A model generated the notes under the pieces. It did not search any database and was not told where the DNA came from. It saw nothing but the letters and a program-made list of their open reading frames with translations. 64,000 nucleotides of DNA, taken from positions 1 to 64,000 of the IMG/VR virus record IMGVR_UViG_3300027759_000067. The stretch is one strand, 5' to 3'. This stretch comes from a virus. The translations under genes and the position numbers were made by a program. Shown piece by piece: positions 1 through 64,000 of this stretch; within the stretch, counting starts at the first letter, position 1, and every line of letters starts with the position of its first letter.

Positions 1-373
1 TCGCAGGTGCTGCTACAACTACTACAATCGGATCACTATCTGGATCTACTAAAATTCAAAGTACAACTGTTTCCACTAGTACTACTACAGGTGCATTACA
101 AGTTGTAGGTGGCGTTGGAATTGGTGGAAATATCTATGTCGGCGGCAACCAGGTTGTTTTAGGAGATATTGAAATACGTGGTGGTGATATTACCACTGAT
201 CAAACTACATTTAATTTAGTAAACACCAATGCTACTACTGTTAATATCGCAGGTGCTGCTACAACTACTACAATCGGATCACTATCTGGATCTACTAAAA
301 TTCAAAGTACAACTGTTTCCACTAGTACTACTACAGGTGCATTACAAGTTGTAGGTGGCGTTGGAATTGGTGG
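1..373 (+). repeat. Exact 127-bp direct repeat in the fibre gene
   Basis: Bases 1-127 recur exactly at 247-373, a period of 246 bp or 82 codons, so the reading frame is kept. A diverged copy of the part around 187-255 appears again near 1534-1605. The first copy may extend beyond the window. Confidence 0.9.
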
Positions 374-2432
374 CGCATTATATGTTAGTAGTATTGGATA
401 TGTTAATAATGCTGTAATTGTAACAACAGCAACATTATCATCACAGAGTGTGGTAGCAATTACTGCAGGAACAGATACCGCAGTTTCAACATCTACTGGG
501 TCAATTCTTATATGGAACACAAGTACTTTACAAAGTATAACAAACAGAGGGTCCTCAACTACTAATATAATATCTATTACAAATATTACTGCTGCTTCAA
601 GTACAATTACTGGTGCATTAAGAGTGTCAGGTGGAGTTGGCATCGGTGGTAGATTGTATGTAGGTGATAGACTTACAATAAGTAGCACACTAATAGCCGC
701 GTCAACAATTACTGGAGCACTTGTTGTTTCAGGCGGAGTTGGCATTGGTGGTAATTTATATGTTGGTGGAAATATTATTGGAGTAATTACTACTGCTACA
801 AATATTTCTGGTGGTGCTGCTGGACAAATACATTACCAATCTGCTACTGGAATTACTGGGTTTTCTAATGCAGGAACTGCAGGACAATTATTAATTAGTC
901 AAGGTACATCGGCTCCACTGTTTGTTAATACAACTTCATTTACAATTGGGTATTCAGCAAATGTAGCAGGAGGCGATACTGGTTCGTTGTTATATCAAAG
1001 TTCGCCTAGTACTACTAATTTTATTGGAATAGGTTCAGCAGGATCATTCTTAAGAAGCAATGGAACAACAGCTACTTTTGTTACTACTGCATCTATGTAT
1101 GTAGGAGCAGCAGTTACTGCTACCAATGTAGTAGGTGGTGCTGTTGGATCAATGATTTATCAAAGTGCGCCTGGCACAACTACAATGTTACCAATTGGAA
1201 CTGGCGGATATCTATTAACTTCTAATGGATCTGCACCAGAATGGACGGCATTAAGTGGATTATCTGCAGGAACTGCAACCAATGTTGCTATAACAAATGA
1301 AGTTAGTAGTGCCAATGTACACTATATTGCTTTCATGAATACAACCACTGGCGATAGTGGTGTTAGAACATCAGGTCCAACAAAATTAACATATGTACCA
1401 AATACTGGTGATTTAGGAGTTGGCGGTTCAATAAGAATTGCAAGTAATACTGCTGCTTCAAGTACAATTACAGGTGCATTACAAGTAGTTGGCGGAGTTG
1501 GCATAGGTGGAAATATCTATGTAGGTGGTGACATTACCACAAATCAAACTACATTTAATTTAGTAAACACTAATGCTACTACTGTTAATATTGCAGGCGC
1601 AGGAACAACTGTTAGTATTGGTGCTTCTACAGGCAATACAAATGTTAAAAATAATTTAATTGTAACAGGCAATTTAACTGTACAAGGAACAACTACCATT
1701 GTTGATAGCACAGTAACTAACATAGTTGATCCTATTATTACATTAGGAGGATTAGCTAACAATGCTCCTTATGTTGTAGCAGATTCTAAAGATAAAGGTA
1801 TTGCTTTTAAATATTGGGGTGCAAGCACTTCTAAAGTTGGATTTTTTGGTTATAATGAAAGTACAGGTGCGTTTACTTATCTACTAGATGCAAGCATTAC
1901 CAACGAAATAGTTAGTGGTACAACCGGAGCAATAGAAGTAAACTTATACGGTGGAACATTGAACTCACTAGTATATCAAAGTGCTCCTAATGTAACATCA
2001 TTCCTTGCTAATGCATCTACCTCAGGATATGTATTATCTTCCATTGCTGGATCTGTTCCATCTTGGGCTTCGTTAAGTTCATTAGGAGCAGGAAGTGCAA
2101 CTACCGCTACACATTTAGCATCAGGCACAGCTGGACAAGTTCCATATCAAACTTCTCCAGGTCAAACTAGTTTCTTTGGTCCCGGTACTACAGGTAATAT
2201 TTTAGTAAGTAACGGAACTAGCGCTCCTGCATACCAAAATACATTAACGTTAGCTGGTACTACTGCTGCAACAAATACCACAACAGGGGCATTGCAAGTT
2301 AAAGGCGGAGTTGGTGTGGGCGGAAACATTTATTCTGGTAATAGAATTGGCTGGACGTCAGCTACAAATGTTAGTGCTGTATATCAATATTACAATGCTG
2401 CTACAAATAGTTTAGATACGGTATTTGGTTAA
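1..2432 (+). CDS. Giant repetitive tail-fibre/virion protein, 5' end outside window
   Basis: The frame is open from the left edge (first full codon at base 3) to the TAA at 2430-2432, so this is the C-terminal 809 residues of a longer protein. It is very rich in Gly, Ala, Thr and Ser. It repeats two modules: one like TGALQVVGGVGIGGNIYVGG and one like GTAGQVPYQTSPGQTSFFGPG. Both are typical of long fibre proteins of aquatic T4-like phages. The GTG at 450 is only an internal codon, since the reading frame runs through it. It is followed at once by a second small virion gene and a collagen-like fibre gene, which supports a host-recognition fibre role. Fibre identity is inferred from repeat style and context. 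Confidence 0.75.
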   Translation, partial: AGAATTTTIGSLSGSTKIQSTTVSTSTTTGALQVVGGVGIGGNIYVGGNQVVLGDIEIRGGDITTDQTTFNLVNTNATTVNIAGAATTTTIGSLSGSTKIQSTTVSTSTTTGALQVVGGVGIGGALYVSSIGYVNNAVIVTTATLSSQSVVAITAGTDTAVSTSTGSILIWNTSTLQSITNRGSSTTNIISITNITAASSTITGALRVSGGVGIGGRLYVGDRLTISSTLIAASTITGALVVSGGVGIGGNLYVGGNIIGVITTATNISGGAAGQIHYQSATGITGFSNAGTAGQLLISQGTSAPLFVNTTSFTIGYSANVAGGDTGSLLYQSSPSTTNFIGIGSAGSFLRSNGTTATFVTTASMYVGAAVTATNVVGGAVGSMIYQSAPGTTTMLPIGTGGYLLTSNGSAPEWTALSGLSAGTATNVAITNEVSSANVHYIAFMNTTTGDSGVRTSGPTKLTYVPNTGDLGVGGSIRIASNTAASSTITGALQVVGGVGIGGNIYVGGDITTNQTTFNLVNTNATTVNIAGAGTTVSIGASTGNTNVKNNLIVTGNLTVQGTTTIVDSTVTNIVDPIITLGGLANNAPYVVADSKDKGIAFKYWGASTSKVGFFGYNESTGAFTYLLDASITNEIVSGTTGAIEVNLYGGTLNSLVYQSAPNVTSFLANASTSGYVLSSIAGSVPSWASLSSLGAGSATTATHLASGTAGQVPYQTSPGQTSFFGPGTTGNILVSNGTSAPAYQNTLTLAGTTAATNTTTGALQVKGGVGVGGNIYSGNRIGWTSATNVSAVYQYYNAATNSLDTVFG

Positions 2433-2433
2433 T

Positions 2434-2655
2434 ATGCCTATACTAGCATCACGTTTAACCTCAACAGGTACACTGTTTATCAGTGGAGAATTTAACGAGG
2501 TTGCTCAATCAAGCATTAAACTTACTACTACATCATATTATGCTGCTATGTTTGATGAAGTTTCTATATACGGCAGCAGCGTGGCTAAACGTGAAACAAG
2601 TACAGGAACATTTTTGGTATCTAACGGCTTTGATGAAGTAAATAAGCCAGTATAA
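2434..2655 (+). CDS. Small conserved virion protein between fibre genes
   Basis: A 73-residue protein whose ATG lies one base after the stop of the upstream fibre gene, so the two are probably translationally coupled. An in-frame TTG at 2425 is less likely. It has an internal two-copy motif: GTLFISGEFNEV near residue 12 and GTFLVSNGFDEV near residue 59. No catalytic motif is visible. Its place between two fibre genes suggests a fibre or head-fibre component, but the function is unknown. Confidence 0.6.
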   Translation: MPILASRLTSTGTLFISGEFNEVAQSSIKLTTTSYYAAMFDEVSIYGSSVAKRETSTGTFLVSNGFDEVNKPV

Positions 2656-2663
2656 CAATTAGG

Positions 2664-2669
2664 TAAATA
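2664..2669 (+). promoter_or_regulatory. Late promoter box TAAATA
   Basis: GGTAAATA matches the T4-type late promoter core (TATAAATA). The ATG of the collagen-like fibre gene lies 8 nt after the box. Confidence 0.55.
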
Positions 2670-2676
2670 TTAGACT

Positions 2677-5250
2677 ATGGCACAACTCTTATCTGGAACA
2701 AGAATATACGGAACTGGTACAGTAGATACCCGTCTAATAATTAGTGGAGGTACCAACTCTAGTTCAACTGCAACAGGCGCATTAAATGTTGTAGGTGGAA
2801 TTGGAGTTGGAGGTAATATTCACTTTGGCGGTAATTTATATCAAAATGGTAGTTTATTTGTATCAGGTGCTCAAGGTACTGCTGGTAGTCAAGGTACGCA
2901 AGGTGCTAACGGTGTTCAAGGTATAACCGGTACTGGTAGTCAGGGCACTACAGGTAGTCAAGGCACTACGGGTAGTCAGGGTATAACTGGTAGTCAAGGT
3001 ACTAATGGTGCTCAAGGTACTACAGGCAGTCAAGGTACTACAGGCAGTCAAGGTGCTCAAGGAGCAAATGGTGCTCAGGGAACATTAGGTACACAAGGTA
3101 CATTAGGTACACAAGGTGCTCAAGGCCCACAGGGCATTCAAGGTACACAAGGTGCTCAGGGTATTACAGGTGGTCAAGGTACGCAAGGTGCTCAGGGTAT
3201 TACAGGTGGTCAAGGTACGCAAGGTGCTCAAGGATATCAAGGTGTTCAAGGACAAGCAGGTAATGTTCAAGGAGCAAATGGTAGTCAAGGCACCCAAGGA
3301 GCAAATGGTAGTCAAGGCACCCAAGGAACCCAGGGGCCACAGGGTATTCAAGGTAACTTTGGTACTCAAGGTACCGCAGGTGCTCAAGGTACATTAGGTA
3401 CACAAGGTACATTAGGTGCTCAAGGTACTACAGGTAGTCAGGGAACTCAAGGAGCAAATGGTGCTCAGGGAACTCAAGGAGCAAATGGTGCTCAGGGAAC
3501 TCAAGGTACATTAGGTACACAAGGCACACAAGGTGTACAAGGAAATAACGGAGTAGGATATGATGGTGTAACATCTACAACATCTGCTACACCAGCTGCT
3601 ACTGGAACAATTACATTGACTACTAATAAGCAAGGTGCATTTGTTACAGGTAGTCGAGTACGTGCGGTTAATAATGTATCAAATTTCTTTGAAGGCACTG
3701 TGACCATTACTGCTGGAACAACTTTTGCCATAGCTGCTGATTATAATGTAGGTACAACCACTGCTGCTAGTTGGACAATCACTGACGCTGGTGCTCGAGG
3801 TACTCAAGGTACACAGGGTGCTAATGGAAGTCAAGGAACTCAAGGAACTCAAGGAACCCAGGGGCCACAGGGTATTCAAGGTAACTTTGGTACTCAAGGT
3901 AACTTTGGTACTCAAGGTACATTAGGTACACAAGGTACATTAGGTGCTCAAGGTACTACAGGTAGTCAGGGAACTCAAGGAGCAAATGGTGCTCAGGGAA
4001 CTCAAGGCACCCAAGGAACCCAGGGGCCACAAGGTATTCAAGGTACATTAGGTACACAAGGTACACAAGGTATTCAAGGAAGTAATGGAGTAGGATATGA
4101 TGGAGTAACATCTACAACATCTGCTACACCAGCTGCTACTGGAACAATTACATTGACTACTAATAAGCAAGGTGCATTTGTTACAGGTAGTCGAGTACGT
4201 GCGGTTAATAGTGTAGCTAATTTCTTTGAAGGCACTGTGACCATTACTGGCAGCACAAGTTTTGCCATAGCTGCTGATTATAATGTAGGTACAAATTTTG
4301 CTACTTCGTGGACAATCACTGCCGCTGGTGCTCGCGGTGCTCAAGGTACTAATGGTAGTCAAGGTACCTTGGGTGCTCAAGGTACTAATGGTAGTCAAGG
4401 TACTTTGGGTGCTCAAGGTACTTTGGGTGCTCAAGGCACAGCTGGCACTGGTCTAAGTGCAGGCACGGCACAACAAGTTATCTTTAAAGATGCTTCAAAT
4501 GTAATAGCCGGTGATGCTAACTTATTATGGGCATTAAATGGCGTTGCTGCTGGAACAAAAACATTGTATATCGGCGGACCAGCAGGTACTAATAACTATG
4601 GTACATTTGCTAAATCACATAATTTTGCTACAAATAGCTCAATATTTGATTCAACAACTGGTGATAGATTAGATTTTGCTGTACAAGGCTCATCTAGGAT
4701 GTACTTGACCAGAGATGAGTTTGCTGTTCAAGCGCAAGGTGTAATACGAGCATCAGGGTTTGGCGGCAACACCGCGGCAGGACTACTGCGTTTTGGAGCC
4801 ACAGGTAGTGCAACTTATTTGGCCTATGATGCTGCCAATGTCAGCACCCTCGGCGTAGGATTTTTCTTTGCAGGTGGAGATGTAATTGTAGGAAACAGTA
4901 GAAATCTCAATGTAACTGGAGATATTGTTGCTCACTTTTCTTCTGATCAACGATTAAAAACCAACATTGAATTAATTACTGACGCTGTTAATAAAGTAGG
5001 TAAACTTGACGGGGTTACTTATAATTGGAATGAATTAGCCAACCAAATTGATAATAACAAAAAAACTAATGTAAGAGAATCTGGCCTGATTGCTCAACAA
5101 GTAGAAGCAGTATTACCAGAAGTAGTAGCCACAAGAGAAAATGGATATATGGCTGTTAAATATGAAAAAGTTGTTCCATTATTAGTTGAAGCTATCAAAG
5201 AACTTACCGGTCGGGTTGAAAAACTTGAAAAACAAGTAAAATTACTATAG
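2677..5250 (+). CDS. Collagen-like tail fibre with C-terminal S74 intramolecular chaperone
   Basis: An 857-residue fibre. Residues about 1-60 resemble the N-terminal repeat of the upstream fibre. They are followed by long collagen-like Gly-X-Gln triplets (GTQGTQGANG type) in three blocks. Two near-identical globular modules start at GYDGVTSTTS and end at the next collagen block. The C-terminus has the peptidase S74/endosialidase chaperone signature: SSDQRLKTNIE, GVTYNWNE, SGLIAQQVEAVLPE, YEKVVPLLVEAIKEL, then a short coiled coil. Known S74 domains trimerise the fibre and release themselves by self-cleavage; the Ser of SSDQR is present. The ATG at 2677 is the first start after the late box. 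Role: a trimeric receptor-binding or side fibre. Confidence 0.88.
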   Translation: MAQLLSGTRIYGTGTVDTRLIISGGTNSSSTATGALNVVGGIGVGGNIHFGGNLYQNGSLFVSGAQGTAGSQGTQGANGVQGITGTGSQGTTGSQGTTGSQGITGSQGTNGAQGTTGSQGTTGSQGAQGANGAQGTLGTQGTLGTQGAQGPQGIQGTQGAQGITGGQGTQGAQGITGGQGTQGAQGYQGVQGQAGNVQGANGSQGTQGANGSQGTQGTQGPQGIQGNFGTQGTAGAQGTLGTQGTLGAQGTTGSQGTQGANGAQGTQGANGAQGTQGTLGTQGTQGVQGNNGVGYDGVTSTTSATPAATGTITLTTNKQGAFVTGSRVRAVNNVSNFFEGTVTITAGTTFAIAADYNVGTTTAASWTITDAGARGTQGTQGANGSQGTQGTQGTQGPQGIQGNFGTQGNFGTQGTLGTQGTLGAQGTTGSQGTQGANGAQGTQGTQGTQGPQGIQGTLGTQGTQGIQGSNGVGYDGVTSTTSATPAATGTITLTTNKQGAFVTGSRVRAVNSVANFFEGTVTITGSTSFAIAADYNVGTNFATSWTITAAGARGAQGTNGSQGTLGAQGTNGSQGTLGAQGTLGAQGTAGTGLSAGTAQQVIFKDASNVIAGDANLLWALNGVAAGTKTLYIGGPAGTNNYGTFAKSHNFATNSSIFDSTTGDRLDFAVQGSSRMYLTRDEFAVQAQGVIRASGFGGNTAAGLLRFGATGSATYLAYDAANVSTLGVGFFFAGGDVIVGNSRNLNVTGDIVAHFSSDQRLKTNIELITDAVNKVGKLDGVTYNWNELANQIDNNKKTNVRESGLIAQQVEAVLPEVVATRENGYMAVKYEKVVPLLVEAIKELTGRVEKLEKQVKLL
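3568..4210 (+). repeat. Exact 106-bp duplicated globular module in the collagen-like fibre
   Basis: Bases 3568-3673 are identical to 4105-4210 (offset 537 bp). The wider modules (about 3541-3795 and 4078-4335) are nearly identical. Exact identity at third codon positions suggests recent duplication or gene conversion. Confidence 0.9.
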
Positions 5251-5297
5251 GAATTTAAAAACAGATCAGTTATAATTAACAGAGTATATTATACTAA

Positions 5298-5303
5298 TAA
5301 ATA
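5298..5303 (+). promoter_or_regulatory. Late promoter box TAAATA inside an inverted repeat
   Basis: TAAATA lies 12 nt before the ATG of the GH130-like gene. It is enclosed by a perfect 7-bp inverted repeat, AACAGAG at 5278-5284 and CTCTGTT at 5308-5314, whose right arm touches the start codon. Confidence 0.5.
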
Positions 5304-5314
5304 AAAGCTCTGTT

Positions 5315-6295
5315 ATGACAAATCTTGCAAAATTCGCTTTAGAAAAAGGTGGAAGTATCCACCCACTTATTATTCCATCAATGCTTACCAATGGTACAGG
5401 ATTGATGAACCCCTCCATCTTACTTGACAATGGTAAAATAATAGTTAATATTCGACATGTTAACTATACATTTTTTCATTCTGAAAAGAAACTATTTCAA
5501 CATCCTTGGGGACCACTTACATATCTGCATCCTGAAAACGATATTCATCTTAGGACAGACAATTATTATTGTGAACTCAATGATAAATTTGAAATTACAC
5601 GTTATAATAAAGTAGACACATCAGCGTTTGATAACTATGAACCAATGTGGGACTTTGTAGGTCTCGAAGATGCAAGACTAATGCGTTGGGATGGAAAATT
5701 ATATATTTCAGGTGTACGTAGAGATACAACTACAAATGGTCAAGGACGTATGGAACTTTCTGAAATTGTAGTCACCAACGATGCAGTTAAAGAAATATCT
5801 AGATTTAGAATTCCACCTCCTAAAGATTTAAATTCTTATTGCGAAAAGAACTGGATGCCGGTTTTAGATATGCCCTATCATTACGTAAAATGGACAAATC
5901 CAACAGAGTTAGTAAGTGTTGATCCAATCAATAAAACTTCTAAGACAGAATATCTAAGTGGATCAATCTCATTGCCGAGAGATATACGAGGCGGCACACA
6001 AGTAATGGAATTTGACGGACATTATATAGCATTAACTCACGAAGTAGATTTATTTCAAAGTGAAGCTGGTCGTAAGGATGCTGTCTATAGACATAGGTTT
6101 ATTGTTTGGGATAAAAATTGGAATATAGTAAAACATACTTCTGATTTTTCTATTATGGACGCTCACGTTGAATTTGCTGTAGGTATTTGTAAATTACAAG
6201 ATGACATATTAATTACTTTTGGTTTTCAAGATAATGCTGCGTATTTGTTAAAAATTCCAGCTACAGTACTGGCTGATTTTATAAATTCTAACTGA
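5315..6295 (+). CDS. GH130/GH43-like five-bladed beta-propeller glycan enzyme
   Basis: A 326-residue protein with the layout of glycoside hydrolase/phosphorylase family 130. It has NPSILLDNGKI and IRHVNYTF near the start, then GLEDARLMRWDGKLYISGVR near residues 117-136 with the Glu-Asp expected at the active site. EKNWMPV lies near residue 181 and RGGTQV near 223. Family members act on beta-mannosyl or related glycosidic bonds; the substrate here is unknown. It heads a cassette with a double methyltransferase and a glycosyltransferase. The likely role is in making or altering a surface glycan, of the host or of the virion. No signal peptide is seen, so it acts in the cytoplasm. Confidence 0.65.
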   Translation: MTNLAKFALEKGGSIHPLIIPSMLTNGTGLMNPSILLDNGKIIVNIRHVNYTFFHSEKKLFQHPWGPLTYLHPENDIHLRTDNYYCELNDKFEITRYNKVDTSAFDNYEPMWDFVGLEDARLMRWDGKLYISGVRRDTTTNGQGRMELSEIVVTNDAVKEISRFRIPPPKDLNSYCEKNWMPVLDMPYHYVKWTNPTELVSVDPINKTSKTEYLSGSISLPRDIRGGTQVMEFDGHYIALTHEVDLFQSEAGRKDAVYRHRFIVWDKNWNIVKHTSDFSIMDAHVEFAVGICKLQDDILITFGFQDNAAYLLKIPATVLADFINSN

Positions 6296-6302
6296 GTAAT
6301 GT

Positions 6303-8147
6303 ATGAATAGAACAGACATAATAAATTATTATATTGAAAAAACAAATGCTAAATCTTATTTAGAAATTGGAATTTCTGGTGGTGAAAATTTTGCCAAAAT
6401 TATTTGTAATAATAAAGTTGGAGTAGATCCAAGTCCAACTTCTCCTGCAACTATACATTTAACTTCCGATGATTTCTTTATTGAAAATAAAAATTCATTT
6501 GATGTAATTTTTATTGATGGGTTACATCATGCTGATCAAGTTGAAAAAGATATCTTAAATTCTTTAAACGTACTAAATGATGGCGGTGTAATTGTATGTC
6601 ATGATATGAAACCAGAAACAGAAAATGCTCAAATTATTCCATATCGTGGCGGCGAATGGAATGGCAATTGCTGGCGTGCATTTGTTAGTCTAAGACAAAC
6701 TCGCTCGGATTTAGAAATGTTTACCATTGACTGCGACCAAGGTGTATCGGTTATTACTCAAGGTAAACAAGACTTACTAAAAATTAATGGAGAAATAAAT
6801 TATGAAAATTTCTCAAAGAATAAAACAGAATGGCTAAATTTAATATCAGTGGATAAATTTAGTGAACGTATGAATATAAAAATGGATAACAATAACCTTA
6901 CACTTCTAATTAACAAATTTATATTAGACCCAGCAAATCCAGAAAATAACTTTGCACTGGCTATATATTACAATTATATAGGACAAACAGCATCTGCTGT
7001 ATCTTATTATATAAGAACAGCAGAAAGAACAGATAGCGATCTTTTGAAATACGAGTGTTTAATTAGAGCTGCTAGGTGCTTTGAATCTCAAGGAACAAGA
7101 GCATTTTCTGTAAAAGGATTGTTGCAACACGCTATATCGTTAATTCCTACTCGACCAGAAGCATATTATTTTTTAAGCAGAATACATGAAACATCCAAAG
7201 GCGATGGAGATATGTTTTCGTGTTATATGTTATCATCTATTGGATTGGGTGTTTGTGATTTTGATCCTCCTAGTTTAAGAACAGATGTTGGGTATCCAGG
7301 AAAATATGGATTACTATTTGAAAAAGCTGTTAGCAGTTGGTGGTGCGGATTATGTGATGAATCTAAGAATTTATTTAAAGATTTATTAAACAACTACGAG
7401 CTTGATGATACACATAGACAAGCTGTAATTAAAAATCTTAAATTTTTTAATATAACACATACAAAAGAATTAACATTATTCAATAAAGAAAAACATCAGC
7501 AATTAAGAGTAAAGTTTGCTGATTCAGATAAAATAGAAAAGAACTATGCTGAATCTTATCAAGATATGTTTGTATTGACTATGTTAAATGGAAAAAGAAA
7601 TGGTACATATTTAGAAATAGGTGCAGCAAATCCATTCTATGGAAATAATACAGCATTGTTAGAACAGAATTATAATTGGAAAGGTGTATCTTTGGATATT
7701 GAACAGCAGTTTGTTGATGCATTTTCAAAAGAAAGAAAGAATCCATGTTTGTTAAAAGATGCTACATTGATAAACTATGACAGATTTTTAACTGGGTTAG
7801 ATTTCCCTACTGATATAGATTATCTCCAATTAGATTGCGATCCACCTGACGTTACATATAAAATATTATTATCTATACCTTTTGAAAAATATAGATTTGC
7901 TACTATAACTTATGAACACGATTACTACTGTGATGAATCAAAGAGCTTTAGAGAAAAATCAAGAAAGTATTTAGAATCATTTGGATACATTATGGTTGCA
8001 GGAGATATTGCACCAGACGACTGGCGTAATTACGAAGATTGGTGGATACATCCAGACTTAGTAAGCAAAACTATTTTAAATCAGATGTTAAACACCGATG
8101 CAGCCACTAAAAAAGCCGAAGAATATATGTTAATGGAGAAAAAATGA
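6303..8147 (+). CDS. Two-methyltransferase fusion with central TPR-like region (MTase_24 + FkbM)
   Basis: A 614-residue multidomain protein. Residues about 1-170 form a class I SAM methyltransferase of the Methyltransf_24 kind (SYLEIGISGGENFAK, then FDVIFIDGLHHADQV and GGVIVCHDM). Residues about 205-400 look helical and TPR-like (FALAIYYNYIGQTASA, PTRPEAYYFLSRIHE). Residues about 430-590 resemble FkbM methyltransferases (GTYLEIGAANPFYGNN, WKGVSLDIE, YLQLDCDPPD). FkbM enzymes O-methylate sugars or peptides. It starts 7 nt after the GH130-like gene and overlaps the next gene by 4 bp, so the three genes probably work together on a glycan. The exact substrate is unknown. Confidence 0.65.
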   Translation: MNRTDIINYYIEKTNAKSYLEIGISGGENFAKIICNNKVGVDPSPTSPATIHLTSDDFFIENKNSFDVIFIDGLHHADQVEKDILNSLNVLNDGGVIVCHDMKPETENAQIIPYRGGEWNGNCWRAFVSLRQTRSDLEMFTIDCDQGVSVITQGKQDLLKINGEINYENFSKNKTEWLNLISVDKFSERMNIKMDNNNLTLLINKFILDPANPENNFALAIYYNYIGQTASAVSYYIRTAERTDSDLLKYECLIRAARCFESQGTRAFSVKGLLQHAISLIPTRPEAYYFLSRIHETSKGDGDMFSCYMLSSIGLGVCDFDPPSLRTDVGYPGKYGLLFEKAVSSWWCGLCDESKNLFKDLLNNYELDDTHRQAVIKNLKFFNITHTKELTLFNKEKHQQLRVKFADSDKIEKNYAESYQDMFVLTMLNGKRNGTYLEIGAANPFYGNNTALLEQNYNWKGVSLDIEQQFVDAFSKERKNPCLLKDATLINYDRFLTGLDFPTDIDYLQLDCDPPDVTYKILLSIPFEKYRFATITYEHDYYCDESKSFREKSRKYLESFGYIMVAGDIAPDDWRNYEDWWIHPDLVSKTILNQMLNTDAATKKAEEYMLMEKK

Positions 8148-8929
8148 ATAGTATACCAGTAATAGGAACTGCGGTAGTTAACAGCACATTTTGGGTATCT
8201 AGACTATTAATGAGTATAGATTACCCTGTTGATAACTTTGTTATTATCAATAATAATGGTAGAGGCGAACTAGATCACGAGTTAGATAATCTAAAAAAGA
8301 TGAATCACAAATTTGTTAAAAATATAGTAGTGTCTCATCTTCCTGCAAATATAGGATGTGGCGGCGCCTGGAATCTTATAATAAAATGTTATATGAATAG
8401 CCCTTATTGGGTTATGGTCAATGATGACGTAGCATTCGGTATTGGTATGTTAGAAGAAATGGCCACTTATGCCAACGAAGATCCTACTATAGGAATAATA
8501 CACGCTCACCCAGGCGATTTTAATGTAGGAAGTTGGGATTTATTTTTAATAAGAGATTTTATTATACAAGAATTTGGCCTCTTTGACGAAAACTTATATC
8601 CTGCATATTGTGAAGATGCTGATTATATAATGCGATTAATTCACAGACCTATTAGAAAATTAATGTCGTTGAATAAGACATATTATCATGGGTTTGGTGA
8701 ACGTGGAGAATATCTAGAACATGGAAAACAAACTCAAAAAACAGACCCGTCATTGATAGATAAGTTAGCAAGTGTTAATATTACTAATTTTGAGTATATG
8801 AATAAAAAATGGGGACCAGGATGGAGGGTTTGTGAACCAACAAAAGTACCATTTGAAAATGAAGAAAAACTCATATCACATACCACTTTTGATTTAGGAT
8901 TTGCCAGACAGAAGAATTTAGGATTTTAA
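8144..8929 (+). CDS. Family 2-like glycosyltransferase
   Basis: A 261-residue protein with GT-A fold hallmarks: an N-terminal beta strand with NNNGRGELD, NIGCGGAWNLIIK near residue 77, the acidic metal-binding motif VMVNDDV near residue 92, and YCEDADYIMRL near residue 159. These match GT2 enzymes that transfer a sugar from a nucleotide donor. Its ATG overlaps the stop of the methyltransferase fusion, implying coupled translation. Likely role: adding a sugar to a virion or host glycan. Confidence 0.7.
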   Translation: MNSIPVIGTAVVNSTFWVSRLLMSIDYPVDNFVIINNNGRGELDHELDNLKKMNHKFVKNIVVSHLPANIGCGGAWNLIIKCYMNSPYWVMVNDDVAFGIGMLEEMATYANEDPTIGIIHAHPGDFNVGSWDLFLIRDFIIQEFGLFDENLYPAYCEDADYIMRLIHRPIRKLMSLNKTYYHGFGERGEYLEHGKQTQKTDPSLIDKLASVNITNFEYMNKKWGPGWRVCEPTKVPFENEEKLISHTTFDLGFARQKNLGF

Positions 8930-9366
8930 AATAAATCCAATAATAATTCTAGTTTAGCTCTGATAATTTTATTATTAAAAGAGTTCTTTACTGCCCTATG
9001 TAAGGGTTTTGGCCATTGATCATAACTAGCCCAAGAATATCCATCGTGTTCTTCATTTAATGATGGAATAAATTCTCGATCAACTACTAGCACATAGGTA
9101 TTATACTGAAACTGTTGGTCGTTACTGATAAACAATTCTAAAGGAATTACTTTTTTTATAGTGGGCGTTTTGCCCACTTCTTCTTGTATTTCTCTGGTAA
9201 GAGCATCAAAGGGTGTACTATCAGATGGTTCTTTTTTACCACCGACTAATCCCCATGTACCTGCTGTTTTAGTCTGTGTTCTTGACAGTAATAAAAATCG
9301 TTTGGTATCTTTGGCAAGGAATAATCCACCACTACATATTACTTGATTTATAAAACTAGTCTCCAT
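8926..9366 (-). CDS. Nudix hydrolase
   Basis: A 146-residue protein with the Nudix helix (LTREIQEEVG near residues 66-75) preceded by WGLVGGKKEPSD. The spacing between the glycine loop and REIQEE departs by about one residue from the standard GX5EX7REUXEEXGU pattern, but the metal-binding REXXEE core is intact. Nudix enzymes hydrolyse nucleoside diphosphates linked to another group, such as oxidised nucleotides, NDP-sugars, NADH or capped RNA. The start overlaps the end of gp15 by 19 bp and the end overlaps the opposing glycosyltransferase gene by 4 bp. Substrate unknown. Confidence 0.8.
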   Translation of the reverse strand: METSFINQVICSGGLFLAKDTKRFLLLSRTQTKTAGTWGLVGGKKEPSDSTPFDALTREIQEEVGKTPTIKKVIPLELFISNDQQFQYNTYVLVVDREFIPSLNEEHDGYSWASYDQWPKPLHRAVKNSFNNKIIRAKLELLLDLF

Positions 9367-10712
9367 AATGCTGCACTATAAACGCCCTCGTAACTCTTGC
9401 TCCATGATCCGCTTTCCCATTTGTATTGTGTGTTTGTATATGAATTAGTTATATATACAACAGTCTTATAGACTGCAGAACTGAATACTATATTCCAGTT
9501 AGTACCATTCCATTCAATTATATCATTGGCAAATGCTTGAAAATCACTACCGTCTGAATTTTGCCATGCAACTGGCCCTTGGTATCCTGGTTTTCCAAAT
9601 TGTGTATTATTATTAATATCTTCTAATATCAAATATCGTGTACCTGATGCAACTGTACCTGGATTATATGTCTCGGGGTTTATAACAGCATCAACAGTTC
9701 CTCTACCTGCAATAGTTGTATTGCTAGGAACGGTATCTATATTGATATTCAATCTCATGGCAAAATCATCACTAGGATCTAAGCTCATATAAGCAATAAC
9801 TTCGTTGCCATCGGATTGTGCAAATCTTAATTCACTTAATCCTGCCCTAAATTTTCCAGGATATAAATCTAATATTTTTAACCAAGACGCTGTATTCTTA
9901 GGAGATGTGATGTCTATGTTTTCTCCCATTCCGTTTGCATTTATAAGTCTTGCAGTATTGTTTAAAACTAATAAATCAAAATTACCTGGTGTTATGATCA
10001 CTGACGAATCTGGAGAAATATTTGAAAATACTTCTGCGGCCTGTGCTTGATCATATACAGATGCAATTGTTCCCTGTGCATTACTGGCAAATATATTAGA
10101 TATAATTTTAGTAATAACACCTAACTTCTTCACTTTAGCTGGAGGAGTTATCCATATTGGTGTATCAAATGTCATAGTCATTATATCAATATCTTCAGTA
10201 ACACCCTGTGGTATTTGTCTACTAGTAAAATTTACATCATCTAATCTAATGGTACTCAAGCTGGTCCAATCTAGATAATTGTCTGTAGTTTGTATTTCAA
10301 AACTTGGAGTAAAGAAAACTGCAATCTGTTCAAATATCTGTAATTTTTGATCTGTACTAGTGGCCCATATATCTGCATTTAATGTTAACTTGTAAGGACT
10401 TGGCATAATACGCTCTATGGTAAAATTGCTACCTTTAGTATCTAAATATTGATTAGTATTTTCATCAATGGCTCGTTCAATAACATTAATCTTACTAATG
10501 TATGTAGGGTCTTGTAAGCGCTCTCTATCAAATTCTAACTCTTTAATATAACAAGAAATAAAAGGAGCACTTGGAATTGCATTCTCGCTGTTTTTTCTCA
10601 ATATTTGACCAACTTGTCTGGTCATATCGCCATAGCGAACAGGGACTTGCACTAGATTGCCTTTGGCATCCTTGTAGGCAAAATTGCTGAATATCTGAAT
10701 AAATTGTGTCAA
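9348..10712 (-). CDS. gp15: gp15-like tail sheath stabilisation/completion protein with uncertain start
   Basis: A protein of 454 residues from the TTG at 10712. It has the gp15 pattern: VPVRYGDMTRQ, MPSPYKLTLNADIWATS, EQIAVFFTPSFEIQTTDN and MTFDTPIWITPPAKVKKLGV. gp15 caps the tail tube and sheath and joins the tail to the neck. It is longer than T4 gp15 (272 residues) through a C-terminal extension from about residue 205. Oddly, the frame upstream of the TTG, about 10713-10765, encodes SDYFYDGQIRRY, which matches the conserved gp15 N-terminus. It has no ATG or GTG before the in-frame TAA near 10785. The real start must therefore be unusual, or lies upstream and was displaced by the GIY-YIG gene. 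Confidence 0.75.
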   Translation of the reverse strand: MTQFIQIFSNFAYKDAKGNLVQVPVRYGDMTRQVGQILRKNSENAIPSAPFISCYIKELEFDRERLQDPTYISKINVIERAIDENTNQYLDTKGSNFTIERIMPSPYKLTLNADIWATSTDQKLQIFEQIAVFFTPSFEIQTTDNYLDWTSLSTIRLDDVNFTSRQIPQGVTEDIDIMTMTFDTPIWITPPAKVKKLGVITKIISNIFASNAQGTIASVYDQAQAAEVFSNISPDSSVIITPGNFDLLVLNNTARLINANGMGENIDITSPKNTASWLKILDLYPGKFRAGLSELRFAQSDGNEVIAYMSLDPSDDFAMRLNINIDTVPSNTTIAGRGTVDAVINPETYNPGTVASGTRYLILEDINNNTQFGKPGYQGPVAWQNSDGSDFQAFANDIIEWNGTNWNIVFSSAVYKTVVYITNSYTNTQYKWESGSWSKSYEGVYSAALWRLVL

Positions 10713-10764
10713 ATATCTACGTATTTGACCGTCATAGAAGTAGTCCGATTTAGTACAGTCGGTG

Positions 10765-11331
10765 TTAAACCGCTGCCTCCGTGTTTAATTTTTTTCGAAG
10801 GGCAGTTGCTGCCATTGATTTTCTTCTGGCTTCTGCTACCTCGGGACCATAAATCTCTTCCCAAGTTTTACCCTTCATCTTACCCTTTAAAGTGCTAGTT
10901 CCTCCCTTGTTTGGATGTACTTTGCCCTTCATTGGTCCTCCATCTTTCCTGGTCCACCCTTGATCTGTACCCTTAATTTTTCTAAGAACCCTTGCTGCCT
11001 TTTGTGCTTCACTCATTCTCTTAATACTTTCAGGATGGTGTGTTTTATTTCCGCCGCCATTTCTAATATTAAATCCATTTGTGATACTATTAAATTTGGC
11101 AATATAGATTTCTTCTAAATTATTTAATTCTTCCAGAGTAGATGCATTAGCAATTATATCAAAAGTAAAAGCATCAACTCCGTATTTTTTCAAAGCATTA
11201 TGAAAATGATATGTTTTTGGTGTATGCCTACTATCACAAATATGCTCTAGTCTACGGTGATTAGGATCTTGTATAGTCTGCCCTATATAACATCTACCTG
11301 TTTCTATATGAGTAAATTTGTAAATAACCAT
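10765..11331 (-). CDS. GIY-YIG homing endonuclease (free-standing)
   Basis: A 188-residue protein. The GIY-YIG domain covers residues about 1-90: MVIYKFTHIETGRCYIGQT with the two paired motifs, RRLEHICDS, and LEEIYIAKFNS with the catalytic Glu, then NGFNIRNGGG. The C-terminal half is basic with NUMOD-like repeats (PMKGKVHPNKG, KGKMKGKTWEEIYG), probably DNA-binding. It begins 1 nt after the gp14 stop and ends about 50 bp before the usable gp15 start. Such genes spread by cutting phage genomes that lack them. Its arrival probably altered the 5' end of gp15. Confidence 0.85.
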   Translation of the reverse strand: MVIYKFTHIETGRCYIGQTIQDPNHRRLEHICDSRHTPKTYHFHNALKKYGVDAFTFDIIANASTLEELNNLEEIYIAKFNSITNGFNIRNGGGNKTHHPESIKRMSEAQKAARVLRKIKGTDQGWTRKDGGPMKGKVHPNKGGTSTLKGKMKGKTWEEIYGPEVAEARRKSMAATALRKKLNTEAAV

Positions 11332-11332
11332 G

Positions 11333-12532
11333 TTATAAATCTGCCCTTGGTTTTAATACTTGACTTAATGCTTGACGCTCCGTTACAACTTCTCCTGCAA
11401 TGGTAGCAGTATTGATATTGTTTATAAAACTTGCTTTGAGTTTTCTTCTTACCAGCAATGGGTTGTCAGTCTGCGTTTCGCCTAACATACTTGTTGTCAT
11501 TCTTACATCATCCTCGTATTTGAGCCAATGTATTCCATCAAATCTAAATAATCTGTTAGGCAAGTAATCTGTTCTTAAGAAAAAATCCCCCAAACCAGGA
11601 GTTACTGGAAACGAAATCCCAAATCCATAAGGAATACCATTAGGCGGAACACCGTTGCCTGTTAGATACCCAATATAATAATTTTTTCCAGGAGTATTCA
11701 ATACAGCAGATGAATCTAAGTATGATGATGTTGCTGTAACATCTGTGTTATCAATTGTAGTATCGGCTACGGATACCAATCCTGTCCCTGTATTACTAAC
11801 TGGCACAACATAAAATTGATCAGTTTTATAACCACTTTTTTCAACATCTGCTTGTGCTTGTTGAATAATCTGATTATTAATTTCTATATTTTTCTTATAT
11901 GATGATAATAAATCACGTAATGTACTACCATCTTCTGCTCCGCTATCTGCATCAAGTATTTCTTTAAATTCTTGACTATCTACTAGTGGTGAACATTTTG
12001 CTCTAACTAAATGTGGATACCAGGTCTGACTATAACCAGAAGCAGGCCGAGTAACTTCAGATACTACGTAGAATCTTCTCAATGCTACAAGGCTATCATC
12101 TAATGCATATTCATCTTTCTGATGTGGTAGTTCAATAACATCACCTGCCATAATTTTTCTACCTAACGCATCAAAACTGCTACGTAAGTGAAAGTTAATC
12201 ATAATATTGTCATTTTGCAAAAATAAACCAAATTGACTTAGATTAAAGTCCAAGTCTGCCATGGTATATATTCCTCGAATAACGTAAATATCTGGGTCAT
12301 AATGACGGTCTCTATTCTCCATGAATAGCAAATCTTGTATACCTAACTCATTGATTGGATTTAAATTATTAGGTTGTGTAGGAGTACTGTTTCCTTCTTC
12401 GGGATTAACAGGACCAAGATATTTGTGTACATATACATCTGTACCTCCAATCTGAAACTGCTCGTTTATAGCACGATCAAGGAATCTGAAGTCACTGCCT
12501 TTTTCCGGTTTGTATAATGATAGTCTTGGCAT
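11333..12532 (-). CDS. gp14: gp14-like neck protein
   Basis: A 399-residue protein resembling gp14 neck proteins of aquatic T4-like phages: KGSDFRFLDRAI, FQIGGTDVYVHKYLGP, IQDLLFMENRDRHYD, LSQFGLFLQNDNIMINFH and DSQEFKEILDAD. gp14 with gp13 forms the neck that seals the filled head and receives the tail. It is transcribed away from gp13 from a shared intergenic region with back-to-back late boxes. The minus-strand TAAATA (12545-12540) ends 8 nt before the ATG. The start MPRLSLYKPEKG is the only plausible one. Confidence 0.7.
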   Translation of the reverse strand: MPRLSLYKPEKGSDFRFLDRAINEQFQIGGTDVYVHKYLGPVNPEEGNSTPTQPNNLNPINELGIQDLLFMENRDRHYDPDIYVIRGIYTMADLDFNLSQFGLFLQNDNIMINFHLRSSFDALGRKIMAGDVIELPHQKDEYALDDSLVALRRFYVVSEVTRPASGYSQTWYPHLVRAKCSPLVDSQEFKEILDADSGAEDGSTLRDLLSSYKKNIEINNQIIQQAQADVEKSGYKTDQFYVVPVSNTGTGLVSVADTTIDNTDVTATSSYLDSSAVLNTPGKNYYIGYLTGNGVPPNGIPYGFGISFPVTPGLGDFFLRTDYLPNRLFRFDGIHWLKYEDDVRMTTSMLGETQTDNPLLVRRKLKASFINNINTATIAGEVVTERQALSQVLKPRADL

Positions 12533-12539
12533 AGTATTC

Positions 12540-12555
12540 TATTTATCGCTAAATA
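12540..12555. promoter_or_regulatory. Divergent late promoter pair
   Basis: The minus strand has GATAAATA (core at plus 12545-12540) serving gp14. The plus strand has CTAAATA at 12549-12555 serving gp13, whose ATG at 12561 lies exactly 6 nt after the box. The two boxes are only 3 bp apart. Confidence 0.65.
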
Positions 12556-12560
12556 TTAGT

Positions 12561-13319
12561 ATGACTGAGAACGAAAACGAACGCCAGAAAATAGTAGAAT
12601 ATGTAAAAGCCATGTTGGGCAGCGGCATGATTGATGTAGAGTTAGATCCTGTACATTACAATACCGCTATTGATAGAGCATTATCTAAATTCCGCCAACG
12701 CAGCAGTAATGCTGTAGAGGAAAGTTTTGGATTTTTAACCCTGCAATTGGATCAAAACGAATACATAATGCCACAGGAAGTTACTAATGTTAGACAAATT
12801 TTCCGTCGTAGTATTGGTAGTAGAACAGGTGGCGGGCAAGGTGGTACACTTTATGAACCATTTAACCTAGCGTATTCTAACACTTATTTGCTAACAAGTA
12901 CAAATATGGGTGGATTAGCCACTTACTATGCGTTTGCTAGTTATCAAAAGTTGGTGGGTAAAATGTTTGGTGGTGAGATTAACTTCACATACAATAAAAC
13001 TACCAAAAAACTCACAGTTATGCAACGTCCTAGAGCCGAAGAAGAAGTTATGTTATGGTTATATAACTATCGCCCAGACTTTAACTTAATACAAGATCAG
13101 TTTGCAGGACAATGGCTTAAAGATTACAGCCTTGCAACCTGTAAAATTATGCTCGGTGAAGCACGTGAAAAGTTTGGTACGATTGCCAGCCCACAGGGTA
13201 GTACAACATTAAATGGCGCGGCTCTCAAATCTGAGGGCAAAGCTGAGATTGAAACGTTAGAACTCGATCTAATCAACTACAAAGACGGCGGTACTCCGCT
13301 TACTTTTGTAATTGGCTAA
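12561..13319 (+). CDS. gp13: gp13-like neck protein
   Basis: A 252-residue protein. The N-terminal MLGSGMIDVELDPVHYNTAIDRAL and the C-terminal WLKDYSLATCKIMLGEAREKFG, LNGAALKSEGKAEIETLE match the pattern of T4 gp13 (309 residues there). gp13 binds the portal side of the head and, with gp14, forms the neck. The frame is open from 12510, but the ATG at 12561 (MTENENERQ) is preferred. It sits 6 nt after the late box, where several other late genes of this phage start. Confidence 0.75.
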   Translation: MTENENERQKIVEYVKAMLGSGMIDVELDPVHYNTAIDRALSKFRQRSSNAVEESFGFLTLQLDQNEYIMPQEVTNVRQIFRRSIGSRTGGGQGGTLYEPFNLAYSNTYLLTSTNMGGLATYYAFASYQKLVGKMFGGEINFTYNKTTKKLTVMQRPRAEEEVMLWLYNYRPDFNLIQDQFAGQWLKDYSLATCKIMLGEAREKFGTIASPQGSTTLNGAALKSEGKAEIETLELDLINYKDGGTPLTFVIG

Positions 13320-13326
13320 CAAACTC

Positions 13327-13355
13327 TTGACATATTAACACAAACGTAGTAAATT
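13327..13355 (+). promoter_or_regulatory. Possible sigma70 promoter for gp1
   Basis: TTGACA at 13327-13332, a 17-bp spacer, then TAAATT (four of six matches to TATAAT). AAAGGA lies just before the gp1 ATG. The weak -10 box makes this uncertain. Confidence 0.4.
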
Positions 13356-13376
13356 ATAGTATCACTAAAGGATGCT

Positions 13377-14012
13377 ATGATTATCGGTTTTGTAGGCTTA
13401 ATTGGGTCTGGTAAAGACACCGCTGCTGATTATTTGGTAAATTTTCACGAGTTTCGCAGAGAAAGTTTTGCTGGTACATTAAAAGACGCGGTCAGTATGG
13501 TGTTTGGTTGGGATCGCACCTTACTCGAAGGTCGTACAAAACAAGCCCGTGAATGGCGAGAGCAACGTGATAACTGGTGGAGCAACCGGTTAGGTATGGA
13601 AATTACTCCACGTTGGATTCTACAATGGTGGGGCACAGAAGTTTGTCGTCGTGGATTCCATGATGATATATGGATTGCTAGTTTAGAGAAAAAACTATAT
13701 GACAGCAAAGACGATATTGTTATCAGTGATTGTAGATTTCCTAATGAAATTAAATCAATTAAAGACGCTGGCGGCATTGTTGTAAGAGTTGTACGTGGAC
13801 TAGAGCCCGAGTGGTATGATACAGCCATACAAGCTAATCAAGGTAGTGATCCACACCGCGCCTTATTAGCAGAGCAAGGCATACATCCTAGCGAAACTTC
13901 CTGGATCGGCACTAAGTTTGATGCTGTATTAGATAACAATAAAACTATAGATGATTTGTTTAGTCAGATTAAAAATCTGGTTTCAGATCTCCCTGCCGCC
14001 AAGGCAGTTTGA
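13377..14012 (+). CDS. gp1: Deoxynucleoside monophosphate kinase (gp1)
   Basis: A 211-residue kinase with the P-loop GLIGSGKDTAADYL at residues 6-19, then DRTLLEGRTKQAREWRE, LQWWGTEVCRRGFHDDIWI and the acidic VISDCRFPNEI. These are features of T4-type gp1, which phosphorylates dNMPs to dNDPs and so feeds phage DNA synthesis. The 3' end overlaps the convergent zinc-ribbon gene by 44 bp. It stands alone among late virion genes and may have its own host-type promoter. Confidence 0.85.
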   Translation: MIIGFVGLIGSGKDTAADYLVNFHEFRRESFAGTLKDAVSMVFGWDRTLLEGRTKQAREWREQRDNWWSNRLGMEITPRWILQWWGTEVCRRGFHDDIWIASLEKKLYDSKDDIVISDCRFPNEIKSIKDAGGIVVRVVRGLEPEWYDTAIQANQGSDPHRALLAEQGIHPSETSWIGTKFDAVLDNNKTIDDLFSQIKNLVSDLPAAKAV

Positions 14013-14304
14013 GTTTATATAATATGCGCTGGCAGTTAGCGCATACTGTCTTTAAATTGGTGTATCTACAATTTGTTAAATTTCCATCAATGTAGAACAC
14101 GTTAAACTGTTCAGGATATTTAGACGTAAAGCCGCATTTATCGCAGGCAGCTTTTTTACTATATCCAGCTTTGGCCCATAGCGGCACACCGTCCTTGCGT
14201 TGACTTGCACAGTGGTCACACTTTGACCTATAGAATGGTCTACCTTCCTTGTAATAATTTATAGCAACAGGTCGTTGCCCACATTCATTGCATAGATCAC
14301 GCAT
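13969..14304 (-). CDS. Small four-CXXC zinc-ribbon protein, HNH-like
   Basis: A 111-residue protein with four CXXC pairs: CNECG near residue 5, CDHCA near 29, CDKCG near 54 and CANCQ near 88. There are also NYYKEGRPFYRSKC and LKTVC. Such double zinc ribbons occur in HNH-type nuclease relatives. The HNH histidines are not evident, so a nuclease role is unproven and a DNA- or RNA-binding role is equally possible. The gene faces gp1 and overlaps its end by 44 bp. A minus-strand late box lies about 30 nt upstream. Confidence 0.55.
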   Translation of the reverse strand: MRDLCNECGQRPVAINYYKEGRPFYRSKCDHCASQRKDGVPLWAKAGYSKKAACDKCGFTSKYPEQFNVFYIDGNLTNCRYTNLKTVCANCQRILYKLKLPWRQGDLKPDF

Positions 14305-14334
14305 ATTGCGCCCTTTTTGTTGCCCTTTCCTAAG

Positions 14335-14340
14335 TATTTA
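14335..14340 (-). promoter_or_regulatory. Late promoter box (minus strand)
   Basis: TTAAATA reads leftward upstream of the zinc-ribbon gene. The transcript would have a leader of about 25 nt containing AAAGGG. Confidence 0.45.
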
Positions 14341-14365
14341 ACCCTGTGTTTTTTCATATACTAGG

Positions 14366-14371
14366 TAAATA
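14366..14371 (+). promoter_or_regulatory. Late promoter box of the sheath gene
   Basis: GGTAAATA lies 32 nt upstream of the gp18 ATG. The implied leader contains a clear ribosome binding site (TTAGGAG at 14387-14393), unlike the leaderless late genes. Confidence 0.6.
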
Positions 14372-14402
14372 ATTCAAGTAATCCAATTAGGAGATATTAC
14401 AT

Positions 14403-17400
14403 ATGGCAACATTGAATTCACCAGGCGTAAGCGTAACAGTAATCGACGAAAGTTTTTATAACCCAGCGTCACCGGGAACTGTTCCTCTAATATTTGTAGC
14501 GTCTGCACAAGATAAAACAAACGCAAGCGGTACCGTAGCAGCAGGTACTACAGCAGCTAATGCTGGTAAACTATGGTTAATGACCAGTCAACGCGATCTT
14601 GCTGATACATTTGGCGTACCACAATTTTACACTGACGCTAGTCAAAATCCTTTGCACGGAGACGAATTAAACGAATACGGATTGCAGGCCGCTTATAGTG
14701 TGTTAGGCATCAGTAGTCGTGCTTATGTCGTAAGAGCAGATATTAATACATCTAATTTAATCCCGTCGTCTAGTGTTCCAACAGGAAAACCAAATGGTGG
14801 ACAACATTGGATTGACACCGATGCTAGTATGTTTGGTATTAAAGAGTGGAACAATGTTACACTATCATTTACTGATATAACTCCGATTGTGCTTGATGAT
14901 AATACCGACAGCGGATCTTTTAAGAATGGTATTTGGTCTCAAGGGCCCGATCCTACTGTTGGACAAGTTAATAGCTATTGCATAATAATTACCAAAGATA
15001 ATCAAATTCAGTTATGGTTTAAAACAACTGGTATACTTTGGGAGACTGTAATAAGTGGTACAAATAACAAGTTAACAGTAATTAGTCCACATTATCAAGT
15101 ACCTAATTGGACTAGTGGAACTCCAAACAAGAGTGTTTGGGTTGTAACAACTAAAGAAAATAACGGTGCTAATTGGAGTGTAAAACGTTTTAATAGTTCT
15201 TCACAGGGTTGGGATACGCTATCTGCTCCAATTTATCCAAGTCTTCCAGCAGCGATTAAGACACTAGATCCAGTTGGTGGAAAAAATATACCAGTAGGAA
15301 CATTGGCGTTTGAGAGTAATTGGAATAAAAATATAGGCGAAACTGCAAGTTTTAAACTATGGAGACGTGCTGTTACTGGACCATTATCAATCACCAATGA
15401 TGGAACTCCGTACAAAACAAATCTATGGTATGATCGTGCTACTAATTCTCCAGGTGATAATTACCTTAGTACTGCATCTTTTACTATTAGATATACCAAG
15501 GCTAACTCAACAACCTGGAATACATCTACCACATATTATTCTGCGGGAAATATTAGTACTATAATTATAAGACCATCAGCTTATGGTTATAACTCTTCAA
15601 CAAGTATTGCATCATTAATTGCACCAGCAATAACAGCAGCAGGAATACCTGAGATTACAGCCTCATATAATGTGTCCACTGACCAAGTAACAATTACTCA
15701 TTTATTAGGCGGTGATTTTGAACTAACAGATACTTCTCTAAATACTGTATACAATGGAACTGGAAACTATCCTATTACATATTCTGGATTTAGTTCAACT
15801 ACTGATAACGTAATTGATGAGCCTTCTACTGATAGTAATGGTCTAAATACAGTTTTAGCATCAGGTTGGGCACCTTTATCTTTTAAAGCTACTGCCGGAA
15901 CACCTTATACTATTCCAGCAGACGGAACACTATGGTATGATTCTGTACACGACGAAGTAGATATTCTATACCATAATGGTACAACGTGGATTGGATATCG
16001 TAATGCATTTCCAACTACTGATGCTAATGGACCGATCGTGTCAGCTACTGAACCACTTACTCAATCAAATGGTACTACTTCATTGAAGACTGGTGACATT
16101 TGGATTTCTACAGCAAACTTAGAAACATATGGCAAAGACATTTATGTTTATAGCACCACTGCTGGATGGGTAGCACAAGATGTTACTGATCAATCAACAA
16201 GCAACGGTTGGTTATTTGCTGATGTACGTTGGGCCACCACAGGAACATCATTAACTTCTAGCGACATATATGCGTTGATTAGAAGTAATTACTTGGATCC
16301 AGATGCACCAGATCCTGCTATCTATCCAAGAGGAATGCGTCTATGGAATACTCGCCGCAGTGGATTTAATGTTAAGAAATACGTTTCTGGACATATTAAT
16401 ATCCATGCAAATAGTGGATTAAATCCTCGCTATCCATATGGAGCAGGAGAATTAATGGATGCCACCGGAAACGAATACGCAGCAGATCGTTGGGTAAGTC
16501 AACATAATGTTGCAGCCGACGGATCTGGTGTATTTGGACGTCATGCACAAAGAGCACAAATAGTACAAGCATTTAAATCAAGTATAGATACAAATGCAAT
16601 TATTAGAGATACAGATACTGTTAATTTTAATTTAATGGCCACTCCTGGATATTCAGAAGCTATACAAAATATGGTTGCACTTAATGTTGATCGTGGTCAA
16701 ACTGCATTTATCGTCGGTGATACACCGTTCCGTTTACAGCCAACTGGAACAGAGATAAGCAACTGGGGATTAAATACTGCCCAAGCAGTTGACAATGGAG
16801 ATGATGCAGCAGTTACATACGACGAATACCTAGCATTGTACTATCCAAGCGGTTATACAAATGACAATACAGGAAATTATATTGTTGTTCCACCTAGCCA
16901 CATGATGCTACGTACAATCATTAACAGTGATGCTAAGAGCTTCCAATGGTTTGCACCAGCAGGTACACGCCGAGGTGGAGTTGATAATGCTACATCAGTT
17001 GGTTATATCACTGGAGAAGGCGAATTCAAGTCTACTCCACTTTCACAAGGAATACGCGATGTAATGCAAAGTCCTAGCACTAAGGTTGCGATTAATCCAA
17101 TTGCAACATTGGCTGGAGTAGGAATTGTAGCCTACGGTCAACGTACTCGTGCAAAGAATGCAAGTTCATTAGATAGAATTAATGTTGTACGTTTAGTTTG
17201 CTATCTACGTAGACAATTAGATGTTCTTTCAAGACCATTCTTGTTTGAACCTAACGATGCACAGACACGTCGCGAAATTAAAGCAGCAGCAGAAAGTCTA
17301 ATGCTAGAGTTGGTAGGCCAACGTGCATTGTATGACTACGTTGTGGTCTGCGATGAAACTAACAATACCGCTGCGAGAATTGATCGCAATGAGTTATATA

Positions 17401-17492
17401 TGGATATCGCTATTGAGCCTGTTAAAGCAGTTGAGTTTATTTACATTCCTCTAAGACTGAAAAATACTGGTGACATCAAAGCTGGTCTATAA
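14403..17492 (+). CDS. gp18: gp18 contractile tail sheath protein
   Basis: A 1029-residue sheath protein. The N-terminal SPGVSVTVIDESFYNPASPGTVPLIFVASAQDKTN and the C-terminal block are sheath hallmarks: APAGTRRGGVDNATSVGYITGEGE, NPIATLAGVGIVAYGQRTR, VVRLVCYLRRQLDVLSRPFLFEPNDAQTRREI. It is much longer than T4 gp18 (659 residues). The extra length lies in the middle (about residues 130-650), with several small beta modules of the GKPNGGQHWIDTD and DGTLWYDSVHDEVDILYHNGTTW kind, probably displayed on the tail surface. The sheath contracts to drive the tube into the host. It has a strong ribosome site and a late box, as expected for an abundant protein. Confidence 0.93.
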   Translation: MATLNSPGVSVTVIDESFYNPASPGTVPLIFVASAQDKTNASGTVAAGTTAANAGKLWLMTSQRDLADTFGVPQFYTDASQNPLHGDELNEYGLQAAYSVLGISSRAYVVRADINTSNLIPSSSVPTGKPNGGQHWIDTDASMFGIKEWNNVTLSFTDITPIVLDDNTDSGSFKNGIWSQGPDPTVGQVNSYCIIITKDNQIQLWFKTTGILWETVISGTNNKLTVISPHYQVPNWTSGTPNKSVWVVTTKENNGANWSVKRFNSSSQGWDTLSAPIYPSLPAAIKTLDPVGGKNIPVGTLAFESNWNKNIGETASFKLWRRAVTGPLSITNDGTPYKTNLWYDRATNSPGDNYLSTASFTIRYTKANSTTWNTSTTYYSAGNISTIIIRPSAYGYNSSTSIASLIAPAITAAGIPEITASYNVSTDQVTITHLLGGDFELTDTSLNTVYNGTGNYPITYSGFSSTTDNVIDEPSTDSNGLNTVLASGWAPLSFKATAGTPYTIPADGTLWYDSVHDEVDILYHNGTTWIGYRNAFPTTDANGPIVSATEPLTQSNGTTSLKTGDIWISTANLETYGKDIYVYSTTAGWVAQDVTDQSTSNGWLFADVRWATTGTSLTSSDIYALIRSNYLDPDAPDPAIYPRGMRLWNTRRSGFNVKKYVSGHINIHANSGLNPRYPYGAGELMDATGNEYAADRWVSQHNVAADGSGVFGRHAQRAQIVQAFKSSIDTNAIIRDTDTVNFNLMATPGYSEAIQNMVALNVDRGQTAFIVGDTPFRLQPTGTEISNWGLNTAQAVDNGDDAAVTYDEYLALYYPSGYTNDNTGNYIVVPPSHMMLRTIINSDAKSFQWFAPAGTRRGGVDNATSVGYITGEGEFKSTPLSQGIRDVMQSPSTKVAINPIATLAGVGIVAYGQRTRAKNASSLDRINVVRLVCYLRRQLDVLSRPFLFEPNDAQTRREIKAAAESLMLELVGQRALYDYVVVCDETNNTAARIDRNELYMDIAIEPVKAVEFIYIPLRLKNTGDIKAGL

Positions 17493-17496
17493 TCGG

Positions 17497-17502
17497 TAAA
17501 TA
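17497..17502 (+). promoter_or_regulatory. Late promoter box of the tube gene
   Basis: GGTAAATA lies 23 nt before the gp19 ATG. The leader includes TAAGGAG, a strong ribosome site. Confidence 0.6.
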
Positions 17503-17524
17503 ACATAGAATAAGGAGCATTTAT

Positions 17525-18172
17525 ATGCCAATTGCAAGTTTAAATAGATTTACAGTACCGTTACCGGCTGGTGCAGGCGCAACAACCCAGGGACTGTTAA
17601 TGCCAAAACTATCGTATCGCTTTCGCGTTACGTTAGATCAATTTGGTGTAGGCGGTAAACAAAGCACCGAATTAACTAAACAAGTTATGACTGTAAGCCG
17701 TCCGGATATTACATTTGATGATATGACATTAGATGTTTACAACAGTAGAATTAAATTGTTCGGCAAGCATAAGATCGGCGATGTTAAATTTAAAGTCAGA
17801 GATGATGCCAGCGGTGTTGTTTCTAAGAAAGTTGGCGAACAGATGCAGAAACAGTTTGACTTCTTTGAACAAAGCGGTGCAGCAAGTGCTGTTGATTACA
17901 AATTTAGAATGCGTGTTGAAATTTTAGACGGTGGTAATGGAGCATATGAACCAGTAACACTTGAAAGCTTTGAGTACTTAGGTTGCTATATCAAACAAAT
18001 TACCTATGCAGGTGGAGATTATACTAAGAACGATCCACTAGATATTGATATGACTATATCCGTTGATAATGTAATTCAACTTGAAGCACCAGGCGGAGCC
18101 GCAAGCGGAATTGGACTAGACGTTGGTAGAGTTGTTCGTGAGAATAAGAACCAAGGGCTAGCTACTGGTTAA
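17525..18172 (+). CDS. gp19: gp19 tail tube protein
   Basis: A 215-residue tube protein: LSYRFRVTLDQFG near residue 29, VMTVSRPDITFDDMTLDVYNSRIKLFGKHKIGDVKFKVRDDASG near 54-97, and a C-terminal strand pattern IDMTISVDNVIQLEAPG. It is somewhat longer than T4 gp19 (163 residues). The protein stacks as hexameric rings to form the inner tube through which DNA passes. It lies directly after the sheath gene, as in T4, and is followed by a terminator. Confidence 0.9.
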   Translation: MPIASLNRFTVPLPAGAGATTQGLLMPKLSYRFRVTLDQFGVGGKQSTELTKQVMTVSRPDITFDDMTLDVYNSRIKLFGKHKIGDVKFKVRDDASGVVSKKVGEQMQKQFDFFEQSGAASAVDYKFRMRVEILDGGNGAYEPVTLESFEYLGCYIKQITYAGGDYTKNDPLDIDMTISVDNVIQLEAPGGAASGIGLDVGRVVRENKNQGLATG

Positions 18173-18193
18173 TAACTATTAACTATAAAGTTG

Positions 18194-18219
18194 AACCTGG
18201 ATTTATCCAGGTTTTTCTT
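18194..18219 (+). terminator. Rho-independent terminator after gp19
   Basis: An 8-bp perfect stem, AACCTGGA (18194-18201) with TCCAGGTT (18206-18213), a TTTA loop, and a T-rich tail (TTTCTTT). Confidence 0.9.
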
Positions 18220-18223
18220 TGAC

Positions 18224-18229
18224 TAAATA
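18224..18229 (+). promoter_or_regulatory. Late promoter box, zero-leader spacing
   Basis: CTAAATA directly follows the gp19 terminator. The ATG at 18235 is exactly 6 nt after the box. Confidence 0.65.
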
Positions 18230-18234
18230 TTAAT

Positions 18235-19395
18235 ATGACTTCACAACATTTTCAAAATTTTGTAACCAACGGAACTGGCAACACAGTTATGAAAGACTTT
18301 CAACATGCAAATAGATTGTATGTTAATAATGGCTTTGCAAGAGCACCCAAAGTTGGATTTTTATATTTTGTAAGATTTAATATTAATAAAGATGCAATAA
18401 TAGACAAAACATGGAATGAAAAGAGTGTCAATAGCGTAGGATTACTGGCTAAAAAAGCAGATCTTCCTAAATTTACAATTGCCACAGAAACAATAAATCA
18501 ATATAATAGAAAAACCATAGTACAAAAGAGTATAAGTTATAGTCCTATTAATATAGATCTACATGACGATAATTCAGATATTACCCACTCACTTTGGGAA
18601 AACTATTACAAACATTATTATGTTGATGGATTTCAATCTCCGGCTGCATATGGTGATACAAAATATGGAGAGAAAGATTACAATTATGGTAGATATGATT
18701 CGTTACATAATCAGGGCAGCCGATCAAATACAAAACCAGTATCTGAAAAGTTCTTTGAGTCAATTGACATTTATGTATTACATCAAAAGAATTTTACCAA
18801 ATACACGTTAGTTAATCCTAAAATCAAAGATTGGAAACACGATCAAGTTGACCAATCATCGGGCAATAAAATGTTACAAAATAGTATGACCGTTGAATAC
18901 GAAAGTGTATTTTATAAAAAAGGTGAACTTAAAAAAACTGGTGACAATTATATGGATTTAACTTACTATGATCAAACACCAAGTCCACACACTATTGGCA
19001 ATGATGGATATGAATATCGTAGAAGCTCTACTGCATTTGATGACCCATTAAAAACACAGACTTTTGGAGTAAAGAATAGACCAGGCGAAGCTGGATTATT
19101 GGCGCAACTTGGAACAACTGTACTTAAAAATTATATAAATCAAAACGGACTTACTAGACAAACATCTACCGCATATAATATTGCAGGTAGTGCTTTAACT
19201 GCTGCGTTAAGTTCGGGCCCAGGCAAATTTGGAGCCGCCGGTCCTGTAAATGACTATGCCGAAACACCGGGTAATCAACCCGGAGTGTTTAACTTGTTTG
19301 GCGGCGTTAAAATTGATTTATTTAAAGGATTTAATGTCAGTGTTGACGGTATTACTAGAGCCAATCCAGCATCACTATTATTTCGTAGAGGTTAA
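18235..19395 (+). CDS. gp48/gp54-type baseplate tube-cap or tube-initiator protein
   Basis: A 386-residue protein with tail-tube-family features: FLYFVRFNINKDA, ADLPKFTIATETINQYNRKTIVQKSISYSPINIDLHDD, DIYVLHQKNFTKYTLVNPKIKDWKHDQVDQSSGN and MTVEYESVFYKKG. The Gly/Ala-rich C-terminus resembles gp54/gp48, which nucleate tube growth on the baseplate. Which of the two it is cannot be told by eye. It follows gp19 and overlaps the next gene by one base (TAATG). Confidence 0.6.
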   Translation: MTSQHFQNFVTNGTGNTVMKDFQHANRLYVNNGFARAPKVGFLYFVRFNINKDAIIDKTWNEKSVNSVGLLAKKADLPKFTIATETINQYNRKTIVQKSISYSPINIDLHDDNSDITHSLWENYYKHYYVDGFQSPAAYGDTKYGEKDYNYGRYDSLHNQGSRSNTKPVSEKFFESIDIYVLHQKNFTKYTLVNPKIKDWKHDQVDQSSGNKMLQNSMTVEYESVFYKKGELKKTGDNYMDLTYYDQTPSPHTIGNDGYEYRRSSTAFDDPLKTQTFGVKNRPGEAGLLAQLGTTVLKNYINQNGLTRQTSTAYNIAGSALTAALSSGPGKFGAAGPVNDYAETPGNQPGVFNLFGGVKIDLFKGFNVSVDGITRANPASLLFRRG

Positions 19396-19862
19396 TGATG
19401 GCAACATATTCTAATTTACCACCAGCTGATATTGCACAAACAAATGCTACGTTGAACGCATTTGATAATTATTATTCACAACCAGTTGAATTAAGTTCAT
19501 CAGTATTAGCAGCAATGAAGGCATACTTTACCAATAGAGGGTTTGGCGAAGTATCTGCAGAGTCTATTTCTATAACCATAATGACACAGGCCAAGCAGGA
19601 TGGTTATAATCCTATGCAAATATTAGACACACTTAAAGGTCTTAACAATCTTCAATTGTCTGGTATAGTGTCAGAAGTATTAAATTATAATAGATTTAAA
19701 TCTAGTAGTTTAGGTTATGCACAAACATTTATATCTAATCCAGAAATACAAAGAACTATCATAGACGGTTATTCTACAACCACACTACCATCCACTATAG
19801 TTACTGATGAGAGTGGAGAATTATTAGCCGACGAGCTTAGAGAATATTTAACAACGGAATAA
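19395..19862 (+). CDS. Conserved virion-associated protein, function unknown
   Basis: A 155-residue protein of mainly helical character with an acidic C-terminus (DESGELLADELREYL). Its first A is the last base of the upstream stop, so it is coupled to the baseplate gene. A second ATG directly follows the first. There is no known motif. A structural or assembly role in the baseplate is inferred only from position. Confidence 0.5.
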   Translation: MMATYSNLPPADIAQTNATLNAFDNYYSQPVELSSSVLAAMKAYFTNRGFGEVSAESISITIMTQAKQDGYNPMQILDTLKGLNNLQLSGIVSEVLNYNRFKSSSLGYAQTFISNPEIQRTIIDGYSTTTLPSTIVTDESGELLADELREYLTTE

Positions 19863-19867
19863 TTAAT

Positions 19868-21310
19868 ATGCCAAAAATTACACAAATAACAACTACACCG
19901 ACTATTGCTGACGAATCTACTTTTGTTGTAGTTAATGAAGGTCTTGTACGTAGATATTCTTATCAAGATTTTAAATCCAATCTTTCAATAGTTGGAAACG
20001 GTGGTACACAAGGTACGCAAGGTGCCCAGGGGCCGGACAATAGTACGCAAGGTACGCAAGGTACGCAAGGCCCTTCGGGAATAACAACCTATACAGCAAT
20101 TCTCAATAGTTATGTTGGTAGTACACGAACTGCCGCTGCTAAATTTAGCGAGATACGTAGTGTTAAAGATTTTGGTGCCATAGGTGATGGTGTTACGGAT
20201 GACACTTTGGCAATTCAGAAAACCATTGATGCTTTATCTAACAGCACCAATGGTGGCACGGTATTCTTACCAGCAGGCGCCTACAAGATCACTGACAATC
20301 TTACAATAACATGGCCGTTGGCAACCACTGATCAAGATGTACCTAGCGGCAGAGTTGTCATTAAAGGCGAAGGATCTAGTATATCATTTATCTATGATTA
20401 TCGATCAGATACTATTGCTAATACTCCTGGCAATGGAGCAATTGCTATGACTACAACTGGAACCGGTGGGCAAGGCGCCAGATACTTTACTATGGATATG
20501 GGTGGATTTACTATAATTAAAAAGATTAATGCAACAACGATAGGTGATGTAGGTGGCGAATTAGGCTACACAAATTTAGGAACAGGCGTTGGTCTTAGTT
20601 TAATCGGAATTCCTGGTGGCGGATTATTTCACGACATTCGAATTAGAGGACATTATGCTGGAGTTAAACTAGATGATAGTCTAGGATTATCATTTTCTAA
20701 TATTCAGATTTTTGGAACAAATATTGGTATTCTTGCTGGCATTACTAGTTTTTCCGAACCAACTTCTACTCATTTTTTAAATTGTGCTCTAGTGGCGTGT
20801 AAAGCATTTGGATATATGTTCCAGGGAGGCACAATTAAAATTGACGGCGGATTCCTACAGACCTGTGGCGTTGTCAGCGGCAGTGATCAAGGAATAGCCG
20901 GCGCAATTTATCATAGACAAACAGACTTTTTACCAAACCAATTAAACGTTATTGGTACGTATTTTGAAAATAATCGCGGCGAGGCAGATATATATATTCA
21001 TAACACTGCCACTTCACTTGCTACTGTTGTTAATAATATATCTAATTGTATGTTTGCTCGCCCTGATCACAGTGCTGATCCAGCTCCAATTGTTGGATAT
21101 GTTCAAAATATGATATATGTAAATAATCAAAATAGTGATCCAAATGTAAAGATTATAGTTAATGTTACAGGCTGCGGGTTTAAGAGTTATCCTCCTTATC
21201 CAGCAGATAGTGGACGTAAATATATTAGCACAAGTGGATCTAATATTATTATGAATGCGTCTGCGTTGACTAATTTATACTACGATCCTACAGAAACTCC
21301 AAGTTTTTAA
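19868..21310 (+). CDS. Tailspike with pectate-lyase-like beta-helix and collagen-like linker
   Basis: A 480-residue protein. Residues about 1-45 look like a virion-binding adaptor. They are followed by a short collagen-like linker (GTQGTQGAQGP and TQGTQGTQGP), then the pectate-lyase-3/beta-helix entry motif SVKDFGAIGDGVTDDTLAIQKTIDAL with GGTVFLPAGAYKI. Repeating beta-helix coils follow to the end. Such tailspikes bind and often cleave surface polysaccharide. No catalytic residues can be assigned by eye. It sits between a baseplate gene and gp4. Confidence 0.8.
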   Translation: MPKITQITTTPTIADESTFVVVNEGLVRRYSYQDFKSNLSIVGNGGTQGTQGAQGPDNSTQGTQGTQGPSGITTYTAILNSYVGSTRTAAAKFSEIRSVKDFGAIGDGVTDDTLAIQKTIDALSNSTNGGTVFLPAGAYKITDNLTITWPLATTDQDVPSGRVVIKGEGSSISFIYDYRSDTIANTPGNGAIAMTTTGTGGQGARYFTMDMGGFTIIKKINATTIGDVGGELGYTNLGTGVGLSLIGIPGGGLFHDIRIRGHYAGVKLDDSLGLSFSNIQIFGTNIGILAGITSFSEPTSTHFLNCALVACKAFGYMFQGGTIKIDGGFLQTCGVVSGSDQGIAGAIYHRQTDFLPNQLNVIGTYFENNRGEADIYIHNTATSLATVVNNISNCMFARPDHSADPAPIVGYVQNMIYVNNQNSDPNVKIIVNVTGCGFKSYPPYPADSGRKYISTSGSNIIMNASALTNLYYDPTETPSF

Positions 21311-21312
21311 AA

Positions 21313-21756
21313 ATGAGTTTAAAATTTAGTCAGGGTGTCTACCAAGTAAAAAATATTGAAAAATATATTGGCAGTAAACCTCCCTATTGCCGTAGCAGTT
21401 GGGAAACTACATTTTGTATGTTCTGTGATAATAATCCCAGTATACAAGAATGGGCCAGCGAACCTGTAAAGATACCTTATAGAGATCCACTAACGGGCAA
21501 AGCTACAGTATATGTTCCTGATTTCTTAATTTCTTACATTGATAAGCATATGAAAAAACACGCAGAACTTATAGAAATTAAACCTGCCAATCAAATGCTC
21601 AAAGAACGTGTGGGTAAAAATCCCTACAATCAAGCACAGTTTGTTAAGAATCAAGCCAAGTGGGCTGCTGCTGGAAAATGGTGTCAACAGCAGGGAATTA
21701 AGTTTAGAGTCCTCAACGAGCACGATATTTTTTCCAATACTAAAAAATCTAAATAA
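21313..21756 (+). CDS. gp4: gp4-like head completion protein
   Basis: A 147-residue protein with the gp4 signature: YCRSSWETTFCMFCDNNPSIQEWASEPVKIPYRDPL, then YVPDFLISYID, ELIEIKPANQ and FVKNQAKWAAAGKWCQQQGIKF. The E..PD...E.K pattern resembles the PD-(D/E)XK nuclease fold known in this family. gp4 acts in finishing the filled head (with gp50/65 in T4). The start is 3 nt after the tailspike stop. It is followed by terminase genes, consistent with a packaging and head-completion module. Confidence 0.82.
   Translation: MSLKFSQGVYQVKNIEKYIGSKPPYCRSSWETTFCMFCDNNPSIQEWASEPVKIPYRDPLTGKATVYVPDFLISYIDKHMKKHAELIEIKPANQMLKERVGKNPYNQAQFVKNQAKWAAAGKWCQQQGIKFRVLNEHDIFSNTKKSK
21749..21755 (+). promoter_or_regulatory. 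Late promoter box upstream of gp16
   Basis: CTAAATA overlaps the end of gp4. The gp16 ATG lies 10 nt downstream. Confidence 0.5.
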
Positions 21757-21764
21757 GTAAGTAT

Positions 21765-22250
21765 ATGACTAAAAAACTTGAAGACCTCTTAGATTTACCA
21801 AATACAGTAGACACTGTAATGATGCCCACTACAGTGGATGCCGAGCCTGTACCTACTATCGATATTGAAGATAAATTGGAAGAATTTGACAAAATATCAG
21901 CCGCCCTGCCTAAAGTAAAAGGGCTAGGCGATATCAGCGATGCTGAATTTGATGAACTTGCTGCTAAAGCAGAACAAGCCTATGATGATCTAATGGACTT
22001 GGGTATGAATGTAGAAGCAAGATACGGCAGCAGAATGTTTGAAGTTGCAGCATCTATGCTGACTGCTGCAATTACTGCAAAAAGTGCTAAAATTGACAAG
22101 AAATTGAAGATGATTGATCTACAGATTAAGAAATTAGCTGTGGATAAGAAGCACGGAAACGAAGGCGAAGGCAATACCGTAAACGGCGAAGGGTACATCC
22201 TTACAGACAGAAATAGCATACTTGCTAAGTTAAAAGATTTGAAATCTTAA
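21765..22250 (+). CDS. gp16: gp16-like terminase small subunit
   Basis: A 161-residue acidic-to-helical protein. The N-terminal 55 residues are acidic and variable. The core helix region AYDDLMDLGMNVEARYGSRMFEVAASMLTAAITAKSAKIDKKLKMIDLQIKKLAVDKK resembles gp16 of T4-like phages. gp16 forms rings and regulates the large terminase during packaging. It lies between gp4 and the large subunit region. The order gp16, two head-core candidates, gp17 is unusual, since T4 has 16 and 17 adjacent. Confidence 0.7.
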   Translation: MTKKLEDLLDLPNTVDTVMMPTTVDAEPVPTIDIEDKLEEFDKISAALPKVKGLGDISDAEFDELAAKAEQAYDDLMDLGMNVEARYGSRMFEVAASMLTAAITAKSAKIDKKLKMIDLQIKKLAVDKKHGNEGEGNTVNGEGYILTDRNSILAKLKDLKS

Positions 22251-22256
22251 TAAATA
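22251..22256 (+). promoter_or_regulatory. Late promoter box, zero-leader spacing
   Basis: TAAATA begins one base after the gp16 stop. The ATG at 22262 is exactly 6 nt downstream. Confidence 0.65.
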
Positions 22257-22261
22257 ATACT

Positions 22262-22852
22262 ATGAAAACATTTACTCAATACCTATCCGAGTCTACTAAA
22301 AAGTATGACTTCCGTGTGAAAGTTGCCGGGGAGTTTACAACTGAGCAAGAATCATCAATGAAATCATTGTTGAGCAAATACGCAGTTAGCGGCTTTAAAA
22401 AGACCGGTACTACTCCTATCCAAACATTACCATTAGACTTTCCTCAGGTTAAAAACTGCGAAGTAAGTATCTATGAAGTTAGTTTAGATTATCCTACAAC
22501 ACAACAAGAACTTACAGAATATCTAAGTTCCTCATTGGGAGTGGGTAAGAGTCATCTTGTAGTACGTAGCCCATTTGAACACACTGAAGAATATCAGCAT
22601 ATTGAAGAGCCACGTAAAGGTGCATTGTTAGACGATCCTAACTACGCAGAAGCCGGTAGTCCTAAATTTGAAGATTACTATGGCGATAAGTACAACAGCG
22701 GTTTTGTTAAAGAATTAAATGATATTCTTAAACTTCAACGCAAAGCCCGTGGAGAAGAAATCCCCACAGAAGGTGCAGCTAAATTTAACACTGACACCGA
22801 TGAAAAGCAACCGAGCCTGTTGAAATTTCAGGCCGAAGACCTAAGGAAATAA
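22262..22852 (+). CDS. Candidate internal head/core protein with capsid-targeting-like N-terminus
   Basis: A 196-residue protein beginning MKTFTQYLSES. This resembles the MKTYQEFIAEA capsid-targeting peptides of T4 internal head proteins. LSE followed by S fits the prohead protease (gp21) cleavage rule, L/I-X-E then A/G/S. The rest is mixed alpha/beta with no catalytic motif; the C-terminal 60 residues are charged. The neighbours are an acidic core-like protein and terminase genes. The head-core role is inference from the N-terminus and position. Confidence 0.45.
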   Translation: MKTFTQYLSESTKKYDFRVKVAGEFTTEQESSMKSLLSKYAVSGFKKTGTTPIQTLPLDFPQVKNCEVSIYEVSLDYPTTQQELTEYLSSSLGVGKSHLVVRSPFEHTEEYQHIEEPRKGALLDDPNYAEAGSPKFEDYYGDKYNSGFVKELNDILKLQRKARGEEIPTEGAAKFNTDTDEKQPSLLKFQAEDLRK

Positions 22853-22854
22853 TT

Positions 22855-23499
22855 ATGCAAATGATCGATGTAATGAAGCGTTTAGCTGAACTTGATAGTA
22901 AAAATCCTACTATCGTTAAAGAAAATCAACAGGTAGAAGAATGCGGTATCATGCCTGAAATGGGTATGGGTATGCCTATGGACAAGCCAGCAATGCCAGC
23001 AAGTATTAATATGACAGCAGGCAGCGGCGAAGAACTCAGCGATATGCTTGCTACCATTATGCAATTAGCAGGTGTTAAACAACACGGTGCCGAAGAGCCA
23101 ATGAGTGCCGAGCCAGCAGTAGCATTAACTGCTGAACCAGAAATGGGCAGCGATGCTACATCTGATATGCGTTCTATGATTGACAAATTAAATCCAATGG
23201 ATGGCGACGATCAAGGTGGTGATGATGGCGTTAGCGTAGCACACGGTGATGTTGACAATGACGGCGATCACGATATGGCCGATCACGAAGCAGAAAAAGA
23301 TGAAGAAGAAACAGACGAAGGACAGTATGATAATAGCCCTTCTGACCCAACTAAGCCACCTCCTTTCAAAGCTAACCAATTTGCCCACCAGGAAAACCAA
23401 CCTGGACAAGGTGATAGAATGGATGGCAATATGCCTAAGGCCACAATGGAACAACAATTGATGGCTGATTATAAGAATTTTATCTCTGAAAACAATTAA
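22855..23499 (+). CDS. Acidic, Met/Asp-rich head-core or scaffold-like protein
   Basis: A 214-residue low-complexity protein. A Met/Pro-rich segment (MPEMGMGMPMDKPAMPAS, residues about 35-52) is followed by a strongly acidic stretch (GDDQGGDDGVSVAHGDVDNDGDHDMADHEAEKDEEETDEG). The C-terminus is MEQQLMADYKNFISENN. Acidic, disordered composition is usual for prohead core proteins such as gp22/gp68 of T4. It starts 3 nt after the preceding gene and ends before a strong terminator. There is no enzyme motif; the role is inferred. Confidence 0.45.
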   Translation: MQMIDVMKRLAELDSKNPTIVKENQQVEECGIMPEMGMGMPMDKPAMPASINMTAGSGEELSDMLATIMQLAGVKQHGAEEPMSAEPAVALTAEPEMGSDATSDMRSMIDKLNPMDGDDQGGDDGVSVAHGDVDNDGDHDMADHEAEKDEEETDEGQYDNSPSDPTKPPPFKANQFAHQENQPGQGDRMDGNMPKATMEQQLMADYKNFISENN

Positions 23500-23520
23500 T
23501 CAAAACTTAGAACGTAGTTC

Positions 23521-23548
23521 AAATAGCCTCTTCGGAGGCTATTTTTTT
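23521..23548 (+). terminator. Rho-independent terminator with UUCG loop
   Basis: A 10-bp perfect stem, AAATAGCCTC (23521-23530) with GAGGCTATTT (23535-23544), a TTCG tetraloop, and a T tract of seven through 23548. Confidence 0.95.
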
Positions 23549-23551
23549 CAT

Positions 23552-23557
23552 TAAATA
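23552..23557 (+). promoter_or_regulatory. Late promoter box, zero-leader spacing
   Basis: TTAAATA directly after the terminator. The terminase ATG at 23563 is exactly 6 nt downstream. Confidence 0.65.
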
Positions 23558-23562
23558 AGATT

Positions 23563-24486
23563 ATGGGATCAAAAAACTTAGACGGGCAACTGGTAAAAAA
23601 AGCTCACAGCACACAAAAGTTTACAGAACAAGATATTGAAGATCTATTACAATGTTCTGACCCTATTAATGGTCCGCACTATTTCTTAGAGCATTTCTTC
23701 CACATACAACATCCTATTAAGGGTAAACTATTGTATGAGCCATTTGATTATCAACGTAGGTTAATAGATAGCTATCATAACAATCGCTTCAACGTAAATC
23801 TACTTCCTCGCCAAACTGGTAAGACAACCACAGCAGCAGGATATTTACTCTGGTTCGCTATGTTTGTTCCAGATAGTACTATTCTTGTAGCAGCGCATAA
23901 GCATACAGGTGCCCAGGAAATTATGGCACGTATTAGATATGCCTACGAATTATGTCCTGATCATATTAGATGTGGTGCCACAAGTTATAACAAACAAAGT
24001 TTAGAATTTGACAATGGTAGCCGTATCATAGCTCAGACAACCACAGAAACAACAGGTCGTGGTATGTCATTATCATTACTCTACGCAGACGAGTTTGCGT
24101 TTGTACCACCTAACATTGCCAGTGAATTCTGGACTTCAATATCACCTACACTATCAACTGGTGGTAAGGCAATTATTACAAGCACGCCTAACAGCGACGA
24201 AGATCAATTTGCACAGATCTGGAAAGAAGCAAACTATCAATTCGACGAACACGGTAATGAGCAAGATGTAGGACGTAATGGTTTTGCACCATTTAGAGCA
24301 TACTGGCATGAACACCCCGATCGCGACGAAGCATGGGCATCGGAAGAACGTGGACGTATTGGTGAAGAACGTTTCCGTCGTGAGCACGATTGTATAGCTG
24401 GAAACTCTTATATAACTGTTAAATGGCCAGATGGAAAAATAAGAAAAATATCAGTTGAAGAATTGAAAAATATTTTAAGTTCATAA
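23563..24486 (+). CDS. gp17: Terminase large subunit N-terminal part fused to a short split-intein N fragment
   Basis: A 307-residue protein. Residues 1-276 are the gp17 ATPase: Walker A LLPRQTGKTTTAAGY, Walker B SLLYADEFAF, coupling motif IITSTPN, then GEERFRREHD. At codon 277 (24391) a Cys opens an intein: CIAGNSYITVKWPDGKIRK, with ISVEELKNILSS and a stop. This gives a 31-residue Int-N. The conserved Cys of the terminase EC-EF motif is the insertion point. The partner Int-C plus C-extein is encoded at 25174-26262. Trans-splicing would give a 527-residue terminase. The short N and long C fragments match the atypical split intein known from the AceL-TerL terminase. The ATPase powers DNA packaging. 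Confidence 0.88.
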   Translation: MGSKNLDGQLVKKAHSTQKFTEQDIEDLLQCSDPINGPHYFLEHFFHIQHPIKGKLLYEPFDYQRRLIDSYHNNRFNVNLLPRQTGKTTTAAGYLLWFAMFVPDSTILVAAHKHTGAQEIMARIRYAYELCPDHIRCGATSYNKQSLEFDNGSRIIAQTTTETTGRGMSLSLLYADEFAFVPPNIASEFWTSISPTLSTGGKAIITSTPNSDEDQFAQIWKEANYQFDEHGNEQDVGRNGFAPFRAYWHEHPDRDEAWASEERGRIGEERFRREHDCIAGNSYITVKWPDGKIRKISVEELKNILSS

Positions 24487-24501
24487 TATTTGACGAAATG
24501 A

Positions 24502-24507
24502 TAAATA
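24502..24507 (+). promoter_or_regulatory. Late promoter box for the HNH gene, zero-leader spacing
   Basis: GATAAATA in the gap after Int-N. The ATG at 24513 is exactly 6 nt after the box, favouring that start over the ATG at 24498, which would lie upstream of it. Confidence 0.65.
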
Positions 24508-24512
24508 ATATT

Positions 24513-25196
24513 ATGAAAACTCACAAACATCATATTATACCCAAGCATGTTGGTGGAACAGATGAGCAATCCAATCTTGTAGAATTATCAATAGAAGATC
24601 ATGCCAACGCTCACAAAATTTTATATGAAACACACGGACGTTGGCAAGATAGAGTAGCATGGCTCAGTTTATCTGGAATAATGAAGGACGAAGAAAGAAT
24701 ATATGAAATATTAAAAAACTCCAATCCTGGAGGATATAAACATACAGAGGAAACTAAACAGAAATTATCAGAAATGCGATTGGGTGAAAAAAATCCAATG
24801 TATGGAAAAACAGCACACAATTACGGGAAAAAACGACCAGGTGTTGGTGGTAGAAAAAAAGGAACAGGCTGGTCTGATAAAGAACGAAAAACACAAGAAT
24901 TAGTTAGAGCTACACCCGGATATTATGAATTTACTAAAGATCCTGCTAGAAATAAAAAAATCAGTGACTCTAAAAAAGGAACAATTGGAAATGCCAAGGG
25001 AAAAACTTGGTATAATAATGGAACTACAGAAACTTACAAAGATTATTGCCCCGAAGGATTTATGAAAGGTAGACTACATCGTTTACAAATAGGAAAAAGA
25101 GGAATGAAATGGTATAACAATGGAATTAATAATAGACAATTTAAAGAAAATACTCAACCAGAAGGATACCAATGTGGAAGAATTACTAAAAAATAG
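24513..25196 (+). CDS. HNH homing endonuclease inside the fractured terminase gene
   Basis: A 227-residue free-standing nuclease. The HNH motif lies at the start: KHHIIPKHVGG, then SNLVELSIEDHANAHKI. NUMOD3-like DNA-binding repeats follow (KHTEETKQKLSEMRLGEKNPMYGK, AHNYGKKRPG). The C-terminus has two WYNNG-containing modules ending PEGFMKGRL and PEGYQCGRI. Its stop lies 23 bp inside the next gene's frame, whose start is at 25174. The layout Int-N, endonuclease, Int-C matches 'fractured gene' arrangements described in phage metagenomes. The enzyme probably cuts intein-less terminase genes. Confidence 0.85.
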   Translation: MKTHKHHIIPKHVGGTDEQSNLVELSIEDHANAHKILYETHGRWQDRVAWLSLSGIMKDEERIYEILKNSNPGGYKHTEETKQKLSEMRLGEKNPMYGKTAHNYGKKRPGVGGRKKGTGWSDKERKTQELVRATPGYYEFTKDPARNKKISDSKKGTIGNAKGKTWYNNGTTETYKDYCPEGFMKGRLHRLQIGKRGMKWYNNGINNRQFKENTQPEGYQCGRITKK

Positions 25197-26262
25197 TTTA
25201 GGATTGCAGGTTCTTACAGACACTGGATGGAGTAATTTTGAAGGATTACTACTCAAAGGATTTAGAAAAACTGTTGAGGTAAAAACACAAACTCGATCTA
25301 TTATCTGTACACCCGATCATAAATTCTTTGACAAACAATTTAACCCAATTGAGGCTAAAAAATTAAAACCAGGATCGAGAATAAAAAACAATTTAGGAAT
25401 TGATCAAGTAGTTTCTATTACGTTAAAAAATACAGAACCTGTCTACGACTTATATAATGTTGAAAAAAATCATAGATTTTATGCTAACGATATATTAGTA
25501 AAAAATTGTGAATTCTTGGTATTTGATGAAACATTGATCAACAGTATGAAATTAGCCACTTTAGATGGTAGCAAACCTATAATGAATATGGGTGAAGCAC
25601 GTTGGTATAAAAAGATTAACCCGCAATCAACTTATCTTGTTAGTCTCGATCCAAGTTTAGGCACAGGAGGAGATCCTGCTGCTATACAAGTTTTAGAAAT
25701 ACCCAGTTTTGAGCAAGTAGCAGAATGGCAGCATAATCTAACAGTTATACAAAGTCAAGTACGTATAATGCGTGATATTTGTACCTACATTAATGACGAA
25801 TGTACCAACAGAGGAGCAACATCCAGCATATACTACAGTGTAGAAAACAATAATATAGGTGAAGCTGCATTAGTTGCTATCAACGAAATTGGTGAAGAAA
25901 GCATCCCTGGATTGTTCCTCAGTGAACCTATTAAGAAAGGTCATGTACGTAGATATCGCAAGGGATTTAACACCACACATTCTGTTAAAATCAACGCCTG
26001 TGCCAAGCTAAAATACTTAATTGAAAGCGATAGATTAAAGATACATTCTCGTGCTTTTATCAGTGAATTAAAGACATATGTGGCAAAAGGACTGAGTTTT
26101 GAAGCTAAAGTAGGCGCACATGATGACCTTGTTAGTGCTATGTTGCTGGTAATTCGTATGACATTAGTACTGCAAGATTGGGATCCTGCTATCTACGATA
26201 GGATGCGTGAGGAGCGTGAGGACGAGTTTATCATGCCCATGCCCATCTATATTAGTTCCTAA
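25174..26262 (+). CDS. gp17: Split-intein C fragment fused to terminase large subunit C-terminal nuclease part
   Basis: A 362-residue protein. The first 111 residues are Int-C: LQVLTDTGWSNFEGLLLKG, block B SIICTPDHKFFDKQF, KLKPGSRIKN and block F NHRFYANDILVKN. The C-extein starts at Cys (25507): CEFLVFDETLINSMKLATLDG, then the nuclease motif LVSLDPSLGTGGDPAAIQ and the late acidic GAHDDLVSAMLL. The frame is open from ATG 25120. GTG at 25174 is preferred because GAAGGA (25161-25166) is well placed and the ATG has no such site. The residue before the terminal Asn is Lys, not the usual His. The nuclease cuts concatemeric DNA at headful. Confidence 0.85.
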   Translation: MEELLKNSLGLQVLTDTGWSNFEGLLLKGFRKTVEVKTQTRSIICTPDHKFFDKQFNPIEAKKLKPGSRIKNNLGIDQVVSITLKNTEPVYDLYNVEKNHRFYANDILVKNCEFLVFDETLINSMKLATLDGSKPIMNMGEARWYKKINPQSTYLVSLDPSLGTGGDPAAIQVLEIPSFEQVAEWQHNLTVIQSQVRIMRDICTYINDECTNRGATSSIYYSVENNNIGEAALVAINEIGEESIPGLFLSEPIKKGHVRRYRKGFNTTHSVKINACAKLKYLIESDRLKIHSRAFISELKTYVAKGLSFEAKVGAHDDLVSAMLLVIRMTLVLQDWDPAIYDRMREEREDEFIMPMPIYISS

Positions 26263-26267
26263 TTAAA

Positions 26268-26273
26268 TAAATA
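26268..26273 (+). promoter_or_regulatory. Late promoter box, zero-leader spacing
   Basis: Overlapping TAAATA copies at 26264-26269 and 26268-26273. The ATG at 26279 is exactly 6 nt after the second. Confidence 0.65.
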
Positions 26274-26278
26274 ATACT

Positions 26279-29200
26279 ATGAAACCTATACAACTAATAT
26301 CGCAAGATCTCTTTGACAAAGTCCGCAGCCGTTTTACTAATTTAGAAATGGGCGACGAAACAGGTGCAGTTACCATTGACCCAGCAGAAGCACGTTTCTT
26401 TGATTTTGACTTTGTTAACGAAGGGGTTGATCTTGGTCGTGTTAGTATGAGTTTAAATGATCTTGGCAGTTTGAAGATTTATTACAGCCAAGGCATTACA
26501 GAAAATCAAGATGATCACGCTACACAAATGTGGTACAATTTCCTTAAAGAAATGAGATTGTTTGCCATGCGTAGATTGCTGAGATTTGATACAAGAGACA
26601 TTGCAAAAACTAATTTAGACAAGAATGATTTTCAACACTTGGCCGCAACACAAGGCCCTAAGGAAGAACCAGATATGAATACTATGAACGAAACTAAAAA
26701 AATTAAAAAGAGTGTGGCGGAAGGCTCGCATGAAGAACAAGTTGCAAGATTGGCCGCATATAATGAAAAAATGGCTGGTAAAAATCCACCAATTGAATTG
26801 GGTCTGCGAGAAGTAGGCAACTGGGCAAAAGTTGGTCACTATGGCGATCCTATCAAAACAGCCTGGCTCAATATAGCAAAATACGGAGTTAGAAATAATA
26901 GATTCAATAACTCAGTTGAAAAAGTAATGTCAGCAATTAGTGAATTCCCTGATCTTGAGGACGAAGTATACGACATGTATGATATTAACCAAGATGAAGT
27001 GGATATATTATATAATGCCTATGAAACAGTATATGACCAATGGGAACAATTACAAGGTCAGCAAGGTGTAGCGGAAGGCCTGCAAGAATCACGTTGGAAC
27101 AATAAGAGTTCCAGAAAAACTAGCCGCGCAGTACAGGGCAAAACAGAAGTTATTGTACGTCACGCACACGCAGTAGAAGAAACATATCCAGGCGCACGTA
27201 GTCAGAGCAAAAACATCAAGGCAATTTTTATACAGAACGCAGACGGCGAACGTTTCAAGTATCCATTTATACACACAGCAGGTGCGTTCGCAATGGCACA
27301 ACACGTAGATCACGGTGGTGTTCCACATGATCCAGCAGGCAAAGCAATTATTAAAATGAGTGAGAATATTGCAAAGTTAGGCGAATTCCAACGACATATA
27401 CAACGTAGTTCCTTGCACGCCGATGCACATGGAATTGCAGAACGTGCCATAGGCCACATGAATGAACTTAAAACAAGAATCGCAGCATTAGGAAAACGCC
27501 ATCATTATCAAGCATGGAAAGAAGAATTTGAAGCGTCAGGAATGGGTGAGCCTGCAGACGAAATGATGCTTGACGCAGTAACATTAGAAGATTACAAGAG
27601 TAAATTTACACAAACAAATTTCCAAGAAGAATTAGTTGGGTTCTTCCCACTACTACATAGCATCATGCGTGAAGCTAATACCGTTGACCTTGAAGAATAT
27701 GTAGAGGAAGCAGCAGCACCTTGGGAAGACGAAGAAGCTGATGATAGTGAAAAAGACAAAGACGACCAAACAAATACCAAAGGTTCTGATGGAGCCGAAC
27801 ACGGTGGGCATTCAAGAGCAAGACACTTGGCAAGACAGGCAATTCCAAAAGAAAAATCAGCAGCAGAAAGCATCAACTCTTTTGAAGAATGGGCAGATTC
27901 TACAGAACAAGGCAAACTCACAGACGACCAAATGAATCATCTTAAGGCAGCAATTGAGGCATTACCACAGGGACCAAATGGACCACAATTAGACTCTGCG
28001 GTGGCTAATGATTTCTTTAGCGACCCAGAATTAGGCTTAACAGAATTACCAAATTTTGAAGAATTAACTCAGGCATTACAAGACGAAGAAGGACGCGATG
28101 AAGAAATTAGAGCAACTCCTTTACAATTATTCCAAACTTGGGCAAAAGAAAATAATCCAGAACTATTAGCATCATTAGGCATGACAGGTGCTGAAGAACC
28201 AGCACCTGCTCCAGAAGCACCTCCTGCTCCAGAGCCTGCACCCGAACAACCAGTAGCAGAAGGCAAGAGCAGTATGGTACACGAAGTAGCCAAGATTGTT
28301 AAGAGTTTTTATAACGCTGATAATGAAAGCGTTGGACCATTCCGTGCAGAAGAAAACATCGCATTGGATTGCAAAAAGCAAATTAGTGAGAAGTTTGGTG
28401 AGAAAGCCGGAGAACAAGCCTACGAAATGGCCGAAGCATTTATTAATAAACTTACACAAGAATGGCAACAAAAACACGGACAGATACAAAAACATAGTCC
28501 AGTTGATCAAGGCGACGGCCTAAGTGTAGATAGTTTGAAAGAAATATTAGGCAGAATTAAAAGTAAAGTAGAAGGTATTGGAAAACCAGAAATGGAAGAA
28601 AAAGATGAGTGGCATCCATCCAAACATGTCACTGATCCACAAAAGAAAAAAGAACTTGAACCTCATGATAAAGATGTCAAGCGTGGCAGTTATGCCGACC
28701 GCGCCAACTACTTAGATGCTGCCGGTGTTAAACGTGATACACAACAAGACGAAGGCTTTGTGGGCAATATGATTGACAAGGCTAAAGGTATGTTTGGAAA
28801 GACACCAGCAGCACCGGCCGCTCCAGCACCAGCAACAGGTAACAACGGAGCCCATGCCGATGGTAAGCCAAATTCTTGGATGGAACCAGACATGCGTAAG
28901 GACTTTGAAAATACAGAAATTTCTACTTTTCTCTTATATAACATTCGTATGATATATAGATGGGCTAAAGAAGGTCGTAACATACGCAATTATATTCAAG
29001 ACTTGAAGAAATTAGAACACGAAAATATCAGTAAGCCAACAACAGCAGCAGCCTTTAAATTCATTATGGACAATCTTGCTAGTGGTGAAGTAACTGATCC
29101 TAAAATGATAATGCAAATAGCAGATAAAGCCCACACATTAATGGGACATAGCGATATTGAACAAGCAACTCGTGAAGGCGTAGACAAGAGCCAAGTTCCT

Positions 29201-29371
29201 GCGGTTATGCGTAAGGAAAAAGGCGGGGACTGGAAAATGTCCACTCAAGATTTAGAAAAAGAACGAGATCAAAGCAGAACAACCAAACCAGGTTTAGACG
29301 CACACAAGGCCAAACTAGGTATGAGTGAAGAGATTGCCGATATTATGAGATTGGTAAATCACAAAAAATAA
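26279..29371 (+). CDS. Very large virion/core-associated protein of unknown function
   Basis: A 1030-residue protein. The N-terminal 110 residues form a compact module (MKPIQLISQDLFDKVRSRF, ARFFDFDFVNEG, MWYNFLKEMRLFAMRRLLRFD). The rest alternates helical segments with low-complexity Glu/Ala/Pro linkers (PAPAPEAPPAPEPAPEQP near residue 640). VAEG recurs at about residues 145, 264 and 663. This is close to the prohead protease rule, though with V at P3. It lies after the terminase and before a terminator. No enzyme signature was found. A large head-core, internal or ejected protein is possible but unproven. Confidence 0.5.
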   Translation: MKPIQLISQDLFDKVRSRFTNLEMGDETGAVTIDPAEARFFDFDFVNEGVDLGRVSMSLNDLGSLKIYYSQGITENQDDHATQMWYNFLKEMRLFAMRRLLRFDTRDIAKTNLDKNDFQHLAATQGPKEEPDMNTMNETKKIKKSVAEGSHEEQVARLAAYNEKMAGKNPPIELGLREVGNWAKVGHYGDPIKTAWLNIAKYGVRNNRFNNSVEKVMSAISEFPDLEDEVYDMYDINQDEVDILYNAYETVYDQWEQLQGQQGVAEGLQESRWNNKSSRKTSRAVQGKTEVIVRHAHAVEETYPGARSQSKNIKAIFIQNADGERFKYPFIHTAGAFAMAQHVDHGGVPHDPAGKAIIKMSENIAKLGEFQRHIQRSSLHADAHGIAERAIGHMNELKTRIAALGKRHHYQAWKEEFEASGMGEPADEMMLDAVTLEDYKSKFTQTNFQEELVGFFPLLHSIMREANTVDLEEYVEEAAAPWEDEEADDSEKDKDDQTNTKGSDGAEHGGHSRARHLARQAIPKEKSAAESINSFEEWADSTEQGKLTDDQMNHLKAAIEALPQGPNGPQLDSAVANDFFSDPELGLTELPNFEELTQALQDEEGRDEEIRATPLQLFQTWAKENNPELLASLGMTGAEEPAPAPEAPPAPEPAPEQPVAEGKSSMVHEVAKIVKSFYNADNESVGPFRAEENIALDCKKQISEKFGEKAGEQAYEMAEAFINKLTQEWQQKHGQIQKHSPVDQGDGLSVDSLKEILGRIKSKVEGIGKPEMEEKDEWHPSKHVTDPQKKKELEPHDKDVKRGSYADRANYLDAAGVKRDTQQDEGFVGNMIDKAKGMFGKTPAAPAAPAPATGNNGAHADGKPNSWMEPDMRKDFENTEISTFLLYNIRMIYRWAKEGRNIRNYIQDLKKLEHENISKPTTAAAFKFIMDNLASGEVTDPKMIMQIADKAHTLMGHSDIEQATREGVDKSQVPAVMRKEKGGDWKMSTQDLEKERDQSRTTKPGLDAHKAKLGMSEEIADIMRLVNHKK

Positions 29372-29411
29372 TTGGCAAAATTAAGCAGCCAAATAGGTTG
29401 CAATGATAAAT

Positions 29412-29451
29412 AAAACTGTGTATAGTTAACGCTATGCACAGTTTTTCTTTT
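29412..29451 (+). terminator. Long-stem rho-independent terminator before gp32
   Basis: A 14-bp stem (AAAACTGTGTATAG, 29412-29425, with CTATGCACAGTTTT, 29432-29445; one G-T pair), a TTAACG loop and the tail TTTCTTTT. It separates the late 1030-residue gene from gp32. Confidence 0.9.
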
Positions 29452-29508
29452 AGTCAGTTGGCTTTAAGAAAGCGGCATAATTAAAACATTTATTAAGGAA
29501 AAATCATT

Positions 29509-30504
29509 ATGGCAACTTTAGCAGAAATTCGCGCAAAACTTCAAGCATCATCTCAACAAGGCGGCAGCAATGCAGGCGGCGGAGATAACGGTGTATTCCC
29601 CCATTGGAATATGCCAGAAGGATCAACTACCACAGTTCGATTCTTACCCGACCAAGACCCAAACAACACTTTTTTCTGGATCGAACGTGCAATGATCAAA
29701 TTGCCTTTCGCTGGTATTAAAGGTGAAACAAATTCCAAACCCGTTACTGTACAAGTTCCTTGTATGGAAATGTGGGGCGAGACTTGTCCAGTATTGACAG
29801 AAGTCCGTCCATGGTTCAAAGATAAATCTTTGGAAGATATGGGTCGTAAGTACTGGAAAAAGAAATCTTATCTATTCCAAGGATTTGTCACTGACAGCAA
29901 ACTTGTAGAAGAAGGTAAGACACCTGAGAATCCAATCCGTCGTTTCATCATCGGCTCACAAATCTTCAATATCGTTAAAAACGCATTAATGGATGCTGAG
30001 ATCGAAGAACTACCTACAGACTATGTTCGCGGTCTTGACTTCAAGATTGCTAAAACTAGCAAAGGTGGTTATGCTGACTATTCTACTTCTACTTGGGCTC
30101 GTCGTGAACGTGCTCTTGCTGAAATGGAACAAGCAGCAATTAAACAACACGGTTTGTTTGATTTGAAGAGCTTCCTACCTAAGAAACCAGGCGAAGTTGA
30201 ACTCAAAGTTATCGCAGAAATGTTTGCAGCATCAGTTGATGGTGAAGCATACGATGGCGAGCGTTGGGGTCAATACTTCAAGCCAGCAGGCTTTGGTGGT
30301 AGTGGTTCAGCAACTGGTTCTACATCAGCACCAAAAGCAGCGCCAGCACCAGCAGCAGGTATTGAGGAAGACGACGTCCCTTTTGAACGTGCGGCAGCAA
30401 CACCCGCTAAAGTGGTTGCAGAAGAAGCACCAGCTACAAGCAATGCAGGCAGCAGAGCAGCAGACATTCTTGCAGTAATCCGTAGTCGCCAACAAGCAAA
30501 CTAA
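29509..30504 (+). CDS. gp32: gp32 single-stranded DNA-binding protein
   Basis: A 331-residue protein with the gp32 core: FPHWNMPEGSTTTVRFLPD near residue 29, NTFFWIERAMIKLPFAGIKG, VPCMEMWGETCPV near 83, then KYWKKKSYLFQGFV. Only two Cys are seen in the metal-binding region, fewer than the zinc ligand set of T4 gp32, so zinc binding may be lost or altered. The C-terminal third is Ala/Pro-rich and then acidic (GIEEDDVPFE), like the protein-interaction tail of T4. gp32 coats single strands and coordinates replication and recombination. AAGGAAAA precedes the ATG. uvsX follows after 10 nt. Confidence 0.88.
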   Translation: MATLAEIRAKLQASSQQGGSNAGGGDNGVFPHWNMPEGSTTTVRFLPDQDPNNTFFWIERAMIKLPFAGIKGETNSKPVTVQVPCMEMWGETCPVLTEVRPWFKDKSLEDMGRKYWKKKSYLFQGFVTDSKLVEEGKTPENPIRRFIIGSQIFNIVKNALMDAEIEELPTDYVRGLDFKIAKTSKGGYADYSTSTWARRERALAEMEQAAIKQHGLFDLKSFLPKKPGEVELKVIAEMFAASVDGEAYDGERWGQYFKPAGFGGSGSATGSTSAPKAAPAPAAGIEEDDVPFERAAATPAKVVAEEAPATSNAGSRAADILAVIRSRQQAN

Positions 30505-30514
30505 GGAGTAACAG

Positions 30515-31570
30515 ATGGGAAAAGCATTTGATATTTCTAAGTTTAGAAAGTCAATTACTAAGTCCATTGACGGACTTGGTATTGGCTTCAATGATCCAAC
30601 TGACTGGATCTCAACCGGCAACTATGCTCTTAACTATCTTATCAGTGGGGACTTCTTTAAGGGAATTCCTCTTGGTAAGGTAACTGTGTTTGCTGGTGAA
30701 TCCGGCGCAGGTAAATCTTATATCTGTTCTGGAAACATTATTCGACACGCACAGGAACAAGGCATATTTGTTATTCTTGTTGACAGCGAAAACGCCCTTG
30801 ACGAAAAGTGGTTAATTGATCTTGGTGTTGATACCAGTGATGAAAAACTACTTAAACTTAATATGGCTATGATTGATGATGTGGCTAAAACCATTTCTGA
30901 ATTCATGAAAGAATACAAAGTTATGCCTGAGGAATCACGTCCTAAGGTGTTGTTTGTAATTGATAGTTTGGGTATGTTGTTGACTCCTACAGACGTTAAT
31001 CAATTTGAAGCAGGTGAAATGAAAGGTGATATGGGCCGTAAACCTAAAGCACTTACATCACTGGTTCGTAATTGTGTTAATATGTTTGGCTCGTGGAATG
31101 TTGGATTGGTTTGTACCAACCATACATATGCAAGTCAAGATATGTTCGATCCAGATGACAAAATCTCAGGTGGACAAGGCTTTATCTATGCAAGCTCTAT
31201 TGTAGTTGCGATGCGTAAATTGAAGTTGAAAACCGACGAAGATGGTAATAAAACTACCACTGTTAACGGTATTCGTTCAGCTTGTAAGATTATGAAAACA
31301 CGTTACTCTAAACCTTTTGAATCAGTACAAGTTGAGATTCCGTACTCAACTGGTATGAGTCCATTCAGTGGTTTAGTTGATTTATTTGAAGCCAAGGGTA
31401 AGTTGAAGAAAGAAGGCAACAGTCTTGTTTATGTAACTAAAGATGGCGAAATTATCAAACAATTCCGCAAGGCATGGAACAGTAATGACAAAGATGGATT
31501 AACCATAGTTATGGCTGAGTGGGATGATACTATTGTGCCTGTAGAGGCAGTGGAAACAGAGGAAGCATAA
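30515..31570 (+). CDS. uvsX: UvsX RecA-like recombinase
   Basis: A 351-residue RecA/RAD51 family protein: Walker A GESGAGKS near residues 62-69, ILVDSENALDEKWL, Walker B VLFVIDSLGML, and the loop region NVGLVCTNHTYASQDMFDPDDKISGGQGFIYASSIVVAM. The family drives strand exchange in recombination-dependent T4 replication. It follows gp32 and is followed by a small acidic gene and a UvsY-like gene, a natural recombination operon. AAGGAG precedes the ATG. Confidence 0.93.
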   Translation: MGKAFDISKFRKSITKSIDGLGIGFNDPTDWISTGNYALNYLISGDFFKGIPLGKVTVFAGESGAGKSYICSGNIIRHAQEQGIFVILVDSENALDEKWLIDLGVDTSDEKLLKLNMAMIDDVAKTISEFMKEYKVMPEESRPKVLFVIDSLGMLLTPTDVNQFEAGEMKGDMGRKPKALTSLVRNCVNMFGSWNVGLVCTNHTYASQDMFDPDDKISGGQGFIYASSIVVAMRKLKLKTDEDGNKTTTVNGIRSACKIMKTRYSKPFESVQVEIPYSTGMSPFSGLVDLFEAKGKLKKEGNSLVYVTKDGEIIKQFRKAWNSNDKDGLTIVMAEWDDTIVPVEAVETEEA

Positions 31571-31571
31571 A

Positions 31572-31817
31572 ATGGAAGAAGATCAAATTATCGGTGTATG
31601 GGACACTTTTAAAGATTATGTCCCTGAAAAAAATCGAGATGCCGCAGCATCACATTTTGTAGAATTTATAATTGGACAAGATGTTGAATTATCAGTTCTT
31701 GAATCAGTTATAGGATTTGATCCACATCTCGACTCTGCTATCCAACTCGTTGTTGAAGAATTTAAAGACGAAGATCAGATAGACGACGATCTTGACTACT
31801 ACGAAAACGAGGACTGA
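31572..31817 (+). CDS. Small acidic protein between uvsX and uvsY-like gene
   Basis: An 81-residue, strongly acidic protein (C-terminus EEFKDEDQIDDDLDYYENED). The ATG is 1 nt after the uvsX stop, indicating coupling. No motif is recognised. Position suggests a recombination accessory factor; this is inference. Confidence 0.55.
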   Translation: MEEDQIIGVWDTFKDYVPEKNRDAAASHFVEFIIGQDVELSVLESVIGFDPHLDSAIQLVVEEFKDEDQIDDDLDYYENED

Positions 31818-31819
31818 TC

Positions 31820-32275
31820 GTGAATTGGTACAGCAAAGTAAGCAAGGATATTGCTCACTTGCCAGGCTGTATTGATTACTATTACCTTGAATTAGACACA
31901 GCAAGGGCAGAGGTTAAAATTCACGGAAACGTGGAAAAATCCTCTGCTGCTTTGCCTGGTCTTGTTGCTCATCGATTTAATCAACTTCAAGAAATTGAAG
32001 GTATTTTAGAATATCTAAACATCGAACTACGCCGCTTACGTTCCAAAACTTTTAAGAAATATTTGGAAAACTATCAACGTGCTCTTAGCAGTAGAGATGT
32101 TGAAAAGTATGTAGAAGGTGAGGCAGATGTGGTTGATATGGAAAAGATCATCAATGAGTTTGCACTACTACGCAATCAATGGCTGGGCATTATCAAGGGC
32201 TTGGATATCAAACAGTGGCAACTAAGTAATATTATTAAACTCCGAACAGCGGGTATGGAAGACGTTGTTATTTGA
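31820..32275 (+). CDS. uvsY: UvsY-like recombination mediator
   Basis: A 151-residue helical protein starting at GTG (GAGGACTGATC upstream gives a ribosome site). The middle RALSSRDVEKYVEGEADVV and the end LLRNQWLGIIKGLDIKQWQLSNIIKLRTAG follow the layout of T4 UvsY (137 residues), whose last third reads YWGILLDFCSGALDAIKSRGFAIKHIQDMRAFEAG. UvsY loads UvsX on gp32-coated DNA. Context (uvsX upstream, terminator downstream) supports the call; sequence likeness by eye is only moderate. Confidence 0.6.
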   Translation: MNWYSKVSKDIAHLPGCIDYYYLELDTARAEVKIHGNVEKSSAALPGLVAHRFNQLQEIEGILEYLNIELRRLRSKTFKKYLENYQRALSSRDVEKYVEGEADVVDMEKIINEFALLRNQWLGIIKGLDIKQWQLSNIIKLRTAGMEDVVI

Positions 32276-32278
32276 CAC

Positions 32279-32306
32279 AGAAAGGACTTGCGTCCTTTCT
32301 TATTTT
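32279..32306 (+). terminator. Rho-independent terminator after the uvsX-uvsY operon
   Basis: A 9-bp perfect stem, AGAAAGGAC (32279-32287) with GTCCTTTCT (32292-32300), a TTGC loop, then TATTTT. Confidence 0.92.
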
Positions 32307-32325
32307 GTAGTATAATAAATGTATC

Positions 32326-33498
32326 ATGTATATTGAAGATTTACTCCACACATTGATGTACTCTGTTAAGACCAATCGTTATGATTCAACGTTGGTCCAG
32401 AGTTTCTATGAGCAAATAAATTACAAAAGTTTGGGTTTCACAGAAAAACAAGCTACCATAATGCTGAAAATCTCAAAAGCATACAAACAACAGATCTGTA
32501 CACATCTTGGTAAAGATATAACTCCATTATTGGACAATCCACAATTTAAATTTAGTATCAGAACTATCAGTATGGTAAAACATATCTCTGTAATTCCTAA
32601 TACTAACAATACCAAATTCATTATGGTGAAATTTCCCTATGATGAAACATTGGTTAAAGATATAAAAAGTGTAAGACAGAAATTTATATCCGCTGAATGG
32701 AATCAAGATGAAAAAGCCTGGGTTTTTTCCTTAGAAGGATTGACTGTTGAATATTTTAGTGCATACGTTATCTCCAAGGGATTCACTGCGGATGACCAAT
32801 TTAAAGGATACATGGAGCAAGCCCTGGAAATTACCAACAATGTTGAAAAATATGCTCCTATGCTAACCATTGAGCAAGGAATGCCTAAAATTATCAATAT
32901 TCCTGCTCATGTTCCGCAACCTAATAGCACAGACATTGTTCAATCATTGTTTGAAGCAAGACGTGTGGGTGTTACTACCTGGGATCATTTAATTGATAAC
33001 GTCCTACTTGAATCCAATCAATCCTCTTTGATTAAAAATTTCATAAAATCTGAGATAGGTGAGGCATTTTCCATAAATTTAGAAGAAAATTCAATTTTAG
33101 ATTTGAAACCCATTGTGAAGCATTTGTTGCCCTGCATCGTTACTGTACCAGGTGGTAATGAATTAAGCAAAATGCAACAAGCATTAGAATTGTTAAAAGA
33201 CATCGGTATTGAAAATCAAGAAATTAGTGTTTTATTCCGCTTGCCCAACGAAACAGGTGGTGAATTTAACAAATTTGTCAAAGAAGAAAAATTAAATTCT
33301 CCTGTATCTGAAACAACCAAAGTAGTAATCCTCAGTGGAAAACTTCCTAAGCCATTGTTTGAATCTGAACTAAAATTTAATTGTGTGTTGAACTTTAATT
33401 TCTACAATGTTCACTATACTCTTGCTAATTTTATGAAAAACAAGCATAATGTTATTAACGTGTTAGCAGATAAAAAACAAAAGACCCTACTATTTTGA
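32326..33498 (+). CDS. UvsW-linked protein with HARP-like segment
   Basis: A 390-residue protein without helicase motifs, overlapping the start of uvsW by 4 bp. Residues about 95-145 (FIMVKFPYDETLVKDIKS, SAEWNQDEKAWVFSLEG) look like a HARP domain. That domain pairs an F-x-Y-x-L strand with a W-D-x-x-x-x-x-W core in annealing helicases such as SMARCAL1. The rest is mixed alpha/beta with no other signature. Tight coupling to uvsW suggests it works with that helicase on branched DNA. The HARP likeness is by eye and needs a profile search. Confidence 0.45.
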   Translation: MYIEDLLHTLMYSVKTNRYDSTLVQSFYEQINYKSLGFTEKQATIMLKISKAYKQQICTHLGKDITPLLDNPQFKFSIRTISMVKHISVIPNTNNTKFIMVKFPYDETLVKDIKSVRQKFISAEWNQDEKAWVFSLEGLTVEYFSAYVISKGFTADDQFKGYMEQALEITNNVEKYAPMLTIEQGMPKIINIPAHVPQPNSTDIVQSLFEARRVGVTTWDHLIDNVLLESNQSSLIKNFIKSEIGEAFSINLEENSILDLKPIVKHLLPCIVTVPGGNELSKMQQALELLKDIGIENQEISVLFRLPNETGGEFNKFVKEEKLNSPVSETTKVVILSGKLPKPLFESELKFNCVLNFNFYNVHYTLANFMKNKHNVINVLADKKQKTLLF

Positions 33499-34949
33499 GC
33501 ACCTGTAAAGTTATCATTAAAGATGAAGTAAATGTTAAGATTGATAATTTAGATCTTGACACTCGCAAAGCATTGGTTAAAAAATTCAAGTATGAAGACC
33601 CTACTGCCCGCTTCAGACCCAGCTTCAAATTAGGTCGGTGGGATGGCAGCATCAGTTTTTTTGGTCTCGGTGGATCAACTTATCTAAGTATGCTCGGACC
33701 AGTGTTAGAGTACCTTGAAAGCAAAAACTACTACATTGAAGTTGAAGATCTCAGGACCAGCAGTGCCCTGGAATTTCCTGAAATTTCTGAGGATTTTTGG
33801 GGTGATTTATGCTGGCCCAAAGGACATGTTCAGGAGGGGCAACTTATCCGTATGCGTGACTATCAATGCGACGTTGTAAATAATTTCTTGAAGAATCCCC
33901 AGTGTTTACAGGAAGTTGCCACTGGTGCAGGTAAGACAATTATCACCGCAACTTTGAGCAAAATCTGTGAAAAATATGGTCGAACAATAACCATTGTTCC
34001 TAACAAAAGTTTAGTGGAACAAACGGAAGAAGACTTTATTAATTGCGGATTAGACGTTGGTGTGTACTACGGAGATAGAAAAAATCTCAACAAAACCCAC
34101 ACTATTTGTACCTGGCAAAGTTTGAATATTTTAGACAAAAAATCACAAGACAATGACGAGTTATTGACCTTGGCAGAATTTCTAGACGGTGTGAGCACAG
34201 TCATAGTTGACGAGGTACATATGGCCAAAGCCGATGTATTGAAGAAATTATTGACTCAGAATCTCGCCAATGCTCCTATACGTTGGGGATTGACCGGAAC
34301 CATACCAAAAGCCGATCATGAGTATCAAGCATTGCGGGCAAGTTTGGGAGATGTTATTCATCACATATCTGCACATGAATTACAGGCTCGCGGTGTGTTG
34401 AGTAATTGCCACGTTAATGTTGTACAAACAGCTGAGTGGAAAGAATTTGGAAGTTATGCAGAAGAATTGAAATATCTTGTCACTGATAGCACTAGGATGA
34501 CCTATATCAGCAACATGATTCGCAATATTGCAACATCAGGAAATACCTTAGTCTTGGTTAATAGAATTGACTCTGGTAAATTTATTATTGAACAAATACC
34601 AGAGGCGGTGTTTGTTTCAGGTGAAGTTAAATCTACAACAAGAAAAGAAGAGTACGATGAAATTAAAACTGCTGATAACAAGATTATTGTGGCGACTTTT
34701 GGTGTGGCCGCTGTGGGTATTAATATCCCTAGGATTTTTAATCTGGTTCTTTTGGAACCCGGAAAGAGCTTTGTTAGAGTTATACAAAGCATTGGGCGAG
34801 GTATTAGAAAAGCTGACGACAAAGACTTCGTCCAAATCTGGGATATAACTGCTTCCGCCAAATACGCTAAACGTCATCTGACAGAGAGAAAGAGGTTTTA
34901 TAAAGAAGCCAAATACCCATTTAATATTGAGAAAGTAAAATACCTATAA
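33495..34949 (+). CDS. uvsW: UvsW-like DNA/RNA helicase
   Basis: A 484-residue superfamily 2 helicase. The N-terminal module has RFRPSFKLGRWDGSISFFGLGGSTYLS, typical of UvsW. Motif I is EVATGAGKTIITATLSK, motif II VIVDEVHMAKAD, motif III WGLTGTIP, and motif VI IQSIGRGIRKADDK. The start is TTG at 33495, overlapping the upstream stop; the next ATG would remove the conserved N-terminus. UvsW dismantles R-loops and branched DNA and helps switch T4 from origin- to recombination-dependent replication. Confidence 0.9.
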   Translation: MSTCKVIIKDEVNVKIDNLDLDTRKALVKKFKYEDPTARFRPSFKLGRWDGSISFFGLGGSTYLSMLGPVLEYLESKNYYIEVEDLRTSSALEFPEISEDFWGDLCWPKGHVQEGQLIRMRDYQCDVVNNFLKNPQCLQEVATGAGKTIITATLSKICEKYGRTITIVPNKSLVEQTEEDFINCGLDVGVYYGDRKNLNKTHTICTWQSLNILDKKSQDNDELLTLAEFLDGVSTVIVDEVHMAKADVLKKLLTQNLANAPIRWGLTGTIPKADHEYQALRASLGDVIHHISAHELQARGVLSNCHVNVVQTAEWKEFGSYAEELKYLVTDSTRMTYISNMIRNIATSGNTLVLVNRIDSGKFIIEQIPEAVFVSGEVKSTTRKEEYDEIKTADNKIIVATFGVAAVGINIPRIFNLVLLEPGKSFVRVIQSIGRGIRKADDKDFVQIWDITASAKYAKRHLTERKRFYKEAKYPFNIEKVKYL

Positions 34950-35452
34950 TGCAGATTTTAACATTGAACAACGAGATTTTTTATCTCAACGACTTACCAG
35001 AAGAAGTAGATGAAGATCTAAGATTTGCTGTATTGGATAATAGTGATAATTCGAACCCTGACTATTTCTTCATTCCACTTATATTCTTGGAGAGCTTTAC
35101 CGGGCCAGCAGCCGTACTAAAAATTGGACCACACGAACTTACCATGCCCTTGGATTGGTGTGCCATTGTTGGCGATCCTGAAGGTCCTGAAATGGAAGTG
35201 CTTCCATTAACAAGTTTAAATGATCGTGGATTTAGAACATTCTGCTTTAATCCATTGAGCAGTTTTAGACCAGAGTTTCATGAGATTGATATCATTGATG
35301 TTTATCAAGATGTTAAATGGTATTTTCCAAAGATGAAGCCTGGACAACTATTATGCACACCATTGGAAACAGGGCCTAAACCAACCTGTGCATATTTTGT
35401 CAAAGAAGTTAGTCGTCAAAGTGAATTGGTAGATTATACAAGGTGCTGGTAA
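34949..35452 (+). CDS. Conserved hypothetical after uvsW
   Basis: A 167-residue acidic beta-rich protein. The segments DYFFIPLIFLESFTGPAAVLKIGPHELTMPLDW and DVYQDVKWYFPKMKPGQLLCTPL look like a folded domain. It overlaps the uvsW stop by one base. I do not recognise a function. T4 often has transcription factors in this neighbourhood, but no sigma-like motif is seen. Confidence 0.5.
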   Translation: MQILTLNNEIFYLNDLPEEVDEDLRFAVLDNSDNSNPDYFFIPLIFLESFTGPAAVLKIGPHELTMPLDWCAIVGDPEGPEMEVLPLTSLNDRGFRTFCFNPLSSFRPEFHEIDIIDVYQDVKWYFPKMKPGQLLCTPLETGPKPTCAYFVKEVSRQSELVDYTRCW

Positions 35453-36265
35453 ATGAAAAGCTGGTTTATTAAAAATTGGAATTTATCATATAGCGAAAAA
35501 CTTAAAAATTTTCCTTCAGTTAATTATACAAGTTTACGTGAAAGCGTTGACCGTAGAAAATTTATGCAGGATCAATTTGATCACTTTGGAATAACTAAAA
35601 CATCTGTATATCAAACTGAAAGATATACAGAAATTTCTGATTACGTTAAATGTACAGGAACTGGAGTAGTAAACGATGCTGTAACTTCACAACTAGGAAC
35701 TATGATTTCTCATTTAAATCTTATGAGAAATTGGTATGTATCTACTAACGAAGACTATGCTATTTTTTGTGAAGATGATGTTAGTTTTGAAAGTATCAAA
35801 TATTGGAATTTCACTTGGGAAGATTTTGTTGAACATCTTCCTGAAAATTGGGAATGCATACAATTAACAAAAGTAATGGTTCCGTGTGATGCTGGATGTA
35901 AAGGTAGTAAAGAGTTTAATCTTAAATTAACTTGGGGCAGATGGTGGGGCGCTTACTCATTAATGAAACGATCATACGTTAAAAAAATATTAGATAAAAC
36001 TTGTATAGGATATAATGAATATTGTTTTGATATAATATATGGAGATATTGATTATGAACCTATTATTGAAAATTTATTATATATAGGCATGGCAACAGTT
36101 TATAATTTTCCTATGTTAGTCGAACAACGTGAATTTAATACAACTTTCTTTTACAAAAACGAAACAGCAACTACATCACAAGAATGGTCACATCATTTTG
36201 TATTAGAAGAATGGCAGACTAATGGAAAAACTTTAGATCTTGATTACGCAATGAGAATAAATTAA
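35453..36265 (+). CDS. Glycosyltransferase family 25-like protein
   Basis: A 270-residue protein. It has VNYTSLRESVDRRKFMQDQF near residue 22 and YAIFCEDDVSFES near residue 101, the acidic motif of GT25 (LPS beta-galactosyltransferase-like) enzymes, then WECIQLTKVMVP and WGAYSLMKRSYVKKIL. It is more A+T-rich in codon use than its neighbours and sits between replication genes, as moron-type inserts do. It probably modifies a surface sugar; donor and acceptor are unknown. Confidence 0.72.
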   Translation: MKSWFIKNWNLSYSEKLKNFPSVNYTSLRESVDRRKFMQDQFDHFGITKTSVYQTERYTEISDYVKCTGTGVVNDAVTSQLGTMISHLNLMRNWYVSTNEDYAIFCEDDVSFESIKYWNFTWEDFVEHLPENWECIQLTKVMVPCDAGCKGSKEFNLKLTWGRWWGAYSLMKRSYVKKILDKTCIGYNEYCFDIIYGDIDYEPIIENLLYIGMATVYNFPMLVEQREFNTTFFYKNETATTSQEWSHHFVLEEWQTNGKTLDLDYAMRIN

Positions 36266-36266
36266 A

Positions 36267-36503
36267 ATGAATATATTTGAAAGTCCGGACGGTGGCAAAA
36301 CTATATATCAACGTGAATCACCATACACCGCTGAACGTAAATTAGTCAAAGAAGATTTTTCAATTATATCAAGAATAAAAGAACGGCAGTTGTGGGATGA
36401 TATTCGACAAGCGGCTATGACCAATAATACTTTACATGAAGCCATGGAACGTGTTAAAGTAATATACTACCTGAGCAAAGATAATGGCAACAGCAAAACT
36501 TGA
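36267..36503 (+). CDS. Small conserved hypothetical
   Basis: A 78-residue charged protein (MNIFESPDGGKTIYQRE, RQLWDDIRQAAMTNNTLHEAMERVKVIYYLSK). It starts 1 nt after the GT25 stop and overlaps the next gene by 20 bp. No known motif. Confidence 0.55.
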   Translation: MNIFESPDGGKTIYQRESPYTAERKLVKEDFSIISRIKERQLWDDIRQAAMTNNTLHEAMERVKVIYYLSKDNGNSKT

Positions 36504-36948
36504 TATCAAACGTGAACTCAATGCTGTAGATCGTAAGACCTACAACTTCTACGACAATCTCACTGACGAGGAACGTAAAGCATTTAGTCCTTATATCTTA
36601 ATGCGATATACAGCCAGCGTTCAAGGCGATAGAGATACACAAGAATGGTTCCTTGAAATGACTAATGAAATGGTTAATAAAAATCATTGGGATCTCAGTA
36701 AGAATCATAAGGCTTTATTGTGGAAATTATTTGCCGGAGTAGGCACCGGCGCCACTGCTTATCATCCATACTTGGCGGCAGGTAAGAAAGAGAAAGCCAA
36801 TAAGATTGAAAAATTATTGTGCGAACTTAATCCAGCAATGAAGATGGCAGATATTAAACTAATGGCCAAAATGATGGATAAGAAAGACAAAGAAGAACTA
36901 TTTGATAAAATGGGGTTTGATAAGAAACAACGGAAAGAATACGAATGA
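36484..36948 (+). CDS. gp62: gp62-like clamp-loader small subunit
   Basis: A 154-residue protein. LNAVDRKTYNFYDNLTDEERKAFSPYILMRYTASVQGDRDTQEWFLEMTNEMVNKNHWDLSKNHKALLWKL and the lysine-rich, helical C-terminus fit the short gp62 form of aquatic T4-like phages. gp62 with gp44 loads the sliding clamp gp45. gp44 and gp45 are not in the window. The call rests on recalled family resemblance and the replication context. Confidence 0.5.
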   Translation: MATAKLDIKRELNAVDRKTYNFYDNLTDEERKAFSPYILMRYTASVQGDRDTQEWFLEMTNEMVNKNHWDLSKNHKALLWKLFAGVGTGATAYHPYLAAGKKEKANKIEKLLCELNPAMKMADIKLMAKMMDKKDKEELFDKMGFDKKQRKEYE

Positions 36949-37163
36949 GTTCTTTAGGTGGCAATTTTAAAATGTTTAAATGGGTACCAGACGGCACCTA
37001 TGACTATAGCGAATATTATGTAAGATATGTTATAATTAACTCTAACCCAATAATAGTTATTGCTAAAGAATGGTTAGACAAGGGTGGTCCAACAGATGTA
37101 TCTGAATCATTACGTCAACCTTGGGGCGCATTTCCTAACTTTCCTCCTAAACCAAAAAAATGA
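36945..37163 (+). CDS. Small conserved hypothetical
   Basis: A 72-residue protein with a Pro/Lys C-terminus (WGAFPNFPPKPKK). ATGA overlaps link it to both neighbours. Function unknown. Confidence 0.5.
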   Translation: MSSLGGNFKMFKWVPDGTYDYSEYYVRYVIINSNPIIVIAKEWLDKGGPTDVSESLRQPWGAFPNFPPKPKK

Positions 37164-37855
37164 TTGATCTTGTAGAACAACCTTATACTTGCGTACATTG
37201 CGGCAAAAGTTTTATGAAAGATAAAACTTTGGTTGCCCATATGTGCGAACGCAAACGTCGTGCTCTACAGAAAGATGAGAAACGTGTACAAGCAGGCTTT
37301 ATGGCATTTAATCGCTTTTGGCAATTGACGCAAAATGCTAAACAACCTAAGACCTATGATAACTTTGCTGACAGCAGTTACTATAATGCCTTTGTAAAGT
37401 TTGGCAGCTTCATTAATAATGTCAATCCACTTTATCCAGATAAGTTTGTTGACTATGTGATTAAGAGTGGTGTCAAATTGGATCACTGGTGTAGAGATGA
37501 ACTCTACGAAAGATATCTGTTTGATATGCTTAAAACAGAACCTGTGGAAAGTGCTGTACAAAGAACTCTACAAAATATGATGGAATGGGGCGATGCAAAC
37601 AATGCCAACTATGCACATTATTTTAATTATGTAAGTCTTAACAAAGCGGTACACGACATACTGAATGGTAAGATTAGTTTCTGGATGATACTTAATAGTA
37701 CTCCTGGTAAAACTATGATTAGTAATATGAGTGATGAACAATTAATGATGATTGCTCCTGTGTTTGATGTTCCACATTGGATGAAGAAGTTTAAACAAAG
37801 TCCAGCAGATGTTGCATTGGTACAAGAAATATGTGCAGAGGTTGGAATAAAATGA
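37160..37855 (+). CDS. C2H2 zinc-finger protein of unknown function
   Basis: A 231-residue protein whose N-terminus carries a single C2H2-like finger, YTCVHCGKSFMKDKTLVAHMCERK (CXXC, then H and C/H in place of the second His). A helical domain follows (FNRFWQLT, YYNAFVKFGSFINNV, WCRDELYERYLFDML). It is part of a run of overlapping genes after the gp62-like gene. Such proteins recur in T4-like genomes of marine phages; nucleic acid binding is likely, the exact role unknown. Confidence 0.6.
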   Translation: MIDLVEQPYTCVHCGKSFMKDKTLVAHMCERKRRALQKDEKRVQAGFMAFNRFWQLTQNAKQPKTYDNFADSSYYNAFVKFGSFINNVNPLYPDKFVDYVIKSGVKLDHWCRDELYERYLFDMLKTEPVESAVQRTLQNMMEWGDANNANYAHYFNYVSLNKAVHDILNGKISFWMILNSTPGKTMISNMSDEQLMMIAPVFDVPHWMKKFKQSPADVALVQEICAEVGIK

Positions 37856-38241
37856 GTGTAGATAATATTGGAAAATTTCTAAAGTATCATGATATGCAGG
37901 TCATTGATGATAACAAACGTGCCTATAAACATACACGTATGAATGTAAAATATTTTAACAACTTTGCTGACTATAACGAATTAACGGCAACGGATGCAAT
38001 TCGATACGATACTGAAAAACTACTGACAGTAGAAATTACAGAGAGTGAGTTACAACGTATTGCAGACTTTGAAGCAGAAGTTTTTAATAACTTAAAAGAA
38101 CACGGTCATTATAGAATGTTTGAACATATGACTCAATTAAAAGAACGTGAAAAATATCTTAAGAACAAATATCCAGCAGTGAAGAAAGCCTACGAACATT
38201 ATAGTCTAATGTTAAAATTAGCAGAAAGTGGTGAACTATGA
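37852..38241 (+). CDS. Conserved hypothetical, helical
   Basis: A 129-residue protein from the ATG at 37852, which overlaps the upstream stop (ATGA). The frame is open from 37831 but no better start exists. The C-terminal half is a long helix (LKEREKYLKNKYPAVKKAYEHYSLMLKLAES). No function recognised. Confidence 0.5.
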   Translation: MSVDNIGKFLKYHDMQVIDDNKRAYKHTRMNVKYFNNFADYNELTATDAIRYDTEKLLTVEITESELQRIADFEAEVFNNLKEHGHYRMFEHMTQLKEREKYLKNKYPAVKKAYEHYSLMLKLAESGEL

Positions 38242-38705
38242 ATATGCTCAAAGGTCAAAACAGCTATGACTCTACATCCACAGGTGCGGTGATTCCTTTC
38301 CTTAATAGAAACGTTACACCCTATGCCACAGAGGCAGGTGGTTTTAAATTTGATCTTGTTCCTGTTGAGAAGCAAAAAGATATTATGCTCAATGTTGGCA
38401 GAATGCATGCCGAACAAGAATATAATCGTATCATGGAATTAGTTCGAGTATTAGAAGGCCAAGCTCAGCAAATTAAACGTAGATTGGAAATAACCGATGC
38501 TGTTCATGCCGCTGAATATCAATTCCAAACATATCACGGACAAACATATTGGTTAGTATTTGAACGAGAAAAAAAGAAAACTATATTGGCAAAAAAAGGA
38601 CCTAACGATTGGTCCAGTAGCGCACCAGAAGAATATGAATACATTGCAGCAGTGAAATGGTTAGGCGATCACACTTGGATAGAAGTAACAGAGGAACAAC
38701 AATGA
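38238..38705 (+). CDS. DUF2452-like protein
   Basis: A 155-residue protein resembling the DUF2452 family: TGAVIPFLNRNVTPYATEAGGFKFDLVPVEKQKDIMLN, AEQEYNRIMELVRVLEGQAQQIKRRLEITDAVHAA, then FQTYHGQTYWLVFE. The family is found in bacteria and phages without a known role. ATGA overlap upstream and a 4-bp overlap downstream. Confidence 0.6.
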   Translation: MNMLKGQNSYDSTSTGAVIPFLNRNVTPYATEAGGFKFDLVPVEKQKDIMLNVGRMHAEQEYNRIMELVRVLEGQAQQIKRRLEITDAVHAAEYQFQTYHGQTYWLVFEREKKKTILAKKGPNDWSSSAPEEYEYIAAVKWLGDHTWIEVTEEQQ

Positions 38706-38893
38706 ACATACCCAAAGAAGGCAGTAAATGGACCAGCATCAACGAAACATTCGTTGTTATCCATACAATTGAATTAGATGGACATACATGGATACACTAT
38801 AGAAAAGAGACCAGCGGACAAGAATATAGTTGCTATGCAGAAAGTTTCTTAGATAGATTTACAGAAATACACAATGAAACAAAAGTTTATTGA
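38702..38893 (+). CDS. Small conserved hypothetical
   Basis: A 63-residue protein, MNIPKEGSKWTSINETFVV, with DGHTWIHYRKE and SFLDRFTEI. The pattern resembles an SH3-like small barrel. The ATG at 38702 overlaps the upstream stop. Function unknown. Confidence 0.55.
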   Translation: MNIPKEGSKWTSINETFVVIHTIELDGHTWIHYRKETSGQEYSCYAESFLDRFTEIHNETKVY

Positions 38894-39302
38894 TCTATAC
38901 ATGGACTGGGCAGCTCGTACTGCTCAACTTAGCCATGCTCAACGACTACAGGTAGGTGCGGTGATCGTAAAGGATGACAGCGTGATTAGTTACGGTTATA
39001 ATGGTACACCCGCAGGGTGGGATAATAACTGCGAGGACATAGTAAGTTATAATTTAGGCGAACCAATATTAAAAACTAAACCAGAGGTATTACATGCTGA
39101 ATCAAATGCCGTGGCAAAATTGGCCAAAAGTACAAATAGCGGTATGGGCGCTACTATGTTCATTACCCACGCTCCATGTATGGAGTGTGCCAAACTTATA
39201 TACCAAAGCGGTATTGGGCATGTTCTATATCGTAGTTCTTATCGGGATATTAGTGGCATCACGTTTCTTGAAAAATCCGGTGTAAAGGTTGAACAAATAT
39301 AA
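38874..39302 (+). CDS. dCMP deaminase-like cytidine deaminase
   Basis: A 142-residue zinc deaminase: HAESNAVAKLAKS (His zinc ligand and catalytic Glu) and APCMECAKLIYQSGI (the two Cys ligands). GAVIVKDDSVISYGYNGTPAGWDNN is typical of dCMP deaminases. The enzyme turns dCMP into dUMP, the precursor of dTMP. It overlaps the upstream gene by 20 bp and the next by 1 bp. Confidence 0.85.
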   Translation: MKQKFIDLYMDWAARTAQLSHAQRLQVGAVIVKDDSVISYGYNGTPAGWDNNCEDIVSYNLGEPILKTKPEVLHAESNAVAKLAKSTNSGMGATMFITHAPCMECAKLIYQSGIGHVLYRSSYRDISGITFLEKSGVKVEQI

Positions 39303-39877
39303 TGGACATTGATATAGACTTTCCTGATAGAAAAAAAGTGCTTGATATAATTAAGCATATTCCAGCACGGCTCGAAGATGGAAAGAAACATAACACAGGT
39401 GTCTATTGTCATAACATTCCCTATGACCCTATTAATGATACCGCAAGTTTAGATTATAAATCTGCAGAGGAACGTGGATACTTTAAGATTGACTTCTTGA
39501 ATGTTAATGCTTATGCTGGTGTTAGAGATGAAGCCCATATCATTGAATTACTCAACAATGAACCATTGTGGGATTTGTTATATGAAAAAGATGTGTGCGA
39601 TCAATTATTCCACGTTAATGGATATCACAACTTATTGGCTGAGTTAAAACCTACAAGTATTCTTGATCTAGCCAAGGTCCTGGCCATGATTAGACCGGGC
39701 AAGAAACATCTCATCCCAATATGCAAGGAACAAGGATTCCAGGCTATCAAGGATGAAATATGGACTAAAACTGAAGATGCCTATTTCTTTAAGAAGGCTC
39801 ATGCTGTTTCCTATGCTAGTGTTATTGTGGTACAGTTAAATTTAATCTGCGAAAAAATTAGTTACGGTTATGGTTAA
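39302..39877 (+). CDS. Miniature DnaE-like (polymerase III alpha-like) protein
   Basis: A 191-residue protein opening MDIDIDFPDRKKVLDII. This resembles the catalytic PDFDVDFC...R..V motif of DNA polymerase III alpha. It ends with AYFFKKAHAVSYASVIVVQLN, resembling the DnaE segment GFNKSHAAAYALISYQTAYLK. True DnaE has over 1000 residues, so only small islands remain and it cannot be a complete polymerase. It may be a regulator or decoy. It overlaps the deaminase stop by one base and faces the next gene. Confidence 0.5.
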   Translation: MDIDIDFPDRKKVLDIIKHIPARLEDGKKHNTGVYCHNIPYDPINDTASLDYKSAEERGYFKIDFLNVNAYAGVRDEAHIIELLNNEPLWDLLYEKDVCDQLFHVNGYHNLLAELKPTSILDLAKVLAMIRPGKKHLIPICKEQGFQAIKDEIWTKTEDAYFFKKAHAVSYASVIVVQLNLICEKISYGYG

Positions 39878-40248
39878 CGAACTGCTCTCATTGATCGCAC
39901 TAATTGTATTGATTTGCGTTTGATGCGTTTCTCAGCTATTTCACCAAGATTCACTGTGGGTCCAAATACTACTTCTATATCCTTACTGCTAAATGTTTTT
40001 ATGTAAGGTCTGAACTTTTGCATCTCTTGCTTAAGAAATATGTTGATTGGTATTTTACGATTGCTTTCCCACCACCAAACTTCACCTAATTCTAAAAATA
40101 TTACACGTTCCTGCTCATCTATTATCATAGATAAATCATAGATGCTGGAAACATAGTCATCGCAATTGACTACAATACCCACATATTCACGATCGTTGGA
40201 CTTTAGACACGATATAAATGGGAATTTTTCCTGGAATTGGTTACTCAT
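39874..40248 (-). CDS. Conserved hypothetical, basic C-terminus
   Basis: A 124-residue protein with a conserved-looking core, FLELGEVWWWESNRKIPINIFLKQEM, and a basic end, KRIKRKSIQLVRSMRAVR. It overlaps the convergent DnaE-like gene by 4 bp. Similar proteins recur in T4-like phages; I do not recognise a function. Nucleic-acid binding through the basic tail is possible. Confidence 0.5.
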   Translation of the reverse strand: MSNQFQEKFPFISCLKSNDREYVGIVVNCDDYVSSIYDLSMIIDEQERVIFLELGEVWWWESNRKIPINIFLKQEMQKFRPYIKTFSSKDIEVVFGPTVNLGEIAEKRIKRKSIQLVRSMRAVR

Positions 40249-40255
40249 TGGGTTT

Positions 40256-40265
40256 TAAATAAATA
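40256..40265 (+). promoter_or_regulatory. Late promoter box (overlapping pair)
   Basis: TAAATAAATA holds two overlapping TAAATA cores. The ATG at 40270 lies 5 nt after the second. Confidence 0.6.
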
Positions 40266-40269
40266 CATT

Positions 40270-41106
40270 ATGCAAATTTTACCAATCTATTTATACGCAA
40301 ACAAACTCGATGTTACACTAGATTTGGACGCTACAATCAGGGGAGTTAATCAGGTTATGTATCAACGAGACCTAACAGTACAAAAAGGAATTAAGAATCA
40401 AATTAGGATTCAATTCAAAAACAGCGACCAAAAACGTATATCCATCTCTACTAGCACTATATTTGTGTTTAGTATGTTTGATGCTATAAATCAACGTTTA
40501 ATAGTGGAGAAGGACCTTGAAGTCCTCCCAGAAACTACTAGTACCAAAGGTATGGCATTGCTTACCCTTAACGAAAGCGATACCCTGGATCTTGATAAAT
40601 CTAGCTATACCTATAGCGTGAAACAACAAGACACAGACGGAACTTATACACCGGCATATGCTAATACCTATTACGGTATGAACGGTACACTACATATATC
40701 CACTGACATTTATCCAGTATTACAGGATAGTACCACTGTTACTAGCTTTAATCCTACTTTTAATTCTAGTACAGGTTTGTACGAACATAAGAGCGGAAAT
40801 ATACACGCTAACCCTGCCTTTAATGGTAATACTGCATTGCATACCGTGGCATTTTATATGACTGCCTATAAAGGTACAGTTAATATCCAAGCCGCATTGG
40901 ATAATAATCCTACAGGCGATCACAGCTATTATACCATTGTTTCCAAAGCCTATAATGGTAAATCTGGTGTGGATTATGTTAACTTTGATGGCGTGTTTAC
41001 TTATATCCGAATTGTACATATTCCAGCCGCTGGCCCACCCCCTAATACTTCCAACGACACCCCTGGTTTCTTCGGTTCATTTGACAAGGTACTATATAGA
41101 AGTTAA
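40270..41106 (+). CDS. Beta-rich virion protein, probably tail or head decoration
   Basis: A 278-residue beta-rich protein. The ATG at 40270 (MQILPIYLYANKLDV) follows a late box; the longer frame from 40237 would begin upstream of it. Segments such as LTVQKGIKNQIRIQFKNSDQKRISIS and the C-terminal FDGVFTYIRIVH suggest immunoglobulin-like beta sandwiches. Late control within a replication block and the lack of enzyme motifs point to a structural protein. Confidence 0.55.
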   Translation: MQILPIYLYANKLDVTLDLDATIRGVNQVMYQRDLTVQKGIKNQIRIQFKNSDQKRISISTSTIFVFSMFDAINQRLIVEKDLEVLPETTSTKGMALLTLNESDTLDLDKSSYTYSVKQQDTDGTYTPAYANTYYGMNGTLHISTDIYPVLQDSTTVTSFNPTFNSSTGLYEHKSGNIHANPAFNGNTALHTVAFYMTAYKGTVNIQAALDNNPTGDHSYYTIVSKAYNGKSGVDYVNFDGVFTYIRIVHIPAAGPPPNTSNDTPGFFGSFDKVLYRS

Positions 41107-41114
41107 AATAGTGC

Positions 41115-42110
41115 ATGAATCAAATTCAGGCAGCACTACAGTCTTTACTACCCGCTAATCGAAAACTAACCACCGGCGGTTGGATAAGTTTCAACGCGGT
41201 TTGCTGCTCACATAGAGGCGATAGACCAGATACTAAGAAACGCGGTGGCGTGATGTTTAACGACGAAAGCTTCACCTACCATTGCTTTAATTGCGGATTC
41301 AAAGCAGGGTGGAGCCCAGGTAAACTACTCAGCAACAATACTAAACTATTATACAAATGGTTGGGCTTGGGCGATACGGATATCAGCAAACTAGGATTGG
41401 TAACTTTAAAATTTAAAGAAGATCAACCTCAGCTGAAAAAAACATTGGTCTTTGATCTAATGGAAAAACCATTACCTAACGAATGCCAAAGTATTACTAA
41501 ATGGGTTGAACAAGATTGCCAAGACCCTGAGCTAATAGCTGTGATTGACTATCTACTCAATAGGGGTATGGAATACGATTGGTACAACTGGCACTGGAGT
41601 TCAGCACCCGGATTTAGAGATAGAGTTATTGTTCCATTCTATGATAAAGGTCAAGTAGTGGGCTATACAGGACGTAAGATCACAGATGGTAAACCTAAGT
41701 ATCTTACTGATAGCCAAAGTGGTTATGTGTTTAACCTAGATAGACAGACCTACGATAGATCTTGTGTTATAGTAGTTGAAGGACAGTTTGATGCTATCGC
41801 TGTAGATGGCGTGGCCATTATGACCAACGAACCTAACGAAACTCAATGTGCTAGATTAAATGCTGTGGGTAAACAAATCATTGTTGTACCAGATAGAGAT
41901 CGCCCAGGTGCTAAGATGATTAAAGCTGCACTGGCTAATGGCTGGGCAGTGAGCTTACCACCCTGGGAAAACAATATTAAAGACGTTGCCGATGCTGTAA
42001 AGAAATATGGTAGACTTTATACTCTAACCACAATTTTACACTATCGAGAAACTAATAAGATAAAAATACAATTGCTACAGAAAAAATTAGAGGCCCTAAC
42101 AGATGAATAA
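41115..42110 (+). CDS. gp61: gp61 DNA primase
   Basis: A 331-residue primase. The N-terminal zinc-binding motif is VCCSHRGDRPDTKKRGGV, then FTYHCFNCGFKAGW (residues about 29-65). The TOPRIM core is VIVVEGQFDAIAVDGVA (about 219-235) and VVPDRDRPGAKMI (about 259). It makes RNA primers for lagging strands together with the gp41 helicase, whose gene overlaps its end by 8 bp. Confidence 0.9.
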   Translation: MNQIQAALQSLLPANRKLTTGGWISFNAVCCSHRGDRPDTKKRGGVMFNDESFTYHCFNCGFKAGWSPGKLLSNNTKLLYKWLGLGDTDISKLGLVTLKFKEDQPQLKKTLVFDLMEKPLPNECQSITKWVEQDCQDPELIAVIDYLLNRGMEYDWYNWHWSSAPGFRDRVIVPFYDKGQVVGYTGRKITDGKPKYLTDSQSGYVFNLDRQTYDRSCVIVVEGQFDAIAVDGVAIMTNEPNETQCARLNAVGKQIIVVPDRDRPGAKMIKAALANGWAVSLPPWENNIKDVADAVKKYGRLYTLTTILHYRETNKIKIQLLQKKLEALTDE

Positions 42111-43584
42111 AAAAGAGAAAACTCCTAAACCAAACTATACTGCTGAGATGCAGAAACTATACTTGGAGATGTTCTTATCAGATGCTGAAACTTTTGTACG
42201 TTGCCAAAACATTTTTGATCCACTGAACTTTGATCAAAGATTCCAGGATACAGCAGAATTTATTACCAAGTATGTAGATGACTATAAAGTCATGCCCGAG
42301 GTTGCAATTGTTAACGCAAGTTGTAGATCAGAACTCCAATCTATACAATTACCTAAAGAAAACTACGAATGGCTCATGGACGAGTTTGAGAACTTTAGTA
42401 GACATAAAGGACTGGAACGTGCCATTATAGAAAGTGCTGATCTACTCGAAGCCGGCGACTATGGACCAGTGGAAAAACTGATCAAAGACGCTATACAGAT
42501 ATCACTGAACAAGGATATGGGTACAGATTACTTTGAGGATCCAAGAGCACGTTTGACTAAACTTAAAGACGGTAATGGACAAATTAGTACAGGGTGGCCT
42601 AGCATTGATCGCAAGTTGTATGGTGGGTTCAATCGTGGTGAACTGAATATCTTCTGTGCAGGATCAGGCGGTGGTAAAAGTCTATTCTTGGCCAATATGG
42701 GCGTGAACTGGGCACTACAAGGTCTTAACGTATTGTATCTAACATTTGAGTTGAGCGAGGGCTTGGTGGCCATGCGTTTGGATAGTATGATGACCGGTAT
42801 TGGTACTAGAGAGATCTTTAAGAATCTAGACGACGTTGAACTTAAAGTCAAAGTCCTAGGCAAGAAGTCTGGAAATCTACAAGTAAAATATATGCCCAGC
42901 GGTAAGAACTGTAATGACATTAGAGCCTATCTAAAAGAATATCAGGTTAAGAAAGGATGTAAACCTGACGTTATCCTTATTGACTATTTGGACTTAATGA
43001 TGCCATTGAGCGTTAAGGTTAGTCCTAGCGACTTGTTTGTTAAGGACAAATATGTATCTGAAGAGATCCGTAATCTAGCTATGGAAACACAATGTATTAC
43101 GGTGACTGCTAGTCAGTTGAATCGTAGTGCAGTTGAAGAGATTGAGTTTGATCACAGTCATATCTCTGGTGGACTATCTAAGATCATGACAGCAGATAAT
43201 GTTATTGGTATCTTTACATCTAGAGCAATGAAAGAACGTGGACGGTATCAAATCCAGTTTATGAAGACACGTTCAAGTTCCGGTGTTGGACAAAAGGTTG
43301 ATTTGGAATTTAATGTTGATACTCTACGTATCAGCGACTTAGGTGAAGATGAAGAAACTAGCTTTAGTCAACAAAAAGCAGAAAACGGTACAAGCTCTAT
43401 GATGAAGGGCTTTAAACGTACTAGTACAGTGACTACCAGCACAGATGAAACTACTGGTGAAGTTAAATGGGAAAGACCTACTCCTGCCGAAGGGTGGAGC
43501 ATTGATAAACCTAATAGAAACCCACTTAAGGTTGCAGGCGATATTAGATCAATGTTGGCTAATATGAACAGCGAAAAAGATTAG
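42103..43584 (+). CDS. gp41: gp41 replicative DNA helicase
   Basis: A 493-residue DnaB-type helicase: GGFNRGELNIFCAGSGGGKSLFLANMG with Walker A near residues 188-196, LYLTFELSEGLVAMRLDSMM, Walker B VILIDYLDLMMP, and ITVTASQLNRSAVEE. The hexamer unwinds the fork and recruits gp61. No intein interrupts it, although gp41 is a known intein host gene in related phages. The 3' end overlaps the convergent YqgE/AlgH-like gene by 4 bp. Confidence 0.92.
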   Translation: MNKKEKTPKPNYTAEMQKLYLEMFLSDAETFVRCQNIFDPLNFDQRFQDTAEFITKYVDDYKVMPEVAIVNASCRSELQSIQLPKENYEWLMDEFENFSRHKGLERAIIESADLLEAGDYGPVEKLIKDAIQISLNKDMGTDYFEDPRARLTKLKDGNGQISTGWPSIDRKLYGGFNRGELNIFCAGSGGGKSLFLANMGVNWALQGLNVLYLTFELSEGLVAMRLDSMMTGIGTREIFKNLDDVELKVKVLGKKSGNLQVKYMPSGKNCNDIRAYLKEYQVKKGCKPDVILIDYLDLMMPLSVKVSPSDLFVKDKYVSEEIRNLAMETQCITVTASQLNRSAVEEIEFDHSHISGGLSKIMTADNVIGIFTSRAMKERGRYQIQFMKTRSSSGVGQKVDLEFNVDTLRISDLGEDEETSFSQQKAENGTSSMMKGFKRTSTVTTSTDETTGEVKWERPTPAEGWSIDKPNRNPLKVAGDIRSMLANMNSEKD

Positions 43585-44141
43585 AACCAATTGGCTACTT
43601 GCTGTTTACTGGAATCAGCAATGACTTTATGCCACTGATCTATGTCTGTATAACCAAATACTAATTCAGGCTCTGCACGGGTGAATGACCAACTTTGATT
43701 GATGTTCCAGGGCGCCTCACCTAATATCTCACCTTCTATATGCCCGGGCAACCAACGTGTAAACCCTGCTACTGCACGAAACTGACTGGGCCCTTCATGT
43801 CTACTAATAGCTGTTAATACGGATACATCACTACTGATGCCTATTTGCTCTGTGAGCTTGTTAGTGGTGGGACTAAACCAATCCAACGTATGTATGATGT
43901 GTATACGATTGGTGCTTTCACTACCTCCTATATACAAGGGTTGATCGCCATCCATGTTTAATCCTATATTACGCATTACACTATCAACAGTGACGTTATT
44001 GGTGTAAGGCCTATTAATTTGTAAACCTATGGCACCTGAGGTGTCATGATCTATGACTAATATGGCACTCCTGCGTAGAGAAGTATCTGTTCGTTTTGGA
44101 TGAGCGGCTAATAAGAAGCCAGTGTAGTTTTGTTCGTACAT
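43581..44141 (-). CDS. YqgE/AlgH family (DUF179/UPF0301) protein
   Basis: A 186-residue protein with the YqgE/AlgH pattern along its length: GFLLAAHPKRTDTSLRRSAILVIDHDTSGAIGLQINRP, QPLYIGGSESTNRIHIIHTLDW, AVAGFTRWLPGHIEGEILGEAPW. Bacterial members (about 187 residues) lack a firm biochemical role; AlgH has been tied to alginate regulation in Pseudomonas. It has its own zero-leader late box and is transcribed against the helicase gene. Confidence 0.8.
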   Translation of the reverse strand: MYEQNYTGFLLAAHPKRTDTSLRRSAILVIDHDTSGAIGLQINRPYTNNVTVDSVMRNIGLNMDGDQPLYIGGSESTNRIHIIHTLDWFSPTTNKLTEQIGISSDVSVLTAISRHEGPSQFRAVAGFTRWLPGHIEGEILGEAPWNINQSWSFTRAEPELVFGYTDIDQWHKVIADSSKQQVANWF

Positions 44142-44146
44142 GAAAT

Positions 44147-44163
44147 TATTTAACCGATAAATA
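44147..44163. promoter_or_regulatory. Divergent late promoter pair
   Basis: Minus strand: TTAAATA (core 44152-44147), with the A of the YqgE-like ATG at 44141, exactly 6 nt away. Plus strand: GATAAATA (core 44158-44163), with the ATG at 44171, 8 nt away. Confidence 0.65.
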
Positions 44164-44170
44164 ATTTTAT

Positions 44171-44863
44171 ATGGCGATACTTGACTTTAATCTGGGGTTT
44201 GAAACTCACTCTACACTTAACCCACGTTTGTGGCGCAATAACGAACTGGACAAAGATGTGGAGTCGGCACTGATTAAAATAGCCCAAGACTTTAAAAAGT
44301 TTATAGATGTACCATTTGATGTAGTGGATGTGCGTATAACGGGCGGACAAGTATCATACTTCTATACTGAACATAGTGATTTGGATCTGCATCTAATAGC
44401 GGATTTCTCTAGTGTTCGATGCGATAGAGAAGCTGCTGAACTATTTGACGCTAAACGTTTACTCTATAAAGAGAAATACTCTATTACAGTCAAGGGTATT
44501 CCTGTGGAACTATACGTGGAAGATTTGGATCACCCTGCTGTTAGTGCTGCTTATAGCATACAAACTAGATCTTGGATTACACAACCAAAAAAAGATCTTG
44601 GCCCTTTTGACATCGACGAAATTGAAAGACTAAGCAATGTATGGGGCGAAATAATTCAGCATAGTTTGAGGCTGAAAAACATTAAAACTGCTAGAAAAAC
44701 CTTGGATTTATTACGCAAATTCCGCCATTTAGGCCTCAAAATACACGGAGAATATTCCACGGCTAATCTAGTATATAAGACACTGAGAAACAGCGATCTT
44801 ATTAAGAAACTACAGAATTTTATAGACACTGAACACGAGAACAATCTGAGCGTAACTGGCTAG
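44171..44863 (+). CDS. Nucleotidyltransferase-fold protein
   Basis: A 230-residue protein. The strand-turn motif VRITGGQVSYFYTEHSDLDLHLIADF near residues 56-81 has the acidic pair (DLDLH) of the polymerase-beta-like nucleotidyltransferase fold, and VELYVEDLDH adds a third acidic site. The GG replaces the usual GS. The C-terminal half is helical. Such enzymes transfer a nucleotide to RNA, protein or small molecules; target unknown. Late-promoter control is odd for an enzyme and hints at a packaged or late-acting factor. Confidence 0.55.
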   Translation: MAILDFNLGFETHSTLNPRLWRNNELDKDVESALIKIAQDFKKFIDVPFDVVDVRITGGQVSYFYTEHSDLDLHLIADFSSVRCDREAAELFDAKRLLYKEKYSITVKGIPVELYVEDLDHPAVSAAYSIQTRSWITQPKKDLGPFDIDEIERLSNVWGEIIQHSLRLKNIKTARKTLDLLRKFRHLGLKIHGEYSTANLVYKTLRNSDLIKKLQNFIDTEHENNLSVTG

Positions 44864-44894
44864 CGCGAGACCTTTCCCCGCGCAGCGCCAGCGC

Positions 44895-44916
44895 AAAAAA
44901 AAAGATTTTCTAATCT
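44895..44916 (-). terminator. Rho-independent terminator (minus strand)
   Basis: Read leftward: stem AGATT/AATCT with an AGAA loop, followed by nine T. It lies just after the sugar-transferase-like gene. The stem is short and A+T-rich, so strength is doubtful. Confidence 0.6.
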
Positions 44917-44933
44917 ATTATACTAGCACTTTA

Positions 44934-45629
44934 TTACCAAACCCACATAGGATAGTTAGAATCTATATAACCTAGATCATACTCACTATACCATCTACCA
45001 CTTCCTCCAGCTAGACCGGATAACTTGGATCGCGGTCCATGGGTTAACCCTACTCGATCTACTAATAATTCATAACAACAATGCTCTACTGCTTTTACCC
45101 TGTCGTCAGCTTCTAATAATTTGGGTACTAGACTATTAACAGCAAACTCTAGACTAGAATAGAAGAATCTTGTATCTACGTATGTGGTGTTGAAACCTAC
45201 TCGATCATCATAATGCTGCCAGAAACACGAAGACTTACCCTGCATATATCTGCTAATTTCAGCAAAATTCCTGCAATAGACTTTACCTGTACACTTGTAA
45301 AAACTAGACTCGGAATTTAATAATACGCTATTATTCAAAGCATATTCTAATAGTCGCGCTTCTCCATAACCTTTTCCACGCTGTTGAACTAATTCCGTGT
45401 TTTGCTGATAACTAAGTTGCTCAACTTCTATATCAAAATTGGCAAACTCTTCAGGAGAGAATAATACACTGTCTGTGGCATCTACTATGACTACTTTTTT
45501 GATACCACTTAATATCCAAAATCCTAGAGCTGATCGCGCTGCTAATCGCCTGCTAGCACTATCTACTAATTGTAGATGCGGTACTCCACTAGGAGGCCTG
45601 TTGGCTGTGGTTATTAATACCACACTCAT
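44934..45629 (-). CDS. Putative nucleotide-sugar-transferase-like protein
   Basis: A 231-residue protein. VVIVDATDSVLF near residue 46, then QQRGKGYGEARLLEYALNNS and SSFYKCTGKVYCRNF recall phage and bacterial sugar-transferase-like proteins, which share a KGYGE...K.TGK pattern. The GT-A metal motif is not certain. It is the last gene of a minus-strand trio with a nucleotidase and an acetyltransferase-like gene, and is followed by a terminator. Confidence 0.4.
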   Translation of the reverse strand: MSVVLITTANRPPSGVPHLQLVDSASRRLAARSALGFWILSGIKKVVIVDATDSVLFSPEEFANFDIEVEQLSYQQNTELVQQRGKGYGEARLLEYALNNSVLLNSESSFYKCTGKVYCRNFAEISRYMQGKSSCFWQHYDDRVGFNTTYVDTRFFYSSLEFAVNSLVPKLLEADDRVKAVEHCCYELLVDRVGLTHGPRSKLSGLAGGSGRWYSEYDLGYIDSNYPMWVW

Positions 45630-45632
45630 GGT

Positions 45633-46190
45633 TTATAAAGTCTCAACTATGAGTCTACGTAGATCTAAACTATGCGCTATATTCTCTACCCTAGACTCAT
45701 AATCCGCAGCTAACTCTAAGATCACACTATCTAAACTACGATCAACTTTGAAACTTAGACCACCGGCACGAGACCAATCTCGGCAGTTATCTAATCGATC
45801 ATCTACTAATATATCACCGGGATTACAATGTAGATGCTTGTCTACACTATAGGGCCCAAAATGTACCGCTATATCTGTGAAATGTAATTTGGCCCACTCG
45901 GCTTTATCATGAAATGCCCAGGGTAGATCATTATTGTGCGGTATTGCCGTTAGAAACATTAATTCCCAACCTAGTTGATCTCTATACTGACGGGCTATGT
46001 TGACTAACTCTGTGGCACGGGGCATTACGGGTAAATGTAAGAATAGATGCGGGTTATTACGCAATCTATGCCAATCTGCATCTGGATACATCTCTCCAGG
46101 TGCTGCTTCTTTACCTAATATACGTAGAGAATTGGCTCTCCAATCTGCTACTACTCCATCCATGTCTAAATATATCTTTGGTTTATTCAT
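45633..46190 (-). CDS. HAD-type 5'(3')-deoxyribonucleotidase
   Basis: A 185-residue protein: HAD motif I YLDMDGVVADW near residue 7, MFLTAIPHNNDLPW (motif II Thr) and motif IV ILVDDRLDNCRDW near residue 138. This set is typical of NT5C-type nucleotidases, which dephosphorylate deoxynucleoside monophosphates to balance pools. It overlaps the upstream gene by 8 bp. Confidence 0.8.
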   Translation of the reverse strand: MNKPKIYLDMDGVVADWRANSLRILGKEAAPGEMYPDADWHRLRNNPHLFLHLPVMPRATELVNIARQYRDQLGWELMFLTAIPHNNDLPWAFHDKAEWAKLHFTDIAVHFGPYSVDKHLHCNPGDILVDDRLDNCRDWSRAGGLSFKVDRSLDSVILELAADYESRVENIAHSLDLRRLIVETL

Positions 46191-46620
46191 AACTGTAGTT
46201 TACACTGTCTTCATTGATGTTTAACACTTGAGCACCATTACGCAAGTGAAATACCCGGGCCATTTCAGTGGGTGGACTTAGTGTAACATACTTCTTTATA
46301 CTAGGTCTACTACTTTGAATATGCGACCTTGCTGCAACAATTAACTTTCTCCCTGCTCCGGGTACATAACTCCATATGGTGTAGAATACTGCTACTACTG
46401 GCTCATAGGATGCATACTCTAATAACTCTTCTCGACTACGCGGTACACTGTCTCTATACAATACACATACTACAGCACTGGGCTTACCATACTCATCTTG
46501 CGCTACTATGATTTCACTCGATTCACTGACTCGAAACTCTATACCAATTTCTGGACGTACTGGATCATCTTTGATTAATTGTACAAGTGGATCTAACGGT
46601 GAACTTATGATGTGTAGCAT
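46183..46620 (-). CDS. GNAT-like protein of unknown substrate
   Basis: A 145-residue protein: FRVSESSEIIVAQDEYGKPSAVVCVLY, VAVFYTIWSYVPGAGRKLIVAARSHI and RPSIKKYVTLSPPTEMARVFHLRNGA. The strand order and the PGAGRKLI segment resemble the acetyl-CoA loop of GNAT acetyltransferases, though the Q/RxxGxG/A signature is imperfect. It is first in a minus-strand operon; AAGGT precedes the ATG. Confidence 0.5.
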   Translation of the reverse strand: MLHIISSPLDPLVQLIKDDPVRPEIGIEFRVSESSEIIVAQDEYGKPSAVVCVLYRDSVPRSREELLEYASYEPVVAVFYTIWSYVPGAGRKLIVAARSHIQSSRPSIKKYVTLSPPTEMARVFHLRNGAQVLNINEDSVNYSYE

Positions 46621-46701
46621 GGCGATACCTTAATAATACACGTACTTATCTATTCTATTCAAATTATACGAGTTTAATGACTATAAACAGTAAGTAACAT
46701 T

Positions 46702-46920
46702 ATGAACAACTTATTCCTAAAATTAACCAACGCTAATCCAGTGAACAGAAGCATGCCACTGGCTATACGCAAAGACCTTGTGCTTACTGTACACTCTAAT
46801 ATGGCTGTACGTGAGGATTCTAGTATAGAAATGGTAACCTACGTTTTTGGACCTCCACACGGTACTTGGGAAGTACTGGAAACCTACGAATACGTAATGG
46901 ATCAACTTACACAAGAATAA
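46702..46920 (+). CDS. Small conserved hypothetical
   Basis: A 72-residue protein, MNNLFLKLTNANPVNRSMPLAIRKDLVLTVHSN, with an acidic end. Similar short proteins are frequent in T4-like phages; function unknown. Its stop overlaps the next ATG (TAATG). Confidence 0.5.
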   Translation: MNNLFLKLTNANPVNRSMPLAIRKDLVLTVHSNMAVREDSSIEMVTYVFGPPHGTWEVLETYEYVMDQLTQE

Positions 46921-47141
46921 TGTATTTGGTGTTTCCATCAAGTACTGACTACGGTATAGAACTGTTGATACTACGTAGACATCTACTCTTTTGGAGCGAG
47001 CAAAATAATATTCCACATACTTGTACTGTGGAGAATTCAGAGTTTAGAGTGAGATTACCCAAGCAACAACATTATACCCAATTTGTACTACAGTGGCAGG
47101 GCCCAGAATTCTATATAGTACCAAAAAAAATTGCTGCGTAA
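46920..47141 (+). CDS. Small conserved hypothetical
   Basis: A 73-residue protein from the ATG at 46920 (MYLVFPSSTDYGIELL), chosen because it overlaps the upstream stop by one base. No motif recognised. Confidence 0.45.
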   Translation: MYLVFPSSTDYGIELLILRRHLLFWSEQNNIPHTCTVENSEFRVRLPKQQHYTQFVLQWQGPEFYIVPKKIAA

Positions 47142-47342
47142 AATTTTAACAACCCAGAAAATCTTTACACTAGAGCAAATTTTTGCCGCGTATTTAAAAG
47201 CACTTCTGTTATTAATCTCCCCAGGCCGTTCTAATCTAACTCAACTTTTTTAATGGTGAATTTTGGTGAGAACTTTTTGCAAGCGGGCTTGCTAGCTTGC
47301 TAGGGCAGGGACCATTGCTGCTCCCCACACCCCTCACTCCCC
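47142..47342. other. Gap at the boundary between late/middle and early regions
   Basis: About 200 bp without a gene. It contains a short palindromic cluster (GCAAGCGGGCTTGC and TAGCTTGCTAG, 47279-47303), which could be the 3' end signal of the leftward early operon. No T tract follows on either strand, so it is not a classical terminator. Confidence 0.4.
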
Positions 47343-47627
47343 TCAGTGTTCCCTGATCCCCTCAAAGTCTAAAACCGACTCAATGCTGGGATCTGGAAGG
47401 ATTTCTTCACCGTAGAGATCGAACCCCTCAGCTTCCAAGATGTCGCAGGCCTCCTGGAACAGTTGGATGACCATACGGGTACGCTGGGCCTGTAGTGTGT
47501 CCTTCTTACGCTGCCGACCGCTGCCCACCTTGTAGACTAGTGCGTAGTGTTCAGCGCAGTAGCTACGGCCCTCTAGTGCAGGATGTGTACAGCGTGGCCC
47601 TGTGCCTATGTATGTGCATGTAGTCAT
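47343..47627 (-). CDS. Small Cys/His zinc-binding-like early protein
   Basis: A 94-residue protein. The N-terminus CTYIGTGPRCTHPALEGRSYCAEHY has four Cys/His pairs likely to hold zinc. The rest is acidic. It is the last gene of a three-gene early operon, sharing one base with the upstream stop (TAATG). Confidence 0.55.
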   Translation of the reverse strand: MTTCTYIGTGPRCTHPALEGRSYCAEHYALVYKVGSGRQRKKDTLQAQRTRMVIQLFQEACDILEAEGFDLYGEEILPDPSIESVLDFEGIREH

Positions 47628-47875
47628 TAGTCTTCCTGCCTTACTTTGACGACCAGTTCGATCATGTCCTTGCGTTGTTCTTCAGTCATGTCCACCCACA
47701 TCTCCATAGCGGTTGACACTCCAGTCTCCACACCGTCCTGATAGTGTAGGAAGTTGCTGGTCCAGAGTAGGGCAATGATAGCCCAGAACTCCCAGGTGTC
47801 TACATTATGACCCATGGCATACAGGGCGATGCCCAGTGTTACCGCTATGGCTATGCGTTGTAGGTTCTCGTTCAT
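47627..47875 (-). CDS. Small membrane protein
   Basis: An 82-residue protein from the ATG at 47875 (MNENLQRIAIAVTLGIALY), overlapping the AAA+ gene stop as TAATG; a TTG at 47890 is less likely. Two hydrophobic segments (residues about 6-23 and 31-43) and an acidic C-terminal tail (MTEEQRKDMIELV). Inner membrane location is likely; function unknown. Confidence 0.55.
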   Translation of the reverse strand: MNENLQRIAIAVTLGIALYAMGHNVDTWEFWAIIALLWTSNFLHYQDGVETGVSTAMEMWVDMTEEQRKDMIELVVKVRQED

Positions 47876-48744
47876 TATCGTTTCATACAAGTGGTCTTCA
47901 CCATTGCGGTCCAGTTGTTAGGGAAGCCCTTCTTTAGATCAGCGATCTTCAATACCATACGCAGGCTGAGCTCACGAAGCTTGTCCTGGTTCTGTTCTAC
48001 GAACTCAATGAGCTCGTCCTCTACACAGGCATCAAAGTCGTAGCGTTCCAGCATCTGGCCTTGTTTAACTACCTGTTTGATTCTAAGGATCTTCTCACGT
48101 GCGGTATCCATTTGGAGATCAATGTAGTGGCAGCGGCTTTCCAGGGCATCCAAGTGATCTCTGAGCTTCTTGCTACGTACATGTTCAAACTTGATGTTGG
48201 TGATAAAGATAGCGGCACCCTTGAACTCAAAGCGATCCGGTATGCCTTCTGATCTAAGTATGCGGCTGTCTGTGTTCCAGCTGATGTAGCGGCGGCTACC
48301 ACTGTCCAATGCACCCTTAAGGATGTTCAGGCTAAGGTCTTCCATAAGGATACTATCGCAGTCGTCGAAGACCACAACGTTACCTTCAGCGGAGAACTCG
48401 TAGAGTTTGCTGTAGAGTCCGATGGAGCTCATGGCACCCTTGACCACTTCGAACTTGGGCTTCTTCTCTGCCAAGATGTTGAACAGCTCGGACTTGAGCA
48501 GGACTTTCTCTACTCCGAAGCTTTTGCCAACACCGGGTGGGCCACTGACAATCATAGCACGGATCTGTCCGTCTTTGACTGCCTTGGTCATTTGATCCAG
48601 GATTTCGAAGCGTTCACCCAGACGTTGGTAGATCTCGTCGTCTGTTTCTCTGGCCACAGCGTCTTGGGTACGTTTGATTGCTGCTTCGTCAAACTCTAGT
48701 ACGGTAGCGCCCTTGCTGGGTTTTTGTGCTGCTCTTGTTGCCAT
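47875..48744 (-). CDS. AAA+ ATPase, early
   Basis: A 289-residue protein from the ATG at 48744 (MATRAAQKPSKG); the longer frame to 48930 runs through the promoter and is not used. Walker A VSGPPGVGKSFGVEKVL near residue 69, Walker B NVVVFDDCDSILM near 125, sensor 1 AIFITNIKF near 180, and a helical lid at the end. It is a single-domain AAA+ ATPase. Possible roles are loading or remodelling host or phage complexes; the target is unknown. It is the first gene of an operon with a membrane protein and a zinc protein. Confidence 0.75.
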   Translation of the reverse strand: MATRAAQKPSKGATVLEFDEAAIKRTQDAVARETDDEIYQRLGERFEILDQMTKAVKDGQIRAMIVSGPPGVGKSFGVEKVLLKSELFNILAEKKPKFEVVKGAMSSIGLYSKLYEFSAEGNVVVFDDCDSILMEDLSLNILKGALDSGSRRYISWNTDSRILRSEGIPDRFEFKGAAIFITNIKFEHVRSKKLRDHLDALESRCHYIDLQMDTAREKILRIKQVVKQGQMLERYDFDACVEDELIEFVEQNQDKLRELSLRMVLKIADLKKGFPNNWTAMVKTTCMKR

Positions 48745-48771
48745 AGTGTTCCTTGGTGTGTTTAAAAGTGT

Positions 48772-48800
48772 ATTATAACAGGGACCTAAGTCCCTGTCAA
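48772..48800 (-). promoter_or_regulatory. Early sigma70 promoter (AAA+ operon)
   Basis: TTGACA, 17-bp spacer GGGACTTAGGTCCCTGT, TATAAT, read leftward. With the flanking CA the spacer forms the palindrome CAGGGACTTAGGTCCCTG. Confidence 0.9.
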
Positions 48801-48803
48801 TGT

Positions 48804-49130
48804 TCAGTCTGCCCGACCGCCTGCGTAGGCTGTGACACCCAGTCGTTCTTTCAGGATCCGAGCGGCAGCTGAGGCACCCGCTTCTTTCACTGACATGCTC
48901 TGGGTACCGTGGCCACTTGGGTTCCACCATTGGAGACCGCCACCGTAGGCTTTGCTGAAGCCTGCTTTAATCAATGCGCGGCCCAGTTTGGTTGAGCCTT
49001 TCTCGTAGACGTTAACCCAAGCAAAGCCGCAGTACCAGTCCTCACCGTGTTGGGTGATGTGGTCTTGTGCGGCTTGGGCAGCGGCTTGTTGGGCTTCTGC
49101 TACAGCGGCGTTGACGATTGCTTGTTCCAT
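48804..49130 (-). CDS. Conserved early protein, Ala-rich
   Basis: A 108-residue protein: an Ala/Gln-rich N-terminal helix (VAEAQQAAAQAAQDH), then DWYCGFAWVNVYEKGSTKLGRALIKAGFSKAYGGGLQWWNPSG. This conserved aromatic/glycine core recurs in unrelated phages as a protein of unknown role. It has its own early promoter and the leader ACACACTAAGGAGC. Confidence 0.6.
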   Translation of the reverse strand: MEQAIVNAAVAEAQQAAAQAAQDHITQHGEDWYCGFAWVNVYEKGSTKLGRALIKAGFSKAYGGGLQWWNPSGHGTQSMSVKEAGASAAARILKERLGVTAYAGGRAD

Positions 49131-49157
49131 TTAGTGCTCCTTAGTGTGTAAGTAAGT

Positions 49158-49186
49158 ATTATAACAGGGAGTTGCCTCCCTGTCAA
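49158..49186 (-). promoter_or_regulatory. Early sigma70 promoter
   Basis: TTGACA, spacer GGGAGGCAACTCCCTGT (palindromic GGGAG/CTCCC), TATAAT. The same 29 bp occur at 56770-56798. Confidence 0.92.
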
Positions 49187-49190
49187 CCTT

Positions 49191-49454
49191 TTAGTTGTTG
49201 TTTATTGTGTACAATGCATTATCTAAATATTCTGAGATAATTTGCTTTTTGTAAGTGTTAACAATAGTTTCTTGTAGTGTTTCGCAAGCGCACAATAAGT
49301 TAGTGTCGCTGTCGTCTTCTTCTAGCACATAATTAATAACTTGCAGCATTGTTTTACCCGTACGCACTGCTTCGGCAAATACAATTGCTTCGCAATTGTT
49401 AACGTTGTTATTTACAGCGTGGAATCCGTTTGCAGTTTGTGTTACTTGTAACAT
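49191..49454 (-). CDS. Small early protein in an A+T-rich block
   Basis: An 87-residue protein rich in Asn (NNNVNN, ending TINNN). AAAGGAA precedes the ATG. No motif. It belongs to a run of four small genes (49191-50339) with lower G+C than the rest of the early region. Confidence 0.5.
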   Translation of the reverse strand: MLQVTQTANGFHAVNNNVNNCEAIVFAEAVRTGKTMLQVINYVLEEDDSDTNLLCACETLQETIVNTYKKQIISEYLDNALYTINNN

Positions 49455-49482
49455 AGTGTTTCCTTTTAGTGTTTAAGTGTGT

Positions 49483-49511
49483 ATTATAACGCTAAAGGGC
49501 TCCGCTGTCAA
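49483..49511 (-). promoter_or_regulatory. Early sigma70 promoter
   Basis: TTGACA, spacer GCGGAGCCCTTTAGCGT, TATAAT. Confidence 0.9.
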
Positions 49512-49543
49512 CCTGTGTTGCAAAGCCCTTTCACTTTACTCTA

Positions 49544-49822
49544 CTATTTGTTATAACTTGCGTTAATGCGTAAGTATGTACGCCCCCCGCTCCTAAAACC
49601 CATGCAGCCTGTGTAATTGCTTGTTGTTGCTTTAACTCTGTTAGTAAAGCCCACAAGTGTAAACAAGTCTTGTATCTCTTTTACTAATGCGTGTTTATCC
49701 GCATAGTTAATGTCCCATGTTAGCAAGCGTGTATTATTAACACCTTTGTCTGTGTATTTTGCACTGTCCCCTACAATATTGTTTACAATATTGCGTATTG
49801 CTTGCGTATCCGCTAGTTGCAT
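49544..49822 (-). CDS. Small early protein in an A+T-rich block
   Basis: A 92-residue mixed alpha/beta protein (NNIVGDSAKYTDKGVNNTRLLTWDINYADKHAL, TSNYTGCMGFRSGGRTYLRIN). AAAGGAGC lies before the ATG. Function unknown. Confidence 0.55.
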   Translation of the reverse strand: MQLADTQAIRNIVNNIVGDSAKYTDKGVNNTRLLTWDINYADKHALVKEIQDLFTLVGFTNRVKATTSNYTGCMGFRSGGRTYLRINASYNK

Positions 49823-49850
49823 AAAAAGCTCCTTTAGTGTTTAAGTGTGT

Positions 49851-49879
49851 ATTATAGCAGTTTAGTCTGCTGTTGTCAA
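49851..49879 (-). promoter_or_regulatory. Early sigma70 promoter
   Basis: TTGACA, spacer ACAGCAGACTAAACTGC (AGCAG/CTGCT palindrome, its last T being the first base of the -10 box), TATAAT. Confidence 0.9.
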
Positions 49880-50038
49880 GTCTTTTTGTGTAAAGTTAAA
49901 CAGCTCGTTGTAACAAGCAACCAGCTGCTCGTCTGTCATTTTGTAGCAAGCACTATTAGTGTCGTATTCCATTTTAATATTATACAACATTTCCCAACGT
50001 GTTAGTCCGTTGCTTAATTTACGTTTTGTAAAATACAT
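49862..50038 (-). CDS. Small early protein
   Basis: A 58-residue protein from the ATG at 50038 (MYFTKRKLSNGLTRWEMLYNI), chosen because AAGGAG lies 7 nt upstream; the frame is open to 50074. Its start region lies just after the upstream gene. No motif. Confidence 0.5.
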   Translation of the reverse strand: MYFTKRKLSNGLTRWEMLYNIKMEYDTNSACYKMTDEQLVACYNELFNFTQKDLTTAD

Positions 50039-50048
50039 ATAGTTCTCC

Positions 50049-50339
50049 TTATTTGCAGCAATATTTGTTAGCACTAATTAGTGCGTTATCTTCTATGTAC
50101 AATAGCACACTAATGTAAAATTCGCGTACTAATGTATCTTGCATAATAATTGCGTTATGCAATGCTAGTACATTTTTGTCTGTGTTAAACTGCACTAGTG
50201 CGTTAACGTTATATGCCACGTCCTCTGCAAACATAGTGTCTATGTCCTCTTCGTTAGCAAATACGTTAATATATTCCTCTGTTGTTTTAAGTAATAGCAC
50301 GTTAATTTGTGCAATGTGTTTTGCTGTTAGTTTTTGCAT
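50049..50339 (-). CDS. Small early protein in an A+T-rich block
   Basis: A 96-residue helical, acidic protein (EEYINVFANEEDIDTMFAEDVAYNVNALVQF) ending NKYCCK. AAAAGGAA precedes the ATG. Function unknown. Confidence 0.55.
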   Translation of the reverse strand: MQKLTAKHIAQINVLLLKTTEEYINVFANEEDIDTMFAEDVAYNVNALVQFNTDKNVLALHNAIIMQDTLVREFYISVLLYIEDNALISANKYCCK

Positions 50340-50364
50340 ATAGTTCCTTTTTGTTTATGTGTGT

Positions 50365-50393
50365 ATTATAACGCAGAATAGCACACTTGTCAA
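50365..50393 (-). promoter_or_regulatory. Early sigma70 promoter
   Basis: TTGACA, spacer AGTGTGCTATTCTGCGT, TATAAT. A hairpin-forming repeat (AATAACC/GGTTATT, 50403-50430) lies on its upstream side at the end of the next gene. Confidence 0.88.
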
Positions 50394-50425
50394 GTGTGCT
50401 GTTAATAACCCTGCTAGCGGTAAGG

Positions 50426-50596
50426 TTATTTCTTGGTGGCTGGGGCCTGCTGTATCTGAACGCAGGTGCCTTTGAATTGCTGTTTCTGTAGGTCCTGAAG
50501 AGCCGCCTGGCATATGGCCTGCTCCTGGAACTGCCCTATGTAGGTCACGCTGGGTGCTGTGGTTCCTATGCCAATGAGTGCTATTGCCCAGAACAT
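50426..50596 (-). CDS. 56-residue exported- or membrane-type micro-protein
   Basis: A short gene: MFWAIALIGIGTTAPSVTYIG, then QFQEQAICQAALQDLQKQQFKGTCVQIQQAPATKK and stop. The hydrophobic N-terminus could be a signal anchor; two Cys in the remainder might form a disulfide outside the cytoplasm. GGAGG lies 8 nt before the ATG, 1 nt after the upstream stop. Function unknown. Confidence 0.5.
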   Translation of the reverse strand: MFWAIALIGIGTTAPSVTYIGQFQEQAICQAALQDLQKQQFKGTCVQIQQAPATKK

Positions 50597-50597
50597 A

Positions 50598-50816
50598 TCA
50601 CGCCTCCTTCTTGGTTAGGGTGGACTTGAACAGCAGGGCGAACAGGAACTGGAGTCCCCAGGCCTGTAGCCAACCTATCTCTCGTGTGCCCTCTACAGCA
50701 GGTACAAGGCATTGGTTCCACAGTTCCATCACCGGCCAAGCCAGTAGGAAGGATAGGAACAGTAGGGTAGCGATACTGGCTACGATTGCACCTAATGCTA
50801 CGATTGCGTCTTTCAT
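50598..50816 (-). CDS. Small membrane protein
   Basis: A 72-residue protein with one long hydrophobic stretch (IVALGAIVASIATLLFLSFLLAW) and a second weaker one (WLQAWGLQFLFALLF), ending in Lys (KSTLTKKEA). AAGAGG precedes the ATG. Probably an inner-membrane host-takeover protein. Confidence 0.6.
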   Translation of the reverse strand: MKDAIVALGAIVASIATLLFLSFLLAWPVMELWNQCLVPAVEGTREIGWLQAWGLQFLFALLFKSTLTKKEA

Positions 50817-50825
50817 AACAACCTC

Positions 50826-50927
50826 TTACAAAAATGTGTACACAATAGCAATCCCTATAAAGTACAGGAAAAGTGATCCTACTGCTACAATAGCGGCAAA
50901 CTCGAGTGTTTCTTTTAACAGTTGCAT
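50826..50927 (-). CDS. 33-residue single-span membrane peptide
   Basis: A short gene: MQLLKETLEFAAIVAVGSLF followed by LYFIGIAIVYTFL. Nearly all of it after residue 9 is hydrophobic. TAGGAGATAG precedes the ATG and a consensus promoter lies just upstream. It heads an operon with the next two genes. Function unknown. Confidence 0.55.
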   Translation of the reverse strand: MQLLKETLEFAAIVAVGSLFLYFIGIAIVYTFL

Positions 50928-50946
50928 TTCTATCTCCTAAAATTGT

Positions 50947-50975
50947 ATTATAGCATCAAATGCGGAATTGGTCAA
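50947..50975 (-). promoter_or_regulatory. Early sigma70 promoter
   Basis: TTGACC, spacer AATTCCGCATTTGATGC, TATAAT; the extended -10 TGC is present. Confidence 0.88.
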
Positions 50976-51174
50976 GCACTTCTTTAGCCTCGTCTACAGT
51001 GGTGATCTCATCAACGAATGCTGCCAGCATCATTTGGATCAGTGTACGGCACTCGAGTCGTTCTGGCCGGGGCAAGGTAGCGATGAATGCCTCCACTGCC
51101 GCGTATTCCTCAAGACCCCACATAATGTCGCACAGGGCCTTCTGTTTAGCGTTGAGTCCAGTGATAGTGATCAT
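50956..51174 (-). CDS. Conserved small early protein
   Basis: A 72-residue protein from the ATG at 51174 (MITITGLNAKQKALCDIMWGL), which overlaps the upstream micro-gene stop (TAATG). GGAG precedes it; the TTG at 51186 is rejected. The acidic helical C-terminus (DEITTVDEAKEVLDQF) recurs in many phage small proteins of unknown role. Confidence 0.6.
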   Translation of the reverse strand: MITITGLNAKQKALCDIMWGLEEYAAVEAFIATLPRPERLECRTLIQMMLAAFVDEITTVDEAKEVLDQFRI

Positions 51175-51263
51175 TACATTCTCCAAAAGTAGATTACAAA
51201 GGGTCCGCCGATTAGGGCTGCGACTGCGGTAGCTTGTGCTAGGTCGATTAGTGCTTGTTTCAT
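51174..51263 (-). CDS. 29-residue membrane micro-peptide, possibly leaderless
   Basis: MKQALIDLAQATAVAALIGG then PFVIYFWRM and stop. The ATG is 6 nt after the TATAAT box, about where transcription should start, so no ribosome site is possible. The stop is fused to the next gene's start (TAATG), arguing that it is really translated. Confidence 0.5.
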   Translation of the reverse strand: MKQALIDLAQATAVAALIGGPFVIYFWRM

Positions 51264-51269
51264 GTATGT

Positions 51270-51298
51270 ATTATAGCCGAGAACTTGGGTCTCGTCAA
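51270..51298 (-). promoter_or_regulatory. Early sigma70 promoter
   Basis: TTGACG, spacer AGACCCAAGTTCTCGGC, TATAAT. CGAGA and TTCTCG form an imperfect palindrome. Confidence 0.88.
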
Positions 51299-51600
51299 CC
51301 TATTTCTAAGACTTTATTCATATCGATGTTGAAGCCGGCAGCATGGACGTAGACTGCTCGTAGTGAAGATTGGGCAAATCGTTGCTCTACCCGTTGTATA
51401 GCCTGGTTCAATGAAGGGGCGCGAACCCGGTATGTATCCTGATTGCCGTCGGCCCACTCTACAGTGACTAGGTGCCAGGTGTTGTTCTCTGCGACTGCAT
51501 ACAGACCGTTGACCAATAGGACCAACACTCCGGTGATGAGTGTCTCACTATGGGCCAGGCTGGACCCTAGCATCAGGGCTAGGATTACGGCCTTCTTCAT
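51295..51600 (-). CDS. Predicted secreted (periplasmic) early protein
   Basis: A 101-residue protein starting with a classical signal peptide: MKKAVILALMLGSSLAHS with a likely cut before ETL. The mature part is beta-rich (TWHLVTVEWADGNQDTYRVRAP, LRAVYVHAAGF). A phage early protein sent to the periplasm could alter the envelope or block superinfection; this is inference. Its ATG overlaps the upstream stop (ATGA). Confidence 0.6.
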   Translation of the reverse strand: MKKAVILALMLGSSLAHSETLITGVLVLLVNGLYAVAENNTWHLVTVEWADGNQDTYRVRAPSLNQAIQRVEQRFAQSSLRAVYVHAAGFNIDMNKVLEIG

Positions 51601-51818
51601 ACAGCGCCCACCTTTCGGAACAGGTCCATAAAGGCACCGTTGATCTCGTCCATCTCTTCTTGCTCGACATAGAAGTCTGAGCGTGGATCATAGTACTGAC
51701 CTTCCTTGGGATCGTAGTAGAGAACACGTCCGGAGAAGTTGAATGGGCCTTCTAAGCCCTTGCGTGGACCGTAATTGTCACGCATGTTGTCCACAGTGTT
51801 CAAAACGCGATATCCCAT
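51597..51818 (-). CDS. Conserved small early protein
   Basis: A 73-residue protein, MGYRVLNTVDNMRDNYGPRKGLEGPFNFSGRVLYYDPKEGQYYDPRSDFYV, with a very regular DPKEG/DPRSD motif. Similar proteins occur in phages of diverse hosts. Function unknown. The leader has CTAAGGAGC. Confidence 0.62.
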   Translation of the reverse strand: MGYRVLNTVDNMRDNYGPRKGLEGPFNFSGRVLYYDPKEGQYYDPRSDFYVEQEEMDEINGAFMDLFRKVGAV

Positions 51819-51845
51819 CTGGTGCTCCTTAGTGTGTAAGTATGT

Positions 51846-51874
51846 ATTATAGCCTCAGATGGGCTGCTTGTCAA
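51846..51874 (-). promoter_or_regulatory. Early sigma70 promoter
   Basis: TTGACA, spacer AGCAGCCCATCTGAGGC (AGCC/GGCT palindrome), TATAAT. Confidence 0.9.
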
Positions 51875-51875
51875 C

Positions 51876-52103
51876 CTATTTTTTGGTAATTTCTTCAAGT
51901 TTCTCTTTGTACTCTAGTTCGGACACTTGCATCAAGTAGACTTCACGCAGAGCATAAACGGTTCCAATCAGGAGCATAGTGACGAAGAATGCCTCACCGC
52001 CGAAGAAGTAGACAAAGGTCAGTGCTGCTAGACCACCGAGCACAGCAGAGCCAAAGAGTTTAGCCACGTGTACAGCGGCCTTTTGTTTCAATGTAAGCAT
52101 CAT
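51876..52103 (-). CDS. Small membrane protein
   Basis: A 75-residue protein with two hydrophobic segments (AKLFGSAVLGGLAALTFVYFFGG and AFFVTMLLIGTVYALREVYL) and a charged cytoplasmic tail (EYKEKLEEITKK). AAAAGGAAAA precedes the double ATG. Unknown role. Confidence 0.6.
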   Translation of the reverse strand: MMLTLKQKAAVHVAKLFGSAVLGGLAALTFVYFFGGEAFFVTMLLIGTVYALREVYLMQVSELEYKEKLEEITKK

Positions 52104-52125
52104 AGTATTTTCCTTTTAAAAATGT

Positions 52126-52154
52126 ATTATAGCATCAAGTTGACACCCGGTCAA
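52126..52154 (-). promoter_or_regulatory. Early sigma70 promoter
   Basis: TTGACC, spacer GGGTGTCAACTTGATGC, TATAAT. TTGAC...GTCAA forms an inverted repeat over the -35 box. Confidence 0.85.
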
Positions 52155-52500
52155 CCTTAAAATAGCCGTAAGGTAGGCCAACCAGGTAGCACAGGAACTC
52201 GTCGTCCCCATTGCTGCCCTCTGCTTCGTGGATCCAACGCAGGGCCATCTCACGGTCCTTAGCACCGCAGGCTAGGATAGATTGGACACGCATCTCAAAG
52301 GCATGTGCTGCCTCGTGCTCGGCGATCTTGCGTTCTTGATCGTTCTTGACAATCTCGTTCTGCAGGAAGTCAAACTCCCGGTTGAACTTGGACTCATCCC
52401 AGAGGTGTGTGCTGATGCCACGTGGGCGGAAACCGTAGGCATCCTTGTACATATCCCAGAAGATGCTTTGGAGTTCTTCCATGCGGGTCATTGTTTCCAT
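52135..52500 (-). CDS. Conserved early protein, two possible starts
   Basis: A 121-residue helical protein from METMTRMEEL (ATG 52500, with TGGAGC upstream). An in-frame ATG at 52527 lies 6 nt after the TATAAT box and would add nine residues (MNSNTLEHT) if used as a leaderless start. The core MYKDAYGFRPRGISTHLWDES and the end CGAKDREMALRWIHEAEG are a recurrent phage family of unknown role. Confidence 0.62.
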   Translation of the reverse strand: METMTRMEELQSIFWDMYKDAYGFRPRGISTHLWDESKFNREFDFLQNEIVKNDQERKIAEHEAAHAFEMRVQSILACGAKDREMALRWIHEAEGSNGDDEFLCYLVGLPYGYFKVDRVST

Positions 52501-52533
52501 AGTGTGCTCCAGTGTGTTGCTGTTCATGTGTGT

Positions 52534-52562
52534 ATTATAGCAGGAAACAATGCCCTTGTCAA
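52534..52562 (-). promoter_or_regulatory. Early sigma70 promoter
   Basis: TTGACA, spacer AGGGCATTGTTTCCTGC, TATAAT; extended -10 TGC. Confidence 0.9.
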
Positions 52563-52573
52563 CCAAAGGGTCT

Positions 52574-52807
52574 TTACAGATTCTCACCAGAGATTGTATC
52601 AATGGCACCAGTGTAGACCGCAACGACGCCGTTGCCTTCCTCAAGCCAGCCATTTATGTTCCAGACGTCACGATGTCGATTGTAGGATTCCACCCACATG
52701 AGTGCATCCTCACGGGTGTCGAACTCTTCCTCTCCGAGCACCTTGTGATCATTCACATGACCAGCATAGATAGGGTAGATTTGAACATTGTGTACGATTG
52801 CCATCAT
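52574..52807 (-). CDS. Small early protein behind a structured leader
   Basis: A 77-residue protein (or 76 from the second ATG): MMAIVHNVQIYPIYAGHVNDHKVLGEEEFDTREDALMWVESYNRH, beta-alpha in character. It is the only early gene here with a leader of over 200 nt. GGAGC directly follows the 3' arm of the leader's closing helix, so access of ribosomes may be controlled. Function unknown. Confidence 0.58.
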   Translation of the reverse strand: MMAIVHNVQIYPIYAGHVNDHKVLGEEEFDTREDALMWVESYNRHRDVWNINGWLEEGNGVVAVYTGAIDTISGENL

Positions 52808-52813
52808 GTGCTC

Positions 52814-53025
52814 CAGTTAGGAAAAAGTTAGAGGAACTTTGCTGATCAATTCTGAGCTAGCTACTCTCAGATCAATCGCCGTCATTACTGCCTGCCTATT
52901 TCGTCTGCTTCTCCTTGCGGATTGCCATCTTGTAAGTGGAGGAGTAGCCTGCTAAGGCGGGGCTCAAACCCATAATCCCATCACTCACCTAACGATGCAG
53001 GTAACCTCTAACTCTTTCCTAACTG
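52814..53025 (-). ncRNA. Structured 5' leader RNA closed by a 21-bp helix
   Basis: Transcribed leftward from the promoter at 53037-53065. The 5' arm (plus 53025-53005) and 3' arm (52834-52814) pair over 21 bp; the only non-Watson-Crick pair is G-U. Inside, further helices can be drawn: ACCTGC with GCAGGC; GGG with CCC around TTTGAG; CTCCT with AGGAG; and TGATC/CTGAG with CTCAG/GATCA. The ribosome site GGAGC starts at the foot of the closing helix and the ATG follows. The layout resembles a riboswitch or other cis-acting RNA. I do not recognise a known class. Confidence 0.6.
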
Positions 53026-53036
53026 TCTATGCTTGT

Positions 53037-53065
53037 ATTATAACGCACATAGACAGCCTTGTCAA
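53037..53065 (-). promoter_or_regulatory. Early sigma70 promoter of the structured leader
   Basis: TTGACA, spacer AGGCTGTCTATGTGCGT, TATAAT. The -10 box lies within a perfect 9-bp inverted repeat (CATAGACAG at 53048-53056 with CTGTCTATG at 53023-53031). Confidence 0.9.
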
Positions 53066-53069
53066 CCTT

Positions 53070-53312
53070 TTATTCGTCTCCGCCCCAATCTTTTTTCTCT
53101 CCAAACTCTTCATTGTACTCATAGCCTGCGGTGTAGGCTGTGATCTCCGCTGCTGTCATATCCTTCAAACCAATGCGTGGTGTTGAGTAGGTATCGCCCA
53201 CATAGTAGTGTGGATCATATCTACGATTGTAATGGCTGTCGGCACTGCCGCGATCCCAAGGGCCACCGTGACGTTGATCGTAGTATGCTGAACGTGTTGC
53301 TTCTGCCATCAT
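53070..53312 (-). CDS. Conserved small early protein
   Basis: An 80-residue polar protein, MMAEATRSAYYDQRHGGPWDRGSADSHYNRRYDPHYYVGDTY, then MTAAEITAYTAGYEYNEEFGEKKDWG. This Tyr/Asp/Arg-rich family recurs in many phages of aquatic bacteria; function unknown. GGAGC lies upstream of the ATG. Confidence 0.62.
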   Translation of the reverse strand: MMAEATRSAYYDQRHGGPWDRGSADSHYNRRYDPHYYVGDTYSTPRIGLKDMTAAEITAYTAGYEYNEEFGEKKDWGGDE

Positions 53313-53333
53313 ATCTCTTGCTCCTAAAATTGT

Positions 53334-53362
53334 ATTATAGCACCGTTTGAATAACCTGTCAA
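53334..53362 (-). promoter_or_regulatory. Early sigma70 promoter
   Basis: TTGACA, spacer GGTTATTCAAACGGTGC, TATAAT; extended -10 TGC. A GTCAACC/GGTTGAC repeat spans the -35 side. Confidence 0.88.
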
Positions 53363-53393
53363 CCTCTAAGGTCTTTGGTTGACCAGAATAGGT

Positions 53394-53483
53394 GAACCTC
53401 GTATACTTTGCGGCATACGAGGTTCTGGGGGTTGCCTGAAGACACTACCCTTCAGGGCTTGTGTCTGCTACGCGACAGCAGAC
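53394..53483 (-). other. Three tandem perfect stem-loops between early genes
   Basis: Inverted repeats: GAACCTCGTAT/ATACGAGGTTC (53394-53404 and 53415-53425, 11 bp), CCTGAAG/CTTCAGG (53435-53441, 53450-53456) and GTCTGCT/AGCAGAC (53463-53469, 53477-53483). They fill the 3' region of the winged-helix gene. No T tract follows, so they may be an RNA-stabilising 3' end, a processing site or a small RNA. Confidence 0.55.
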
Positions 53484-53496
53484 TTTGGAGCGTTCT

Positions 53497-53772
53497 TTAG
53501 ACTAGGCCAAGAGCCATAGCGCGGTAACCAGCTGCAATCAACTTGCGAGTAGGTTGTCCGATTTCGTATTCGGTAACTTGAACGTGGTTGCCAGCGGTAC
53601 GGGTGTTAGCGTACACCGCAAATCCTGCTTGGCGGATACGGCTGACTTCAGCTGAAACGTTCTTGATGCCAAAACGCTTCTCAGCTTGGCTTGCGGTTAC
53701 CTTATCACCACTCTTAAGAGCAGTGAAGAGCTTATGGGTCTTAGTGCCCTGATTGATGTTATAAGTTTGCAT
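53497..53772 (-). CDS. Winged-helix-like early regulator
   Basis: A 91-residue protein: HKLFTALKSGDKVTASQAEKRFGIKNVSAEVSRIRQAGFAVYANTR. The helix-turn-helix core and a following beta wing fit a DNA-binding winged helix, a common small phage family. No consensus promoter precedes it, only TATAAC at 53791-53796 and an AAGGAAAA ribosome site. It could be a regulator of phage or host genes. Confidence 0.62.
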   Translation of the reverse strand: MQTYNINQGTKTHKLFTALKSGDKVTASQAEKRFGIKNVSAEVSRIRQAGFAVYANTRTAGNHVQVTEYEIGQPTRKLIAAGYRAMALGLV

Positions 53773-53822
53773 TTTTGTTTTCCTTAATGTTATACTGTTT
53801 GCACAGTTACAACAATATTACA

Positions 53823-54125
53823 TTATTCCTTGATGAGAGTCAAGTGATTTTGGAGATCTTTCCTGGCTCGCTCTTTACCTTCTTCCAGGTACTTCTCAAC
53901 ATCCCTTAACGTTTTGGTATTACCAAACTCTCGATCAGTGTAGTACTCAATGAGTCTACGTTGGATCATAGTCAGCAAGTCACCGTTCTCGTCGTCGATG
54001 ATGAAACGTACAGGGCAGCGGCTCCAAGATCTACGTGCTTGGAACTCTGCAAACCACTCACGATGCTGCTTGTTATAAGCATCGAATACAATCCAGGGTC
54101 TACCATAAAAGGCTAATCTACTCAT
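53823..54125 (-). CDS. Conserved early protein
   Basis: A 100-residue basic/acidic protein: MSRLAFYGRPWIVFDAYNKQHREWFAEFQARRSWSRCPVRFIIDDENGDLLTMIQRRLIEYYTDREF. It looks like a compact folded domain followed by a helix. Its ribosome site follows a 17-bp stem-loop at 54144-54200. No function recognised. Confidence 0.6.
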   Translation of the reverse strand: MSRLAFYGRPWIVFDAYNKQHREWFAEFQARRSWSRCPVRFIIDDENGDLLTMIQRRLIEYYTDREFGNTKTLRDVEKYLEEGKERARKDLQNHLTLIKE

Positions 54126-54143
54126 TGTGTTGCTCCTTAAGTG

Positions 54144-54215
54144 TCTTAGTTAAACAGAGTACTCATTTCCTTCGTCGCTCGGCACTCTGTTTAACTAAGA
54201 GGGGCATATAGCCCC
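54144..54215 (-). repeat. 17-bp perfect inverted repeat plus second hairpin before an early gene
   Basis: TCTTAGTTAAACAGAGT (54144-54160) pairs perfectly with 54184-54200 around a 23-nt loop. GGGGC-ATATA-GCCCC follows at 54201-54215. Reading leftward the big hairpin ends 6 nt before AAGGAGC of the next gene. It may act as a processing or translation-control element, since this gene has no own promoter. Confidence 0.65.
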
Positions 54216-54231
54216 AATACCCCGCTATGGG

Positions 54232-54624
54232 TTAGAAGGGTGCTTCTTCCAATGTTGCATCAACCTTAGGAGCCTTGGCCTTGGCAGCAACTGCACGGGC
54301 TTTGATAGCATCCATTGTAGGAGTGCTCTTGGCCTTAGGAGCTGCTTTGGCCTTAACAGCCTTAACAGCCCGGACAGCAGGAGTACGCTTCTCCAGGCCT
54401 TCTTCAAGAGCGGCGCGGATGTTAGCGTTGCCGTTGTCGAAGTTGATGCTGATCAGGAACTGGATAGCAGCCGCTTTGGTCATTGGCTCTTTGAGCTCGA
54501 TCAGATCAATGTCGGAACTTCCGGTCTTGGCCAGAACCTTGACACGCATTTGGTCATTAGCAAAGCGAGCCTTGATAACACCATTACGAGTAGAAACACC
54601 TGCAAATTTAAAAGTCTTTTCCAT
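54232..54624 (-). CDS. Early protein with Ala/Lys-rich histone-like tail
   Basis: A 130-residue protein from the ATG at 54624 (MEKTFKFAGVSTRNGVIKARFAND). The first 70 residues form a compact beta/alpha domain. The remainder is a low-complexity basic tail (VRAVKAVKAKAAPKAKSTPTMDAIKARAVAAKAKAPK) with an acidic end. Such tails bind DNA or RNA in bacterial histone-like proteins. It may be a nucleoid-associated takeover factor; inference. The ORF upstream of 54624 is promoter sequence. Confidence 0.6.
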   Translation of the reverse strand: MEKTFKFAGVSTRNGVIKARFANDQMRVKVLAKTGSSDIDLIELKEPMTKAAAIQFLISINFDNGNANIRAALEEGLEKRTPAVRAVKAVKAKAAPKAKSTPTMDAIKARAVAAKAKAPKVDATLEEAPF

Positions 54625-54682
54625 AATATACCTCTTTCTATGTGTGTGTTGTATGGATTGCACTATTGCTTTCCATACGTTA

Positions 54683-54711
54683 ATTATACAACGGTTTGGG
54701 TCCGTTGTCAA
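54683..54711 (-). promoter_or_regulatory. Early sigma70 promoter
   Basis: TTGACA, spacer ACGGACCCAAACCGTTG, TATAAT. CAACGG/CCGTTG is a perfect 6-bp palindrome. Confidence 0.9.
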
Positions 54712-54724
54712 CCTCTTTTTGGCA

Positions 54725-54907
54725 TTAGGAGTTGAAAGTTTCGTATGGGCTCATCTCCTCTTGTGGGTTTTCTGCCACAAAGTTGCTTTCAATCCAACCA
54801 TAGACGATCTCTATGGGGCACTCCAGTTGAACTGCAATACTGCGGGCACTGAACCCTGCAATGTACATCTGCTCAATATCGTAACTTAGATCTGCCATCT
54901 TACTCAT
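54725..54907 (-). CDS. Small helix-turn-helix-like protein
   Basis: A 60-residue protein: YDIEQMYIAGFSARSIAVQLECPIEIVYGWIES resembles a helix-turn-helix of the sigma/resolvase kind, with GFSARSIAVQL as helices two and three. The ATG overlaps the upstream gene's end by 8 bp. It may bind DNA. Confidence 0.55.
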   Translation of the reverse strand: MSKMADLSYDIEQMYIAGFSARSIAVQLECPIEIVYGWIESNFVAENPQEEMSPYETFNS

Positions 54908-55112
54908 CGTAGGCCTCCTCGCCCATTTCGGTTACTGTTTCTTCAAACACCCGAACATCAACGATGCGGGCTGTTTGTTCCTCATTGCTAACACCTTCAA
55001 ACGCCTCTCGGAAACTTTGGCAATCTGCCAAGAAGTTGAAAACATCCTCTCGGCCCCAAGTGCCCGGCACTTCCAACACCTGTACCAGTTCTGTGCGTAC
55101 TGTGACTTTCAT
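54900..55112 (-). CDS. Small acidic early protein
   Basis: A 70-residue protein, MKVTVRTELVQVLEVPGTWGREDVFNFLADCQSFREAFEGV, alpha/beta with an acidic end. It overlaps both neighbours by a few bases, so it is in an operon with the GTRSTIALE family gene. Function unknown. Confidence 0.58.
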   Translation of the reverse strand: MKVTVRTELVQVLEVPGTWGREDVFNFLADCQSFREAFEGVSNEEQTARIVDVRVFEETVTEMGEEAYDE

Positions 55113-55585
55113 GCTGTTTCCTTTGTTTCAACTAAAGCCAACACCAACAATTCATAAGCAGCATCGTGGCACTTCACATACCAGTTGCCGTCTTTGCGCA
55201 GGATGTACTCGTATTCCTCATACTGGTGATGAGCCAAGTAGTCCTGAAAGTCAACGAACTGCTCTTTGGTCAAGTCTTCGCCACGGTCACGTGCGTAGAA
55301 AGTAGTATAGCCTGCTTCTCTAGCCTTGTCAACTTCTTTCTGGATCTTAGCCTTCTTCACAATGTCAGTCTCATTGTAAGCAGGACCAAAGGGATGCTTC
55401 TTGCCGATGACCTTGCCCAGCGAACTGATGCCGCCCATGTCGATCAAGTCGCGCAGTTTGAACGGATCGCTGTAATGCTCAGCGAGGATCTTGCCGTTGT
55501 GCTCCAAGTAACCGTCCCAGTGGCAGTAGATTTGCTCTACTGTGCCATCTGCAAACTCTAGTGCGATAGTGCTGCGTGTACCCAT
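55109..55585 (-). CDS. GTRSTIALE family conserved protein
   Basis: A 158-residue protein opening MGTRSTIALEFADGTVEQIYCHWDGYLEHNGKILAEHY, a strongly conserved pattern seen in many phages and some bacteria without a known role. LRDLIDMGGISSLGK follows, and ELLVLALVETKETA ends it. It is first in an operon with two smaller genes, led by a consensus promoter and CTAAGGAGC. Confidence 0.68.
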   Translation of the reverse strand: MGTRSTIALEFADGTVEQIYCHWDGYLEHNGKILAEHYSDPFKLRDLIDMGGISSLGKVIGKKHPFGPAYNETDIVKKAKIQKEVDKAREAGYTTFYARDRGEDLTKEQFVDFQDYLAHHQYEEYEYILRKDGNWYVKCHDAAYELLVLALVETKETA

Positions 55586-55614
55586 TTGCTCTGCTCCTTA
55601 GTGTGTAAGCGTTA

Positions 55615-55643
55615 ATTATAGCACCGAAGTGCTGTCCTGTCAA
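55615..55643 (-). promoter_or_regulatory. Early sigma70 promoter
   Basis: TTGACA, spacer GGACAGCACTTCGGTGC (AGCAC/GTGCT palindrome with TTCG loop), TATAAT. Confidence 0.9.
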
Positions 55644-55647
55644 CCAA

Positions 55648-55845
55648 TTAGCGATTGGCAAACTCGCAGTCGGCACCCTCGGGGCCAACCTTCACTTCGT
55701 CATAAAAAACAATCTCATGCCCGAAGTCCTCACCTTCCAACACTGCCATGCGAGCCTTAGCCAGCTCAGCAGTGGGATACACTCCGTAGATGATGCTCTC
55801 AGGAGCGCCACAGTCCTCAGCACGAACAATAAAAATAGAAGTCAT
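55648..55845 (-). CDS. Small early protein
   Basis: A 65-residue protein, MTSIFIVRAEDCGAPESIIYGVYPTAELAKARMAVLEGEDFGHEIVFYDEVKVG, a plain beta-alpha-beta fold with a recurrent phage pattern. Function unknown. Confidence 0.58.
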   Translation of the reverse strand: MTSIFIVRAEDCGAPESIIYGVYPTAELAKARMAVLEGEDFGHEIVFYDEVKVGPEGADCEFANR

Positions 55846-55873
55846 TTTGTTTCCTTAGTGTGTGTAAGTGTTA

Positions 55874-55902
55874 ATTATAACAAGGTTTTACCACCTTGTC
55901 AA
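55874..55902 (-). promoter_or_regulatory. Early sigma70 promoter (GGTAAAACC class)
   Basis: TTGACA, spacer AGGTGGTAAAACCTTGT, TATAAT. CAAGGT/ACCTTG is a perfect palindrome. Confidence 0.9.
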
Positions 55903-55907
55903 CCTCT

Positions 55908-56192
55908 TTATGCAACGTCTACCCAAATATTGCGACCGTACGTGTTCTCTACAACAAAGCCCGGGCTGCAAGGGCAAGAGCAACCTGCAAACTGCGACCA
56001 TTTTACCTTTGTGTCGGCACTCCAACCCAATTGGCTAAACAACTTGGGCAACACCTCTTTACGGTAGAACGTATGCGGGCGCTGTCGGCGATTCATTATG
56101 TTTTCCATAACTGTCTCGCCCACTGGGCTAACATATATGCGGGTCTTGCTGTAACGACGCTCTTGCTCACCTACTTGTACTGTGATTTCCAT
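55908..56192 (-). CDS. Small early protein with CSCPCSPG motif
   Basis: A 94-residue protein. WSQFAGCSCPCSPGFVVENTYGRNIWVDV contains a tight C-X-C-X-C cluster of unknown purpose, possibly metal binding. The N-terminal half is basic. A recurrent phage family. TAAGGAGC upstream. Confidence 0.6.
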   Translation of the reverse strand: MEITVQVGEQERRYSKTRIYVSPVGETVMENIMNRRQRPHTFYRKEVLPKLFSQLGWSADTKVKWSQFAGCSCPCSPGFVVENTYGRNIWVDVA

Positions 56193-56221
56193 TTGCTCTG
56201 CTCCTTAGTGTGTAAGCGTTA

Positions 56222-56250
56222 ATTATACAATGGTTTTACCACTTTGTCAA
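56222..56250 (-). promoter_or_regulatory. Early sigma70 promoter (GGTAAAACC class)
   Basis: TTGACA, spacer AAGTGGTAAAACCATTG, TATAAT. Confidence 0.9.
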
Positions 56251-56253
56251 CCG

Positions 56254-56469
56254 TTAAGCATAAAAGGTTGTTGTAAATTCACAACGGCTGTAGATCATTT
56301 CCCGTACTGCGGTGTCGTTGATCTCACCAAATTGATCACTCTTCTGATCGCCGATGAATCGCATAATGCTCATAGTCTGCTTCCAATCAAGCCCTGCAGC
56401 CTTGGCCAGCTCTACAATCTTGTCTGCAACCAAGTTGCCTTGGTCTGTGAACATATCATAATCTTTCAT
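56254..56469 (-). CDS. Small early protein
   Basis: A 71-residue protein from the ATG at 56469 (MKDYDMFTDQGNLVADKIVELAKAAGLDWKQTM), preceded by GGAG inside the end of the upstream gene. Helical; a recurrent phage family without known role. The frame above 56469 overlaps the upstream gene and is not used. Confidence 0.6.
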   Translation of the reverse strand: MKDYDMFTDQGNLVADKIVELAKAAGLDWKQTMSIMRFIGDQKSDQFGEINDTAVREMIYSRCEFTTTFYA

Positions 56470-56470
56470 A

Positions 56471-56743
56471 TCACTCTCCAGTGTAAAGTTCGTAGATGAC
56501 CCGTGCTGCTCCGGGATCCAACTCATTGAGCTGACGGGCAGCAGTGATCAACTTGCGATGACGGGCTTGCAACTCTGCACCACGCAGTTCGCCATCACAG
56601 GTTAGGTTCTCTGGGCTTAGATCGCAGTCAATGGTCTCTGCGATGCGCTGCCGGTCTGTGGCGTTGTCCAGGCTTAGAGGTGCCTGCTTAAAGATGGCAC
56701 GCCACCGGTTCTTCTCGGCAACATAGTTTGTCAATGCGTTCAT
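56471..56743 (-). CDS. Small early protein, helical
   Basis: A 90-residue protein (MNALTNYVAEKNRWRAIFKQAPLSLDNATDRQRIAETIDCDLSPENLTCDGELRGAELQARHRKL). Mostly helical and charged. Co-transcribed with the next gene. Function unknown. Confidence 0.6.
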   Translation of the reverse strand: MNALTNYVAEKNRWRAIFKQAPLSLDNATDRQRIAETIDCDLSPENLTCDGELRGAELQARHRKLITAARQLNELDPGAARVIYELYTGE

Positions 56744-56769
56744 GATAGCTCCTTAGTGTGTAAGCGTGT

Positions 56770-56798
56770 ATTATAACAGGGAGTTGCCTCCCTGTCAA
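56770..56798 (-). promoter_or_regulatory. Early sigma70 promoter, identical to the one at 49158
   Basis: TTGACA, spacer GGGAGGCAACTCCCTGT, TATAAT; all 29 bp equal the promoter at 49158-49186. Confidence 0.92.
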
Positions 56799-56800
56799 CC

Positions 56801-57085
56801 TCACATTGAGTGATATCGTTCCATGCTTGGGTCGCATGGGCCACCGCGGTCTTCACGGCGGATCATAACTTCCTTGCCCGTAAGTATGTTCTTTACACCG
56901 ACCAGCTGCTGCCCGTTGAACTTCTCTACGATGTTGATGAACTCTTTCTGCTTGCGTTTGGGCAAGAGGCTGAGCATATCTACTGCCAATTGCGTGGCAT
57001 AGCCTGCTGCGAATGCAGGTTCGTGATCTGCATAAAGTTGACTCAGTGCGTCATTGAGTGCTACTTGGTTGTCTGTACGAAACAT
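56801..57085 (-). CDS. Conserved small early protein
   Basis: A 94-residue protein: ALNDALSQLYADHEPAFAAGYATQLAVDMLSLLPKRKQKEFINIVEKFNGQQLVGVKNILTGKEVMIRRED. A helical pair then a beta end; a recurrent phage family with no known role. CTAAGGAGC upstream. Confidence 0.62.
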   Translation of the reverse strand: MFRTDNQVALNDALSQLYADHEPAFAAGYATQLAVDMLSLLPKRKQKEFINIVEKFNGQQLVGVKNILTGKEVMIRREDRGGPCDPSMERYHSM

Positions 57086-57111
57086 TCTAGCTCCTTAGTG
57101 TTTAAGCAGTA

Positions 57112-57140
57112 ATTATACAACGGTTTTACCAACTTGTCAA
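57112..57140 (-). promoter_or_regulatory. Early sigma70 promoter (GGTAAAACC class)
   Basis: TTGACA, spacer AGTTGGTAAAACCGTTG, TATAAT. Confidence 0.9.
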
Positions 57141-57160
57141 CCCCTAAATCTGTTGTCTTT

Positions 57161-57391
57161 TTACAACGGAAGTGGTACTCCTAATAACCCTATAGCATAT
57201 ATGGCTAATAGTACTGCATTGACAATGACCAAGTTCATCTCCCGTATCCGCATAGCCCAGATCATATACACTAGAGCACCTAGGTTCAATAGCATAATGT
57301 TCAAGGGATCTATACGCAAACTGGTACATAGGGCACCGGCAATGACCAAAGCCATGCCAGTCCACTTCAATATGTTATTAAGCAAGAGCAT
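57161..57391 (-). CDS. Three-span small membrane protein
   Basis: A 76-residue protein with three hydrophobic segments (WTGMALVIAGALCTSL, NIMLLNLGALVYMIWAM and VIVNAVLLAIYAIGLLGV). The half-transporter-like size recalls SemiSWEET or PnuC fragments, but no signature is seen. It overlaps the upstream gene by 14 bp and ends an operon of three. Confidence 0.62.
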   Translation of the reverse strand: MLLLNNILKWTGMALVIAGALCTSLRIDPLNIMLLNLGALVYMIWAMRIREMNLVIVNAVLLAIYAIGLLGVPLPL

Positions 57392-57749
57392 TCTCCCGAT
57401 CCACTTGCTCGCTCAATGCAGCGAACTTCTTGCTTAGTCGATATACTTGAGCCTTGGCTTCTTTCATAGCCTCGTCAATGAAGTCCTCGGCAGTCCCGTC
57501 ACTAAGGACTTCGCGGGCATCTTCGTATAAGCATCCCCCAAGGTAGGCACTGCCCAACTCGAGCCCTTCGACGAGTACACGTACCCGCAACATGAACCAT
57601 TCGTAGGTCCCGTTGTCAATCTTACGGAGGATCTCGTCGATGTTGTCGTCTTCGAAATGATCCCTGGGGTTAATATCTTCATAGGTCTTATCCACAATTA
57701 CGGTAAAGCCATCACGCTCAAAACGCTCAATTAGATCATAGTGTTGCAT
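57378..57749 (-). CDS. Conserved acidic early protein
   Basis: A 123-residue protein: YDLIERFERDGFTVIVDKTYEDINPRDHFEDDNIDEILRKIDNGTYEWFMLRVRVLVEGLELGSAYLGGC. A recurrent phage family; the strongly conserved YEWFMLRVRV strand suggests a stable fold. Its ATG overlaps the upstream stop by one base. Function unknown. Confidence 0.65.
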   Translation of the reverse strand: MQHYDLIERFERDGFTVIVDKTYEDINPRDHFEDDNIDEILRKIDNGTYEWFMLRVRVLVEGLELGSAYLGGCLYEDAREVLSDGTAEDFIDEAMKEAKAQVYRLSKKFAALSEQVDRENALA

Positions 57750-58036
57750 TATGCCAATTCCTTTTCAGTTAATGTAAGCATATTCGCAGGCACCCTCCAC
57801 AGGCCCATGTTAGTCTTAACTGTGACGAACTTGATAGCAATCTTCTCTACAGTGCCCTGCATGACTCGGCCTGTCTTAGAACTAGTGAAACTGACCTCGT
57901 CGCCGTAGCGTAGGCTTCGCTTGTTCTTCTCCATAAGGCGTGCTCGTGCAAACTTGACAGCATCTATGATCGATGTCAATTCATCGTTGGTAAAGCCGCT
58001 TTGCAAGATTGCGGTGTTGATCTGCGTAATGTTCAT
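57749..58036 (-). CDS. Conserved early protein with KOW/SH3-like barrel
   Basis: A 95-residue protein: a helical N-terminus (INTAILQSGFTNDELTSIIDAVKFARARLM), then RYGDEVSFTSSKTGRVMQGTVEKIAIKFVTVKTNMGLWRVPANML. The second part looks like a small KOW/SH3-like barrel. The family is common in phages of very different hosts. A nucleic-acid or ribosome-related role is possible. First gene of a three-gene operon. Confidence 0.65.
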   Translation of the reverse strand: MNITQINTAILQSGFTNDELTSIIDAVKFARARLMEKNKRSLRYGDEVSFTSSKTGRVMQGTVEKIAIKFVTVKTNMGLWRVPANMLTLTEKELA

Positions 58037-58063
58037 CTCATGCTCCTTAGTGTGTAAGTATGT

Positions 58064-58092
58064 ATTATAACGCCGTTAGGCACTCTTGTCAA
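58064..58092 (-). promoter_or_regulatory. Early sigma70 promoter
   Basis: TTGACA, spacer AGAGTGCCTAACGGCGT, TATAAT. Confidence 0.9.
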
Positions 58093-58334
58093 CCTAATAC
58101 CACTACACGACGAACGGACTCTAGGTAGTCGCCAGTCTCTTCGTCGTAGCAGTCCTCGTCGTCAACCAGCTTGTCCATGCGGTGGTACTCACTGAACTCT
58201 ACAACACCTTCACTTACCTCGCCTACCTTGGGCGCTACAGTAGTGCGCCAGTGGTCGCCGTAACTGTAGGCAAAGTGTACTTCAGCGTTGGGGTCCAAAT
58301 ACTCTAGCTGCTCTATTAGTTGAAATACTTGCAT
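58089..58334 (-). CDS. Small early protein
   Basis: An 81-residue protein, MQVFQLIEQLEYLDPNAEVHFAYSYGDHWRTTVAPKVGEV, with an acidic second half. The LIEQLE.LDPNAEV start is a common phage pattern. The end of the gene touches the next promoter's -35 box. Function unknown. Confidence 0.62.
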   Translation of the reverse strand: MQVFQLIEQLEYLDPNAEVHFAYSYGDHWRTTVAPKVGEVSEGVVEFSEYHRMDKLVDDEDCYDEETGDYLESVRRVVVLG

Positions 58335-58360
58335 GACTGCTCCTTAGTGTGTAAGTGCTA

Positions 58361-58389
58361 ATTATAGCGTGGTTTTACCAATGTGTCAA
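58361..58389 (-). promoter_or_regulatory. Early sigma70 promoter (GGTAAAACC class)
   Basis: TTGACA, spacer CATTGGTAAAACCACGC, TATAAT. Confidence 0.9.
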
Positions 58390-58400
58390 CCAAAGACCCT

Positions 58401-58619
58401 TTAGCAGTCAGGGTCAAAGTCTGCCCACTCTTGCTCTTCATCGGGCTGACCGTCGTAGTCCTCGTCGTCTTCATCAAAACGCTCGCTCAACTCGTTGGCA
58501 TCTAGCAGGTCTTCAACTTCGCTTTCGCTCATGAAAGCGATGCACATGTCAACCACTTGCTCGTGAGTGATAACACCCTGATCTAGCAAGTCGTATAGTC
58601 TCTCTCTAGCTTTAGTCAT
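58401..58619 (-). CDS. Small acidic early protein
   Basis: A 72-residue protein: a helical N-terminus (ARERLYDLLDQGVITHEQVVDMCIAFMSESEVEDLLDANEL) and a highly acidic tail (DEDDEDYDGQPDEEQEWADFDPDC). Acidic tails of this sort occur in DNA-mimic or polymerase-binding phage proteins; the role here is unknown. A recurrent phage family. Confidence 0.6.
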   Translation of the reverse strand: MTKARERLYDLLDQGVITHEQVVDMCIAFMSESEVEDLLDANELSERFDEDDEDYDGQPDEEQEWADFDPDC

Positions 58620-58643
58620 CTCTGCTCCTTAGTGTATGCGTGT

Positions 58644-58672
58644 ATTATAGCAGTCTTTTACTGATTTGTCAA
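58644..58672 (-). promoter_or_regulatory. Early sigma70 promoter overlapping a gene end
   Basis: TTGACA, spacer AATCAGTAAAAGACTGC (CAGT/ACTG palindrome), TATAAT. The -35 side lies in the last codons of the GIY-YIG-like gene. Confidence 0.88.
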
Positions 58673-59008
58673 GTCACCGCGAATGTCCGTGTTCAGCATA
58701 GGGTTAATCAAACGTCGTAGCTCAACTTCCCGCCGGTGAGCAGCAGCCTTACCACGTATGATCTCATGCACACGGATCTCAATCTCCGACTTGTCAGATA
58801 ACTCACGCAAAGCCACGCACAATGCCCAGTCCTTGTTCTCAGTCTTAGCACGGTAGAAATGCTTGTTAGCACGTACACGCACGCTCTTGAGTACAGTGCT
58901 CTCAGTCTTGGCAGTGACACCAATGTAGTTCATGCCATTGACTACGAGCTCATAGATGATGTGATTGCGATCTACACGTTTCTTGCGAGTGTTAAGTTCT
59001 TTGTTCAT
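58658..59008 (-). CDS. GIY-YIG-like nuclease-fold early protein
   Basis: A 116-residue protein from the ATG at 59008 (MNKELNTRKKRVDRNHIIYELVVNGMNYIGVTAKT). The Y-E-L...NYIG pair and RVRANKHFYRA, VHEIIRGKAAAHRREVELRRLINPMLNTD match the GIY-YIG fold order (catalytic Arg and Glu present). The ATG is 6 nt after TATAAT, so the mRNA may be leaderless. It could be a homing or host-DNA-cutting nuclease. First gene of the early region nearest the gene-free stretch. Confidence 0.6.
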   Translation of the reverse strand: MNKELNTRKKRVDRNHIIYELVVNGMNYIGVTAKTESTVLKSVRVRANKHFYRAKTENKDWALCVALRELSDKSEIEIRVHEIIRGKAAAHRREVELRRLINPMLNTDIRGDLTNQ

Positions 59009-59014
59009 GTGTGT

Positions 59015-59043
59015 ATTATAGCGTGGTTTTACCATTCTGTCAA
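59015..59043 (-). promoter_or_regulatory. Early sigma70 promoter (GGTAAAACC class)
   Basis: TTGACA, spacer GAATGGTAAAACCACGC, TATAAT. It is the rightmost early promoter. Confidence 0.9.
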
Positions 59044-59555
59044 CCCCATAATGCCTTAAGGGTTATTTGTTGTCTTTTCACCACATTGCCGGCACTCCAC
59101 GCCAGGTTAACATAACGCCAAAAGAAAACCTGATACCCTACTCGGATACCAGGTCTCTTAGTCAGCATACTTAGCAAGTCTCTAGCACACTGCCCGTTCA
59201 GCTTGTTCCAGTATACACTTGTTATACGAGCCTTTACCACCGGAAGTCGTGGTCACTGATTCGACTCAAATAGCGTACAATCTATGACTGTACTCAATAT
59301 AACCATATAAACTGCTTGGCTTCCGGTCCGTTGAGTTTATATCTTATATCTATCTCCAAGTCTACGGTTTCGATATACATTAGACATTGTGGAATTCACT
59401 GTCTACAACAGTTAAGTCTAGTGTATAGTATAACATACTTATAAGGTTTGGACAACACAGTGTAGATCTCGTGTAGTCTATACACAACATTGACAATATA
59501 TAGTGTATAAACTGATGCTAGAATGGAGACCAAACAGGCTCAGAATCGTGGATTT

Positions 59556-59735
59556 ACGGTGGAGAAATGGTCAAAAATCCCAGAAATCCCACCGTTTTGG
59601 CTCAATTTTCACAGTAAATCTACAGTAGATCTATAGTGATTTTAGATTTCTGCATGGTGGGGATGAGAGGCTATCGTACAATACTCCCACCATAGACCAA
59701 AGAAAATCACAGTATAGATCGTTTATTCTTTGGTC
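59556..59735. repeat. Three consecutive perfect inverted repeats
   Basis: ACGGTGG/CCACCGT (59556-59562, 59589-59595), ATGGTGGG/CCCACCAT (59654-59661, 59686-59693) and GACCAAAGAA/TTCTTTGGTC (59695-59704, 59726-59735). All three have a similar span of about 40 nt, and the last two are only 1 nt apart. Confidence 0.75.
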
Positions 59736-59750
59736 TTCCCAGGCCGTTGC

Positions 59751-59903
59751 AGCGGGGTATTTGTGTAGGTGTATACAGCGGGGTATTAGGATGTATATAG
59801 TCTAATGTTAGTATGTATAGATCATGCTGTCACACGCTGTCACTACTACATTCGGCAAGTGTATACAGCGGGGTATTAGTGTGTAAGTGTATAGTGGGGT
59901 ATT
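59751..59903 (+). repeat. Iteron-like AGCGGGGTATT repeats with 26-bp spacing
   Basis: Copies at 59751, 59777, 59867 and 59893 (the last AGTGGGGTATT). The first and second, and the third and fourth, are each 26 bp apart. The linkers are alike (TGTGTAGGTGTATAC and AGTGTGTAAGTGTAT). A further copy lies on the minus strand at 54216-54226. Confidence 0.7.
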
Positions 59904-59905
59904 GA

Positions 59906-59986
59906 TCACCAATTCATTTTATCGCATACATAAGCAGTTGCAAGTATAATCAATGGTGCGCCAATAATAGATAGTAGTTCTAACAT
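59906..59986 (-). CDS. 26-residue membrane micro-peptide under a late box
   Basis: MLELLSIIGAPLIILATAYV then CDKMNW and stop. A single hydrophobic span; AAGGAG lies 8 nt before the ATG, and a minus-strand TAAATA (60020-60015) lies upstream. A ribosome site plus a late box argue it is real. A late small membrane peptide might relate to lysis; unproven. Confidence 0.5.
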   Translation of the reverse strand: MLELLSIIGAPLIILATAYVCDKMNW

Positions 59987-60014
59987 AGTATATTCTCCTT
60001 TTTTGTTATATAAG

Positions 60015-60020
60015 TATTTA
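60015..60020 (-). promoter_or_regulatory. Late promoter box (minus strand)
   Basis: ATTAAATA reading leftward, about 29 nt before the micro-peptide ATG, with a leader containing AAGGAG. Confidence 0.5.
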
Positions 60021-60077
60021 ATATTGTTATTAAAAAAATATCTGCTGCAGATGCTAGTGCATTATGTCAGGGTATGG

Positions 60078-60083
60078 TAAATA
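60078..60083 (+). promoter_or_regulatory. Late promoter box
   Basis: GGTAAATA lies 31 nt before the ATG at 60114 of the fibre-like gene. Confidence 0.5.
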
Positions 60084-60113
60084 TTGATTATAAACTTATA
60101 TAGAAGCAACACA

Positions 60114-60932
60114 ATGGCATTACCATCATTTCCAGGGCCGATAAGCCTAAGTCAACTACAAACTGAGTTTGGAGGTACTAATCCCATAAGACTAGGTGGA
60201 GAGTATCATGCAGGGCAAGGGTTAGTAGCACCTGGGCTCAGTGGATACCCTATTGTTGATGGTGTTAGTACAAAAACATTAATACCCAGTGGCACCACAA
60301 GCAGGATCAGTTTAGGTAATTTCTTTGGAGGGGACGTCACAGAGTTTTATTTTGTAGCAGATTATATAATATTAACCTATTATTTTGCCACTGGATTAGA
60401 TTTAGACACACGTACACGTATGACCAGTCCGTATTCTGCAGGCACATATGTAGGGTGGGGGCAAAGTGGAAGTGGACAAACTCGAGCTGAAGATCTCGCA
60501 TATCCAGAATACAGTCAAGATCTACCCAATGGAGCAATAGCCTTACTATGGGCAGGGGATAACACAAATACAGGGTTAGAATCAGTTCAAATCAACGTAG
60601 CAAATATTCGTTCGTACTATGGTAACACCACCATAAGTCTTGATCTAAGGGCACAATGGTATATGACAGTAGGAACCACGCCGGTAAAAATACAAGCTGA
60701 CCTGTACAAAGGTGGAACCATGGTATATTCCAGTGGGAACTTCACCTGGACCAACCCCACTGCTACCAGCAGTTTATTAGACATTGCTTCGGGAGAAGTT
60801 GCTGCCAGTATCATCAGAGGGCCCACATTTGGTGGCGATCCGGATAATGGGTTCAGTGAGATTGGTACTAGTGTAGCTGTTATGACCTACAACACATTAT
60901 CCGGAGTAGGCCGCTTTGACATGACGGGTTAA
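60114..60932 (+). CDS. Phage tail/fibre adaptor-like virion protein
   Basis: A 272-residue protein from the ATG at 60114 (MALPSFPGPISLSQLQTEFGG); a TTG at 60084 overlaps the promoter and is rejected. The N-terminal GPISLSQLQTEFGGTNPIRLGGEY and PSGTTSRISLGNFFGG form the recurrent adaptor found on many phage fibre proteins. The rest is beta-sandwich. It overlaps the convergent methyltransferase gene by 4 bp. Confidence 0.65.
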   Translation: MALPSFPGPISLSQLQTEFGGTNPIRLGGEYHAGQGLVAPGLSGYPIVDGVSTKTLIPSGTTSRISLGNFFGGDVTEFYFVADYIILTYYFATGLDLDTRTRMTSPYSAGTYVGWGQSGSGQTRAEDLAYPEYSQDLPNGAIALLWAGDNTNTGLESVQINVANIRSYYGNTTISLDLRAQWYMTVGTTPVKIQADLYKGGTMVYSSGNFTWTNPTATSSLLDIASGEVAASIIRGPTFGGDPDNGFSEIGTSVAVMTYNTLSGVGRFDMTG

Positions 60933-61588
60933 GTAATCAACCAGTGATTAATACTAGGTTTAATTTTAGGTCTACGACTGGACATTATAGCTTCTCTAGT
61001 CCACAGATACATATAGCGTTCAGCGTGTCCGGGAATCCAATCACTGATGTTATATAAGTAGTTCTGTTCAAGATTAACAGGGTTATTAAACAAGTTCAGT
61101 TGTCTATAGTCGCCGGAAGTAATAATGTTATTATCAGCGTAGGTATGTGAAGTAAGCAAGAGATATTTTATATTACTTTTAAGGAAGTTATCAAAGAAGT
61201 GATTGATATCCTCAAAGCTAAGATGCATCAAGCAATCTCTACATATCATAAGATCAGCAATGGGTAGTGGATCTTTAGTTATATCCAGTTGACTCCAGGT
61301 ATGTTCTGGGAATTTAGTTTTTAGGTCATTGATCAGAGGTTCGACTATGTCAGCGCCGTGATATTTGTAGTTGTTCAGTTGTGCCAATACTAATGGCATC
61401 CAATTAAAGTCTCCGCAGGCAGCGTCCAAGATAGTGTATATATTCAGTTCTTTGATGATATTAGGTAGTTCTTTAACTAGATTTTCTGTATAGAGTAGGC
61501 TACTGCCCGGACCGCTGTAGGTATTTGGATCTGAGTCTTTATTAGTCCAGAACTGTGTTTGATATATGTTGGTAAAGTGTTCTTGCAT
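60929..61588 (-). CDS. Class I SAM-dependent methyltransferase
   Basis: A 219-residue protein: motif I TILDAACGDFNWMPLV near residues 52-67, YHGADIVEPLI, LDITKDPLPIADLMICRDCLMHL and YLLLTSHTYA. The substrate is unknown. With nearby glycan genes a sugar or small-molecule methyltransferase is most likely. The ATG lies exactly 6 nt after a minus-strand late box. Confidence 0.72.
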   Translation of the reverse strand: MQEHFTNIYQTQFWTNKDSDPNTYSGPGSSLLYTENLVKELPNIIKELNIYTILDAACGDFNWMPLVLAQLNNYKYHGADIVEPLINDLKTKFPEHTWSQLDITKDPLPIADLMICRDCLMHLSFEDINHFFDNFLKSNIKYLLLTSHTYADNNIITSGDYRQLNLFNNPVNLEQNYLYNISDWIPGHAERYMYLWTREAIMSSRRPKIKPSINHWLIT

Positions 61589-61593
61589 ACTGA

Positions 61594-61599
61594 TATTTA
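61594..61599 (-). promoter_or_regulatory. Late promoter box, zero-leader spacing (minus strand)
   Basis: AATAAATA reading leftward; the methyltransferase ATG at 61588 is exactly 6 nt after the box. Confidence 0.65.
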
Positions 61600-61646
61600 T
61601 TATACTAGTATATAACGGACATCAAATATTAATCAGTGTAGTGTGG

Positions 61647-61652
61647 TAAATA
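61647..61652 (+). promoter_or_regulatory. Late promoter box
   Basis: GGTAAATA, 25 nt before the ATG of the first fibre-tip paralogue. Confidence 0.5.
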
Positions 61653-61676
61653 CTGTTTAATCAGCAGAAATAAAGC

Positions 61677-62060
61677 ATGGCAACACTAACAGCAGCATTA
61701 ACGGGACTCACATATTCCAATAGTGGTTATACACAAACCACAACAGCTTGGATATACAGGAATCAGACCTGGACCAATGTCACGGCTAGTAGGGCGTTCG
61801 CCACACAATACACCAATAGTTTAACCTACCCTATAGAAGTAAGGGTTAGTGTTTATCAAGGGGCAGTAGCATCGTCGGCCAATCTAGTACAGTGTATTAT
61901 TAATAACACCCAGTACGTGGTGCAGTCGCAATTTTTTGGATTATCGTCATTGGCCTATGAAAGTCTAACGTTTCATGTACCGCCCAGTTCCATATATCAA
62001 GTAAATGTATTTGGTACACAGGGTAATCCCACATTAACCTCTTGGTGGGAGTTAAGATAG
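61677..62060 (+). CDS. Small beta-sandwich virion protein, paralogue 1
   Basis: A 127-residue protein (MATLTAALTGLTYSNSGYTQTTTAWIYRNQTW). It shares with the next two genes the order YTNS...PIEVRVSV, an Asn-rich middle, VPPSSIYQVNVFG and a final W-W-E. This suggests copies of one beta-sandwich module, probably a fibre tip or decoration. Confidence 0.55.
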   Translation: MATLTAALTGLTYSNSGYTQTTTAWIYRNQTWTNVTASRAFATQYTNSLTYPIEVRVSVYQGAVASSANLVQCIINNTQYVVQSQFFGLSSLAYESLTFHVPPSSIYQVNVFGTQGNPTLTSWWELR

Positions 62061-62061
62061 T

Positions 62062-62454
62062 ATGGCAGCAACCACATTCGGCAATGGTATAGTAACTTTT
62101 CCAGATGCCACAGTTCAAAGCACAGCAGGGGTTGAGTTTGGCAATTTTCTTCAATGCATACCCGAAGTTACCAATACAGCCATCAACACCACATATACCA
62201 ATAGTACAGGAAAATCGCAGTATTGGTTTGTCCGTGTTACCAATTCTTATAGTGGACTTGGAGCATTGACCGCTAATTTCATAGTAAATGGTAATACCAT
62301 ATCCAGTAACACCATTATCTACAATGTCAGTGGGTTTTTCACTTGGGTAGGGGGATTGGTCAAGAATGGGGAAACATATCAAGTTCAGGCCAGTGAATAT
62401 CTTGCTCGTGGCACACCCACTGCCACGTGGTTGAAATATGTTTCGGAAAATTAA
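62062..62454 (+). CDS. Small beta-sandwich virion protein, paralogue 2
   Basis: A 130-residue protein. The start MAATTFGNGIVTFPDATVQSTAG resembles fibre adaptors that begin with a periodic strand. The rest follows its neighbours (YTNSTGKSQYWFVRVTN, NGETYQVQASE, ATWLKY). It starts 1 nt after the first paralogue. Confidence 0.55.
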   Translation: MAATTFGNGIVTFPDATVQSTAGVEFGNFLQCIPEVTNTAINTTYTNSTGKSQYWFVRVTNSYSGLGALTANFIVNGNTISSNTIIYNVSGFFTWVGGLVKNGETYQVQASEYLARGTPTATWLKYVSEN

Positions 62455-62456
62455 CT

Positions 62457-62837
62457 ATGGCACAAGTAACACTAGGCGCAAGCACGTTAAAGTATGGAGA
62501 TAATACTCTACAAACATATCCACCATGGAAAAAGAGTATGGCCTGGACTGATTTATCGGGCAGTAGGGTTCTAGGTACATATTATACTGTACCAGCCACC
62601 ACCCCTGTTCGATGGGTATCAGTAGTAGCTGTGACCTCCAATCCCGGCGCAAACAATTTGACCATAGCCGCCTATATAGGCACAGGTGTTCTAACTCAGT
62701 ATAGAATTTCTTATAGTGCCAACAATGGTTATGGTAATGGTGTATATTTTTCAGTACCCCCGGGTCTGCCCTATACTGTCACTGCTTCGGAACTTGCTGG
62801 ATATACGCCCAGTATTTACTGGTATGAAATGTCATAA
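62457..62837 (+). CDS. Small beta-sandwich virion protein, paralogue 3
   Basis: A 126-residue protein from the ATG at 62457 (MAQVTLGASTLKYGDNTLQTYPPW), 2 nt after the upstream stop. RWVSVVAVTSNPGANNLTIAAYIG, VPPGLPYTVTASELAGYTPSIYWYEM repeats the pattern of its neighbours. The frame above 62457 lies in the previous gene. Confidence 0.55.
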   Translation: MAQVTLGASTLKYGDNTLQTYPPWKKSMAWTDLSGSRVLGTYYTVPATTPVRWVSVVAVTSNPGANNLTIAAYIGTGVLTQYRISYSANNGYGNGVYFSVPPGLPYTVTASELAGYTPSIYWYEMS

Positions 62838-62840
62838 ATA
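62835..62840 (+). promoter_or_regulatory. Late promoter box
   Basis: CATAAATA overlaps the stop of paralogue 3; the ATG at 62849 is 9 nt after the box. Confidence 0.6.
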
Positions 62841-62848
62841 TACACATT

Positions 62849-63142
62849 ATGAAACACTTTTTAAACCCTGTTACACAAGACATCTATGCCTACGAAGCTG
62901 ATGGTAGTCAAGATTCGATTATACCCAAAGATTACATCCCCTTAACAGATGCAGAAGTTGCAGCACATCGTGAGCAGCGTAGACAAGCTCATTTAGCCAC
63001 TATAACCTATGATCAATGGCGTAGAAGTTCATATCCTCCAATGGAAGACTATTTAGATGCTATAGTCAAGGGTGATCAAGCACTAATACAAAAGTATATT
63101 GATGCTTGTCTAGCTGTTAAAGCCCGATATCCCAAGCCTTAA
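62849..63142 (+). CDS. Tail-fibre-assembly-like small protein
   Basis: A 97-residue protein: MKHFLNPVTQDIYAYEADGSQDSIIPKDYIPLTDAEVAAHREQ, then ITYDQWRRSSYPPMEDYLDAIVKGDQALIQKYID. The order (short beta part, then helix with AHRE, then YPPMEDYLDA) is typical of phage tail fibre assembly/chaperone proteins that sit next to fibre genes. It overlaps the convergent gene by 4 bp. Confidence 0.6.
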   Translation: MKHFLNPVTQDIYAYEADGSQDSIIPKDYIPLTDAEVAAHREQRRQAHLATITYDQWRRSSYPPMEDYLDAIVKGDQALIQKYIDACLAVKARYPKP

Positions 63143-63897
63143 TTTGGTACGCCGATACTTCGAGCTGCTGGGTTAAGATTTGGGTTAGTCAACCATGTCC
63201 AATGATTAGCCTGTACAGGCGTTAGTCCAATATGGCTACGTGGAATAAAATAGTTGTCATCCCCAATACTCATTTGATCCACTATATTAGAAAACACAGA
63301 ATCCACCAATACCAAACTTTGGGCACGTTCTAAGATCATTAGCCAATCAAAGATGTTATCTGTTTTATCAGGTGTAATCTCAATAGTTTGCCAACCTTCG
63401 GGCACCATACTAGGGTCCCAACCTGCACGATGGTCTGACCCTTCTAGATGTACAACAACATAGTTAGGGTTGGTGACTAAACGATCGTACAATGCTTGTT
63501 CTCTAGCAGGGTTACGTGTAATACATCGGGCCAATTGCCATTTTTCAATAAAAGGAACACCTGTACGTAGGTATTTGTATTGATCAAACTTAGTATGTTG
63601 GAAGTATACTTCGTTATGGAAGTCCTGTCCAGTTAATGCTTGATATAGTGGAATGATCTCATCGCATTTAAAGTTCTTCAAACGTTTTAGTGGTTCTTCG
63701 TAGAAGAATGGACCCTGATCTGGAGCAACTGGTATCCATTTAATCCAAGGGCAAGCAGCAGTCATTTGATCAACCCAAGAGTCAATGATAGGCCAGTATA
63801 CTTCCCAACCTTCTCGATGATAATGATGTGCAATAGGTATGGAGATGATTATATCTCCGAGTCCTCTAGTTTGTATAAGTCCAAGCTTCTTAGCCAT
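63139..63897 (-). CDS. GT9-like (heptosyltransferase-type) glycosyltransferase
   Basis: A 252-residue protein: GLIQTRGLGDIIISIPIAHHYHREGWEVYWPI at the start resembles the GT9 N-terminal Rossmann half, where GLGD is the common motif. NYVVVHLEGSDHRAGWDP and LERAQSLVLVDSVFSNIVDQM near the end resemble the donor-binding half. It may modify a virion or host surface glycan. Its start directly adjoins the stop of a further gene running off the window. Confidence 0.62.
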   Translation of the reverse strand: MAKKLGLIQTRGLGDIIISIPIAHHYHREGWEVYWPIIDSWVDQMTAACPWIKWIPVAPDQGPFFYEEPLKRLKNFKCDEIIPLYQALTGQDFHNEVYFQHTKFDQYKYLRTGVPFIEKWQLARCITRNPAREQALYDRLVTNPNYVVVHLEGSDHRAGWDPSMVPEGWQTIEITPDKTDNIFDWLMILERAQSLVLVDSVFSNIVDQMSIGDDNYFIPRSHIGLTPVQANHWTWLTNPNLNPAARSIGVPN

Positions 63898-64000
63898 TTA
63901 AAAGTATTCTCCATTAGGGTGATCAGGGAAGTAGCATTCATTGCGTTCTAGTGGCATATCGTCTCTAGCTTCACAGGCAAAGTTAACGCCTAGACCAATA
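63898..64000 (-). CDS. C-terminal end of a gene running off the right edge
   Basis: The last 33 codons are in the window and end GVNFACEARDDMPLERNE, then CYFPDHPNGEYF and stop. The stop lies directly against the next gene's ATG. Too little is present to name a function; it is probably part of the same glycan operon. Confidence 0.55.
   Translation of the reverse strand, partial: IGLGVNFACEARDDMPLERNECYFPDHPNGEYF

What the first reader, a model, noticed from the sequence alone, without database searches (positions are those of the whole stretch)
23563..26262. Terminase large subunit is split by an atypical (short-N, long-C) intein with an HNH gene between the halves
The gp17 ATPase half ends at REHD and continues straight into a 31-residue Int-N beginning Cys (24391) and a stop. 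The nuclease half begins with a 111-residue Int-C ending VKN before Cys (25507). Joined, they restore the conserved terminase Cys-Glu-Phe motif and a 527-residue protein. Most natural split inteins break after about 100 residues. A 25-31 residue N part with a roughly 104-111 residue C part matches the rare AceL-TerL type from a metagenomic terminase. Here the full locus is seen, including a free-standing HNH endonuclease in the gap, so packaging would depend on protein trans-splicing.
Basis: partly seen in the sequence, partly recalled or inferred. Interest (0 to 1): 0.88.

Follow-up and report, generated by a model that had tools for sequence, protein, structure and literature searches.

The report
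HNH-bearing split intein breaks phage terminase
In this phage the gene for the DNA-packaging motor is broken in two by a mobile self-splicing protein element that carries its own DNA-cutting gene, and relatives show the element arriving, decaying and apparently healing, so the virus most likely packages DNA only after the two protein halves are stitched together.

Summary
A 1,116-bp element (24391-25506) interrupts TerL between Asp276 and the conserved Cys-Glu-Phe. It encodes a 31-residue Int-N, a free HNH/NUMOD3 endonuclease and a 111-residue Int-C (GTG start, Shine-Dalgarno). Phages 97-98% identical in the TerL N-half carry uninterrupted TerL; about 30 related contigs carry the same element. 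It is horizontally mobile: near-identical elements (dS 0.2-0.4) sit in TerL genes whose own dS is above 1.7 or saturated. Both halves and the nuclease are under purifying selection.

The Hint fold is supported by AlphaFold plus Foldseek (best match VidaL). RNA splicing is unlikely: no intron match, and one relative keeps the split with a 64-nt gap. The AceL-TerL comparison is only partly right: the architecture matches, but the AceL/GOS/Cat lineage is a second family, with another endonuclease, at the same site.

New here: the HNH leader holds a conserved non-coding mimic of the TerL DNA just 3' of the insertion site, placed like I-TevI's operator. Relatives show HNH erosion and an apparently re-fused contiguous intein. 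Fractured genes and atypical TerL split inteins are already known, so this is a new variant of a known kind.

The parts
23563..24390 (+). TerL N-extein, ATPase half, 276 aa (ends REHD)
   Evidence: Terminase_6N 2.9e-15, phrog_36964 positions 432-629; continuous with the C-half in 78 relatives
24391..24486 (+). Int-N, 31 aa from Cys1, with stop codon 24484-24486
   Evidence: Sequence; same length class and motifs in about 30 relatives; collinear with contiguous intein of L109
24476..24515 (+). Non-coding mimic of TerL DNA 25509-25548 (just 3' of the insertion site), overlapping the Int-N stop; putative HNH operator
   Evidence: 26/40 identical, Markov P 4.5e-4; conserved at 81% over 14 loci against 51% for HNH third positions; pattern scan hits TerL CEF sites
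24501..24510 (+). ATAAATAATA motif before the HNH start, possible promoter or start element
   Evidence: Same motif and spacing before ATG 22262 and ATG 26279
24513..25196 (+). Free-standing HNH/NUMOD3 homing endonuclease, 227 aa (longer ORF from 24498)
   Evidence: NUMOD3 6.9e-10, HNH 0.0015; homing endonuclease phrog_655 6.3e-20; dN/dS about 0.1
25161..25166 (+). GAAGGA, Shine-Dalgarno for Int-C, inside the HNH tail
   Evidence: Conserved in most HNH-type relatives
25174..25506 (+). Int-C, 111 aa from GTG, overlapping the HNH end; ends VKN
   Evidence: Profile matches to PDB inteins; AF2 pLDDT 94 and Foldseek intein matches
25507..26262 (+). TerL C-extein, nuclease half, 251 aa from Cys+1 (CEFLVFDE), with stop
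   Evidence: Terminase_6C 6.8e-7, phrog_36964 positions 626-869

Best explanation
A mobile 'fractured gene' element in TerL. The upstream gene makes TerL(1-276)-Int-N and the downstream gene makes Int-C-TerL(277-527). The two intein pieces assemble into one Hint-fold intein, which ligates Asp276 to Cys277 by class-1 trans-splicing (Cys1, block-B Thr/His, terminal Asn, Cys+1), giving the 527-aa packaging motor. The HNH protein between them is not part of the spliced product. It most likely nicks intein-less TerL near this site so that repair copies the whole 1.1-kb cassette (homing). Shown here: anatomy, empty sites, Hint fold (predicted), purifying selection, horizontal transfer with sharp edges. 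Inferred: the splicing chemistry, HNH cleavage, and HNH binding to the TerL-like mimic in front of its own gene as an autorepression operator, by analogy with I-TevI (this last step about 0.45).
For: Coordinates and frames. Empty-site alleles L006/L007, nested with the window in the TerL tree at SH-aLRT 98; L090 nested with empties L073/L084 at 100. Same layout in about 30 contigs. Contiguous 143-aa version at the same site in L109, collinear with Int-N+Int-C. AF2 of the L109 intein pLDDT 92.8, Foldseek top VidaL 7.5e-10, top hits inteins; window Int-C pLDDT 94, same result. dN/dS about 0.1 for HNH and mostly 0.07-0.28 for Int-C. dS 0.2-0.4 for HNH and Int-C (0.5-0.9 for the 28-codon Int-N) among L087/L088/L090 against >1.7 or saturated for their TerL; identity about 93% inside, falling to about 70% at both edges. 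TerL-mimic leader. I-TevI precedent, 15/20 identity between operator and homing site (PMC2988022).
Against: No biochemistry. The penultimate residue is Lys, not His. Pfam Intein_splicing is below its curated cut-off (24.8 vs 35.8 bits) and the 31-aa Int-N gives no Pfam intein hit. The HNH cleavage site is unknown. Sequence alone cannot show that both halves are made.
Confidence: 0.92

Rival explanations
1. RNA-level splicing: a group I or other intron carrying the HNH gene interrupts an otherwise contiguous intein (or TerL) and is removed from the mRNA, as in the spliced terL of phage ICP1.
For: HNH genes are common in phage introns; ICP1 terL is spliced at the RNA level (PMC10448857).
Against: No Rfam match up to E=1 over 23400-26400. 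L103 keeps the split with only 64 nt between the Int-N stop and Int-C start, and L131 has a similarly short gap: no room for such an intron. Int-C keeps its own start codon and Shine-Dalgarno.
Confidence: 0.03
2. Gene in pieces without ligation: the two TerL halves work as separate subunits and the intein pieces are dead or only glue, as for NrdA split by mobE in phage Aeh1.
For: Essential genes split by mobE and mobA insertions are described in T4-like phages (PMC2988022).
Against: Cys1, block B Thr/His, terminal Asn and Cys+1 are kept over large divergence; Int-N and Int-C are under purifying selection; L109 has the same intein in one continuous frame.
Confidence: 0.04
3. Only about the leader: the TerL-like sequence before the HNH gene is a historical scar or a plain promoter, not an HNH-binding operator.
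For: An ATAAATAATA motif shared with two other genes follows directly, so part of the leader may be kept for expression; tracking of the local TerL is weak (own 308/441 nt, permutation p 0.018, not corrected for kinship).
Against: A scar should decay, yet 24 nt stay 81% identical where HNH third codon positions are 51% identical. A plain promoter need not resemble TerL, yet a pattern taken from the leader finds only HNH leaders, intact TerL genes at the CEF site, and unrelated chance matches in 2.9 million contigs.
Confidence: 0.45
4. Assembly artefact: a foreign piece joined into TerL by mis-assembly.
For: Single metagenomic contig.
Against: The same layout with exact ends in about 30 independent contigs, with natural divergence and dN/dS well below 1.
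Confidence: 0.01

Closest known systems
Atypical TerL split inteins AceL-TerL, GOS-TerL, Cat (consensus)
   Same: Host gene TerL, short Int-N (25-37 aa) and long Int-C (104-115 aa) (PMC11766414). Relatives whose Int-C matches CatC sit at exactly this insertion site.
   Different: By sequence the window Int-C belongs to a separate lineage (CatC only 2.8e-6), has Lys instead of the penultimate His, and comes with an HNH nuclease; the CatC-like lineage here carries a DUF7487 protein instead.
Fractured genes: split intein with a free-standing endonuclease between the halves (Dassa et al. 2009; from memory, paper not held)
   Same: Essential phage gene broken by a split intein with an endonuclease gene in the gap. 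A cultured example is PolB of Pseudomonas phage MIJ3 with HNH (PMC6892783); MIJ3-type phages also have the closest cultured TerL to the window (62%).
   Different: MIJ3 is PolB with blocks A-B on the N part. Here it is TerL, with the short-N split and an HNH leader that mimics the TerL target.
I-TevI and other T4 intron endonucleases with operator-like homing-site copies
   Same: A sequence resembling the homing site lies at the promoter of the endonuclease gene (15/20 identity for I-TevI; PMC2988022).
   Different: I-TevI is a GIY-YIG enzyme in a group I intron with tested binding; here it is an HNH gene in a split intein and only sequence evidence.
VidaL, gp41-1 and Spl DnaX inteins (PDB 6vgv, 6qaz, 7cfv)
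   Same: Same Hint fold; best sequence and structure matches.
   Different: Only about 20-26% identity; separate inteins, not close relatives.

Membership tests
Split intein (Hint, class 1) | Cys/Ser/Thr at position 1 and +1, terminal Asn | tested here: met
   Cys at 24391, Asn before 25507, Cys at 25507; kept in relatives
Split intein (Hint, class 1) | Block B Thr-x-x-His and block F Asp/His | tested here: met
   CTPDH and VYDL..KNHRFY; T46, H49 and D92 invariant in A4
Split intein (Hint, class 1) | Penultimate His | tested here: not met
   Lys in the window (LVKN); Lys or Ser in all full-length relatives examined. Usual but not obligatory for inteins (own knowledge).
Split intein (Hint, class 1) | Hint fold formed by N and C parts | tested here: met
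   Contiguous relative L109 pLDDT 92.8, Foldseek VidaL TM 0.84; window Int-C alone matches too. The window Int-N/Int-C complex itself was not modelled.
Split intein (Hint, class 1) | Trans-splicing activity | not testable with these tools
   Needs expression
AceL/GOS/Cat-TerL lineage | In TerL with short Int-N and long Int-C | tested here: met
   31 + 111 aa in TerL
AceL/GOS/Cat-TerL lineage | Int-C closer to CatC than to other inteins | tested here: not met
   CatC 2.8e-6 behind DnaX 5e-12, VidaL 1.7e-10, gp41-1 7e-10; L113-type Int-C gives CatC 2.9e-16
Fractured gene (split intein plus endonuclease) | Conserved gene broken by split intein halves with a free-standing endonuclease ORF between them | tested here: met
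HNH homing endonuclease element | HNH and NUMOD domains and phylogenetic signs of recent transfer | tested here: met
HNH homing endonuclease element | Cuts the empty allele | not testable with these tools
   Needs in-vitro cleavage
I-TevI-like autoregulation | Homing-site-like sequence in front of the endonuclease gene | tested here: met
   that a promoter lies there, and that this TerL stretch is the homing site, is inferred
I-TevI-like autoregulation | Endonuclease binds it and represses transcription | not testable with these tools
   Needs footprint and reporter
Group I / II intron | Covariance-model match in the interrupted region | tested here: not met
   No Rfam match up to E=1

The most novel reading that the evidence does not exclude
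The HNH gene carries a conserved non-coding copy of its own TerL target in its leader, used as an operator for autorepression, so a split-intein homing element has reached the same control design as the intron endonuclease I-TevI. The related TerL loci form a full life cycle: invasion, nuclease erosion, nuclease-free split intein, and re-fusion into a contiguous mini-intein (L109).
Probability: 0.45. Interest if true: 0.74.

Novelty: new variant of a known kind. Interest (0 to 1): 0.64.

Why it matters
It ties an essential virion motor to protein trans-splicing in a group of uncultured phages, and gives one insertion site in every state: empty, HNH-split, nuclease-eroded split, split without nuclease, split with another nuclease family, and contiguous. 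That makes the question of how split inteins arise, persist and end directly testable. The apparently re-fused L109 suggests that splitting is reversible. The TerL mimic in the HNH leader offers a concrete regulation model that can be tested with one purified protein. The short Int-N, Lys-penultimate inteins are also new candidates for protein semi-synthesis.

Tried and rejected
Rfam scan for an intron: nothing. Pfam intein model against the whole virus record: no hit, so Pfam alone would miss this intein. T4-type TATAAATA late promoter: one copy in the record, so the strict motif is not supported; the looser ATAAATAATA is shared by three genes. ATG 24498 as HNH start: set aside because the frame before ATG 24513 is broken in many relatives. 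Similar sequences at the two ends of the split (VEELKNIL / VEELLKN) looked like a duplication scar, but were not recovered as a repeat family, and Int-C's first codons overlap HNH-tail DNA, so this was dropped. Co-conversion around the window insert: no clear drop in identity towards the site against L006/L007. The papers that define fractured genes and AceL/GOS-TerL are not held, so their exact sequences could not be compared; CatC in the PDB served as proxy. Int-N rows misaligned in a joint alignment and were left out of the fold job. L109 as ancestral rather than re-fused: not excluded outright, but its junction still encodes the HNH tail EGFHRGRISKK* in another frame and its TerL is nested among HNH-bearing ones.

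Full report
OBSERVATION. The finding holds at the stated coordinates. TerL runs from 23563 to Asp276 at 24390, continues in frame for 31 residues beginning with Cys at 24391, and stops at 24484-24486. The second half begins with Int-C and resumes TerL at Cys25507, ending at 26262. Both halves match one terminase profile end to end: phrog_36964, 432-629 and 626-869. Pfam finds Terminase_6N and Terminase_6C, NUMOD3 and a weak HNH, and a weak Intein_splicing match below its cut-off.

EMPTY SITES AND RELATIVES. Eighty relatives of the N-half were fetched. Two are interrupted, and 78 read through this junction with no insert, among them L006 and L007, 97-98% identical to the window in the N-half. 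The inserted segment is therefore not ordinary terminase. Searches with Int-C and HNH brought about 30 further contigs with the same interrupted layout and about 15 with a second intein type at the same residue.

INTEIN. Catalytic positions are Cys1, TPDH (block B), YDL and KNHRFY (block F), terminal Asn and Cys+1; the penultimate residue is Lys, and Lys or Ser in all full-length relatives examined. L109 has the same intein as one open frame: 429 bp, 143 aa, against 31+111 here. Its AlphaFold model has pLDDT 92.8 and its top Foldseek matches are inteins, first VidaL at 7.5e-10. The window Int-C alone gives pLDDT 94 and the same kind of matches. Int-C starts at a GTG with GAAGGA upstream in most HNH-type relatives.

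WHY PROTEIN TRANS-SPLICING. No Rfam family matches the locus up to E=1. L103 has lost the nuclease and leaves only 64 nt between the Int-N stop and the Int-C start, too little for a group I or group II intron, yet it stays split. Int-N, Int-C and HNH evolve under purifying selection; the Int-N estimates are noisy because the piece is short.

MOBILITY. In L087, L088 and L090, HNH and Int-C differ by dS 0.2-0.4 (the short Int-N by 0.5-0.9), while the surrounding TerL genes have dS above 1.7 or saturated. Identity is about 93% across the insert and drops to about 70% in the flanking bins on both sides (L088/L090 stay somewhat higher on the left). In the TerL tree the window sits with empty L006/L007 (support 98) and L090 with empty L073/L084 (100) (quick method, and empties were sampled around the window).

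TWO INTEIN LINEAGES AT ONE SITE. Profiles of the L113-type Int-C match CatC, the engineered consensus of the atypical TerL inteins, at 2.9e-16. The window type matches DnaX, VidaL and gp41-1 better than CatC. The L113 type carries a DUF7487 protein in place of HNH. L131 and L109 have 99% identical TerL but different inteins at the same residue.

THE TerL MIMIC. In about 20 HNH-type loci, 85-88 nt after the start of the intein, the DNA reads (K/E)F(I/V)I(F/Y)DE in the TerL frame: a copy of the DNA just 3' of the insertion site, overlapping the Int-N stop and lying before the HNH start. The window match is 26/40 (P 4.5e-4 against a Markov null) and L087's is 31/40 (P 5e-5); other loci range to 0.06, and they are not independent. 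Over 14 loci the copy is 81% identical on average, against 51% for third codon positions of HNH, and higher in 91 of 91 pairs, although the frame into HNH is broken in many of them. A pattern taken from this leader, run over all viral contigs, hit 27: 11 HNH leaders of this element, 5 intact TerL genes at exactly the CEF site, and 11 unrelated. The copy's Phe/Tyr codon agrees with the local TerL in 15 of 16 informative loci (Fisher 0.0014, not corrected for kinship). It is followed by ATAAATAATA, found at the same spacing before two other genes. T4 I-TevI has the same design: a sequence 15/20 identical to its homing site overlaps its promoter and serves as operator (PMC2988022). I infer the same here; binding is untested.

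LIFE CYCLE. Free-standing relatives of the HNH lie directly upstream of an intact, distant TerL (L159, L164, after a small-terminase-like gene), a plausible source by collaborative homing (concept in PMC2988022 and PMC10448857). L095 and L103 keep only the HNH tail, which holds the Int-C ribosome-binding site. L109's junction still spells the HNH tail EGFHRGRISKK* out of frame, so it looks like a split intein that re-fused; an ancestral contiguous state is less likely but not excluded.

NOVELTY. Fractured genes and short-N TerL split inteins are known (PMC11766414, PMC6892783, PMC10189870; Dassa 2009 from memory). The separate lineage, the HNH target mimic, the swap of nuclease families and the apparent re-fusion are what this locus adds. 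I rate it a new variant of a known kind.

Noticed in passing
L225 2995-4320 and L227 2-718 (Campylobacter phage Los1, KX879627): Cultured Fletchervirus phages have TerL split at another site (LIFIDE|C......SHN|CAFID) by a short-N intein, with the halves on opposite strands about 25 kb apart in the record. This is an isolate-based system to test TerL trans-splicing.
   Followed up: partly
L005 (=L095), LLY|C...HN|CDEF site: This TerL carries a second, contiguous intein at the Walker-B region in addition to the split one; L096, L102, L154 and L157 also show an interrupted N-half there.
   Followed up: no
L109 and L131: TerL proteins 99% identical carry different inteins (re-fused HNH type versus nuclease-free CatC-like type) at the same residue, pointing to intein replacement.
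   Followed up: partly
L159, L160, L162-L165: Free-standing HNH genes related to the window HNH (38-49% over the matched part) lie directly upstream of an intact, distant TerL. L152 has another HNH-like match upstream of its split TerL.
   Followed up: partly
window 22250, 24501, 26267: ATAAATAATA recurs at fixed spacing before an ATG and looks like a gene-start or promoter element of this phage.
   Followed up: partly
L223 2443-4659 (Vibrio phage VP-1): The annotated 738-aa TerL contains an intein-like segment similar to Int-C that is not annotated as an intein.
   Followed up: no
L113, L121, L129, L138: DUF7487-type proteins sit inside split inteins in place of HNH, suggesting that this Pfam family of unknown function is a homing endonuclease family.
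   Followed up: no

Follow-up and report, generated by a model that had tools for sequence, protein, structure and literature searches.

A structured RNA with a conserved three-way junction, probably a stand-alone gene of large freshwater phages

What is the long and almost perfectly closed RNA hairpin that precedes a small early gene in this viral DNA: a leader that controls the gene, or an RNA that works independently of it? The window, by which we mean the whole 64,000-nt stretch that was analysed, is part of an 89.7-kb virus record. Among the best 12 matches of the window's UvsX protein, the closest come from phages of 337-490 kb, such as GAP32, CBB and Phosso, at 60-68% identity, which makes it likely that the record is one piece of a large phage genome. 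A tRNA search of the window came up empty, as did an Rfam search of the remaining 25.7 kb of the record. On the minus strand, at 52814-53025, a first-pass annotation had proposed a 212-nt RNA bounded by near-perfect 21-nt arms, and both the RNA and its arms are borne out, with a closing helix of 21 bp that contains one G-U pair. Its parts, named according to the fold and the three core types (I to III) set out below, are as follows.

53037..53065, minus strand: predicted sigma-70-type promoter of the RNA, an exact match to TTGACA-N17-TATAAT
53005..53025, minus strand: 5' arm of the closing stalk (P1), paired over 21 bp with 52814-52834, one G-U
52835..53004, minus strand: core of 170 nt; identity 100% to L018, 79% to L022 and 54-60% to types II and III
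53002..53004, minus strand: J1/2, UUA, present in nine of nine compared sequences
52997..53001, minus strand: 5' strand of P2, CCUGC, covarying with 52891-52895
52891..52895, minus strand: 3' strand of P2, GCAGG, covarying with 52997-53001
52880..52890, minus strand: J2/4, CAGUAAUGACG, with GUAAUGA in nine of nine compared sequences
52841..52879, minus strand: P4 hairpin, with two double-sided pair changes within type I and five over types I and II
52814..52834, minus strand: 3' arm of the closing stalk (P1), ending in the G that begins the ribosome site GGAGC
52574..52807, minus strand: 77-aa gene, downstream neighbour of the RNA and not a part of it; relatives of the gene exist without the RNA

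On the minus strand of the window, the closing helix is alone in having 16 bp or more and spanning an interior of 100-260 nt; in 40 first-order Markov resamples, such helices averaged 0.125 and never exceeded one. Folded as a whole, the RNA reaches -80.8 kcal/mol (z -3.76), a value equalled in one of 200 shuffles. Stripped of its long arms, the core folds no more stably than shuffled sequence (108 of 200 equally good; z 0.25), and the thermodynamic signal thus comes from the arms.

The RNA had also been assigned one of a set of consensus early promoters, and we find the match at 53037-53065 to be perfect, one of 19 exact TTGACA-N17-TATAAT matches in the window where 0.19 would be expected. Two companion claims fared less well. 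The ribosome site GGAGC, described as the first free sequence after the helix, does directly adjoin it, but the helix ends on its first G (52814); and the leaders of the other early genes, all given as 20-30 nt, include one that would run to about 50 nt, downstream of the promoter at 54683-54711, provided that translation starts at the ATG of MEKTF. The 19 exact promoters span 48772-59043 of the window on the minus strand, many of them with a leader like ACACRCTTACACACTAAGGAGCA. Hairpins within the promoter spacer, of 8 bp at 48772, 49158 and 56770 and of 7 bp at 54683 and 55874, are rarer in shuffles, and most other promoters of the 19 have a spacer free of such a hairpin.

The RNA and its relatives occur in 13 records in total, a lower bound because searches lose diverged members, and one drawn from a choice among the loci found, mostly longer ones. 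They fall into three core types, with 53-60% identity between types: type I in G000, G001, G002, G003, G013, G014 and G015, type II in G004, G005, G009 and G012 (where the copy is cut), and type III in G052 and G058. A scan with 20 letters returned six loci, three of them at a new place (L020-L022), where promoter-like sites precede a type I RNA and tRNA-Glu follows it; its arms are quite different in sequence but pair here too. Between L020 and L021/L022, the stretch from promoter through RNA to tRNA-Glu is 98.6% identical over 497 bp, as against 68.5% for a 2.5-kb stretch elsewhere. The 364-kb record G009 carries the RNA at the same place before tRNA-Glu, with a 23-nt stalk that is 96% complementary; blastn aligns only the start of its core. 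The type I covariance model built with the P2 fold (R2) matches it over its full length at 29.4 bits with filters off.

The same model matches G004 at 37.2 bits and G005 at 40.9 bits. These are the records of L007 and L008, in which no such RNA precedes the 77-aa gene. The G005 copy sits elsewhere, between TTGACT-17-TATAAT and a second promoter match, TTGACA-17-TACAAT, that follows a few bases behind the stalk, and G004 is arranged alike; read from these predicted promoters, the RNA is here a unit of its own, running from promoter through RNA to next promoter, and not the leader of a gene. No terminator was found behind the RNA in the stand-alone copy. A type II model (R3) then finds the cut G012 copy and the third type in G052 and G058, before tRNA-Glu, at 25.6 and 21.5 bits, respectively, with filters off. 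Detection is reciprocal, the type I model finding type II at 29-41 bits and the type II model finding types I and III at 21-26 bits.

The reach of these searches depended on the model. R1, built on an RNAalifold structure, missed types II and III and matched in seven of 50 records (six real, one weak), none of 50, three of 50 (all weak and partial) and one of 14 (a control). R2, which found type II, matched in five of 50 records, and R3 in five of 50 and none of six. Pre-filtered searches with R2 missed G009 and those with R3 missed G000 and G015, all of which match with filters off, so that absences are weak evidence. No match was found with R1 on 12 named phages or with R3 on six of them, or for the RNA against plasmids. 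A blastn comparison of the RNA with 50,697 phage records yielded no hits, short matches attributable to chance, or hits to the tRNA-Glu beside it. Exact-letter scans returned type I records and chance matches only (four patterns, viral collection) and one chance match (one pattern, genome contigs). The narrow family that these scans suggested is refuted by the models that find types II and III. An origin of the first two lineages in unrelated phages was likewise discarded, since the data suggest that both are pieces of related large phages.

With these relatives in hand, we can return to the reading proposed at the outset, in which the RNA is a cis-acting riboswitch or structured leader of the 77-aa gene whose helix hides or exposes the ribosome site upon a signal. 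The RNA does lie directly before the ribosome site, its position before the gene is kept in three close relatives, and its conserved three-way junction is of a kind that occurs in some aptamers. We nonetheless consider this reading highly unlikely. Thirteen loci encode the 77-aa protein, and the RNA precedes the gene in three (L004, L005, where it is cut at the contig end, and L006) and is absent there in ten, some of which are near-identical copies; two of the ten carry the RNA elsewhere in the genome. The other copies of the RNA precede tRNA-Glu or stand between two promoters with no gene of their own, so the RNA does not stay with one controlled gene or gene class as a riboswitch would. The closing helix, at 21-27 bp, is very stable, and in silico folds of a longer transcript leave the ribosome site mostly paired whether the stalk forms or not. 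The 77-aa product matches no family in Pfam or PHROGs, and four neighbouring proteins gave one helix-turn-helix match in Pfam. Control of the 77-aa gene cannot, then, be the shared function of the RNA. The other option raised by the first-pass annotation, a processed stable RNA, fits these observations as a candidate.

A fold common to all three core types consists of the stalk, P2 and a three-way junction of P1, P2 and P4, with GGUUACC, GUAAUGA and UUCC in this order in nine of nine compared sequences; the inner fold beyond these helices varies from type to type. P2 appears as CCUGC/GCAGG, CCUAC/GUAGG, CCUAG/CUAGG, CCUAGU/ACUGGG and CCAGAC/GUCUGG. In an alignment made without structure (A3, in which the L006 row counts as gaps in the arms), double-sided changes affect 14 of 61 pairs, a count that none of 500 shuffles reached. 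A rival fold without P2 reaches 13 of 61 on type I, and type I alone therefore cannot decide between the two; types II and III decide for P2, because P2 covaries across them. Alignments fitted to the model, and hence biased towards it, show double-sided changes in 25 of 61 pairs with 98.6% of cells paired (A5; none of 500 shuffles, slid controls 1-4 pairs) and in 19 of 61 with 95.1% paired (A8; none of 500 shuffles, one sequence breaking three P2 pairs). All of these shuffle controls overstate the covariation, since the lineages are few and related. In a MAFFT alignment (A6), G009 is displaced by two in its 3' strand of P2. Two further ideas were set aside: a kissing-loop dimer through the UAGCUA palindrome in the P4 loop of type I, where types II and III have other letters, and a short peptide readable in the core of the window, which differs in L022.

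The arms behave differently from the core. When 17 positions of the arms are set side by side in the window and L022, nine differ on both strands of the helix but still pair, one differs on a single side and still pairs, one is broken and six are the same. Arm changes without compensation, which the first-pass annotation had named as grounds for refutation, are thus the exception, the change being mostly compensated; in L020 two extra positions lack compensation, and the stalk of type III is short, only about 10 bp, and interrupted. The stalk alone might be what matters, as a hairpin for processing, or for insulating one transcript from another, around a core of mere filler, and the long arms at most sites and their drift with compensation would suit such a hairpin. 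Yet the core is conserved more than the arms, the junction letters are kept across 53-60% identity, and type III does with its short stalk, and we accordingly give this explanation very little credence.

A comparison across sites separates the two elements further. The window and G005 have arms that match at 40 of 48 positions around cores of 57% identity, and L022 and G009 have arms that match at 38 of 48 (gapped) around cores of 56% identity, whereas the window and L022, which share a core type at 79%, have arms that agree at 20 of 48 positions ungapped and 24 gapped. Conversely, identical cores (170/170, 184/184 and 185/185) occur within pairs whose arms or flanks differ. From these agreements we infer that the stalk goes with the site and that the core moves or recombines, a pattern seen in four combinations of sequences and not proof of a mechanism. 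A mobile element with terminal inverted repeats was rejected: the arms are not transposon ends, because they are not shared between kinds of site. One tentative reading, possible in our view though less likely than not, is that the RNAs form an exchangeable cassette class of trans-acting phage RNA, in which a core with a fixed three-way junction is swapped while the site keeps its stalk, as if a variable host factor selected the core, for example one of defence or translation to which the junction binds or which it evades.

These phages have other features that deserve mention. The tRNA islands of L021, L022, L324 and L325 hold 22 to 30 tRNA calls, a permuted tmRNA of betaproteobacterial type and GOLLD, and in L021 and L022 ARAGORN assigns one tRNA, with anticodon CUA, to Pyl. 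Tandem promoter-like sites and a stretch AAGTTCGTTAAAAATTT, which we take to resemble boxA of ribosomal RNA operons, lie before the RNA in L020 (~13700-13990), L021 and L325. A second long-armed stretch (TATAGTCAAGCA.CGA / TCGGTGCTTGACTATA) lies between tRNA-Glu and tRNA-Asp in two phages (L339 1141-1290, minus strand; L325 1-156, minus strand) and may be another stalked RNA. On the plus strand of the window, 23563-24486 and 25120-26262 encode a terminase-like protein in two frames, whose inner ends resemble intein ends.

Is the RNA, then, one that is already known? Rfam 15 at gathering scores gives no match in the window, and at E<=10 types I, II and III yield chance-level matches only; the GOLLD covariance model (RF02032) at gathering score matches none of the three types, ROOL gives no match through its Rfam model, and no paper retrieved from open-licence PubMed Central describes the RNA by title or abstract. 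By Rfam's measure it is a new family, of a kind that is known, the structured phage RNA of unexplained function. Passages of PMC12286853 present GOLLD as a structured phage RNA often near tRNA islands, with many members longer than 800 nt, and ROOL as a phage RNA likewise often near tRNA islands, with an example of 659 nt; these passages describe no function for either. Our RNA resembles GOLLD in being structured, phage-borne and found at tRNA islands, and shares that setting with ROOL, but it measures about 210-235 nt, matches neither and also occurs outside tRNA islands. That it is a diverged member of a known family overlooked by the Rfam models seems highly improbable to us. GOLLD does occur in the same islands, and in four of 18 records (G009, of type II; G011; and G014 and G015, of type I), but in L022 it is a separate gene 4.7 kb from the RNA, and the Rfam matches to the RNA stay at chance level.

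Other phage RNAs offer partial likenesses. T4 rnaC and rnaD are annotated as stable RNAs of 139 and 119 nt in the phage tRNA cluster, and in that sense are small RNAs in a similar place; they differ in length and are not matched by the type I model, whose best score on a T4 stretch of 4501 bases is 9.7 bits, at background level and away from both. The manA and wcaG motifs, described in passages of PMC2864571 as structured RNAs of T4-like cyanophages that regulate downstream gene classes, are likewise structured phage RNAs, but ours does not stay with one gene.

Overall, we believe that the RNA is quite probably a stand-alone, trans-acting structured noncoding RNA gene of large freshwater phages, from a family new to Rfam, on the evidence of few independent lineages, three core types and 13 records. 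The same fold occurs at other places without the 77-aa gene, and the RNA therefore looks to have its own job. A general pathway can be sketched. Strong promoter-like sites would drive transcription of the RNA, and the long stalk would be cleaved by RNase III or another RNase specific for double strands, with an additional cut by RNase P where the RNA precedes tRNA-Glu. A stable RNA of about 175-235 nt would thus be released, which may act in trans during host takeover, its junction binding a protein or a ribosome-related partner. In the window, the RNA would merely occupy the leader of a small early gene.

Phage tRNA islands are already known for GOLLD and ROOL, large RNAs of unexplained function, and the RNA described here adds a smaller one in the same setting. 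Its compact, conserved junction is amenable to mutation, pull-down and structure solving, and its natural core types can be compared with one another. If the RNA does act in trans, it would provide a tractable case for the role of structured RNAs in infection.
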